Shown here one piece after another: positions 1-34,948 of a stretch of DNA of 34,948 nucleotides; the stretch's first letter is position 1, and every line of letters starts with the position of its first letter. The stretch is from the NCBI GenBank assembly GCA_014304875.1, contig JACRUD010000031.1, positions 1-34,948 of the forward strand, written 5' to 3'. The stretch comes from Vulcanimicrobiota bacterium. GTDB taxonomy: Bacteria > Vulcanimicrobiota > Vulcanimicrobiia > Eremiobacterales > Eremiobacteraceae. The notes below the pieces were generated by a model. The model was not told where the DNA came from and did no database searches. It saw only the letters and a list, made by a program, of their open reading frames with translations. A program made the translations under genes and the position numbers.

Positions 1-81
1 CTGACCCAGGCGCAGATCGACAGCACGATCCGCGCGATCGGCTGGGAGGTCGACTCTGCCGGCGGGGCGGCCGCGTCATGA
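1..81 (+). CDS. 3' end of an unidentified gene (partial)
   Basis: The frame is open from base 1 and ends in TGA at 79-81, leaving only 26 residues (C-terminus ...GWEVDSAGGAAAS). The stop overlaps the ATG of the next gene in an ATGA junction, which suggests translational coupling within one cistron series. Too little remains to name it. By position it belongs to the same phage-like gene run as the genes that follow. Confidence 0.5.
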   Translation: MTQAQIDSTIRAIGWEVDSAGGAAAS

Positions 82-689
82 CGTCTCCGAAACTTGCCGC
101 TTCGGAGAGAACGCTCGTCGAGCAAGAGCTGCGCGACACAGAGGCTGCGATCGAACGCGGCAAGGATCAGATGACGGCCGCACGAGTTCCGATGCGTTGC
201 GCCCAGGCCCGCGCTCACCAGTTGCGTCGGAAGCTCATGCCGCCCGTTGACGCGGCGATAGCGAGCATCGGCAAAGAGAAATGGCGTCGCTTCGCGACTG
301 CGCTCACCGCGTCGGCGGCGCCAGGGGCATCCATCGAGGCGGCAGCCGGCGAGGCCGTGCGTTGCGTCTTCCCCAGCTGGAAGAAGCCCCAAGCGGTAGC
401 CAGCAAAGCGCGAGAAATGCTTGCGCGACCTGAGATGTGCGCGGTGATGGATGCCCTGTTCGAGCAGTCCGGCTTCACAATCGAAGACGCGGTACGCCAT
501 CACACGCAGCTCGTGCAGAGCGACGATCCGCGAGTCCGGCAAAAGGCCCTGGACACGTACTACAGGCTCGTGATACCGAAGCCAGCCCTTGAGGTGGAGC
601 ACCGGGCGAAGGTCGACTTAATCGAGCGGACCGTCGACGCCCCGGCGATCCGAGCGCGCTCGCTCACGTCCGACAAGGAGAGTCGTTAG
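78..689 (+). CDS. terminase small subunit-like protein (phage DNA packaging)
   Basis: This 203-aa protein has a charged, probably coiled-coil N-terminus (about residues 8-55). Its C-terminal helical part contains a Lys-Ala-Arg run, then 'MLARPEMCAVMDALFEQSGF' and 'DDPRVRQKALDTYYRL'. That layout (new-residue block, paired helices, then 'DDPRVR.KAL..Y.RL') resembles the C-terminal half of small terminase subunits, which recognise phage DNA and load it on the large subunit. The match is from memory of the family pattern, so it is tentative. The start is fixed by the ATGA overlap with the preceding stop. No large terminase gene follows, which is unusual for a working packaging module; the protein could instead be another DNA-binding phage protein. 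Confidence 0.45.
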   Translation: MTSPKLAASERTLVEQELRDTEAAIERGKDQMTAARVPMRCAQARAHQLRRKLMPPVDAAIASIGKEKWRRFATALTASAAPGASIEAAAGEAVRCVFPSWKKPQAVASKAREMLARPEMCAVMDALFEQSGFTIEDAVRHHTQLVQSDDPRVRQKALDTYYRLVIPKPALEVEHRAKVDLIERTVDAPAIRARSLTSDKESR

Positions 690-794
690 CTCGGATCCAT
701 GCTCCATCCGACATGGTTGCTACTCTAGCGCGCCATTATCAAAAACCGGACTCCCCGCCAACGCATTAGCTATGCTTCGCTAGCAGGGCAGCAA

Positions 795-823
795 AAAGGT
801 CGCCCATGACCGTGGCGACCTTT
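795..823. terminator. hairpin, probable bidirectional terminator
   Basis: A perfect 10-bp stem (AAAGGTCGCC at 795-804, GGCGACCTTT at 814-823) closes a 9-nt loop. Read on the minus strand it is followed by five T; on the plus strand only the stem Ts are present. It lies about 105 nt after the terminase-like gene. The 690-957 interval around it holds no gene I can support. Confidence 0.55.
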
Positions 824-957
824 AGAAAACTCTATTACACATCAGCGTACTACATAAAGGAAAGTTTTCAAGTGCCGAAGTCTCCCCGGCTGTGCTGCGG
901 TCGGATCTACCACGGCCGCCGCACGGCGGCTGCTTATCATCAGTGGGGGAGATGGCC

Positions 958-1365
958 ATGCGAAAACAAGCGCCTCGCTTTCAGTCGATGGACAAAGACC
1001 ACCTCAACGCGGTGTCTGGCTACTGGCTCCAACGCATGCTCGGCGATGACATCCCGCCGTACGACATCGGATCGGCCGGCGGCGCGCAGCTCGTCTTCAA
1101 GGGCATGAAGTCTGAAGAGCTGGACGCATCACCGGACTTTTGGTTCTACCTCGGCTTTGAGTTCGCGCTAGACGTTGTGGGCGCGATCTGCGCGCATCCG
1201 CTCGGCGACCCGACGCCGGCGATACTCAAAGCGAGGTACCGGACACGCAGAGACATTCGCGATTCGCAGATGAACGTCATCAAGCGCCGGCCGCTGACAA
1301 CACTGGAGAATGAGCACTTGTGCGAGCTTGAGGACGCGTTCAACAACGAGTCACTTGATGGCTAG
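958..1365 (+). CDS. hypothetical protein, phage-like region
   Basis: I placed the start at ATG 958 because GGGGAG at 946-951 sits 6 nt upstream; ATGs at 952 and 892 have no usable ribosome site. The 135-aa product (MRKQAPRFQSMDKDHLN...) is soluble, moderately charged, has 'YWLQRM' and 'FWFYLGFEFALDVVGAIC' aromatic segments, and ends in an acidic helix. I do not recognise a family. Its stop (1363-1365) overlaps the ATG of the next gene at 1358, so the two are probably co-translated. It starts a new series of tightly packed small genes after the terminator at 795-823. Confidence 0.55.
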   Translation: MRKQAPRFQSMDKDHLNAVSGYWLQRMLGDDIPPYDIGSAGGAQLVFKGMKSEELDASPDFWFYLGFEFALDVVGAICAHPLGDPTPAILKARYRTRRDIRDSQMNVIKRRPLTTLENEHLCELEDAFNNESLDG

Positions 1366-1732
1366 CGGTTCACAGCGAAGCGCATCGGACAGGGAGCTGA
1401 CAGACCGGGCGGCGGAGCGGCTGGCGAACATAGCCGCCCATCTAATCGAGCATCCTCTCCAGAGCGTTGCCGAAGCGACGAGAGCCGATCCGCTTGCGCC
1501 GATCCAAACAGCGACGCGCAGCTCGGCGTCCATGCGCCAAGCCTTCGAAGCGGCACCGCAACTGCTCAACGTCCGCGAGACCGCGGCTCTGCTGCGGATA
1601 CATCTGCAGTCCGTTTATGCGCTGATCCACGCGCGACGCCTAGCGGCGATTCGCCCCGGCGGCATGAGACGATGGCTCGTGCCAAAACAAGCGGTCCAAA
1701 ACATGCTAACGCGCTCGGCCCCTTCTGGCTAG
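1358..1732 (+). CDS. excisionase/MerR-type helix-turn-helix protein
   Basis: This 124-aa protein starts at ATG 1358, overlapping the previous stop by 8 nt. The N-terminal half is low in recognisable features. The C-terminal ~55 residues read 'LLNVRETAALLRIHLQSVYA', then 'LIHARRLAAIRPGGMRRWLV', then 'PKQAV'. This is the usual layout of the HTH_17 excisionase/DNA-binding domain: helix, turn, recognition helix, basic wing, closing helix. Such proteins direct phage or integrative-element excision or act as small regulators. Its presence in a run of short overlapping genes fits an excisionase or regulator of the element. No integrase lies next to it. Confidence 0.6.
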   Translation: MASGSQRSASDRELTDRAAERLANIAAHLIEHPLQSVAEATRADPLAPIQTATRSSASMRQAFEAAPQLLNVRETAALLRIHLQSVYALIHARRLAAIRPGGMRRWLVPKQAVQNMLTRSAPSG

Positions 1733-1947
1733 AAGATGGCCGCCGCGTGCAGACCGTCATCGCTAAATGCATGCGCTCGATCGACGACATCCAAAAAGAC
1801 CTCGACCGCATAAAACAGGCCCTACGGCTCGTTAACCGGGTCGCGAGCCTAGATGTTGCCCTGGGCACGGAAAATGGCTCCCAGGGGCCTCCCAGCGCAA
1901 TTGAGGACACCTTCCGCTTCGATGAGCTCTTAGCGGAGGGTAGCTAA
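1672..1947 (+). CDS. small coiled-coil hypothetical protein
   Basis: The 91-aa product has a heptad-like stretch, 'SIDDIQKDLDRIKQALRLV', in the middle and an acidic C-terminus. It overlaps the end of the HTH gene by 61 nt if ATG 1672 is used. A shorter form starting inside the gene is possible, since GC bias at third codon positions improves only after about 1705. Its TAA (1945-1947) shares an A with the ATG of the next gene. Function unknown; the length and coiled coil fit an accessory phage protein. Confidence 0.45.
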   Translation: MARAKTSGPKHANALGPFWLEDGRRVQTVIAKCMRSIDDIQKDLDRIKQALRLVNRVASLDVALGTENGSQGPPSAIEDTFRFDELLAEGS

Positions 1948-2252
1948 TGGCCGTCCTCGCCCTGCGCGATAGCGGCCGGCGGCGCCGCCAAGCGACTAGG
2001 GTCCTGGCCGGAGATCCGTGGGCGCAGGCGCTGAACCGCTTTATGCACCATGCGCGCGAGAAATGGGGCTGGAGCGATGGGCAGCCATGGAGCTACCAGA
2101 TGTGGGCGGTCTGGTTCGCGCTCAATCGCCACCACAAGATGCTGCCCAACGTCTGTGATCGATTGGAGCACCGCATGAATATGGCCAAGATGCAAGGCCT
2201 GAGCGCCGACCAGTTCGACGTGCAGCTGCGGACGCCGCAGGTGCCCGCATGA
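1947..2252 (+). CDS. hypothetical protein, phage-like region
   Basis: This 101-aa protein has an Arg-rich N-terminus (residues 10-19), a Trp-rich centre ('EKWGWSDGQPWSYQMWAVWF') and an amphipathic C-terminus. I do not recognise the family. It is coupled on both sides: TAATG with the gene before and ATGA with the one after, which strongly supports it as a real gene despite its size. Confidence 0.55.
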   Translation: MAVLALRDSGRRRRQATRVLAGDPWAQALNRFMHHAREKWGWSDGQPWSYQMWAVWFALNRHHKMLPNVCDRLEHRMNMAKMQGLSADQFDVQLRTPQVPA

Positions 2253-2422
2253 CGCCGCTGCGCCCGCGCCTGGACGAGCCGTTCGACTGGGGCGATGACG
2301 CCTCGCACGTGTACGAGACACGCACGTCCCAGCCGCACGGCCCGGAAGGCTACGGCATGCTGATGGCGCTCGCCGTCACCATCGCCTGCCTGGCGCTGCT
2401 GCTTTTGCTGTGGCCGCGATGA
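2249..2422 (+). CDS. tiny membrane protein with one C-terminal span
   Basis: The 57-aa product has a polar, acidic N-terminal 35 residues followed by 'MLMALAVTIACLALLLLLW' and a final Pro-Arg. This is a single membrane helix at the very C-terminus, so the N-terminus is likely cytoplasmic or tail-anchored. It starts with an ATGA overlap at 2249 and ends in an ATGA overlap at 2419-2422. The layout would fit a small phage membrane protein, such as a lysis accessory, but nothing here proves that role. Confidence 0.55.
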   Translation: MTPLRPRLDEPFDWGDDASHVYETRTSQPHGPEGYGMLMALAVTIACLALLLLLWPR

Positions 2423-2820
2423 GCACTGACCTGCTAGACCTAGCCGCCGCGCGGGCGCTGGTGGAATCAAAAGCTACCGAAGAAGGCCTGGATGCTTTCT
2501 ACCTCGCTGCGCCTGCGCTACTCCTCATGATGGCCGACCGCCTCGAAGCCTGCCGTGCGCTGGCGCGGGAGTGGTGCAACGCATCAGATGGCCGTTACTA
2601 CTCTGGCGTAGCCCTACGCGACGCGCTAGCTCTAGCGGAGGAGCGCCAAACGTCGGCCACTGAGCCTGTGCCACCTTACGACCAGATTAAGCCGCCTGCA
2701 GGTTGGGCCGATGACCACAGCGCGTTTTTGAAGGCAGCGCGGGACCGCCCTGACTTATTGGCGGCGTACCAACGCATCATAGCGCGGGCGCTGGCTCTAG
2801 CGCCAGGGGAGAAGCCATGA
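2419..2820 (+). CDS. hypothetical protein, phage-like region
   Basis: I start this 133-aa protein at ATG 2419, inside the ATGA junction with the preceding gene; an ATG at 2410 is in frame but lies within the upstream gene. The product is Ala-rich and helical ('LDLAAARALVESKATEEG', 'LLLMMADRLEACRALAREW'), with a Pro-rich linker near residues 83-95 and a second helical part. No family recognised. Its TGA (2818-2820) is followed in the same frame by an open stretch with strong third-position GC bias to 3003. Confidence 0.5.
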   Translation: MSTDLLDLAAARALVESKATEEGLDAFYLAAPALLLMMADRLEACRALAREWCNASDGRYYSGVALRDALALAEERQTSATEPVPPYDQIKPPAGWADDHSAFLKAARDRPDLLAAYQRIIARALALAPGEKP

Positions 2821-2862
2821 GCCGCCTCTACCGCCGCTACCAGCATCACCAGCCTGTACGTC

Positions 2863-3003
2863 GTGCGCCGCACCGCCCTCCCGCGCCGTACGGCCTGCCA
2901 TGCCTACGATGCAAACGACAACTCCGTGCCGGTGCAGATGACCGCCGCGGGCGCGATCATCTACAGCCACAGCGCCGTGCGCTTTTACTGCGGTGCGCCG
3001 TGA
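2863..3003 (+). CDS. possible small gene or read-through extension
   Basis: The frame of the preceding gene stays open after its TGA from 2821 to a TGA at 3001-3003, and third codon positions are almost all G or C throughout. The peptide ends '...VPVQMTAAGAIIYSHSAVRF' then YCGAP. The only plausible initiators are GTG 2863 (46 aa) or internal GTG/ATG codons, none with a clear ribosome site. The stop overlaps a GTG at 3000 (GTGA), which suits a real upstream neighbour. It could be a separate small gene, a TGA read-through extension, or chance; the competing frame from ATG 2817 overlaps it completely. Confidence 0.3.
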   Translation: MRRTALPRRTACHAYDANDNSVPVQMTAAGAIIYSHSAVRFYCGAP

Positions 3004-3206
3004 GGAGCGAGGAGGTAGCCGAGGCGGTGTGCCTGCTAACTAACGGCGGTAAGGACAGAGTGCTTATCCAACACTTTGTAACGCCTTCGGGCAAGCACGA
3101 CCCGCTACGATGCTTGCGTTGCGAACTGCAACCGGAACTAAACCGCGATTTGCTCGGCACGCCAGGTTGGGCGCCTGCGCCCAACGGCAAGGTCATGCCC
3201 GACTGA
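3000..3206 (+). CDS. small CxxC hypothetical protein
   Basis: Starting at GTG 3000 the product is 68 aa, with a CLRCE pair near residue 38 that could bind zinc and a Pro-rich tail. The same frame also opens at ATG 2817 (129 aa), which has a second CLRCK pair and an ATGA overlap with the gene before. Codon bias for 2821-2999 favours the other frame, so I prefer the short form, but the long form is a real alternative. The TGA at 3204-3206 overlaps the next ATG (TGATG). Confidence 0.45.
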   Translation: MRSEEVAEAVCLLTNGGKDRVLIQHFVTPSGKHDPLRCLRCELQPELNRDLLGTPGWAPAPNGKVMPD

Positions 3207-3385
3207 TGAAAACCGGCCTGAGAGCGCTGTTCACCCGCGACTTCTGGCGCGACGCGCTTGCCCCGCACGATGGGCGCAAGCGCGGCTCGTGTATCGCTTG
3301 TGGGGCAGCGGTGTTCGGCCTGCCGTTCGACGACTGCATGTTCTGTGTCGGCTGCGCCAAGGACAACGGGGAGGACCCCGCGTGA
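3206..3385 (+). CDS. small zinc-ribbon-like protein
   Basis: The 59-aa product starts at ATG 3206 (TGATG junction). It has a basic N-terminus followed by CIACG and CMFCVGC, four to five cysteines spaced as in a small treble-clef or zinc-ribbon fold. Such proteins are common in phage genomes as nucleic-acid or protein-binding adaptors. The stop lies in a GTGA overlap with the next gene. Function not determinable. Confidence 0.5.
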   Translation: MKTGLRALFTRDFWRDALAPHDGRKRGSCIACGAAVFGLPFDDCMFCVGCAKDNGEDPA

Positions 3386-3573
3386 ACGACGCCCTCGCGC
3401 GCGCCCTCAAGCAGCATGGCAGCATCCGCATCGGCGGACGTCGGCTGCGCTGCAAACAAAACGTCTCGCCGCACGACCCGCAGCCGTACGTCGGGCGCAG
3501 ATGGCTGCAAGCGAACTGCATCGAACAGCGCGGCTGCGTGTTTGTGCTCGTCAGAGGTGATTTGCCCCGGTAA
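3382..3573 (+). CDS. small basic hypothetical protein
   Basis: This 63-aa protein is translated from GTG 3382 in a GTGA overlap. It contains 'SIRIGGRRLRC' and 'GRRWLQANC', is strongly basic, and has three cysteines. It is the last member of the overlapping series that starts at 1358. A nucleic-acid-binding role would suit the charge, but no family is recognised. Confidence 0.45.
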   Translation: MNDALARALKQHGSIRIGGRRLRCKQNVSPHDPQPYVGRRWLQANCIEQRGCVFVLVRGDLPR

Positions 3574-3587
3574 TCACGCCGGGCATT

Positions 3588-3610
3588 TTCTCCATCTACC
3601 GGAGAAGGGG
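3588..3610 (+). promoter_or_regulatory. hairpin overlapping a strong ribosome-binding site
   Basis: TTCTCC (3588-3593) pairs perfectly with GGAGAA (3601-3606) across a 7-nt loop, and two G-U pairs could extend it. The right arm is part of the GGAGAAGGGG Shine-Dalgarno run that serves ATG 3617. Folding would therefore hide the ribosome site of the downstream gene. The pairing is seen in the sequence; regulation is inferred. Confidence 0.4.
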
Positions 3611-3616
3611 AACCCC

Positions 3617-4081
3617 ATGAACAGATCGGCCTTCCTAAGCGCGTCGGCAGGCGCCGCCGCCATACCGCTGCTCGGCCTGCCTAAAATGGCAAGCGCCGAT
3701 ACCTACGTCGGTCTGTCACAGATCGGCTCGAAAATCTACCATATATCCGACAGCCAATACAAAGTCGTCGATCCGGTCGGACGCATCTTCTACTTCACGA
3801 CCAATAGCCCGCGTACGTTCAACGGGTACAGAGATACCATCATCAATCAATGCTCGGCCGACCGCATCGAATACCATCAACATGTCTGGGACTTCGCGAT
3901 TGCCACGGGGGAAATCGTCGCGGCCGCCGGTGCGGCTTTGACCGGCGTCGTGATAACCGGAGGCATGGGGACGTTTTTCGCGGGCCTTGGCCTGACCGTC
4001 ATGTACGTGAATTGGTTGCATCAGGACGCCAATATGGCGACCGCTTACGGCAACATGAATGTAGCGTGCGGCAATGGCTAA
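3617..4081 (+). CDS. secreted or membrane small protein with signal peptide
   Basis: The start at ATG 3617 is set by GGAGAAGGGG at 3601-3610. The 154-aa product begins with a signal peptide (MNRSAFLSASAGAAAIPLL..., cleavage probably after ASA near residue 28). A polar Tyr/Ser/Asn-rich middle follows, then a Gly/Ala-rich hydrophobic segment (about residues 102-132, including 'GAALTGVVITGGMGTFFAGL'), and a short Asn/Met/Gly tail with a final cysteine. The architecture would fit an exported toxin, a small bacteriocin-like protein or a holin-like membrane protein, but I recognise no family. Its stop overlaps the next tiny gene. Confidence 0.55.
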   Translation: MNRSAFLSASAGAAAIPLLGLPKMASADTYVGLSQIGSKIYHISDSQYKVVDPVGRIFYFTTNSPRTFNGYRDTIINQCSADRIEYHQHVWDFAIATGEIVAAAGAALTGVVITGGMGTFFAGLGLTVMYVNWLHQDANMATAYGNMNVACGNG

Positions 4082-4169
4082 CGGGTGGCTAGACCTCTCT
4101 GGAATAGCGCTGATCTGTTTCGCTGCCGCGATTTGGATTAGCAACGTCCGAAAGAACCGCGTTAAATAA
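4074..4169 (+). CDS. 31-aa single-span membrane protein
   Basis: ATG 4074 overlaps the stop of the secreted-protein gene. The peptide has a short polar start, a hydrophobic core 'IALICFAAAIWI' and a basic end (SNVRKNRVK), so it should insert with a cytoplasmic basic tail. Immediately downstream is a strong hairpin. A partner of the exported protein upstream (immunity or lysis helper) is a reasonable guess only. Confidence 0.45.
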   Translation: MANGWLDLSGIALICFAAAIWISNVRKNRVK

Positions 4170-4175
4170 ACAATA

Positions 4176-4208
4176 CGGCCGGGGCGGTATCTAGCACCGC
4201 TCCGGCCG
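4176..4208 (+). terminator. strong hairpin closing the phage-like gene run
   Basis: CGGCCGGGGCGGT (4176-4188) pairs with ACCGCTCCGGCCG (4196-4208): 13 pairs including one G-U, with a 7-nt loop. No T-run follows, so it may be a rho-dependent or structure-only terminator. It lies 6 nt after the last stop of the gene series. Confidence 0.55.
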
Positions 4209-4301
4209 CACCATCTCAAGTCGCGGAGGGCCGGCCCGCTCCCTCTAGTACGTAGCGGGATATCACAGGTGACCGTGGCGCCGGCACTACCCGGCGGATA
4301 G

Positions 4302-4466
4302 TTGCAAGGGAGAGACTGTGCGCCGCATGAGATCCTCTCCAGATCCGCAAGCCGTCCAGATGTCGTTGTCTCGGAGATCATCATGTCACCGATGGATGGT
4401 TACGAGCTGTCCCGCGAGATCAAAAATAATCGGGCGACAGTCGTGCCTAGGCTGTTGACGGAGTGA
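4302..4466 (+). pseudogene. fragment of a response-regulator receiver domain
   Basis: The open frame after TAG 4299 ends at TGA 4464-4466. Its peptide contains 'SRPDVVVSEIIMSPMDGYEL' followed by SREIKNN and ...VVPRLLTE. This is the middle of a CheY-like receiver: beta-3 with the phospho-acceptor loop, helix 3 with MDGYEL, and the start of beta-4 (VPxxLLT). The normal phospho-acceptor Asp (usually LDIMMP) reads Glu (SEIIMSP). Only about 55 residues remain and both ends of the domain are missing, so it is a decayed remnant. Its last bases overlap the convergent gene at 4447. An ATG at 4383 could express 27 residues, which is unlikely to be functional. Confidence 0.45.
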
Positions 4467-5277
4467 TTGAGGGATCAGTTTCGCGCGCGACGAGTCTTCG
4501 ATCGACAAGACGCAGCCAATCGGGATGCCAGATAAGCCCGCATGAGCTGTGGCATGGGCCGCGACGTCCGAGGACAGCGCCGCTGCATTGCAGGCCGCGT
4601 AATACGTACCAGTGGGCACGCGGCAACCTTGTGCTACAGGCCTCTTGCACGCTGTCGATTGTCTTGAGTATGGGAAATCGCCGGTCAGCAAACTGTGCCA
4701 TTTCCGGCATAAACATCAACCCATCACGGCCGCCGCCTGCGTCGAGCGTGGCGCGAATGTCGGCGACGGATCGAACTGTAGCGTGTCTCGTGTTTGCTTG
4801 ATACGGGATATCTCGAGCCTCTTCATTCGTCGCCTCCAGCCAGTCATCTCGAAAGAAAAGCGCGCAGGCGCGGCCGCATCCCACTGTGCCGCTAATTCCA
4901 GCGCAAGTCACGTTCTCCAGTATCACAGTGCCGGCAGGGGATCGTATCACGCCAGACTTCTCCATGATGCGCCGCACTTGCTTTGAGACGCGTTGTATGG
5001 TGCCACAGTAGGACCACTGCGGCTCCATCCATTGCAAACCCCGCAGGCGGCCCTTCTCGTCGAGCGTGTTTTCTATCGCAGCGCGATCCTTGACGCGTAC
5101 CATCTGGCCGACCACAAAGGCTGACGGATTGCCCAGTCCTGGGGCACGTGTGTGCGAGCGCAGGCTGTGAAAGAGTGTCCTGAATCCAGGCAGAGCCTGT
5201 ACCGTACGCCGAACTTGTTCAGTAAGGGGCCATTGACCCAGCCGGTTTTGGTGCTGGCAGAGCTGACGGAGTGGCAT
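4447..5277 (-). CDS. uncharacterised protein with tandemly duplicated Cys-rich domain
   Basis: The 276-aa protein carries two copies of one ~90-residue domain. Copy 1 is residues ~57-148 (start VGQMVRVKDRAAIENTLDEK, then C125, C134, C138 before FFRDDWLEA). Copy 2 is residues ~167-257 (start TVRSVADIRATLDAGGGRDG, 'LMFMPEMAQF', then C231, C242, C246 before IWHPDWL). Each has the order VRS..I..TLD..G...GL.(F/W)MPE, then a C-x(8-10)-C-x3-C block and a Trp. I recall this pattern from a widespread single-domain family of unknown function, often near polysaccharide or natural-product genes; a metal or cluster role for the Cys is inference. The start is supported by AGGAAG 7 nt upstream and a promoter ending ~25 nt upstream. 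The gene is alone on its strand. Confidence 0.6.
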   Translation of the reverse strand: MPLRQLCQHQNRLGQWPLTEQVRRTVQALPGFRTLFHSLRSHTRAPGLGNPSAFVVGQMVRVKDRAAIENTLDEKGRLRGLQWMEPQWSYCGTIQRVSKQVRRIMEKSGVIRSPAGTVILENVTCAGISGTVGCGRACALFFRDDWLEATNEEARDIPYQANTRHATVRSVADIRATLDAGGGRDGLMFMPEMAQFADRRFPILKTIDSVQEACSTRLPRAHWYVLRGLQCSGAVLGRRGPCHSSCGLIWHPDWLRLVDRRLVARETDPSITPSTA

Positions 5278-5301
5278 ACAACATCTTCCTAGGGTTTCGG
5301 T

Positions 5302-5331
5302 ATCCTACACCTTTCTGGCTCGTTAAAACAA
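5302..5331 (-). promoter_or_regulatory. sigma-70-type promoter for the Cys-domain gene
   Basis: Read on the minus strand it has TTGTTT (5331-5326), an 18-nt spacer and TAGGAT (5307-5302). The -10 box is about 25 nt before ATG 5277, leaving a short leader. The flanking sequence resembles the promoter at 10724-10751, which uses the same TAGGAT box. Confidence 0.45.
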
Positions 5332-5618
5332 TCGTCAGTCGCTGTGGTCATCTCGACCGGCGTGCGTTTGGGGAAGCGGAGTTGCTAAGTTCTCCCGACC
5401 ACGGTCGAACGGCGGCATGTAAGCTAAGTAGAAGGCTTCACAAATTTCATACTTATTCTTCCACCCTACAGCGCGCCTACCTACGCGACAACAGGCTAGG
5501 GTCCTAGCACGTGATATGACTCCAAAGCGAAATTGCTAGCGGCTTAGGTCGTATGACTTGGGGACATACTTCAGGGACCTTTGGGACGTTTGGCGTCTAT
5601 CGAAATGGCGGTAAAAGT

Positions 5619-5647
5619 GTGCCATAGCGTCAGCGCCGCAATATAAA
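5619..5647 (+). promoter_or_regulatory. candidate promoter for the 62-aa gene
   Basis: GTGCCA (5619-5624; four of six matches to the -35 consensus), a 17-nt spacer, then TATAAA (5642-5647). The next gene starts at 5690, giving a leader of about 35 nt. Confidence 0.4.
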
Positions 5648-5689
5648 GCAGCGTGGATGTTGTTTTCAATTAATCTGAAGGATCGTAAT

Positions 5690-5878
5690 ATGAAGACATT
5701 ATCGCAAGCACTGGCCGAAGGGTGGAAAGTATGTCTCCCGGTCAAGCGCTTCTCGCCTGATTTGAGCTTGATTCTGATCGAGCGCAATCGCACCGAAGAG
5801 TGGTTTGAAGCTGGATTCGCGCGAATGGACGTGAGCGTCCCGATCAACGCGATCATTCCTGATCTCGTTGCGGTTTAA
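5690..5878 (+). CDS. small hypothetical protein, paralog of 11038-11199
   Basis: The start is ATG 5690 with AAGGA about 7 nt upstream. The 62-aa product begins MKTLSQALAEGWKVCLPVKR and continues with SLILIERN, then FEAGFARMD. The gene at 11038 encodes MQTVSQAKVDGWQPLLPIQR, SVILVARN, then NEIGFARVD: the same sequence of blocks, so the two are clearly related. The alternating hydrophobic strands suggest a compact beta-rich fold. No function is recognised. It has its own promoter-like sequence and sits inside the element scar region. Confidence 0.55.
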   Translation: MKTLSQALAEGWKVCLPVKRFSPDLSLILIERNRTEEWFEAGFARMDVSVPINAIIPDLVAV

Positions 5879-5952
5879 CAATATGATGATGCACTACCCT
5901 CAAAACGCGGCACGGCATTGAACGTGCTCGAAAGCCTTTGGGGGTGAAGACT

Positions 5953-6122
5953 CGCTCATAACGCCTACCTCGACAAAGCGTTAGCGTCGCTGGACCGCAA
6001 CTCTTGGGACCTCCGCTACTGTGGAAACCCGACAGGCCAGGCTACCATTGCGTTGACGGGTTACAACCTTCCGCCCGTCGCGCGGTTGGGGCGAAAGCGG
6101 AAAGAGCTCTGGCCCCACCGCG
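5953..6122 (+). repeat. coding-type diverged repeat, copy 1 (DLxYCGN)
   Basis: The stretch translates without stops as ...LDRNSWDLRYCGNPTGQATI then ALTGYNLPP, following an in-frame TGA near 5949. A second copy at 6966-7100 reads RDLGYCGNQVGQATMCLMG. DNA identity is highest over about 45 bp from GGGACCTC (6006), and several differences are synonymous (GGA/GGG, AAC/AAT, ACC/ACT), the mark of a once-coding sequence. No start codon with a ribosome site precedes it, so I treat it as a relic. Confidence 0.4.
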
Positions 6123-6157
6123 TTTGCACCGATTCTATCCGGTCACGCGCTGAGCGG

Positions 6158-6298
6158 TCACTTCTCCTGGAACCACGTATACGGACAGCCGCCGTCGTAG
6201 CCCAACGCCGAACAGTGGCCGTCTCGATGCAAATGCCGGCCGTGGCCGCAGTTCAGGCACGGCTGCTCGGGTCCGGTGATCCGCTCCTCGTCACTCAT
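6158..6298 (-). CDS. 46-aa Cys/His zinc-binding-type protein
   Basis: The minus strand encodes MSDEERITGPEQPCLNCGHG, RHLHRDGHC, SALGYDGGCPY, then TWFQEK, from ATG 6298 to TGA 6160-6158. The CxxC, His and two further Cys are spaced as in the short one-zinc proteins seen in phages and Actinobacteria (CxxCGH.RHLH..GxC...GCPC type). A GAAGG sequence lies about 8 nt upstream. Codon third positions are mostly G or C. Function unknown; adaptor or nucleic-acid binding is usual for such folds. Confidence 0.5.
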   Translation of the reverse strand: MSDEERITGPEQPCLNCGHGRHLHRDGHCSALGYDGGCPYTWFQEK

Positions 6299-6453
6299 AC
6301 GGTGCGCCTTCGCGACGATCAACGTCTAATTTTTTGGTTTTGGAATTTTTTTTCGGTTCTGTCGCTGAGGACCAAGTAATAATTAGCGCGCGGCAGGGGC
6401 CGCATGGGCCTCCCCAGCCGGCATGGCGGCCGGCCGGCGACCGTCTGTTTTGT

Positions 6454-6474
6454 CAAATGGCCGTCAAATGGATT
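6454..6474. repeat. tandem direct repeat, possible integrase arm-type sites
   Basis: GTCAAATGG occurs at 6455-6463 and again at 6466-6474, 11 bp apart, about 120 bp left of the tRNA fragment. Closely spaced direct repeats beside a core site are the usual arrangement of tyrosine-integrase arm-type sites. The assignment is inference; an operator for the nearby minus-strand gene is the main alternative. Confidence 0.35.
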
Positions 6475-6589
6475 GCATTGGACAGCGTGTAGCGGCAGGT
6501 GACGCGATGGGATGAAGCCTGAGCGCAAGCCCGTACAGGACGGGGCTCCAAGGGACACCGTGTGACAGCGTGGGATGTAGCGGACCGAA

Positions 6590-6631
6590 TTTGTAAACCG
6601 TTGGTCGGGGGTTCAAATCCCTCCGTCGGCT
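6590..6631 (+). other. 3' half of tRNA-Thr(TGT), attachment-site core
   Basis: The 42 nt read as tRNA positions 32-73: anticodon loop TTTGTAA, 3' anticodon arm ACCGT, variable TGGTC, T-stem GGGGG, loop TTCAAAT, CCCTC, acceptor strand CGTCGGC and discriminator T. No CCA is encoded. The 5' flank does not pair (CGAA-side instead of ACGGT) and no GCCGACG acceptor 5' strand occurs nearby, so it is a half, not a gene. Identity beginning exactly at the anticodon loop is what an integration into a tRNA 3' end leaves at the far end of the element. Confidence 0.6.
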
Positions 6632-6716
6632 AACGAGTTATCCTTAGTTTCTAAAAGCTGCTGGTTTTGTTGGCAACATGGAGCAAGCGACGCGGCGGCG
6701 TATTGTCCTCGTAAAG

Positions 6717-6746
6717 GGAAAACGCCGCACAATCAGCGGCGTTTCC
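6717..6746 (+). terminator. hairpin downstream of the tRNA fragment
   Basis: AACGCCGC (6721-6728) pairs with GCGGCGTT (6736-6743) around a 7-nt loop, extended by A-T and followed by TTCCTCTT. It lies about 90 nt after the tRNA-Thr remnant and could be the original terminator of that tRNA transcript. Confidence 0.5.
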
Positions 6747-6965
6747 TCTTGGTTATTCGGCTGGCTTGCGTACGATGTTAGCCGGTTGTCAACGGCATGC
6801 ACTTGAACGGACATTCGGCAGGCGGGCATTACCGAAAAGGGCCGGGCGAATGGCGGCGCGCCGCATAAACGCATGAGCTCCCGGCCGGCGGCTTTTGTGC
6901 TCGCGTGGATGGTCACCGTTACGAGCAGCGGGCCGAGGGGGCCCATTCCGTCGATCTGAAAAGCC

Positions 6966-7100
6966 GTGCGGCTAAAGGACGCTAGGGACCTCGGTTACTG
7001 TGGGAATCAGGTAGGCCAGGCTACTATGTGCTTGATGGGTCTACCCTTTGACCCATCGCGCAGCGGGGCCGAACCGGAAAGCGCCAAGGCCCCATTGCGC
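6966..7100 (+). repeat. coding-type diverged repeat, copy 2 (DLxYCGN)
   Basis: The sequence encodes VRLKDARDLGYCGNQVGQAT then MCLMGLPFDP and is alignable with copy 1 at 5953-6122 over roughly 115 bp. The reading frame stays open from GTG 6966 to 7271, but the later part has poor codon bias. It lies between the two tRNA-Thr-like scars, as copy 1 lies to the left of the first, so each copy seems tied to one element end. Confidence 0.4.
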
Positions 7101-7279
7101 TGCATGCGGTCCACATTACCTGGGCGTGGTCAACGACCGCACTCGACGGCGAGTCGCACATCGACCGCGAAACCTTCGACCCCACCTGCTCCTGCTTCAG
7201 TTTCTTGGCTCGCAGCACGTGGTTGCGTTGTGAGGTCGCGGGTACAGGATGGCGCGCTACGATACGAGTAGGTACGGAG

Positions 7280-7320
7280 TCGTAAAACCGTTGATCGGGG
7301 TCTAAACGCTTTTGTCGGAT
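7280..7320 (+). other. degenerate second tRNA-Thr 3' half
   Basis: TCGTAAAACCGTTGATCGGG followed by G, TCTAAACGCTTTTGTCGGAT aligns with the exact copy at 6590-6631 at roughly two thirds of positions, including ACCGTTG, TCGGGG and GTCGG. The T-stem no longer pairs. It looks like an older scar of the same attachment site, just before the ribosome site of the TonB receptor gene. Confidence 0.4.
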
Positions 7321-7355
7321 TCGCAAAAGCGCGTGCGCTGGCATGAGGACGGTCA

Positions 7356-9782
7356 ATGCAACGTAGAGCTATACAGGCAACGCGCTGCCTCATCGGTCTG
7401 GTCTTCGGTGCCATCATCGCTTGCGGCGCGCCCGGCATCGCCGGCACGACGGGTGGGATCAGCGGGCGCGTGGTGGACGCCGAGACCAAGGTGCCCATCC
7501 CGGGCACGCGGGTCGAAGTTCGCGCAGGCTCGGGTTCAGCCGAAAGCCTGACCGATGCCAAAGGCATCTACACGTTTGTTTCGCTGTCCCCCGACACGTA
7601 TACGTTGTTTGCAAGCCGCGCCGGCTATCAGCCGTTTTCTCAAGGCGGCGTTACCGTTCAGGCGGACGTCCACCAGGTCGTCAATGTGTCGCTGATCTCG
7701 GCCATACGCACGATCGGGCGAGTCATCACTCGCCCGCGTTCGGGACTGGTGCGCCCGGGCCAAACCATAGACGTCTATTCCATAACCCCTGACACGGCCA
7801 AGGCGGCGCAACCTCTCGCGGGGCCTGGGGGCGTCGATCAGGCCTACGGCGCTCTCGCCGTGGTGCCTGGCGTGTACGTGCCCCAAGGTCAGCAAGGCTG
7901 GTATCAACCGATTTTCATCCGTGGCGGCGATCAAGATCAGATAGGCTACGAGCTCGACGGGGTGCCGGTGAACCGCTCTTATGACAATGCGCCGCAGTCG
8001 CTGCTGACGGGAATCGGACAACAAGAGCTGCAGGTGTACACGGGCGGTGCGACGGCAAGCTCCGACGGCCAGGGCATCAGCGGATACGTGAACCAGGTCG
8101 TGAAGACCGGTTCGAAGACTCCATTCGGGTCGCTGACCTACGGCTTCGGATTTCCAGCCGGATATCAAAAAGCAGGCGCCGAGTACGGGGGCGGGACGCA
8201 CGATGGACGGCTGACATATTACATCGCGGCTTCCCTCGCCGATCAATACTACCGCTATGTCGACCCGTTCAACGGCACGAGCTTAAATCGGTCCGGCTTT
8301 TTCTTCCCTTCGTTCCAGTTCACGTCGAGCGGGAATCCGATCGACCTTCCCGGCATCACTCTCGGGGCATCCGAAACACGCGACCGCGAGGCCATCGCCA
8401 ACCTGCATTACTTGCTGCCGCATCGGCGCGATAAGGGCAGCGACGACCTGCAGCTACTCCATGTCGAAAGCGACCTCAACACTTTTACGTACGGCTCGTT
8501 TCTCGACTTCGGAGGTAAAAGCACATTCGGCACCATCTTCGCCTACCCGGACCAGTACATTTACACGGGTCCGATCGGTGCGGTGCTCAACCCCTCGGCG
8601 GTGAGCCAGTACCTGTATCCGGACACGCCCGACGCGGGGCGAAGCTATCAAAGCGCGGTCAACGGCACCCTGCGTGCGGTGGCCGACAACGGCTTCAGTC
8701 TCACCAAGCTGCAGTATCAGCGGAACTTCGGGACTCGCGCGTATCTGCGCTTCGTGGGTTTCGGCTCGTACCGCGGGACCCTAGGGCAGTTCGAGAACAT
8801 CTTACTGGACGCCAGCGGCAATCAATCCGGGGTGAACATCGGCAGCGAAAGATCGATCGGCGTCGAGTTCGCATTTCAGAAGGGCGATTTCGAGCGCGAT
8901 GGGGTATCCGGGCTGGTCGCATTCACGTACAACCACAGCCGCTTTCGCTACGCGAAGTTCGCCAGCGGATTCAACGCGCTCGATCTCATCAATCATCAGA
9001 TCTCACGGTACAACGCTTACACGGCGGCCTGCGCCGCAGGGGGCAGCGCAGCGGGTGCCACGCAGTTCGGTAGTCCGCTGTGCGGCAGCACCAGCGCTGG
9101 AAGTACGGCGGGGCCGTGCTTCACGCCGGGGGGCACTCCTGAGAGCTGCGCTGCGGGCGATGTGGTAAACCCCTATTGGAATAGATCGCCGCAGGCGCTC
9201 TTGGACCCCAATGGCGACTACGTGCCTTACGACATCATTCCCGATCAGCCGCTGCAGGCGGGCAACGGTTTCGGCCAGCCGATCACGGCGACGGTGATTG
9301 GCCAGTATAAACGCCGGCGCTTTACGGTGACGCCCTCGGTCACCTACAGCTCGGGCGCATTCTACGGCGCTCCCCTTTCGACCGTCGGCGACGATCCGGC
9401 CACGAACAACACGTCCACGATTCCGATACCAAACAACTTCACCGGCAAGTTCGATAACATGGGAGCTTTCCAGCAGCCCTGGCGCCTGACCGGAAATCTG
9501 CAGCTCGGCTACGCGGTGACGCGGCGCATGCAGCTTTCGGCGGCGATGACAGGACTTTTCGACGCCTGCCATCAGCGAGGTTACGCGTGGGACCGGCCCA
9601 ACTTCTGCACGTACACGACCCTACCGTTCGGCGTCGCGCCAAACTCGAGCGCGCATGTCAGCGCGACGGGAGATGCGAACTACGAGTTTCCCTACACGGT
9701 TCAGAACGGCAACAACAACACCCAGTATCTGGGCACGAAGATCCCCTTTCAAACCTACGTGACGCTTCAGGTGAAGATGTAG
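7356..9782 (+). CDS. TonB-dependent receptor with carboxypeptidase-regulatory-like domain
   Basis: This 808-aa outer-membrane receptor has a signal peptide (residues ~1-30, ...IIACGAPGIAG). A CarboxypepD_reg-type beta-sandwich follows (~33-115: GGISGRVVDAETKVPIPGT... SDxxGxYTF..L.PDTYTL). Then come a 'DVYSITPDTAKAA' linker in the place of a TonB box, a plug (~150-255, with 'VPGVYVPQGQQGW', IRGGDQDQIGYELDGVPVNR, 'GGATASSDGQGISGYVNQVV') and a long beta-barrel rich in Tyr/Asn/Gly. A Cys-rich loop (~560-600) probably forms a surface disulfide pair. It imports an unknown substrate using TonB energy. GAGGA at 7344-7348 supports the start. No TonB, ExbB or transport partner is adjacent, so the substrate cannot be inferred. 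It shows that the cell has an outer membrane. Confidence 0.85.
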   Translation: MQRRAIQATRCLIGLVFGAIIACGAPGIAGTTGGISGRVVDAETKVPIPGTRVEVRAGSGSAESLTDAKGIYTFVSLSPDTYTLFASRAGYQPFSQGGVTVQADVHQVVNVSLISAIRTIGRVITRPRSGLVRPGQTIDVYSITPDTAKAAQPLAGPGGVDQAYGALAVVPGVYVPQGQQGWYQPIFIRGGDQDQIGYELDGVPVNRSYDNAPQSLLTGIGQQELQVYTGGATASSDGQGISGYVNQVVKTGSKTPFGSLTYGFGFPAGYQKAGAEYGGGTHDGRLTYYIAASLADQYYRYVDPFNGTSLNRSGFFFPSFQFTSSGNPIDLPGITLGASETRDREAIANLHYLLPHRRDKGSDDLQLLHVESDLNTFTYGSFLDFGGKSTFGTIFAYPDQYIYTGPIGAVLNPSAVSQYLYPDTPDAGRSYQSAVNGTLRAVADNGFSLTKLQYQRNFGTRAYLRFVGFGSYRGTLGQFENILLDASGNQSGVNIGSERSIGVEFAFQKGDFERDGVSGLVAFTYNHSRFRYAKFASGFNALDLINHQISRYNAYTAACAAGGSAAGATQFGSPLCGSTSAGSTAGPCFTPGGTPESCAAGDVVNPYWNRSPQALLDPNGDYVPYDIIPDQPLQAGNGFGQPITATVIGQYKRRRFTVTPSVTYSSGAFYGAPLSTVGDDPATNNTSTIPIPNNFTGKFDNMGAFQQPWRLTGNLQLGYAVTRRMQLSAAMTGLFDACHQRGYAWDRPNFCTYTTLPFGVAPNSSAHVSATGDANYEFPYTVQNGNNNTQYLGTKIPFQTYVTLQVKM

Positions 9783-9848
9783 GGCTTTGCCGGAACCTCG
9801 GTACATGGAGGTCACCGTCAGAGCTTGGTTCTTCGTCCCTCATTGGGT

Positions 9849-10631
9849 TCAAGGGATAAAATCCCGATGGGTTACCGAGAGATAGGTTACGAGCGCGACG
9901 ATGACGGTGAGGAACAAAGCGCTCGTGGCAGTGGTGCCAAAACCGATCCCGCCGTTTTTGTGCGTTTGCGACAGCAGGTCCCCCATTGAGGCGCCGAGCG
10001 GACGCGTCAGTATGTAGGCGATCCAGAATGCGAGAACACCATCGATATTCAAGACGAAGTAGGCAAGCGCCGTCACGGCGATAAGCGCCCCGAAGACGAG
10101 CGCCGCGGGCCCGTAGCCCAAGCCTGACGCTTCCCCGAGAAGATCGCCCGCGGACGTCCCAAGCGCAAATGTGAAAAGGATCGCCGCCCAATAAAAAAGC
10201 TCCCGCTTCGTCGTCCGAATGGAATGCACCGAGAGCGTCCGTTCGCTCCACCACCATGAAACGAACACGACCGCAAGCGCGAACGCGAAGACGATCGACG
10301 TCGTGCCGAGGCCGATGCCGAGATTATCGACGAGGTTGTCGGAGATGAGCGTGCCGACCACGCTGACAAGCACGACAACGGTCCAGTAGACCGCCGGAAC
10401 GTAGCGCCGCCTCGTCAATTGGATGCCCAGTGCCACCAGAAACAGCGCGCTCACGACCAGCGACGTTCCGTTCAGGCCAAATCCCATGCGAACGTTTAGA
10501 AAGTCGGCGGCCGTCTCACCGACGGTCGTGGCCAAGATCTTGATGACCCAAAACATGACGATGATCTGAGGCACCTTGTTGAACATCAGCCGCGCCGCAG
10601 ATGGGCCGTTCGTCTGCGCAGTCGTCGCCAT
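9849..10631 (-). CDS. COG4705-type integral membrane protein
   Basis: The 260-aa protein has about eight membrane helices built from repeated units that each contain a Gly/Asp motif: 'ILATTVGETAADFLNV', 'VVGTLISDNLVDNLGIGLGT', 'ALGTSAGDLLGEASGLGYG', 'LTRPLGASMGDLLSQTHKNG'. The repeated T.GD(L/F) signature and the KVPQI..FW.IK(I/L)LATT opening match my memory of the COG4705/DUF347-repeat family of uncharacterised membrane proteins; some members have been linked to metal handling, but that is not shown here. The paired acidic residues inside helices would suit cation transport. AGGA lies ~6 nt before ATG 10631 and a clear promoter is at 10724-10751. It is convergent with the TonB receptor gene. 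Confidence 0.75.
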   Translation of the reverse strand: MATTAQTNGPSAARLMFNKVPQIIVMFWVIKILATTVGETAADFLNVRMGFGLNGTSLVVSALFLVALGIQLTRRRYVPAVYWTVVVLVSVVGTLISDNLVDNLGIGLGTTSIVFAFALAVVFVSWWWSERTLSVHSIRTTKRELFYWAAILFTFALGTSAGDLLGEASGLGYGPAALVFGALIAVTALAYFVLNIDGVLAFWIAYILTRPLGASMGDLLSQTHKNGGIGFGTTATSALFLTVIVALVTYLSVTHRDFIP

Positions 10632-11037
10632 CTACAATCCTATCATTTCCTGAAGAGCGGTCGTTATAGCGTTGAAGGAAAGGCCGCGGTTGTTTTGTCA
10701 AGCGCTTCAAGCACGGTTCCAGTATCCTACGTCCATCGGCTAGTGTTTCAAAATCGTTACAAGAACCTTGCTTGTGTGCGGGACATAAGAAAGCGGCCGG
10801 CATGCGACGACGGCTCTCTTTGTCGACGCTCTAGCGAACGACAAAGCCGGCCATACCGCGGTCCCAACCGTCTTTAGCCAAAGGTCGGGGCTTCTGAGGA
10901 TCGGTGCAAGGCGGGTGAGGTACGCATCACATTTGAGGCAGTTCCGGACACGGCAGCTTGGCCGACGTAACATTTCTCCCAAACCCTCATCCAATGACTA
11001 TATGAGCATGGGCTATGACGCACAGAGAGGACCCGAG
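10632..11037. other. gene-less stretch with a minus-strand promoter
   Basis: About 400 bp between the divergent COG4705 gene and the 53-aa gene. It holds the promoter at 10724-10751 and an imperfect inverted pair GGCCGGC/GCCGGCC (about 10793 and 10847). Short open frames on either strand lack ribosome sites and bias. No RNA gene seen. Confidence 0.5.
10724..10751 (-). promoter_or_regulatory. sigma-70-type promoter for the COG4705 gene
   Basis: On the minus strand: TTGAAA (10751-10746), a 16-nt spacer, TAGGAT (10729-10724), then about 90 nt to ATG 10631. It is the best promoter in the window and shares its TAGGATAC box and flanks with the one at 5302-5331. Confidence 0.55.
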
Positions 11038-11199
11038 ATGCAAACGGTATCACAAGCCAAGGTCGACGGTTGGCAACCGCTTCTTCCCATCCAACGCTGC
11101 TCGCACGACCACAGTGTCATCCTCGTCGCTCGCAATCATCCCGATGCAGGCAATGAGATCGGGTTCGCGCGCGTTGACGGCAGCATGGCCGGCGGCTAA
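11038..11199 (+). CDS. small hypothetical protein, paralog of 5690-5878
   Basis: The start is ATG 11038 with AGAGAGGA about 7 nt upstream. The 53-aa product (MQTVSQAKVDGWQPLLPIQR, CSHDHSVILVARNHPDAGNE, IGFARVDGSMAGG) shares its block order with the 62-aa protein at 5690: M(K/Q)T(L/V)SQA...GW...LP(V/I)(K/Q)R, S(L/V)IL(I/V).RN, GFAR(M/V)D. It is shorter at the C-terminus. Function unknown. Two copies 5 kb apart, one in the element and one in the chromosome, suggest either a mobile small gene or a local family. Confidence 0.5.
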   Translation: MQTVSQAKVDGWQPLLPIQRCSHDHSVILVARNHPDAGNEIGFARVDGSMAGG

Positions 11200-11230
11200 G
11201 CTCGCAGCAGCAAAGCGCGTAGGCGTCTAG

Positions 11231-11412
11231 GCTCGCGCAGAATCCACGGATCAGCTCAAAGGGCCGCCGACCGACCAAATCTCTCAGCGCATCAAAAACG
11301 TCTTGCACTCCAACAAGTCTGCGTACAAAGTCGACCTTTGCGTCGAAGCGGTCCGGGCTTTGCTTGGCGCGAAAGGACCTGAAGCAACAGAAGAAAACCC
11401 ATCGGCTGCATG
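11231..11412 (+). pseudogene. coding remnant without a start, ends at the flavoprotein gene
   Basis: After a TAG at 11228 the frame stays open to TGA 11410-11412 and encodes QLKGPPTDQISQRIKNVLHS then NKSAYKVDLCVEAVRALLGA. This is a convincing helical protein tail with good codon bias but no ATG or GTG start. Its stop overlaps an ATG (11410) of the next gene in an ATGA junction. It is probably the 3' part of a broken gene; a sequencing indel that splits a longer gene is possible. Confidence 0.35.
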
Positions 11413-11424
11413 AGGGGTCGCGGT

Positions 11425-13005
11425 ATGCGGGCGAAATACGATGCTATTATCGTGGGGGCAGGCCATAACGCCCTCGTGACGGCGGCCTATCTTGCCCGGG
11501 CGAAGTGGAAAGTACTGGTCTTGGAGCGCCGCTATATCGTAGGCGGCGCGTGCGTGACCGAAGAGACGTTTCCTGGCTTCAAAGTGTCCACCGCCGCCTA
11601 CGTCAATAGTCTTTTTCGGCCAGAGATCATTCGAGATCTCCGCTTGCGCGATCACGGCTTTGAGGTCTTGGAACGTAACCCCGCGTCCTTCTCGCCCTTT
11701 ATGGACGGGCGCTATCTTCTACTGGGGGTTGACGGCCCTAGCGATAAGCGTGAAATCGCAAAGTTCAGCCGTAAAGATGCGGAGCGCTACGCAGACTACA
11801 ACGCGATGCTGGAACGGGTCGCACGCGTCGTCGAACCGACCTTAATGCAGAAACCGGCGAACGTTCTTCATCCCAGGCTGCCCGATATTCTGAGCATGGC
11901 GTCGCTGGGCGGACGGCTGCAAAAATTGGGCCTTGGCATGGGGGAGGCAATCGAAGTGCTGACAGGTCCTGCCCGCCCGATTCTCGACCGCTGGTTTGAA
12001 TCGCAGGAGCTCAAAGCCACTCTCGGTACGGACGCGATCATCGGGGCGTTCGCTGCTCCGTCGACTCCGGGAACCGCATACGTCCTGTTCCATCACGTCA
12101 TGGGAGAGACGAACGGCAAGCGCGGCGTGTGGAGCTACGTTCGTGGCGGGATGGGCGGTTTGACGCAAGCGCTGGCGAAGGCCGCCACAGATTTGGGAGC
12201 CGAGATCCGGACCGAGGCGGAGGTCTCTAAAATCTTGACCAAGCGGGGCAAAGTCACCGGAGTAGCGCTGGCCAACGGAGATGAGATCCGCGCTCCCAAA
12301 GTTGTCAGCGGCGTTGACTGCAACGTCACATTCGTGCGGCTTATGGATCCCAAAGTGGTTCCGGTCGACTTCTTAAACGCCGTCAAACGCATCGACTACA
12401 GCAGCGCTTCGCTGAAGATCAATGTCGCGCTGGCGGCGCTGCCCAACTTCAGCGCGTGTCCGGGCAGCGAGGCGGGCCCACAACATCGGGGAACCGTGCA
12501 TCTATGCCCGGACCTTGATTTCATCGAACGCGGTTTCGATGACGCCAAGTACGGGCGACCCTCAAAGGATCCGATCGTCGAGTGCACCATCCCTTCAGCC
12601 GTCGATTCCACCGTGGCGCCGCCTGGAAAACACTTGATGTCGATGTTCGTCCAATACGCGCCATATCACCTCAACAGCGGTTCGTGGCGCGATGTCAAGG
12701 AGGCGTTCGCCGACCGTTGTTTTGAGATCGTCGAGCAGTACGCACCCGGCTTTACGAGCTCGGTGATCGACCGCCAGATCCTCAGCCCCTTGGACCTTGA
12801 AGAAACCTTCAATCTAACGGGCGGTAATATTTTCCAAGGCTCCATGCCGGTGCATCAACTCTTCATGATGCGTCCGGTGCCCGGGTTCGCCGGCTATCGC
12901 ACTCCCATCAAGGGTCTATTTATGTGCGGGGCGGCAACCCATCCGGGAGGCGGGGTGATGGGCGCCTCTGGTTGGAATGCGGCCCACACCATGTTACAAG
13001 ACTGA
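11425..13005 (+). CDS. phytoene-desaturase/PYROXD2-like FAD oxidoreductase
   Basis: This 526-aa flavoprotein opens with YDAIIVGAGHNALVTAAYLA (Rossmann FAD site, GxGxxN in place of the third Gly), then ERRYIVGGACVTEE (GG doublet) and 'STAAYVNSLFRPEII'. The C-terminal FAD motif is GLFMCGAATHPGGGVMGASG. This pattern belongs to the phytoene dehydrogenase-related (CrtI/PYROXD2) branch of amine-oxidase-like flavoenzymes, whose bacterial members mostly lack known substrates. I start at ATG 11425 because GAGGGG lies 7 nt upstream; ATG 11410 adds five residues. No CrtB or other carotenoid gene is near, so a carotenoid role is unlikely. A close paralog lies tail-to-tail on the other strand, overlapping by 12 nt, beside a Rieske oxygenase. 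Confidence 0.8.
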   Translation: MRAKYDAIIVGAGHNALVTAAYLARAKWKVLVLERRYIVGGACVTEETFPGFKVSTAAYVNSLFRPEIIRDLRLRDHGFEVLERNPASFSPFMDGRYLLLGVDGPSDKREIAKFSRKDAERYADYNAMLERVARVVEPTLMQKPANVLHPRLPDILSMASLGGRLQKLGLGMGEAIEVLTGPARPILDRWFESQELKATLGTDAIIGAFAAPSTPGTAYVLFHHVMGETNGKRGVWSYVRGGMGGLTQALAKAATDLGAEIRTEAEVSKILTKRGKVTGVALANGDEIRAPKVVSGVDCNVTFVRLMDPKVVPVDFLNAVKRIDYSSASLKINVALAALPNFSACPGSEAGPQHRGTVHLCPDLDFIERGFDDAKYGRPSKDPIVECTIPSAVDSTVAPPGKHLMSMFVQYAPYHLNSGSWRDVKEAFADRCFEIVEQYAPGFTSSVIDRQILSPLDLEETFNLTGGNIFQGSMPVHQLFMMRPVPGFAGYRTPIKGLFMCGAATHPGGGVMGASGWNAAHTMLQD

Positions 13006-14538
13006 GGGCTGCGCAGACACGGAGGCCAAGTCGGCGAGCGCGGCGCGGGCGGCGCGCCAGCCCGGCGCGCCGCTGACGCAGCCCCCGGGGTGCGCACCGG
13101 ACCCGCAAAGGTAGAGGCCGGCGAGCGGCGTCCGAGTCGAAAAACGTCGGTCGAAGATTTGGCCCGGCAGCAATTCGCCGTGAAATATGTGACCGCCCCA
13201 CAGACCGAACCGCGCCTGGAGATCCGGCGGCGCCAGTATCTGTCGCGCCTCGATCGAAGCCGGAACGTTCGGAGCGAAAGGAGCAAGCGCGGCGACGACC
13301 GCGTCCGCCGCGCTCTCGCGACGCGCGTCCGTCCAGGGACCGTCCAGACGGTCGTGCGGATAGTACTGGGCGAAGATCGAAAGCAGATGTTTGCCGGGCG
13401 GCGCGATTGAGGGGTCGGTCGGCGTCTGCAAAAAGCACTCAAGCAGCGGAGCTTTCGAAACGCCACCATCTCGCGCGTCTTCGTATGCCTGCTGCAGGTA
13501 CTCCATGGACGGAGCGACGTGGATCGTGGCTCGATGGTGCGGTCCGGGCCGGCCCCTCGTAGGACGCGCAGTAAACTCCGGCAATTCGCCAAGCGCCAAG
13601 TTGACTTTAAGCGATATCCCATCGCATTGCCAACGCTGGACCCGATCAACAAAGGCCACCGGCAGCAAGCTGGGGCGCACCAAGCCTAAGAATGTGGTCT
13701 TGGGGTCGGCGTTCGAAAGAACGCAGCGCGCCCGCAATTCAGAGCCGTCGTCTAAGGCGACGCCAACGGCTCGCTCGCCGTCGTCCAGCAAATGAGTGAC
13801 GTTGCAACCGGTCCGGATCTCGGCTCCCGCCGCTGCGGCGGCGCCGGCAATCGCGCGGGAAACAGTTCCCATGCCGCCCCGGACGTAGCCCCACGCGCCC
13901 TGCCGGCCAAACGCTCTTCCTGCGTAGTGATGCGCTAGAACGTAGGCGGTACCCGGCGTGCGTGGGCCGGCATACGTGCCGATCAAACCGTCCGTCGCGA
14001 TCGCGGCTTGCAACACTGGCGTCTCGATGTAGCCTTCGACCAGATCGGCTGCAGAGCGGCAATAGTCTGCGGCCATCACGCGCGCCGCCGTCGCGAGCTC
14101 GCCGTCGGGCAGCAGCAGAGCGTCGAAGACGGAGGCCCCCAGACGCGAAATCTCGCGATCAAGAAGCTTGAAGCCCTCGATATCGCGCCGACAGAATGCG
14201 CCGATCTCGCGCGCATTGTCCTGCGCGCTGGACGAAAGAAGAAGCGCCCGGCCATCGGCGAGCGGCGTAAACGTGGCCGGATCCTTGATGTATGCATCGT
14301 ATCCGAACGCCTTTAGATTCAACTCCTCGATGATGCGCGGATGCAAAAGGCTGCAGACGTACGATGCGGTCGAAACCGTCCAGCCGGACCAAACGGCTTC
14401 GCTCGCGGCGGCACCGCCTGCCATGCTCCGACGCTCCAAAACCACGGTCTTGTGACCCGCGCGAGCCATATACGCCGCGCAAACCAGTCCGTTATGACCG
14501 CCGCCTATGACGATCGCGTCGTGGCTGGAGGCCTTCAC
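12994..14538 (-). CDS. second phytoene-desaturase/PYROXD2-like FAD oxidoreductase
   Basis: From GTG 14538 (GTGA overlap with the Rieske gene stop) the product is 514 aa. It opens HDAIVIGGGHNGLVCAAYMA, has 'ERRSMAGGAAASEAVWSGW' and 'TVSTASYVCSLLHPRI', and ends with GLYLCGSGAHPGGCVSGAPG. It is collinear with the flavoprotein at 11425-13005 over its whole length (shared 'GTAYVL.HH', 'WGYVRGGMG', 'APPGKHL.S.FAQY'), so the two arose by duplication. A longer reading frame reaches 14754, but it would lie inside the Rieske gene. The overlap with the Rieske gene implies one mRNA and a shared pathway: oxygenation followed by flavin-dependent oxidation is a natural order, though unproven. Confidence 0.8.
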   Translation of the reverse strand: MKASSHDAIVIGGGHNGLVCAAYMARAGHKTVVLERRSMAGGAAASEAVWSGWTVSTASYVCSLLHPRIIEELNLKAFGYDAYIKDPATFTPLADGRALLLSSSAQDNAREIGAFCRRDIEGFKLLDREISRLGASVFDALLLPDGELATAARVMAADYCRSAADLVEGYIETPVLQAAIATDGLIGTYAGPRTPGTAYVLAHHYAGRAFGRQGAWGYVRGGMGTVSRAIAGAAAAAGAEIRTGCNVTHLLDDGERAVGVALDDGSELRARCVLSNADPKTTFLGLVRPSLLPVAFVDRVQRWQCDGISLKVNLALGELPEFTARPTRGRPGPHHRATIHVAPSMEYLQQAYEDARDGGVSKAPLLECFLQTPTDPSIAPPGKHLLSIFAQYYPHDRLDGPWTDARRESAADAVVAALAPFAPNVPASIEARQILAPPDLQARFGLWGGHIFHGELLPGQIFDRRFSTRTPLAGLYLCGSGAHPGGCVSGAPGWRAARAALADLASVSAQPSVL

Positions 14539-15647
14539 GACCCCATGACGCTGAGATAATGGCGATCGAAGGCATGCAGTAAGCCCTCCTGGTTTGAGTA
14601 TGGGCCCGGCCGATACGCGCGCGAGGCGATGCCCTGCTGCGACAGTTCGCAGACATGCCAATCCTGGCGGTTCGTCATATCCCAAAATTCGACAGCATCG
14701 CTTGCATCGAACCCGGGAGCGGCCATCGTGACGGGATCGAAGAGCCACTCGCACGTGACTTGCGTCTTATCCGGCGCCAGCGGTCTGAGGTAGTGCGCCA
14801 TGACGTAATCTCGGTGCAGACTGAGCAGCATCGTGGGAAAGAGCGCGTAGTAGTAGGCGCGGTCAAGGTCCTCGCCTGCCACCGCCCCGAGCGTCGGCCG
14901 CGCGGATCGGCCGTTGATCGTCATGGCTCCGCCGCCTTGGCGCACGGTCATGTAACCTCCCAGAAATGCTCCATCCAGTAAATCGTTGCGGCCGCTTTGA
15001 GAGGAAGAGAGCCGCTCCAAAGCCGGGTGAATGAGCGGGCAGTGGTAGCACTCGGAGTAGTTCTGCACGACAAGCTTCCAGTTGCAGGACAGGTCGTAGT
15101 CGATGCGCCGTCCGACACGAAGCCTCCCGATAACCCAGGCGGCGAAACGGTCGAGCACGGGAGCAAATGCCTCTTCGAATTTCTGGGCCGACGGCGACAG
15201 ATTGACGAAGACGAAACCGTTCCAGGTCGCTAACGCAACGGATGCAAGCGCGTAGTCTGATTTGGAAAAGCCGGGCGTTCCCTCCATAAAGCGTGCGGCG
15301 AGCAGACGACCGTCTAAACCGTAGGTCCAGGCGTGGTACGGGCAGACGATCGCCGCCCCGAATTTTCCGCGCGAATCCGCGCATATGCGTGTTCCGCGGT
15401 GCCGGCAGACATTGAAATGGGCTCGCAACTGCCCACGGTCGTCGCGGACCACGATGATGCTCTCCGAAGCGACCTCAGCAACGATATAGTCGCCGCGCTC
15501 CCCAAGCTGCTCCTCGCGCCCGATGCAAACCCAATGTGCCGCGAATATCCGATCCCGTTCTTGACCGAAGGTGACGTGCGAGGTGTAGTATGAGCCAGGA
15601 AGGGTCTTCGCCCCAAGGGGCACGCTTGCCTTAGTAAATGTCGCCAT
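14535..15647 (-). CDS. Rieske oxygenase alpha subunit, quaternary-amine type
   Basis: The 370-aa protein starts at ATG 15647 (AAGG 7 nt upstream); an open frame to 16130 is only the antisense of the regulator gene. The Rieske [2Fe-2S] ligands are C81, H83, C102, H105 (CRHRGTRIC ... CPYHAW). The catalytic domain has N-Y-S-E199-C-Y-H202-C-P-L-I-H207, with E199 where most ring-hydroxylating enzymes have the bridging Asp. Glu at this place is known from carnitine, glycine-betaine and related quaternary-ammonium monooxygenases. It would therefore hydroxylate an N-methyl or C-N bond of a small amine with O2, needing a separate reductase that is not encoded nearby. It is co-transcribed with the flavoprotein gene and divergent from the Lrp-type regulator. 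Confidence 0.8.
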   Translation of the reverse strand: MATFTKASVPLGAKTLPGSYYTSHVTFGQERDRIFAAHWVCIGREEQLGERGDYIVAEVASESIIVVRDDRGQLRAHFNVCRHRGTRICADSRGKFGAAIVCPYHAWTYGLDGRLLAARFMEGTPGFSKSDYALASVALATWNGFVFVNLSPSAQKFEEAFAPVLDRFAAWVIGRLRVGRRIDYDLSCNWKLVVQNYSECYHCPLIHPALERLSSSQSGRNDLLDGAFLGGYMTVRQGGGAMTINGRSARPTLGAVAGEDLDRAYYYALFPTMLLSLHRDYVMAHYLRPLAPDKTQVTCEWLFDPVTMAAPGFDASDAVEFWDMTNRQDWHVCELSQQGIASRAYRPGPYSNQEGLLHAFDRHYLSVMGS

Positions 15648-15692
15648 CATCACACCTTGCCTAATACATGGAGGTTCAAACAGGGCCTTAAC

Positions 15693-15703
15693 CGAATAAT
15701 TCG
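15693..15703. promoter_or_regulatory. palindrome, candidate Lrp-type operator
   Basis: CGAATAATTCG is a perfect 11-bp palindrome, two bases before ATG 15706 of the regulator gene and about 45 bp from the start of the divergent Rieske gene. It is in the right place for autoregulation and control of both directions. AT-centred palindromes are typical of Lrp/AsnC sites; binding is inferred. Confidence 0.4.
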
Positions 15704-15705
15704 TC

Positions 15706-16218
15706 ATGGGATCGCTGAATACCGCTGAGATTGACGAACTCGACCTGAGGTTGCTTGATACCCTCCAGCAAAACGCTCGCTCGACGTATGCGGAACTGGC
15801 TGGGCTGGTGGGCCTAACGGCCCCGTCCGTGCACGAGCGCGTCAAGCGTTTGGAATCCCGCGGAATCGTCAGGCGGTATGCCGCCCAACTCGACGGTCCG
15901 CTGCTCGGTTTCGCCTTGACGGCGCTGGTGAGCTGCTTCACCGCTCCTGAGACGCTGTACGATGACTTCACAGCCAACGTCTCCAGTCTCGACGAGGTGT
16001 GCGAAGTGCACAGCGTGGCCGGCGATGAGACGTACATCCTTAAGGTGACGACTCGTTCCACCGCGCACCTCGATGACTTTCTCACTCGGCTGAAGCAGAT
16101 CCCGGGAATCGTCCGCACGAAGACCACCATCGTTCTGTCAACACCTTTCGAGCGCGGCGGCTTCGCGTTGCGCGAGACCGAACTACCGCCAGGACGCCGT
16201 TTGCGCAGCGTCCGCTAA
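15706..16218 (+). CDS. Lrp/AsnC family transcriptional regulator
   Basis: The 170-aa protein has the canonical layout: an N-terminal winged helix-turn-helix (IDELDLRLLDTLQQNARSTY, AELAGLVGLTAPSVHERVKR, LESRGIVRRY), a hinge, and a C-terminal RAM/ligand-binding domain (residues ~70-150, with HSVAGDETYILKV and a conserved 'LDDFLTRLKQIPGIVRTKTT'). Members sense amino acids or related metabolites and form dimers to octamers. ATG 15706 has no good ribosome site, so the start or leaderless translation is uncertain. It lies 23 nt before the aminomutase gene (same mRNA) and diverges from the Rieske-flavoprotein operon, so it probably controls both in response to an amino-acid-like ligand. Confidence 0.85.
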   Translation: MGSLNTAEIDELDLRLLDTLQQNARSTYAELAGLVGLTAPSVHERVKRLESRGIVRRYAAQLDGPLLGFALTALVSCFTAPETLYDDFTANVSSLDEVCEVHSVAGDETYILKVTTRSTAHLDDFLTRLKQIPGIVRTKTTIVLSTPFERGGFALRETELPPGRRLRSVR

Positions 16219-16241
16219 GGCCGAGGAGAGATGAGGAGATT

Positions 16242-17630
16242 ATGATCAGTCCCGACGTCGCCAGACCGGAAGTTCCCCTTGCGGTGCCATCGCTCAAGCC
16301 GCCGGCCGCCTCAGAAGCGCTGGAGCACATGAACTTCCGCCAAGGAGAGTTCTGGCGCGCGATACCCGCGTATCGAGACGTTGACGAGGCGGTCTTCTTA
16401 GATCATATTTGGCAGGGCCGTCATTCGGTCAAGACCCCGGACGAGCTGGTCGCCACGATCCAAGATCTCGTCCCCCCGTCGTTTATCGAGGATGTGCGTG
16501 CCGGTTTTCATCGAGCGCCGATGCAGGTTCGGGTTTCGCCGTATATGATCGCCTCGATCGACTGGACCGATCCGTACAGCGATCCGATTCGCATCCAGTT
16601 CATCCCGCTCGCCTCGCGGCTGCTCCCGGATCATCCGAAGCTGTCCCTGGATTCGCTGCACGAGCAAGATGATGCGCCGGTTCCCGGTCTCATCCATCGT
16701 TACGTGGATAAAGCGCTCTTTTTGCCGCTGAACGTCTGTCCCGTTTACTGTCGCTTCTGCACCCGATCCTATGCCATCGGTCCCGACACGGAGACGGTGG
16801 ACAAGGCGCAGCTCGCGACCGATCCAAAGCGCTGGAAGGCCGCCTTCGAATACATCGCCTCTCGACCAGAGTTGCAAGACATCGTCATCTCCGGCGGAGA
16901 TACTTACCAGCTCTCCGCGAAGACCCTCAAGATGATCGGCGAGACGCTGCTCGCCATCCCCAACGTGCGGCGGATGCGATTTGCGACCAAAGGTCCAGCC
17001 GTCATGCCAAGCAAGATCTTGACGGACGGCGCATGGCTGGACGCGTTGACCTCGGTCGTGGATCAGGGTCGGGCTATGGGCAAGGACGTCGTCCTGCACA
17101 CTCATTTCAACTGCGCGAACGAGATCAGCTGGGTCACAGAAAAGGCCATGCGCCTGTTGTTCGAGAGAGGCATCTTCGTCCGAAATCAGTCCGTGCTCAT
17201 CCGCGGCGTCAATGATGACCCGAGAAAAATGCGACTCTTGGTGAAGCAGCTGGGCTATCTGCACGTGCACGCGTACTACGTCTACATGCATGACCTGGTG
17301 AAGGGAGTCGAAGAACTCCGGACGACGGTCCAGACGGCCATCGATATCGAGAAGTTCGTGCGTGGGACCACAGCCGGCTTTAATACACCGACCTTCGTGT
17401 GCGACGCGCCGGGCGGCGGAGGCAAACGGGACGTGCATAGCTTCGACTATTACGATCGCGAAAACGGCATCGCGGTCTATAGTGCTCCCAGCGTAAAACC
17501 CGATCGCTGGTTCCTCTATTTCGACCCGATCGACCGTTTATCGCCCGCCGCGCAGGCGCGCTGGCGCGAGCCCGGAGAACAGGTCGCAATGGTGCGCAGG
17601 GCTATGGCCGCGGCCGGGGGCGCAGCGTAA
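16242..17630 (+). CDS. lysine 2,3-aminomutase family radical SAM enzyme
   Basis: The 462-aa protein has the radical-SAM cluster C166-VYC170-RFC173-TRS, the 'DIVISGGDTYQLS' motif, a PLP-binding Lys395 in DAPGGGGK, and both Asp351 (HDLVKG) and Asp388 (CDAPGG). The Asp pair corresponds to residues that hold the side-chain amine of lysine in lysine 2,3-aminomutase, so a diamino or basic substrate is likely. The reaction would be migration of the alpha-amino group to the beta carbon using SAM, [4Fe-4S] and PLP. Departures: HFNHP-NE of typical KamA reads HFNCANE, and the C-terminus lacks the cysteines that bind zinc in the clostridial enzyme. GAGGAG at 16233-16238 supports the start. No ablB-type acetyltransferase follows, so osmolyte synthesis is not indicated. 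Confidence 0.75.
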   Translation: MISPDVARPEVPLAVPSLKPPAASEALEHMNFRQGEFWRAIPAYRDVDEAVFLDHIWQGRHSVKTPDELVATIQDLVPPSFIEDVRAGFHRAPMQVRVSPYMIASIDWTDPYSDPIRIQFIPLASRLLPDHPKLSLDSLHEQDDAPVPGLIHRYVDKALFLPLNVCPVYCRFCTRSYAIGPDTETVDKAQLATDPKRWKAAFEYIASRPELQDIVISGGDTYQLSAKTLKMIGETLLAIPNVRRMRFATKGPAVMPSKILTDGAWLDALTSVVDQGRAMGKDVVLHTHFNCANEISWVTEKAMRLLFERGIFVRNQSVLIRGVNDDPRKMRLLVKQLGYLHVHAYYVYMHDLVKGVEELRTTVQTAIDIEKFVRGTTAGFNTPTFVCDAPGGGGKRDVHSFDYYDRENGIAVYSAPSVKPDRWFLYFDPIDRLSPAAQARWREPGEQVAMVRRAMAAAGGAA

Positions 17631-17710
17631 CGAGAAGAACGCGCTCGGCGTTTCCAGGCAGCCGATCGCTTCGAGAAGCCACTCCTCCAGCCGATAGCAT
17701 ATAGTATACG

Positions 17711-19972
17711 ATGATGAAGAATCTCCGCTGGCCGAAGAATCCGGTCGTGACCGTCGGCGCGCTGTTTCTGCTCTTGCTCGTCGCCATCGCCGTCCATGGC
17801 TTTGGACTGACCGCGCAGATGGTGCGGCACACGAAGTCGCTGCTCGACGCGCGCGCCGAAGCGGGAGCTTTGGCCGTGGCGTTGTCACAAGAGCAACGGA
17901 GCGCCGGTTCTTCGACGGCGGTCGGGCGGCAGATCGCCACGGCTCGCTCGCTCACGAGTGAGGCGCGCCTTCCCAAAGCACTGAAGTACCTCGATGATCT
18001 GTCGGCACAGCACAGCAGCTGGCTGCGCGCGTCGCCGGACGCGGCGCTCGCCTCACGGATCAAAGCACGGATGGACGTCGACGTCCGGTCGAGCCTCGCC
18101 GATATGGATGCTGCGACCGGCACGGCTATCGACGCGACCCGGGCCTCATTTTTGTATGAGACCTCCATGATCTTCATGCTTGCCGTTGCGATCGCTGTGG
18201 CGGCTGCGATAGCGTATCGCAGGGCGCTCGGCGCCGGGCGGCACCAGCTCAAAGACATCGCCGAACGCAATCGTAGCCTGGAGAACGCCCAGCGCTTGGC
18301 GGGCGTGGGAAACTGGACCAACTCCTTGTCTACGGGTCAGGTGACCTATTCACAGGAGATGCGACGCATATTCGGATTGTCGGCGCTGGATCCGGCGGCC
18401 AATATGCTCAGGCGCTTCGATCACCCGGACGATGCCGAAGAGATCAAGCGTGTGGCGGGCGACGCGATGCGACGATTGCAGCCGTACAGCATCGATCATC
18501 GCATCGTGCTGCGCGATGGCTCCGTGCGTCACGTGCACGAGCAAGCTGAATTCGCCTTCGACGAGAACGGCCGGGCGCAACATCTCGTCGGAACTTTAGT
18601 CGATATAACCGAACGCAAGCAAGCCGAGCAGAAGCTCGCGTTTCTGGCTCACCACGATGCGCTGACCGGCCTGCCGAACCGCACCCTTCTCGCGGACCGG
18701 CTGGGCCAGTATATCTCCCACGCCAAGCGGTTGAGCCGTATCGTCGCCGTCCTGTTCCTGGATTTGGACCGCTTCAAGGACATCAACGACTCGCTAGGGC
18801 ACACGGCGGGCGACGAACTGCTCAAAGAAGTAGGCACGCGACTGTTGCAGAGCGTGCGCGCAGGAGACACGGTAGCCCGATCGGGCGGCGACGAGTTCGT
18901 CATCGTGCTCGCGGACATCGCCGAGCAAAAGCATGTCGCTGGCATCGTGCAGGCGGTGGTGAACGCCTTCGCTGCTCCATTCGTGATCGAGTCGCGTGAT
19001 CTCTTCGTGACGCCAAGCATCGGAATCAGCTTGTATCCCTGTGATGACGCAGACGCGGACGGCTTGATCAGGAACGCTGACGCGGCGATGTACCAAGCCA
19101 AAGATAGAGGCCGAAATAATTTCGTTTTCTACACCGCGGAAATCCACAAGACCGCGGTGCGCCGGTTGTCGCTCGAAAGCGACCTTCGCAGAGCGGTTGA
19201 CGAGGGCCAGTTCGAGTTGCACTATCAGCCGTTCATTCGCTTGGCGACGAAGTCTATCGTCGGGTTTGAGGCGCTGGTGCGGTGGCGCCATCCGAAGCTC
19301 GGGCTCGTCCCCCCGACGGACTTCATCCCTTTGGCTGAAGACAGCGGTCTCATCGTGCCGATCGGCGAGTGGGTGCTGCGCACGGCGTGCGTCCAGCATA
19401 AGGCTTGGAAGCGCCTCGGTCACCCCACGCAGCGGATGGCGGTCAACATCTCCGCGCGCCAATTCCAACAGCGCGATCTGGCCCATACGATAGGGCAGGC
19501 GCTTGTCGACACAGGGTTGAGTCCCCAGGCTTTGGAGGTCGAGATCACCGAGAGCCTCTTGATGAAGGATATGACCCGCAGTCTCGCCATCTTAAGGCAG
19601 CTCAAAGACATGGGCATCGGCATCTCGATCGACGACTTCGGAACCGGCTACAGTTCTCTCGGGTACCTCAAGCTGTTCCCCATCACGACCCTGAAGATCG
19701 ACAAATCGTTCGTCCGTGACTTGACGACGGACCGGTTTGATGAGGCGATCGCAAGCACCGTGGTGACTCTTGCGAAGAGCCTAGCGCTCGACGTCATCGC
19801 GGAAGGAGTGGAGACGGCGGCGCAAGCGCAAAAACTCGCCGAATTGGGATGCGATGAAGTGCAGGGGTTTTTCTTCAGCAAGCCTCAAGCCGCACCCGAG
19901 TGCGAAGCCCTATTCGACAAGAATTTCGGGTACGCGCCCGAGCTGTCCGTTCCGTTTGTCCGAACATCCTAG
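17711..19972 (+). CDS. membrane GGDEF-EAL cyclic-di-GMP enzyme with PAS domain
   Basis: The 753-aa protein has a membrane helix (~12-34), a helical periplasmic region (~35-148), a second helix (~150-172), a PAS domain (~195-300, ending in 'VDITERKQAEQKLAF'), a GGDEF domain with intact GGDEF at 392-396, and an EAL domain with EAL at 520-522 and DDFGTGY at 641-647. Both catalytic signatures are complete, so it may make and break cyclic-di-GMP, with the periplasmic and PAS parts as sensors. The periplasmic part resembles PilJ/nitrate-sensor-like helical bundles only loosely. An AT-rich TATAGTATA lies directly before ATG 17711 and no ribosome site is seen, so translation may be leaderless. It is a separate unit, not obviously tied to its neighbours. 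Confidence 0.85.
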   Translation: MMKNLRWPKNPVVTVGALFLLLLVAIAVHGFGLTAQMVRHTKSLLDARAEAGALAVALSQEQRSAGSSTAVGRQIATARSLTSEARLPKALKYLDDLSAQHSSWLRASPDAALASRIKARMDVDVRSSLADMDAATGTAIDATRASFLYETSMIFMLAVAIAVAAAIAYRRALGAGRHQLKDIAERNRSLENAQRLAGVGNWTNSLSTGQVTYSQEMRRIFGLSALDPAANMLRRFDHPDDAEEIKRVAGDAMRRLQPYSIDHRIVLRDGSVRHVHEQAEFAFDENGRAQHLVGTLVDITERKQAEQKLAFLAHHDALTGLPNRTLLADRLGQYISHAKRLSRIVAVLFLDLDRFKDINDSLGHTAGDELLKEVGTRLLQSVRAGDTVARSGGDEFVIVLADIAEQKHVAGIVQAVVNAFAAPFVIESRDLFVTPSIGISLYPCDDADADGLIRNADAAMYQAKDRGRNNFVFYTAEIHKTAVRRLSLESDLRRAVDEGQFELHYQPFIRLATKSIVGFEALVRWRHPKLGLVPPTDFIPLAEDSGLIVPIGEWVLRTACVQHKAWKRLGHPTQRMAVNISARQFQQRDLAHTIGQALVDTGLSPQALEVEITESLLMKDMTRSLAILRQLKDMGIGISIDDFGTGYSSLGYLKLFPITTLKIDKSFVRDLTTDRFDEAIASTVVTLAKSLALDVIAEGVETAAQAQKLAELGCDEVQGFFFSKPQAAPECEALFDKNFGYAPELSVPFVRTS

Positions 19973-20096
19973 TTCCGCCGTGGCGGCGAAGATTTCGCTG
20001 TCTTAGGGCCCGGCCCAGAACTCCGTAGGCGTCTTTTCGCCCGCTGCAACCGGATTCGGCAGAAGGCGGCTCGGCCCCAAAACAGAAACGAAAGCT

Positions 20097-20115
20097 CCGA
20101 CCTTTTCATGGTCGG
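20097..20115 (+). promoter_or_regulatory. leader hairpin upstream of pyrR
   Basis: CCGACC (20097-20102) pairs with GGTCGG (20110-20115) around TTTTCAT. It lies about 60 nt before the pyrR start, in the region where PyrR-controlled attenuators occur. No T-run follows and I could not find a convincing PyrR-binding loop, so attenuation is unproven. Confidence 0.3.
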
Positions 20116-20171
20116 CTCCGACTTCGCGCACCGGCCATGTGCTCTGAGAAGGAAAGGCACGCGGGCACGCT

Positions 20172-20726
20172 TTGAGGACGGCACAGGCAACGGCGCAGCG
20201 GCAGAATCGCATGGTGCTCTCTGGCGCCCCGCTTCAGCGCACGATCGAGCGTCTGGCCCACCAGATCGTTGAACCAAACGGAGCCGGCCCCAACCTGGTG
20301 CTGGTCGGGATCCGACGCGGGGGCGAGAACCTCACTCGACGGATTCATGCCGACATCAAGCGCCGCACCGGAATCTCGGTCCACATGGGTTTTTTGGACA
20401 TCACACTCTATCGCGACGACGATGCGCCCAAAATCGTGCCGGACAGCGCGATCTCAGATGACCTAACGGGCAAAGAGGTCGTCCTCATCGACGATGTTCT
20501 GTTCACCGGGCGGTCCGCTCGCGCGGCGCTGGACGCGATCATCGACCTGGGCAGGCCGCAAGCCGCCCGGCTTTGCGTGCTCGTCGACCGCGGTCTGCGC
20601 GAGTTGCCTATCCAAGCCGATTACGTCGGCCGGTTTGTGCCCACATCGCCGGACGAGCACGTGATCGTCGAAGTACGACCGGACGTGGACGAGTCGGACA
20701 GTATCGTCGTCTACGAGCATCGATGA
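20172..20726 (+). CDS. pyrR: PyrR, pyrimidine operon regulator / uracil phosphoribosyltransferase
   Basis: The 184-aa protein matches the PyrR pattern: 'LQRTIERLAHQIVE', LVLVGIRRGGENL, 'DITLYRDD', the PRPP loop VVLIDDVLFTGRSARAALDA, and VDRGLRELPIQADYVGRFVP. In known systems it binds pyr mRNA when UMP is high and promotes termination, and also converts uracil plus PRPP to UMP. I list TTG 20172; ATG 20211 (171 aa) also covers the whole fold and neither has a strong ribosome site. It is first in an operon whose members all overlap (pyrR TGA / pyrB ATG at 20723), so it likely regulates pyrB, pyrC and carA behind it. Confidence 0.88.
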   Translation: MRTAQATAQRQNRMVLSGAPLQRTIERLAHQIVEPNGAGPNLVLVGIRRGGENLTRRIHADIKRRTGISVHMGFLDITLYRDDDAPKIVPDSAISDDLTGKEVVLIDDVLFTGRSARAALDAIIDLGRPQAARLCVLVDRGLRELPIQADYVGRFVPTSPDEHVIVEVRPDVDESDSIVVYEHR

Positions 20727-21637
20727 CATTCCAGAGACACTTTCTCGACCTCGATGATGCGCAGACACCCGCCATCGAGAGTTTGATCGCACGTGCGCGC
20801 CAGTTCAAGAGCGGAGTGGCCCACGCGACCACCCGGCTGCGCGGCAAGCTCGTGCTCGGCATGTTCTTCGAAGCGAGCACTCGGACGGCCACATCGTTCG
20901 CGGCCGCCGCGTATCGCCTGGGAGCGACGTGGCATGATTTCGGCGCGGCGACGTCATCCATGAGCAAAGGTGAAACGCCGGCGGACACGATGCATACCGT
21001 TCGCGCCGTCGGCGCGGATGCTATCGTCGTGCGCCATTGGGAGAGCGGGTATCCGCATGCTCTGGCCCCCCACTTTCACGGCAGCATCCTCAACGCCGGC
21101 GACGGTTCTCACGCGCATCCGACGCAGGGCGTCTTGGACGCCATGACCCTCGTGGAAGAATTCGGGACGCTGGCGGGACGCCGGCTGATCATCTGTGGGG
21201 ATATCCGCCACAGTCGCGTCGCACGATCGAGCGCGCGCGCGGCGTGGCTACTTGGAGCGAAAGTGACGCTCTGTGCTCCGCCCCTGTTGCTTCCGCAGAC
21301 GTCGCCCGGCTGGGGTTTTTCCGAGCTGTCCACCGTCTTGGATGATTGCTTGCCGCAGGCGGATGCTCTCATGTTGCTACGCGTCCAGACCGAACGCGGG
21401 GACGGCACGGAGTTGCCTCCTTTTGCCGATCTCGTGGAAGGATACGGCCTGACGGAGGAGCGGCTCAAGCTCTTACCAGACCACTGCATCATCATGCACC
21501 CCGGACCCGTCAACCGTGACGTTGAAGTGGCTGCTTCTTTGATTCGCGTCCAACGAAGCAGGATCGACCGCCAAGTCGAAAACGGAGTATTCGTGCGCAT
21601 GGCGGTGTTGGAACGCGCGCTTCACCATGCCGCTTGA
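20723..21637 (+). CDS. pyrB: aspartate carbamoyltransferase catalytic chain
   Basis: This 304-aa enzyme condenses carbamoyl phosphate and aspartate in UMP synthesis. Seen: the phosphate loop S52-T53-R54-T55, K82 in 'SKGETPADT', H-P-T-Q in 'HAHPTQGVLDAM', GDIRHSRVARS and HPGPVNRDVE. The residue after STRT is Ala (A56), where most family members have Arg, and the usual SFE reads SFA. All residues that contact carbamoyl phosphate directly are still present, so activity is expected. The ATG overlaps the pyrR stop and the end overlaps pyrC. No pyrI regulatory chain is adjacent, so it is probably an unregulated trimer or works in complex with PyrC. Confidence 0.93.
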   Translation: MTFQRHFLDLDDAQTPAIESLIARARQFKSGVAHATTRLRGKLVLGMFFEASTRTATSFAAAAYRLGATWHDFGAATSSMSKGETPADTMHTVRAVGADAIVVRHWESGYPHALAPHFHGSILNAGDGSHAHPTQGVLDAMTLVEEFGTLAGRRLIICGDIRHSRVARSSARAAWLLGAKVTLCAPPLLLPQTSPGWGFSELSTVLDDCLPQADALMLLRVQTERGDGTELPPFADLVEGYGLTEERLKLLPDHCIIMHPGPVNRDVEVAASLIRVQRSRIDRQVENGVFVRMAVLERALHHAA

Positions 21638-22970
21638 CGGCGGAGGCACCAAGGTCGGTCGAAACGTCGACTTTGTGGGAGCGCGAGTTGTCGATCCCTC
21701 GCTGGCTCTCGACGGCATTCGGACCGTCGTGGTACGCAACGGCACGATCGCTGCGTTGCTCGACAGGGCGCCCGCCGCATCAGATACGAGCGCGCGTCGT
21801 ATCGACTGCGCGGGAATGGTGCTTTGCCCCGGCTTCATCGACCCGCACGTCCACCTGCGCGAGCCTGGGGATTCCCATAAAGAAACGCTGGCGACCGGTT
21901 TGACCGCAGCCGCCGCGGGCGGATTCACAGCCGTGGCCGCGATGCCGAACACCCGACCGCCGATCGATGACGGCCAGCGCGTGCGCCAGCTCCTTCGTGA
22001 TTCGGCCGCCGTAGCGGCCGTGCGTTGCTATCCCATCGGAGCGGTCACCGTCGCGCGAGAGGGGCGCGCGCTCGCGCCGCTTCGCAGCATGGCCGCGGCC
22101 GGGGCCGTCGCGTTCTCAGATGATGGGGCATGCACGACGTCTTTGAAGGTCCTTTTTCACGCCGCGCTGTTGGCTGCGGATCTGCCGATGCCGTTTCTTT
22201 CTCACTGCGAGGACCCCAGCTTCGCCGGCGCGGTGATCCATGAAGGCGAGACAAGCGATCGTTTGGGACTGCCGGGCTCGCCGTCTTTGTCCGAGGCTGC
22301 GATTGCGGCGCGCGATATCCTGGTCGCACAAACGACCGGAAAAGCGTGGCACCTCTGCCACGTCAGCGCGGAGACGACGATCGGCGTCCTGGAATGGGCT
22401 CGGGCTCAGGGAACGCGAGTGACGGCCGAGGTCACGCCGCATCACCTTCAATGCAATGACGAAATGCTTTCGAGCTTCGATGCGCGCTGTCGGGTGAACC
22501 CGCCGCTGCGGTCAGTCCAAGACGTCGCGGCCATGCGGGTGGCCGTAAGGCGCGGCACCATATCGATTTTCGCAAGCGACCATGCGCCGCATAGTGAAGA
22601 GGAGAAGGAGGCGCCGCTCTCCCACGCCAGTCCTGGCTTTAGCGGCTTGGAAGTCGCTGTGGCGGCGACCTTCGATGCACTCGATGGGCTGCCGCTCGCG
22701 ACGATGGTGGCCAATTACTCGACGAACGTGGCAGCATTGCTTGGCGTACCGGGCGGATCTTTGCAGGTCGGGTCGCCGGCGGACATGACGGCATTGTATC
22801 TAGACCGACCATGGACCGTCGACCCGACGCTCTTCGTATCGAAAGGTCGCGCCACGCCTTTTGCCGGGCGTCGCTTCAAAGTTCGCCCGGCCATGACGGT
22901 CGTTGGCGGCTGCGTCGTCTTCAATGCCGCTGCGCCAACCCAGGCGCTCCCCGCCCCGGCTGGTAGATGA
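21627..22970 (+). CDS. pyrC: dihydroorotase
   Basis: The 447-aa amidohydrolase closes carbamoyl-aspartate to dihydroorotate. Metal and active-site motifs are complete for the class I type: H74-V-H76 in DPHVHLREPG, bridging Asp in 'FSDDGACT', 'SHCED', 'CHVS', and 'ASDHAPH'. The length is usual. ATG 21627 lies 11 nt inside pyrB, consistent with coupling; a later start would remove little of the fold. It ends in an ATGA overlap with carA. Class I dihydroorotases often form a complex with ATCase, and the paired genes fit that. Confidence 0.92.
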   Translation: MPLDGGGTKVGRNVDFVGARVVDPSLALDGIRTVVVRNGTIAALLDRAPAASDTSARRIDCAGMVLCPGFIDPHVHLREPGDSHKETLATGLTAAAAGGFTAVAAMPNTRPPIDDGQRVRQLLRDSAAVAAVRCYPIGAVTVAREGRALAPLRSMAAAGAVAFSDDGACTTSLKVLFHAALLAADLPMPFLSHCEDPSFAGAVIHEGETSDRLGLPGSPSLSEAAIAARDILVAQTTGKAWHLCHVSAETTIGVLEWARAQGTRVTAEVTPHHLQCNDEMLSSFDARCRVNPPLRSVQDVAAMRVAVRRGTISIFASDHAPHSEEEKEAPLSHASPGFSGLEVAVAATFDALDGLPLATMVANYSTNVAALLGVPGGSLQVGSPADMTALYLDRPWTVDPTLFVSKGRATPFAGRRFKVRPAMTVVGGCVVFNAAAPTQALPAPAGR

Positions 22971-24058
22971 CGGCGCTTCGCGCGGGGATATTCCTGGCAG
23001 ACGGGTCATCTTTTGAGGGCGTCGGAATCGGACCGCTAGGCATCTCGCTGGGAGAAGCGGTGTTCTTTACGGGCATGACCGGGTACGAAGAGGCGCTGAC
23101 GGACCCATCCTACGAGGGTCAATTGCTCGTTTTTACATACCCGCTCATCGGCAACTACGGCGTTGATGCATCCGTCCGCCAGCACCGCAGCATTTGCGCG
23201 GCGGGCGCAGTGTGCAAGCGCTTCAGCCGCCATCCTAGCCATTATCGCAGCAGCGGCAGCCTGCCGGACTGGCTGGGGAAAAGCGGCGTCCGGTCGATCG
23301 AAGAGGTCGACACGCGGGCGATCGTCACTCGGCTGCGGGAGGCGGGAACGATGCACGCCGCCTTGGCGGTCGGGGACGAAAGTATTGCACAGGCGCCTTT
23401 TGCGTTGCGCGCATCCGCGCAGCTGGCTGAAGATACTCCCGCTTTGGTGCGCGCCGTCAGCCGCCGCTCGAGGTTGGATTTGGGCGCCGGCCCCCCGCGC
23501 GTTGCGCTGCTGGACTGCGGCGCAAAAGCTGGTATATCGGATCGCCTGTCAGCCGCCGGAGCGGAAGTCGTGGAAGTGCCATTCGACACGGGCCCGAAGG
23601 AACTGCTCGGCCTCGGCGCCGACGGGTTCGTGGTCAGCAACGGACCAGGTAATCCCGCGGACTTGGGCTTGGTCATTGAGACGTTACGGGAAGTTATCGC
23701 GCTGGGAACGCTTCCGACATTCGGGGTGTGCTTGGGTCACCAACTGATCGCGCTCGCATTGGGCGCCAAGACGTACAAATTAAAATACGGCCACCGCGGC
23801 GCCAATCAACCGGTGCGCATCTGCTGGTCCGGCGGCGTCATGATCACCGCGCATAATCACGGCTACGCTGTGGATGCGGCGTCTCTTCCCGACGGGGTCG
23901 AGGAGACGATGGTCAATCTCAACGATGGCACCAATGAAGGACTTCGCCACCGGACTTTGCCCGTATCCTCCGTGCAGTTCCACCCCGAAGCCGCGCCCGG
24001 ACCGGGCGACGCAGGGTATTTGATCGACGACTTCGTGCGATCGCTTGCGTCGCGGTGA
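22967..24058 (+). CDS. carA: carbamoyl-phosphate synthase small (glutaminase) subunit
   Basis: The 363-aa subunit has the N-terminal CarA domain (FLADGSSFEGVGIG..., 'GMTGYEEALTDPSYEGQLL', 'YPLIGNYGV', GVRSIEEVDTRAIVTRLRE) and a class I glutamine amidotransferase domain with nucleophile C255 (FGVCLGHQ) and the H339/E341 pair (FHPEAAPGPGD). It supplies ammonia to CarB for carbamoyl phosphate. It starts in an ATGA overlap with pyrC. carB, which normally follows, is not in the window: the next gene is unrelated. carB must be elsewhere in the genome. Confidence 0.93.
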   Translation: MTALRAGIFLADGSSFEGVGIGPLGISLGEAVFFTGMTGYEEALTDPSYEGQLLVFTYPLIGNYGVDASVRQHRSICAAGAVCKRFSRHPSHYRSSGSLPDWLGKSGVRSIEEVDTRAIVTRLREAGTMHAALAVGDESIAQAPFALRASAQLAEDTPALVRAVSRRSRLDLGAGPPRVALLDCGAKAGISDRLSAAGAEVVEVPFDTGPKELLGLGADGFVVSNGPGNPADLGLVIETLREVIALGTLPTFGVCLGHQLIALALGAKTYKLKYGHRGANQPVRICWSGGVMITAHNHGYAVDAASLPDGVEETMVNLNDGTNEGLRHRTLPVSSVQFHPEAAPGPGDAGYLIDDFVRSLASR

Positions 24059-24126
24059 TGTGCGCCACGGTGTCGTGGTTGCTCCGCGCGCAGGCCGTAA
24101 TGCTGCCAGCGGCGAAGTACGTAGGT

Positions 24127-24522
24127 ATGGCCCGACGACCTACTCAACCTGTCGACGAAAGACGTCGCCGCCGCCGCCAGCGGGATCAAGCCGCATCGCG
24201 CATGCACGCGGCATTTCCCGAAGTGCGCGAGATTTTTTTCGATATCGCGTTGGCAGCGGACGAGTCATTCAGCGACGGAGTCGTGAACAGCCAATACGTC
24301 CGCGGCCCGCAATTCTCGGCCGACTTCTCTTTCGATTGTTGCAATAAGGAATGCGTCGAGGGCGGGCACGATATCACGGATGAGGTGGCGGACGCGATCC
24401 GCCACAAGAGGCCGACGGTGTCGGGCGAGCGCGTCTGCGAAGGCTGGCAGAACGAAGAGCGGGTCGGATCGACCCGCTGTCATTGTCTCCTGCGATATAC
24501 CGCCCGCATCGCCTATAACTGA
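24127..24522 (+). CDS. Cys-rich hypothetical protein following carA
   Basis: I prefer ATG 24127 (131 aa); the frame is open back to 24055-24058, directly on the carA stop, and the upstream start would add 23-24 residues with poor bias. The N-terminus is very Arg-rich (RRRRRRQR). The rest reads HAAFPEVREIFFDIALAADE, 'CCNKECVEGGHDITDEV', then 'GERVCEGWQNEERVGSTRCH' and CLLRYTARIAY. The CC..C..GG(H/F)D(I/L)T..(I/V) block followed by C.GWQ, RC.C and LRY is a conserved-looking pattern that I recall from uncharacterised bacterial proteins; metal binding is likely. Its role beside pyrimidine genes is unknown. Confidence 0.55.
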   Translation: MARRPTQPVDERRRRRRQRDQAASRMHAAFPEVREIFFDIALAADESFSDGVVNSQYVRGPQFSADFSFDCCNKECVEGGHDITDEVADAIRHKRPTVSGERVCEGWQNEERVGSTRCHCLLRYTARIAYN

Positions 24523-24527
24523 AGCGC

Positions 24528-24731
24528 TTAATCCAAGACAAAAGAGAGCTTTGCGTCGACGCGATACTGCGTGATTTTGTCGCCCTCTACTTTTGCTTCG
24601 AAGTTCTTGATGTAGATCGACTTGATGTTGTGGACGCTCTTGGCGGCTTTCCCGACTGCTTGAGCGGCTGCATCTTCCCAACTTTGATTGGATTCGGCCA
24701 TTACTTCGATGACCTTAACGACTTCCGACAT
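24528..24731 (-). CDS. dodecin, flavin-binding protein
   Basis: The 67-aa product (MSEVVKVIEVMAESNQSWED, AAAQAVGKAAKSVHNIKSIY, IKNFEAKVEGDKITQYRVDA, KLSFVLD) is a full-length dodecin: first beta strand, helix with the flavin-stacking Trp in SWEDAA, then two strands with the Gln of TQYRV near the flavin site. Dodecins form dodecamers that store or buffer riboflavin/FMN. ATG 24731 has AAGG about 9 nt upstream. It converges with the gene at 24127-24522 and follows the small acidic gene on the same strand by 83 bp. Confidence 0.9.
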   Translation of the reverse strand: MSEVVKVIEVMAESNQSWEDAAAQAVGKAAKSVHNIKSIYIKNFEAKVEGDKITQYRVDAKLSFVLD

Positions 24732-24814
24732 AGCGATCTGCCTTTCGTCAAGCTGTGTGGGGAAAAGGCCGCCAAGGCGGCGGTGAGGGTCCCAGGTGCG
24801 GCACCAGAGCCGCC

Positions 24815-25009
24815 TCAACCTCCTCCGATTTCGTCTTCGATGCTTGGATTGTCTGCGCTCTCCTCGCCCGGCTCGTTTGGATAGTAGCCCTCAGCCGTGG
24901 GAGCATCCCCCTCGGTGATGTGGAAGCCCTCGGGCACGTGCTGCTGGCCCGGATGCATGGGATGCGGCTCGTCCTCGGGGGTCATTTTCGGGTCGACCCG
25001 TTCACTCAT
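24815..25009 (-). CDS. small acidic hypothetical protein
   Basis: From ATG 25009 the product is 64 aa, rich in Glu, Asp, Pro and His (MSERVDPKMTPEDEPHPMHP, GQQHVPEGFHITEGDAPTAE, then GYYPNEPGEESADNPSIEDE) with no hydrophobic core, so it is likely disordered. It lies upstream of dodecin on the same strand and may share its mRNA. A longer frame to 25084 adds a basic N-terminus of different character. Function unknown. Confidence 0.5.
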   Translation of the reverse strand: MSERVDPKMTPEDEPHPMHPGQQHVPEGFHITEGDAPTAEGYYPNEPGEESADNPSIEDEIGGG

Positions 25010-25161
25010 GTCGCAGTGACTCGCTTTCTTCAAAACGCTGCGCGCGCGTACGTCGACGGCGCGCATCTTTCGTACCCATCTCACGGGATGTTACGCGCGG
25101 CCGGGCGCCCGCTCGCTGTTCCCAGCGGGAATCTCTCCCGGCGCTCAGGTACGCAACCGGC

Positions 25162-26979
25162 ATGCTTAGCGGCTCGACCCCGATGCACATGATGTGGTCG
25201 CGCACGTTCGATCCTGACAAACCGCCCCATCCGGGTCGGGTGGACTGGCGTCGTATTCTCCGGTATTTCGCCCCCTATTGGAGGCAAGAGGCGCTGGTGC
25301 TCACGTGCATCGTGGTCACGGCGGCTTTGGGGCAGCTTCCGCCGCTGTTCGCGAAATGGATCATCGACCGTGCGATCCGTTTTCACGACCAGCACGCGCT
25401 CTTGCTCGACGTCGGCGGCATGATGGGTTCCGCCCTCATCGGCGCGGCGATAGGCGCCTGGCAAGGCTACCTCAACGCGTACGTCGGCGAGGGCATCATG
25501 CGCGACATGCGTGACGCGCTCGTCCAGCATCTGCACCGTATGCCGCTGTCTTTTTTCACCGCCACCAGGACCGGCGAAATAATGAATCGCGTCTCAAGCG
25601 ACGTAGATGCAATCGACAATGTGGTCACCGGCACGCTGATCACGATCGTGACCAACATCGCCATCATCTTCACGACGCTCATCGCGATCTTTATCTTAGA
25701 CTGGCGCTTGGCCGCTCTATCGCTGCTGGTGATCCCTTTCATGATCCTTCCACTCGCTCCGGTGGGGCGGACCATGTACAAAGTGCGCAAGAGCACCCGC
25801 GAGCAACGAGATCGCATTGAAAGCCTGATCCAAGAGACGTTGTCGCTGTCCGGCATTACTTTGATCAAGTCGTTCGTGCGCGAGCGGCAAGAAGCAAAGC
25901 GCTTTCACGTGGCCGGCACGGAGCTGATGGATCTCGAAGTGCGCCTGGCCCTTGTCGGCCGATGGTTCATCGCCATCGTCGGAGCGCTGGTGATCGTAGG
26001 TCCGGCCATCGTGTGGTTCGGCGGCGGCGTGCTGGCGATCCGAAGCGGTCTCGAGGTGGGGACCATCGTGGCGTTTGTCGCCTACCTCGGCCGTCTGTAC
26101 GGCCCTGCATCGGCCCTGGTGGGCGTTCAAGTTCAGCTCGTTAGCGCGCTGGCCGTCTTCGAGCGCATTTTCGCATATCTCGACATGGCTCCAGAGGAAC
26201 CGGTGCTCGCCTCGGCCATCGACTTGGGAACGGCGCGCGGCGATATACTGTTCGAGCGCGTCCGATTCTCGTATGTGCCCGGGCGAGTGGCCCTTGATGC
26301 CGTATCGTTTCAAGCCAAGCCCGGGCAGCTGGTCGCATTCGTGGGCCCCAGCGGCGCCGGCAAGACGACGATCATGGCGCTGCTGCCGCGATTTTACGAT
26401 CCCCAGGAGGGCCGCATTCTCGTCGACGGCCATGACGTCCGGGACCTGCGGCTCGAATCGCTGCGCCGCAATATCGGCATAGTGACCCAGGAGACGTATC
26501 TTTTTCACGCATCCATCGCCGAGAATCTGCGCTACGGGCGCCCAGACGCGTCCGATGCCGAGTTGGTCCAAGCGGCCCGCAACGCGAATATCTACGACCT
26601 GATCGCGAGCCTGCCGGATGGTTTTGAAACGACGGTCGGCGAGCGGGGCCACAAATTATCGGGCGGGGAACGGCAAAGAATAGCGATCGCGCGCGTTTTG
26701 CTCAAAGACCCGCGCATACTGATATTGGACGAAGCGACGAGTTCGCTCGACTCGACGTCCGAGACCTTGATCCGAGATGCGCTCGTTCCTTTGATGCTGG
26801 GCAGGACGAGCCTCGTCGTGGCTCACCGGCTGTCGACCGTTCTGCGAGCGGATATTATTTTCGTCATCGACGCCGGCAGGATCGTCGAGTCGGGACGCCA
26901 CGCGGACTTGCTGATGCACGGAGGCCTATACGCGTCGCTGTATCGGGCGCAATTCCAAGCGACCGACGTCGTCGCGTAA
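25162..26979 (+). CDS. ABC transporter, fused membrane and ATPase (exporter type)
   Basis: The 605-aa half-transporter has a six-helix type I exporter domain (residues ~30-330, with the coupling-helix region 'RTGEIMNRVSSDVDAIDNVV') and a nucleotide-binding domain (~360-600). The latter has Walker A GPSGAGKTT, Q-loop 'IVTQETYLF', signature LSGGERQR, Walker B ILILDEATSSLD with catalytic Glu, and the H-loop AHRLS. It should work as a homodimer that exports a lipid, drug or peptide; the substrate is not readable from sequence. Start among ATG 25162, 25186 or neighbours is uncertain. No partner gene is adjacent. Confidence 0.9.
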   Translation: MLSGSTPMHMMWSRTFDPDKPPHPGRVDWRRILRYFAPYWRQEALVLTCIVVTAALGQLPPLFAKWIIDRAIRFHDQHALLLDVGGMMGSALIGAAIGAWQGYLNAYVGEGIMRDMRDALVQHLHRMPLSFFTATRTGEIMNRVSSDVDAIDNVVTGTLITIVTNIAIIFTTLIAIFILDWRLAALSLLVIPFMILPLAPVGRTMYKVRKSTREQRDRIESLIQETLSLSGITLIKSFVRERQEAKRFHVAGTELMDLEVRLALVGRWFIAIVGALVIVGPAIVWFGGGVLAIRSGLEVGTIVAFVAYLGRLYGPASALVGVQVQLVSALAVFERIFAYLDMAPEEPVLASAIDLGTARGDILFERVRFSYVPGRVALDAVSFQAKPGQLVAFVGPSGAGKTTIMALLPRFYDPQEGRILVDGHDVRDLRLESLRRNIGIVTQETYLFHASIAENLRYGRPDASDAELVQAARNANIYDLIASLPDGFETTVGERGHKLSGGERQRIAIARVLLKDPRILILDEATSSLDSTSETLIRDALVPLMLGRTSLVVAHRLSTVLRADIIFVIDAGRIVESGRHADLLMHGGLYASLYRAQFQATDVVA

Positions 26980-27149
26980 ATGCAGAGCGACTTCTGCCGC
27001 ATGAGGGCCGACCCACGGGAATGGGAAGGCCGAGCCGGCATGTAATCAGCGGCTAAACTCAATCCAAGACACCTAACTGCGTGATCGTAGCGACCGAGGC
27101 ATCTCGGTGACCGGTCTACGGCGCGCGGTGCGGTCGAGCAGAGGCGACG

Positions 27150-28856
27150 ATGATACTTGATCACGACGTCTTAGTGATGGGGGCGGGACTCGCCGGGATG
27201 CGCGCTGCGCTTGAAGCCGCTCGTCACGGCGCTAGCGTGGGCATCGTCTCCAAGGTCCATCCGATCCGCAGTCATTCCAACGCCGCCCAAGGCGGCATCA
27301 ACGCCGCCATCGGCGAGGGCGATTCCTGGCAAACGCACGCCTTCGATACCATAAAGGGCAGCGATTACCTCGCCGACCAGGACGCCGTCGAAGTGATGTG
27401 CAGCGAGGCGCCCTCCGACATCATCGAGCTCGAGCACATGGGCGTCATTTTCTTTCGCGACGATGCCGGCAAACTCGGAACGCGCGCCTTCGGCGGAGCG
27501 TCCAAGGCGCGCACGTACTTCGTGGGCGACATCACCGGTCAGGCGTTGCTCAACACCCTTTACGATCAAATCCTCAAAGCCGGCGTCAAGGTCTACGAAG
27601 AGTGGTTTACGACGTCATTGTATGTGGTCGACGGAGCCTGTCGGGGGATGACGGCCATCGACATGCTGACCGGCGAACTGCACCTCTTGCGGGCCAAAGC
27701 CTTGATCGTCGCCGCCGGCGGCTGCGGACGCGTGTACGAGCCGAGCACGAACGCGCTGATCTGCACGGGCGACGGCATTGCGCTGGCATACCGAGCCGGA
27801 GCTCCGCTCATGGACATGGAGATGGTCCAGTATCATCCGACGACGCTGAAGGGCAGCGGTTTCCTCATGACGGAGGCGGCCCGCGGCGAGGGCGCGTACC
27901 TGCTGAACTCCGAAGGCGACCGCTTTATGAAGAAATACGCGCCCAACATGATGGAGCTCGCGTCGCGCGACGTCGTTTCCCGCTCGGAGTCCGTGGAGAT
28001 CGCGGAGGGACGAGGGACGGACGGCTGCGTCTTCTTGGATGTGCGGCACCTGGGCCGCGACGCGATCATGCACAAACTTCCGCAGATTCATGAAATCGCG
28101 CTTGACTTCATCGGCATCGACATGGTGACACAGCCCGTCCCGGTTCGGCCGGGTATGCACTACATCATGGGCGGCATCAAGACCGACGTGAACGGCGCCT
28201 CGCCGCTGCCGGGCTTGTATGCTGCCGGCGAGTGCGCGTGCGTCAGCGTGCACGGCGGCAACCGCCTGGGGGCGAACTCGCTGCTGGATACGCTTGTGTT
28301 CGGCCGGCGCTCTGGAGCGCACGCGGCGGACTGGACGCGGGCGGCAGCAGCCGCTTCCGGGCCCGCTCAGGCCCGTGAGACGGCCGACGAGGCGTTTTTG
28401 ACCGCCGAACAGCAACGGGTGCAGGCGCTTTTGGACCGGCCCTATACCGGGCAAACCCACGCGCGCCTGCGTCTAGAGCTCGGGACGATGATGGACGAGA
28501 AGGTCGGCGTCTATCGGGACGAAGCCGGTTTGGCGTCCGCACTCGAGAAGCTTCACGAACTGCGCCGGCTCTACGAATCCGTCAGCGTCGGAGACAAAGG
28601 TAGGCTGTTCAATCAAGCGCTGACGTTTGCGCTCGAGCTCGGATATCTGATCGATTGCGCGGAGACGATCGTGCACAGCGCGTTGACGCGTAAGGAAAGC
28701 CGTGGCGCACAATCGCGCACCGATTTCCCAGCCCGCAACGATACCGAGTGGCTCAAGCATGTGGTCGTCAGCCGCAACGGCGCCGCGCCGAAACCGACCA
28801 TCGGCTTCTCCCCGGTCACCATTACGCAATGGGCACCTCAGGAGCGAAAGTACTGA
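27150..28856 (+). CDS. sdhA: succinate dehydrogenase/fumarate reductase flavoprotein subunit
   Basis: This 568-aa subunit has the FAD Rossmann motif (VLVMGAGLAGMRAALEA), the SHSNAAQGGINAA segment carrying the His that covalently holds FAD, 'MEMVQYHPTTL', the catalytic region 'MTEAARGEGAYLLN', and GGNRLGANSLLD near the C-terminal FAD site. It oxidises succinate to fumarate. It begins the sdhA-sdhB-sdhE operon (2 nt to sdhB). AGAGGCG lies just upstream of ATG 27150. With no cytochrome b anchor genes next to it, the complex is of the non-classical type. Confidence 0.93.
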   Translation: MILDHDVLVMGAGLAGMRAALEAARHGASVGIVSKVHPIRSHSNAAQGGINAAIGEGDSWQTHAFDTIKGSDYLADQDAVEVMCSEAPSDIIELEHMGVIFFRDDAGKLGTRAFGGASKARTYFVGDITGQALLNTLYDQILKAGVKVYEEWFTTSLYVVDGACRGMTAIDMLTGELHLLRAKALIVAAGGCGRVYEPSTNALICTGDGIALAYRAGAPLMDMEMVQYHPTTLKGSGFLMTEAARGEGAYLLNSEGDRFMKKYAPNMMELASRDVVSRSESVEIAEGRGTDGCVFLDVRHLGRDAIMHKLPQIHEIALDFIGIDMVTQPVPVRPGMHYIMGGIKTDVNGASPLPGLYAAGECACVSVHGGNRLGANSLLDTLVFGRRSGAHAADWTRAAAAASGPAQARETADEAFLTAEQQRVQALLDRPYTGQTHARLRLELGTMMDEKVGVYRDEAGLASALEKLHELRRLYESVSVGDKGRLFNQALTFALELGYLIDCAETIVHSALTRKESRGAQSRTDFPARNDTEWLKHVVVSRNGAAPKPTIGFSPVTITQWAPQERKY

Positions 28857-28858
28857 CG

Positions 28859-29863
28859 ATGGAGTGGACCATAAGAGTCGGACGCTACAACCCGGAAGCG
28901 CAGAACATGGCGGGCGACGTCGGGCCGCCCTACCCGCCGCCGTACGAGGCCGCGCCGACCAAGGTCTATCAGACCTTTACGGTCGATCTGCCGGAACATG
29001 CAGTCGTGCTGGATGCCCTGATCGATATCCGGGAGTATCAGGATGAGACGCTGGTCGTTCGCTGCGCGTGCCGTAGTGCGATCTGCGGGTCGTGCGCTAT
29101 GTGGATCAACGGCCACGCGAATCTCGCGTGCAAAAGCAAGCTCAAGGATTTCACAAAGGACGGAGTGACCACCGTCGAGTCGCCGCCTTCTATGCCCGTC
29201 ATCCGCGACCTCGTATGCGACATGAACCCGTTTTGGGAGAAAATGCGCAAAGTTTCGCCTTGGCTCGAAAACAAACAACCGGTGCCGCAGGGCGAGGAGT
29301 ACCGCGTTCCCAACGCGTCGATGGAGAACCTCATTCAGGAGGTGGCGTGCATCGCCTGCGGCGCGTGCTTGATGGACTGCGAATCGTTTGCGATCAACCC
29401 TGACTTCACCGGGCCGGCCGCACTGGCGCGGGCCTACCGCTATGCCGACGACCCTCGCGATGCCCGGAGCAAGGAGCGGCTCGAGGAGTACAGCGGGCCT
29501 GACGGCATTTGGGATTGCACGCATTGCTTCGAATGCGTGCAGCGTTGCCCAAAGGGCGTGGCTCCGCTCGACCAGATACTGAAATTACGGCACATGGCCG
29601 TGGACGCCGGTTTTACGAACAATCCGGGCACTCGCCACGCCGACGCATTCGCCGAATCCGTGCGGGGCAGCGGTCGGCTCAACGAGCTGACGCTGCTGCC
29701 CAAGTCGCTCGGCCTTTTCAACATCGCGGCGCAACTGAAGACGCTTCCGAGCGCCTTCAACATGCTGCGCGCGGGTAAGTTGCCGCCGATCATCCATCAC
29801 AAGATCCCGGGCCTCGAGCGGATCAAGAATATCTTCAAACGTGTGGGAGGACGGTTCCAGTGA
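28859..29863 (+). CDS. sdhB: succinate dehydrogenase iron-sulfur subunit, non-classical
   Basis: The 334-aa protein has an N-terminal [2Fe-2S] ferredoxin domain (C71, C76, C79, C91), a [4Fe-4S] site C164-IAC167-GAC170-LMDC174, and a third motif C220-THC223-FEC226-VQRC230-P. In classical SdhB the third motif lacks one Cys and binds [3Fe-4S]; here all four are present, so a [4Fe-4S] cluster is expected. A C-terminal extension of ~90 residues goes beyond the usual ~240. These features accompany SdhE-type complexes. It is 2 nt after sdhA and overlaps sdhE (GTGA). Confidence 0.9.
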
Positions 29864-30771
29864 AAACGATGCCCCAGAAGAGCGCCATGAAGGTGGCATT
29901 TTGGCCCGGCTGCGTTTCCAAAGGCGCGTGCCCGGAGCTTTACGCGTCCACCCAAAAAATCGCCGAGGCGCTCGGGCTTGACCTGCACGAACTCACATCG
30001 GCCCCCTGCACCGGGGCGGGGGTCTTAAGCGAGCAGAACCCCAAATTGGCGCGTTCGCTCAACGGATTGACGCTCGCGATGGCCGAGCGGGAAAATGCGG
30101 ATCTCATGACGATTTGCAGCACATGCCAAGGCGTCTTAAGCCAGGTCAATCACGAATTGACCCATCGTCCCGAGCTGCTCGCCGAGACGAACTCGGTGCT
30201 GGCTGAAAACGGCTACGAGTATCGCGGCACGACCAAAGTCAAGCATCTGCTTTGGATCCTGGTCGAAGACATCGGCTTGGAGAAGATCGCCTCGCTGGTC
30301 AAGCGCCGGCTGACGGGACTAAAAGTCGCTCCTTTTTACGGCTGCTATATCCTGCGTCCCGAGGAGTATCTCGGGCTTAAGGAGCGTCCGGAACGATCGA
30401 CGTATTTGGAGCAGCTGATATCGCTGATCGGAGCGGAGCCTGTTGAATACCACGGCAAGAGCAAGTGTTGCGGCTTCCCGATGCTGACGTTTAACCGAGA
30501 CGTGTCATTAAAGATGGGCGGCAAGCACATCGTGGAGGCGAAACAAAAGGGAGCCGATCTGCTCGTGACGCCGTGCCCGCTCTGCCACTTGAACCTCGAC
30601 GGCCAACAGCCTGACGCGGCGCGCGCCATGCAGCAGCCGATCGGGGTGCCGATCTTCCATCTGCCGCAGCTGCTGGGACTTGCATTCGGGTACAGCCCGG
30701 AAGAATTGCGGCTGAATCGGCACGTCGTCGGCACCGATGGAGTTCTCGCCAAGGTCGAGCTCAAGGTTTAG
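29860..30771 (+). CDS. HdrB-like CCG-domain subunit (SdhE-type anchor)
   Basis: The 303-aa protein resembles subunit B of CoB-CoM heterodisulfide reductase. The second cysteine domain is classical: '[14 protein letters not shown]', SKCCGFPM and '[12 protein letters not shown]' (CxnCCGxmCxxC). The first is altered: C18, C24, then APC50-TGAG in place of CCG, and C86-STC89. In non-classical succinate dehydrogenases this subunit (SdhE) replaces the heme-bearing membrane anchor, binds FeS clusters and attaches the complex to the membrane by amphipathic helices; quinone reduction is the inferred step. GTG 29860 overlaps the sdhB stop. No transmembrane helix is seen. Confidence 0.82.
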
Positions 30772-30879
30772 CCGCGCCTGCGGCCGCCGCCATCGAAGGA
30801 CCTAACGATCCGTGGCTACATACGCCATGCGTAATGCGGCGCCGCCAATGTAGCGCCGCCGCTTTCGTCGCGGCCGACC

Positions 30880-31893
30880 TTAACCGCCGATATGCGACAT
30901 CTCCACCTTGGCTTCGGCCGAACTAGATGCGGTGCGTAACTCGGAGTAACGATCTTGGCGGCCGGTCCAGGCCGTTCGGATGGCGAACGCGATTTCATCG
31001 TCGGAGCATTGTGAGCGCAGCATCTTTCCCAGATCCAGACCGCGTGTCGCAAACAGGCAAGTGTAAAGGACGCCGGCTGAGGACAGGCGTGCGCGCGTGC
31101 AGTCGCGGCAGAAAGGCTGCGTCACAGACGTCACGATTCCGATCTCGCCGCCGCCATCGCGATAGCGATAGCGCCGTGCCACTTCACCGCGGTACGTCGG
31201 ACTGATCGCCTCAAGCGGCATAGCGGCGTCCAGCTGTTTGACGATGTCTGCGCCCGAGACGACTTGATCCATCGTCCAACCATTGGTGGACCCGACGTCC
31301 ATGTACTCGATGAAGCGCACGATGCACCCCGAGCCATGGAAGTAGCGCGCCGTCTGTACAACGGTGCCGTCGTTTATGCCGCGTCTGACGACGACGTTGA
31401 TCTTCAGCGGATCGAGCCCAGCCCGGCGAGCCGCCTCGATGCCCGAAAGGATGCGAGCAACGGGATAGCCGACGCCGTTCATCGCCCCGAAAACAGCTGG
31501 ATCGATTGAATCGAGGCTCACGGTGATGCGCCGCAATCCGGCGGCCTTCAATGCAGCCGCTTTCGTGGCCAGCAAGGCACCGTTGGTCGTCAGCGCGATG
31601 TCGAGCACGCCCGGAAGCGATGCCAGCATTTCGACAAGCGCCGCGATCTCGCGGCGCAGCAACGGCTCGCCCCCCGTGACGCGAAGCTTTTGCACGCCGC
31701 AGGTGACGAAGATTCTCGCCAGCCGTTCTATTTCTTCGAAGGTGAGGATCTCGGAGCGGGCGAGGAACGGGTAATCCGATCCGTACACTTCCTTCGGCAT
31801 GCAGTAGCCGCAACGGAAATTGCAACGATCGGTTACCGAAATGCGCAGATCGCGCAGCGGGCGCCCATATTTATCCGTCAATGCGAAACTCAT
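30880..31893 (-). CDS. moaA: GTP 3',8-cyclase, molybdenum cofactor synthesis
   Basis: The 337-aa radical SAM enzyme starts the molybdenum-cofactor pathway. Seen: C24-NFRC28-GYC31, '[16 protein letters not shown]' , the second [4Fe-4S] motif in '[20 protein letters not shown]' (CxxC, 13 residues, C), and the C-terminal Gly-Gly tail (SHIGG) needed for catalysis. All key residues are present. No other moa genes are adjacent. It is divergent from the secreted His-rich protein; the 101-bp gap between them must hold both promoters. Confidence 0.93.
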
Positions 31894-31994
31894 ATGATGA
31901 TTCTTTGCGAATTTGACGGCCGCGACATGGGCGCCTCCGAACGCAGAAACTAAGCAAACCGGAATCGCGTTATCTTCGTACAGGAGGAGTCAAT

Positions 31995-32480
31995 ATGTCA
32001 GTAGTGCTTTCTCGCGCAAGTTTCTTACGAAATGTCGTCGTGGCCGTCGCGTTGTTGCTCGTCATGGGCCTTGGAGCCGTGCGTCCCGCCCTTGCCGAAA
32101 CAGCCGGCCAAAGGTCTACTCGCAACATCGTCCTAGGTGGCCTAGCGGTCGTCACCGGGATCATCCTATACAACAACTACGAGCACAAGAAGGTCGCTCA
32201 CGACACGATCGTCGGCCGCACGCGCGACGGCGGAGTCGTGTACGCGGACGGCCGCGTCGTGTACCCGAACGGACAGGTCGTGTACACGAGCAATAACGGT
32301 CGCACTCCTTGCACATATGACGGCTACGGTCAGCAGTGTGGTCCCTACGTGCGCGGATACCGCACCGTCGCGGACGAGGACGGCTACGCCCGATACGGTC
32401 ATGACTATGGCCATCGCAAACACCGGCATCATCGCCACGATCGTGACGACCGCGGCGACGACGGTGGAGATCGCGGCTAA
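31995..32480 (+). CDS. secreted protein with VVY repeats and His/Asp-rich tail
   Basis: GGAGGAG at 31982-31988 sets the start. The 161-aa product has a signal peptide (~1-35, ending ...VRPALA|E), a hydrophobic segment 'IVLGGLAVVTGIILYNN', then three short units VVYADGR, VVYPNGQ, VVYTSNG (the DNA repeats GTCGTGTAC every 24 nt), two Cys that may pair, and a C-terminus rich in His, Arg, Asp and Gly. The tail could bind metal ions; the VVY units look like a small beta-hairpin stack, as in envelope proteins. Function unknown. It is a single-gene unit ended by a strong terminator. Confidence 0.7.
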   Translation: MSVVLSRASFLRNVVVAVALLLVMGLGAVRPALAETAGQRSTRNIVLGGLAVVTGIILYNNYEHKKVAHDTIVGRTRDGGVVYADGRVVYPNGQVVYTSNNGRTPCTYDGYGQQCGPYVRGYRTVADEDGYARYGHDYGHRKHRHHRHDRDDRGDDGGDRG

Positions 32481-32505
32481 AGCCGCACCACTCTGAGGAT
32501 CGGCG

Positions 32506-32532
32506 AACGGGCGCACAAAGTGCGCCCGTTTT
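32506..32532. terminator. rho-independent terminator
   Basis: AACGGGCGCAC (32506-32516) pairs perfectly with GTGCGCCCGTT (32520-32530) around AAA, and TT follows. The 11-bp stem with a T-run ends the secreted-protein gene; the A's on the left arm let it also serve the convergent GNAT/GT9 operon. Confidence 0.8.
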
Positions 32533-32568
32533 GCTGTCTGCGGGATTGCGTTTTGGAGAGAGCGGCCG

Positions 32569-33057
32569 CTACAACTCCTTTTGATAATGGTACTCGACGG
32601 ACCGGCTCACGTCGTGCAGCTCGCGCGTTTCGGGCAGGCGGACGTATCCGCGCCGCTCGTACACGCGGTGTGCTTTTGTGAAGCGCGTGTCGGTCCAAAG
32701 GTGGATGCGGCGCGCGTCGTGCGCCGCGGCGTCCCGTTCGACGAGGCTCAATAAGACCCGGCCAACACCCGTGCCGTGCACGTCGGGATGGGCGTAGAGC
32801 TTTTTCAACTCCAGTAAGCCCGGCTCGGCGGTCGGGGCCACCGACGCGAACCCGACAACCAGGCGCTCCCGGGTCGCGACCCAAAAGCGGACGCCGTGAG
32901 CGCTGGCTGACGTTGCCGGCCGTAAAAGCTCCGGTACCTCGCGAAGCTCCAGCACGCAGCCCGGGTACTCGGCAAATGCCGCGGCCAGGATTTCTAGGAT
33001 GCGCGCGCTGTCCGCGTCGCGCACCTCTCGGACGCCGGTGAGGCTAACGGGTGCCAT
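32569..33057 (-). CDS. GNAT-family N-acetyltransferase
   Basis: The 162-aa protein has the GNAT fold: strand-helix start ('REVRDADSARILEILAAAF'), 'ERLVVGFASVAP', and the acetyl-CoA pyrophosphate loop in 'KKLYAHPDVHGTGVGRVLLS' (Q/RxxGxG/A variant HGTGVG), followed by 'AHRVYERRGYVRL'. It would acetylate an unidentified amine. ATG 33057 shares its A with the stop of the GT9 gene (TGATG), so the two are translated together; linkage to glycan modification is possible. Confidence 0.8.
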   Translation of the reverse strand: MAPVSLTGVREVRDADSARILEILAAAFAEYPGCVLELREVPELLRPATSASAHGVRFWVATRERLVVGFASVAPTAEPGLLELKKLYAHPDVHGTGVGRVLLSLVERDAAAHDARRIHLWTDTRFTKAHRVYERRGYVRLPETRELHDVSRSVEYHYQKEL

Positions 33058-34082
33058 CAAAGCGCCGCGGTCGTGGACGCCAGTTTGGGGTGGGCCCCGC
33101 GCGCGGGAAAATCGTCCGCTCGCAGAGCTTCAAGCGCAGCGGCGACGTCGCGGGGCTGGATGGAGAGCAACCCTTCATCGCAGCTTACGGCATGGGGATC
33201 TCCAGTCCGGCCGCTCCACAGAACGCGGTGCCGTCGCCTCAGTGGCGGCGGACCCCATTCGTGCGGCGATGAAGGTCCGAACAGGACGATCGACGGCGTG
33301 CCGAAAGCGGTCGCTAGATGCGCGACTCCCGTGTCGCCGCAGATGACCGTATCGGCGGTTGCGACCAGAGCGGCCAAAGACATCAGGTCGGTCTTGCCCG
33401 CGAAGATGGCCGTTTCGCTCAAGCCTGACCCCTGGGCTACGCGGCGGCTGCGTTCCACCTCGCTGGGACTACCCGTAAGAATCACGCGTCGGCCGGCACG
33501 CCTCTCCCGGCGCGCCACGGCAACCCAACGCTCCACCGGCCAGCATCGCGAACCGCTCGCGGCGCCGGGATGGATCAACGTCGCCCCGATCGCGTCCGCG
33601 ACGAAAGCGGACTGCGGCAGCGCCAAACCGAGCTCCGTTGGGCAAGCGGGAATCGCGATCTCATTGAGCAGCCGGCACCAACGGTCCACTTCGTGTTCGC
33701 CTTGTCGCCAGGGCGGCATGCCTTGCGACTCGGGGATCGACGAGTTCGCAAACGAGATGAAGCGCCGCGGGCCAGACGCCAGCAATGCGCGGTGGCTTTG
33801 GGGTCCCCGACCGTGGAGATTGACGCCCACATCGGTAGGACGTAAAAGATCGGAGAGCGGCGCCAGCGGCTGCGTCGGGACGACTGCGTGGATCGCGCCG
33901 GTCAGACGCGCCAACGGTTCTAATGACGATGGCGCCGCCAGAACGCGGCGGTGGTCGGGATAGCGCCGAGCCAATGCCCGATAGGCAGGCACCGCGGTGA
34001 GGAAATCACCTAGGCCCAGGGCGCGAAGGATGACGAGCAGGGGACTGCCTCGCCGCGGCGCTGGCATCACGCGATCCGGCAT
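33057..34082 (-). CDS. glycosyltransferase family 9 (heptosyltransferase-like)
   Basis: I choose ATG 34082 (341 aa); ATG 34067 is a close alternative, and the open frame to 34271 runs into the divergent GT2 gene. The fold is GT-B: N-terminal 'LLVILRALGLGDFLTAVPAY' (GLGD motif), 'TDVGVNLHGRGPQS', C-terminal 'LIHPGAASGSRCWPVERW', then 'ADTVICGDTGVAHLATAFGT' and 'IVLFGPSSPHEWGPP'. This matches ADP-heptose:LPS heptosyltransferase-type enzymes, which build cell-surface polysaccharide. The sugar donor is unknown. The divergent GT2 gene suggests a cell-surface glycan locus that continues right of the window. Confidence 0.85.
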   Translation of the reverse strand: MPDRVMPAPRRGSPLLVILRALGLGDFLTAVPAYRALARRYPDHRRVLAAPSSLEPLARLTGAIHAVVPTQPLAPLSDLLRPTDVGVNLHGRGPQSHRALLASGPRRFISFANSSIPESQGMPPWRQGEHEVDRWCRLLNEIAIPACPTELGLALPQSAFVADAIGATLIHPGAASGSRCWPVERWVAVARRERRAGRRVILTGSPSEVERSRRVAQGSGLSETAIFAGKTDLMSLAALVATADTVICGDTGVAHLATAFGTPSIVLFGPSSPHEWGPPPLRRRHRVLWSGRTGDPHAVSCDEGLLSIQPRDVAAALEALRADDFPARGAHPKLASTTAAL

Positions 34083-34180
34083 CGATGGGACGACATTCGA
34101 AGAATATTCTCCAGCCAGGTCTAGCCATGCTTTTTGGGCTCCGCGGAGGCGGCACCCTTCCCTGACGGTAAATGAACGGG

Positions 34181-34948
34181 ATGACCGACGACCGGCCGGG
34201 CGAACGGGAGGCAACAGCAGAGGGCGCGGAAGCATCGGCGCGAGCCGGCCGTGCTCTGGACGAAAGGGCACGGGTGACGGTCGTCATCGCCACCCGCAAC
34301 CGAGTTCATTCCTTGCTTCGAACTTTGGACTGCTTGACGTCTCTTTGTCCCGGGACGCCGATCGTGGTAGCCGACAACGGTTCCGACGATACGACCTCGC
34401 CGGAAGTCCGAGCGCGCTTTCCATCGACCGATCTGCTGGCGCTTGACCAGAATTTCGGCGCGGCCGCACGCACCGTCGCTGCCGAACGTTGTCTCACTCC
34501 CTATGTCGCGTTCTGCGACGACGATTCTTGGTGGTCGGCCGGCTCCCTCACTGTGGCGGTGCGAACGCTCGACGCAAATCCGCGGCTGGCGCTCGTCACC
34601 GGTCGGGTCCTCGTAGGGCAAGAGGAGCGGCTCGACCCGACTTGCGCCGAGATGGCAGCCAGCCCGCTACAGGCGAACGCGTGCCTGCCGGGGCCGCCTG
34701 TATTAGGTTTCCTTGCCGCAGGTTCGGTCGTGCGCCGGTCCGCGTTCCTCGCGGCCGGCGGGTTCAACCCACGCTACGGCATCGGCGGCGAAGAAGAACT
34801 GCTGGCGATCGATTTAGCCGCCGCCGGCTGGGATCTCGCCTATGTCGCCTCGCTCATCGCCCACCATTATCCGTGCAACGCCGCGAGGGATGCCGACGGG
34901 CGCCGTCGGCTTACCCTGCGCAACGGGCTGTGGACTGCGGGGCTGCGC
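34181..34948 (+). CDS. glycosyltransferase family 2, partial (cut by window end)
   Basis: From ATG 34181 the frame is open for 256 codons to the last base. After an acidic, low-complexity N-terminus of ~30 residues comes the GT-A fold: RVTVVIATRNRVHSLLRTLD, 'VVADNGSDDTT', 'NFGAAARTVAAE', the DXD-like 'VAFCDDDSWW', and 'GFNPRYGIGGEEELLAIDLA'. All are marks of GT2 transferases, which use nucleotide sugars. The start is uncertain because no clear ribosome site is present. It diverges from the GT9 gene across 98 bp that should hold both promoters. Confidence 0.82.
   Translation, partial: MTDDRPGEREATAEGAEASARAGRALDERARVTVVIATRNRVHSLLRTLDCLTSLCPGTPIVVADNGSDDTTSPEVRARFPSTDLLALDQNFGAAARTVAAERCLTPYVAFCDDDSWWSAGSLTVAVRTLDANPRLALVTGRVLVGQEERLDPTCAEMAASPLQANACLPGPPVLGFLAAGSVVRRSAFLAAGGFNPRYGIGGEEELLAIDLAAAGWDLAYVASLIAHHYPCNAARDADGRRRLTLRNGLWTAGLR

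Follow-up and report, generated by a model that had tools for sequence, protein, structure and literature searches.

A 42-nt piece of a tRNA-Thr(TGT) gene in a Vulcanimicrobiota bacterium is best explained as the attR of an element that a tyrosine integrase inserted into the anticodon loop of that gene, where an earlier, related element had apparently integrated before it; we estimate the probability of this reading at about 0.88. The window, i.e. the whole stretch of DNA analysed (34,948 nt), is the complete contig C109 of MAG G000 (2.49 Mb, 211 contigs, 92.9% complete), and the contig begins at window position 1, inside the element. The fragment, TTTGTAAACCGTTGGTCGGGGGTTCAAATCCCTCCGTCGGCT, lies at positions 6590–6631 on the plus strand and corresponds to positions 32–73 of tRNA-Thr(TGT), a stretch that begins in the anticodon loop and ends with the discriminator base. 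With up to 3 mismatches allowed, the window contains no other match, and none of 100 dinucleotide shuffles yielded one. When the fragment was compared with the 3′ 42 nt of intact tRNA-Thr(TGT) genes called by ARAGORN in ten relatives, 0–3 mismatches were observed, and the gene of relative G009 was identical (42/42); it is to this gene, rather than to one of the MAG's own, that the displaced fragment was matched as an identical gene end. To the left of position 32, the window reads ...ggaccgaaTTTGTAA and the intact genes read ...gcggTTTTGTAA, with identity beginning exactly at position 32, and comparison with the intact genes of the relatives revealed no tRNA 5′ half ahead of 6590–6631. The first-pass annotation, which had recognised an exact 3′ half lacking its 5′ half at this place, was correct on this point. 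ARAGORN detected no tRNA gene in the whole window, and an Rfam search of positions 5000–9000 (E ≤ 10) gave no tRNA match, as expected for half a gene; the sole match of that search, a weak one to an sRNA, was dismissed as chance.

The ancestral arrangement of the locus is preserved in relatives. In nine genomes of the same family, counted as those carrying both the tRNA and the Lrp/KamA genes on one contig, tRNA-Thr(TGT), an Lrp/AsnC regulator gene and a gene for a lysine-2,3-aminomutase-like radical SAM enzyme (KamA) occur on the same strand and in the same order. The window carries both of these ancestral neighbours on the plus strand, the Lrp/AsnC gene directly downstream of the tRNA in this family (15706–16218; 64–78% protein identity to the relatives' orthologues) and kamA (16242–17630; 76–81%). 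Among named records, those with close relatives of this KamA come almost without exception from Candidatus Eremiobacterota, from which the organism is assigned to that phylum. The tRNA-to-Lrp gap is short in G005 (95 bp), G006 (88 bp) and G008 (183 bp), and these gaps hold none of the 9.07 kb that separate the displaced half from the start of Lrp in the window. It is long in G013 (2.4 kb), G009 (4.5 kb), G002 (7.2 kb), G012 (7.5 kb), G007 (9.7 kb) and G003 (15.5 kb), and measures approximately 0.6 kb in an additional Eremiobacterota record; in sister families, the tRNA is absent from the Lrp–KamA locus. The comparison with genomes lacking the element, which had been suggested as a check, thus uncovered an empty site in three relatives (88–183 bp). 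Since the gap ranges from 88 bp to 15.5 kb, the tRNA-Thr(TGT)–Lrp site is a hot spot where insertions have repeatedly brought in genes within this one family, and the window represents one of its occupied states. In G010 (L067, contig C73), an intact tRNA-Thr(TGT) gene (13402–13475, minus strand) is accompanied by a second exact 3′ half (8860–8901) on the same strand, 4.5 kb downstream. No integrase was recognised in the interval between them when its ORFs were read by eye, which indicates that such halves can outlive an integrase or arise otherwise. From the same ORF reading, the genes between the intact tRNA and the half look like membrane transporters.

The missing end of the window element has a counterpart in a sister element of the same MAG. 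Contig C113 is collinear with window positions 812–1718 (plus strand; C113:4–910, 77% identity), a segment that includes an HTH_17/excisionase-like gene (about 1310–1732), and with positions 5988–6408 (plus strand; 86% over 422 bp), which form a right-end block common to both elements. Approximately 660 bp after the second collinear block, C113 carries an exact 53-nt 3′ part of tRNA-Leu(TAA) (positions 32–84 of the 84-nt gene). Contig C182 carries the intact tRNA-Leu(TAA) gene followed by a tyrosine integrase gene (PF00589, 9e-24; phrog_1, 8e-64), together with a Cro/C1-type repressor-like gene, an excisionase-like HTH gene and a DUF3631 gene. The sister element thus has a regenerated tRNA, an integrase and a displaced half, distributed over two contigs that probably belong together, as judged from their common tRNA rather than from continuous sequence. 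Its anatomy is what the window element would be expected to show if the contig did not end. In both cases, the fragment becomes identical to its gene at, or immediately beside, the 5′ edge of the anticodon loop, and the crossover of the window element accordingly appears to lie at that edge; anticodon-loop crossovers are among the sublocations described previously (PMC4383910). Because the sister has the complete anatomy and its right-end block is 86% identical, the half at 6590 is interpreted as the scar that a tyrosine-integrase element left at its distal end (attR). The empty locus in relatives and the sister with both of its ends bear out the proposal that the half was displaced to the end of an element integrated in a tRNA gene.

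Positions 1–6589 are therefore regarded as the right-hand part of the younger element, on the basis of its collinearity with C113; its left part and integrase would be located beyond the contig end. No PF00589 match was detected on C109, which does not contain the end that adjoins the regenerated tRNA. In a comparison with 20 relatives, positions 1–6589 gave a single weak match of 59 bp. The HTH_17/excisionase-like gene is the only recognisable one in this part of the element. The DNA to the left of the half had been described as phage-like, a description that the results do not support: a search for capsid, portal, terminase, tail or lysis genes found no match to PHROGs structural or packaging families (E ≤ 0.01) among ten window proteins or the proteins of the sister, the left part of the window element being missing from this comparison, and IMG/VR held no relatives of a 203-aa window protein or of an 876-aa sister protein. 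A careful name for it is an integrative element of unknown transfer mode. Two copies of GTCAAATGG, 11 bp apart, are located at 6452–6471 (plus strand), approximately 118–138 bp to the left of the crossover; the window contains just one other pair of 9-mer direct repeats lying this close together. Similarly, two copies of TTGCCCAC at a distance of 12 bp are found inside each end of the sister element. All of these pairs are candidate arm-type integrase sites. Small related proteins are encoded at 5690–5878 in the younger element and at 11038–11199 in the older interval (48% identity over 50 aa), with a third copy at C163:765–911.

Beyond the half, a diverged second copy of the right-end block was found at 6979–7094 on the plus strand (75% identity to 6000–6117 and 76% to C113:5510–5621; E = 1e-11), with an alignment score of 54.5 against 22.5 or less in 200 shuffles. 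About 190 bp past this copy, positions 7285–7319 (plus strand) match the tRNA-Thr(TGT) 3′ half locally over about 35 nt with one gap, and probably represent its decayed copy at the end of an older element. By itself, this match is marginal. Shuffling its own 725 bp reached the score in 5 of 2000 cases, shuffling the 9-kb interval in 5 of 300 and shuffling the whole window, with both strands considered, in 3 of 100; on the forward strand, the match scored 31, compared with best scores of 20–26 in the comparable intervals of six relatives, where no similar decayed half was found. Its placement after the second block copy supports its identification as a decayed half. The suggestion in the first-pass annotation that 6632–7280 is the relic of an older element at the same site has accordingly gained a block copy in the order and strand of the younger end, and its tRNA remnant stays marginal when taken alone. 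Another candidate for an element end, at 6719–6782, was rejected because it resembles C129:75–137 (85%), a hairpin or terminator downstream of a sigma-factor-like gene.

A doubtful alternative is a single insertion, in which the match at 7285–7319 would be fortuitous and the block at 6979–7094 a local duplication of a piece of the element. The 3 hits in 100 whole-window shuffles are compatible with it, as is the lack of any integrase remnant in 6632–15705 in a tblastn search with the sister integrase. However, the block and the tRNA-like copy share the order and strand of the younger end, which makes an older related insertion the better reading, and the score at 7285–7319 exceeds those of the six comparable intervals. 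Furthermore, beyond the displaced tRNA-Leu half of the sister, the sequence is similar to the left end of this element family, a similarity reached in 0 of 2000 shuffles, and the stacking of elements on older relics may thus be recurrent; the corresponding comparison of window positions 6632–6760 with the left end of the sister gave nothing above chance. We consider the older related insertion likely, with less firmness than the attR itself, and prefer it over a single insertion by about two to one.

The MAG contains some 42 tRNA genes apart from the fragment, and none of its 211 contigs yielded an intact tRNA-Thr(TGT) gene or a second copy of the 42-nt 3′ half at up to 3 mismatches. Two candidates for the missing gene were discarded: the tRNA-Thr gene on C18 has the anticodon CGT rather than TGT, and an orphan 5′ half on C137, considered as the missing end, also belongs to Thr(CGT). 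tRNA-Thr(TGT) is required for reading ACA codons. Since no other such gene is present in the MAG, an intact copy is to be expected, most likely among the sequences that were not assembled. The flanks upstream of tRNA-Thr(TGT) in the relatives have no common gene order and therefore gave no lead to the left flank in the MAG. The fragmentation into 211 contigs and the missing intact gene are also what would be seen if the window were an assembly chimera, in which unrelated contigs were joined at a 42-nt repeat and the half were simply the 3′ end of the unassembled intact gene; an exact repeat of this length can mislead short-k assemblers or short-read joins. Nevertheless, even a wrong join would presuppose that the 42-mer occurs twice and hence that the 3′ half had been duplicated. 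The sister element, moreover, displays the same anatomy in independent sequence, and to the right of the junction lies a diverged version of the end block of this very element, a feature not expected of a random join. We therefore regard a chimera as very unlikely.

The ancestral chromosome does not resume at 7320, a point that the first-pass annotation missed. Because the ancestral neighbour of the tRNA is the Lrp gene at 15706, the interval from 7321 to 15.7 kb is not ancestral at this locus either. It contains a TonB-dependent receptor-like gene (7356–9782, plus strand), whose orthologues lie elsewhere in relatives, and two FAD-dependent amine-oxidase/phytoene-desaturase-like genes with a Rieske ring-hydroxylating oxygenase alpha gene (11410–15650); homologues of the amine-oxidase/desaturase-like pair are located on other contigs in relatives. 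At 808 aa, the TonB-dependent receptor-like protein is missing approximately 350 aa from the central region that its nearest orthologues in G008 and G001 (about 1160 aa) possess, and its reading frame contains no stop codon, the difference being an in-frame internal deletion or an assembly collapse. The TonB and desaturase genes may have arrived with older islands or through rearrangement. That relatives carry their homologues at other places indicates that rearrangement or transfer did occur nearby, and would also suit an explanation in which chromosomal genes moved here without an integrase and cut the tRNA gene. A random break, however, would not be expected to hit the anticodon loop, as is seen also in the tRNA-Leu fragment of the sister, and would not destroy an essential tRNA in the absence of a second copy, so that we consider this explanation the least probable of all, marginally below a chimera.

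Integration by a tyrosine integrase, as proposed here, would proceed as follows. The element would enter tRNA-Thr(TGT) through recombination in the anticodon loop, and its own copy of the 3′ half (positions 32–73) would rebuild the tRNA gene at the left end, off the contig, where the integrase would also reside. The original 3′ half would thereby be pushed to the right end of the element, now at 6590, with window positions 1–6589 as the element's right part. An earlier related element would have used the same gene before, leaving the right-end block at 6979–7094 and the decayed half at 7285–7319.

Elements at tRNA genes are not confined to these two cases in the MAG. Among its 14 PF00589 matches, several adjoin tRNA genes, and integrase genes or fragments were found beside tRNA genes for Ala(TGC) on C171, Thr(CGT) on C18, Pro(GGG) on C17, Val(GAC) on C196, Leu(TAA) on C182, Gln(TTG) on C13, Ala(CGC) on C112 and Ile(GAT) on C100, which is many tRNA-borne elements for a 2.5-Mb genome. 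Orphan 5′ halves were found for tRNA-Thr(CGT) (L158, C137, about 369–406, minus strand), tRNA-Val(CAC) (L125, C150, 3902–3941, minus strand) and tRNA-Ile(GAT) (L092, C100, 285–327, plus strand), the last with its upstream flank duplicated too. All three stop at the 3′ side of the anticodon loop or shortly past it, and three in one genome are unusual, since only 159 of the 3919 islands in Islander are listed with 5′ fragments (PMC4383910). On C81 (L126), an exact 28-nt 3′ tail of tRNA-Gly(CCC), from the T-arm to the end (1869–1896, minus strand), adjoins an integrase match at 2079–2612 (minus strand), and C81:5003–5102 resembles window positions 6181–6280 (82%). Tentatively, these elements could form a mosaic family with common end blocks and segments, which would acquire different tRNA targets (Thr-TGT, Leu-TAA and perhaps Gly-CCC) by swapping integrase modules and stack on their own relics, although we think this rather doubtful. 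If it holds, then, together with the orphan 5′ halves, elements in a single genome would be cutting tRNA genes from either side of the anticodon loop.

In a phylum that is represented almost exclusively by metagenomes, the window fixes exactly where an integrative element ends, and places recurrent gene gain in one Eremiobacterota family at the tRNA-Thr(TGT)–Lrp gap. The sister pair at tRNA-Thr and tRNA-Leu, with its common ends, could serve the study of integrase target choice. Displaced tRNA fragments are established end marks of tyrosine-integrase islands (PMC4383910; PMC9897764), and both the anticodon-loop sublocation and tandem arrays, of which Islander lists 125 at single tRNA genes, have been described (PMC4383910). 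With the tRNA islands of Hudson, Lau and Williams (PMC4383910), the elements of this MAG share the displaced 3′ fragment, the anticodon-loop crossover and the tyrosine integrases beside tRNA genes; the window element differs in that its regenerated gene and integrase lie off the contig, its gene content is almost all unknown and its host phylum, Eremiobacterota/Vulcanimicrobiota, is little studied. As in tandem islands, there are two tRNA 3′ copies and two end-block copies in the same order and strand, but the older member is a remnant of less than 700 bp with no integrase, and an array defined by a separate tRNA fragment and integrase for every member would not include it. In PYG1, at tRNA-Gln(TTG) of Pyrococcus yayanosii, partial and complete tRNA copies likewise flank the island, and its 44-bp repeat compares with 42–53 bp in the MAG elements (PMC9897764); that host is an archaeon, whereas the MAG is a bacterium in which one of the two ends is unassembled. 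Thus, the kind of element is known and the mechanism is that of textbooks, and what is new is this member, in a poorly studied phylum.
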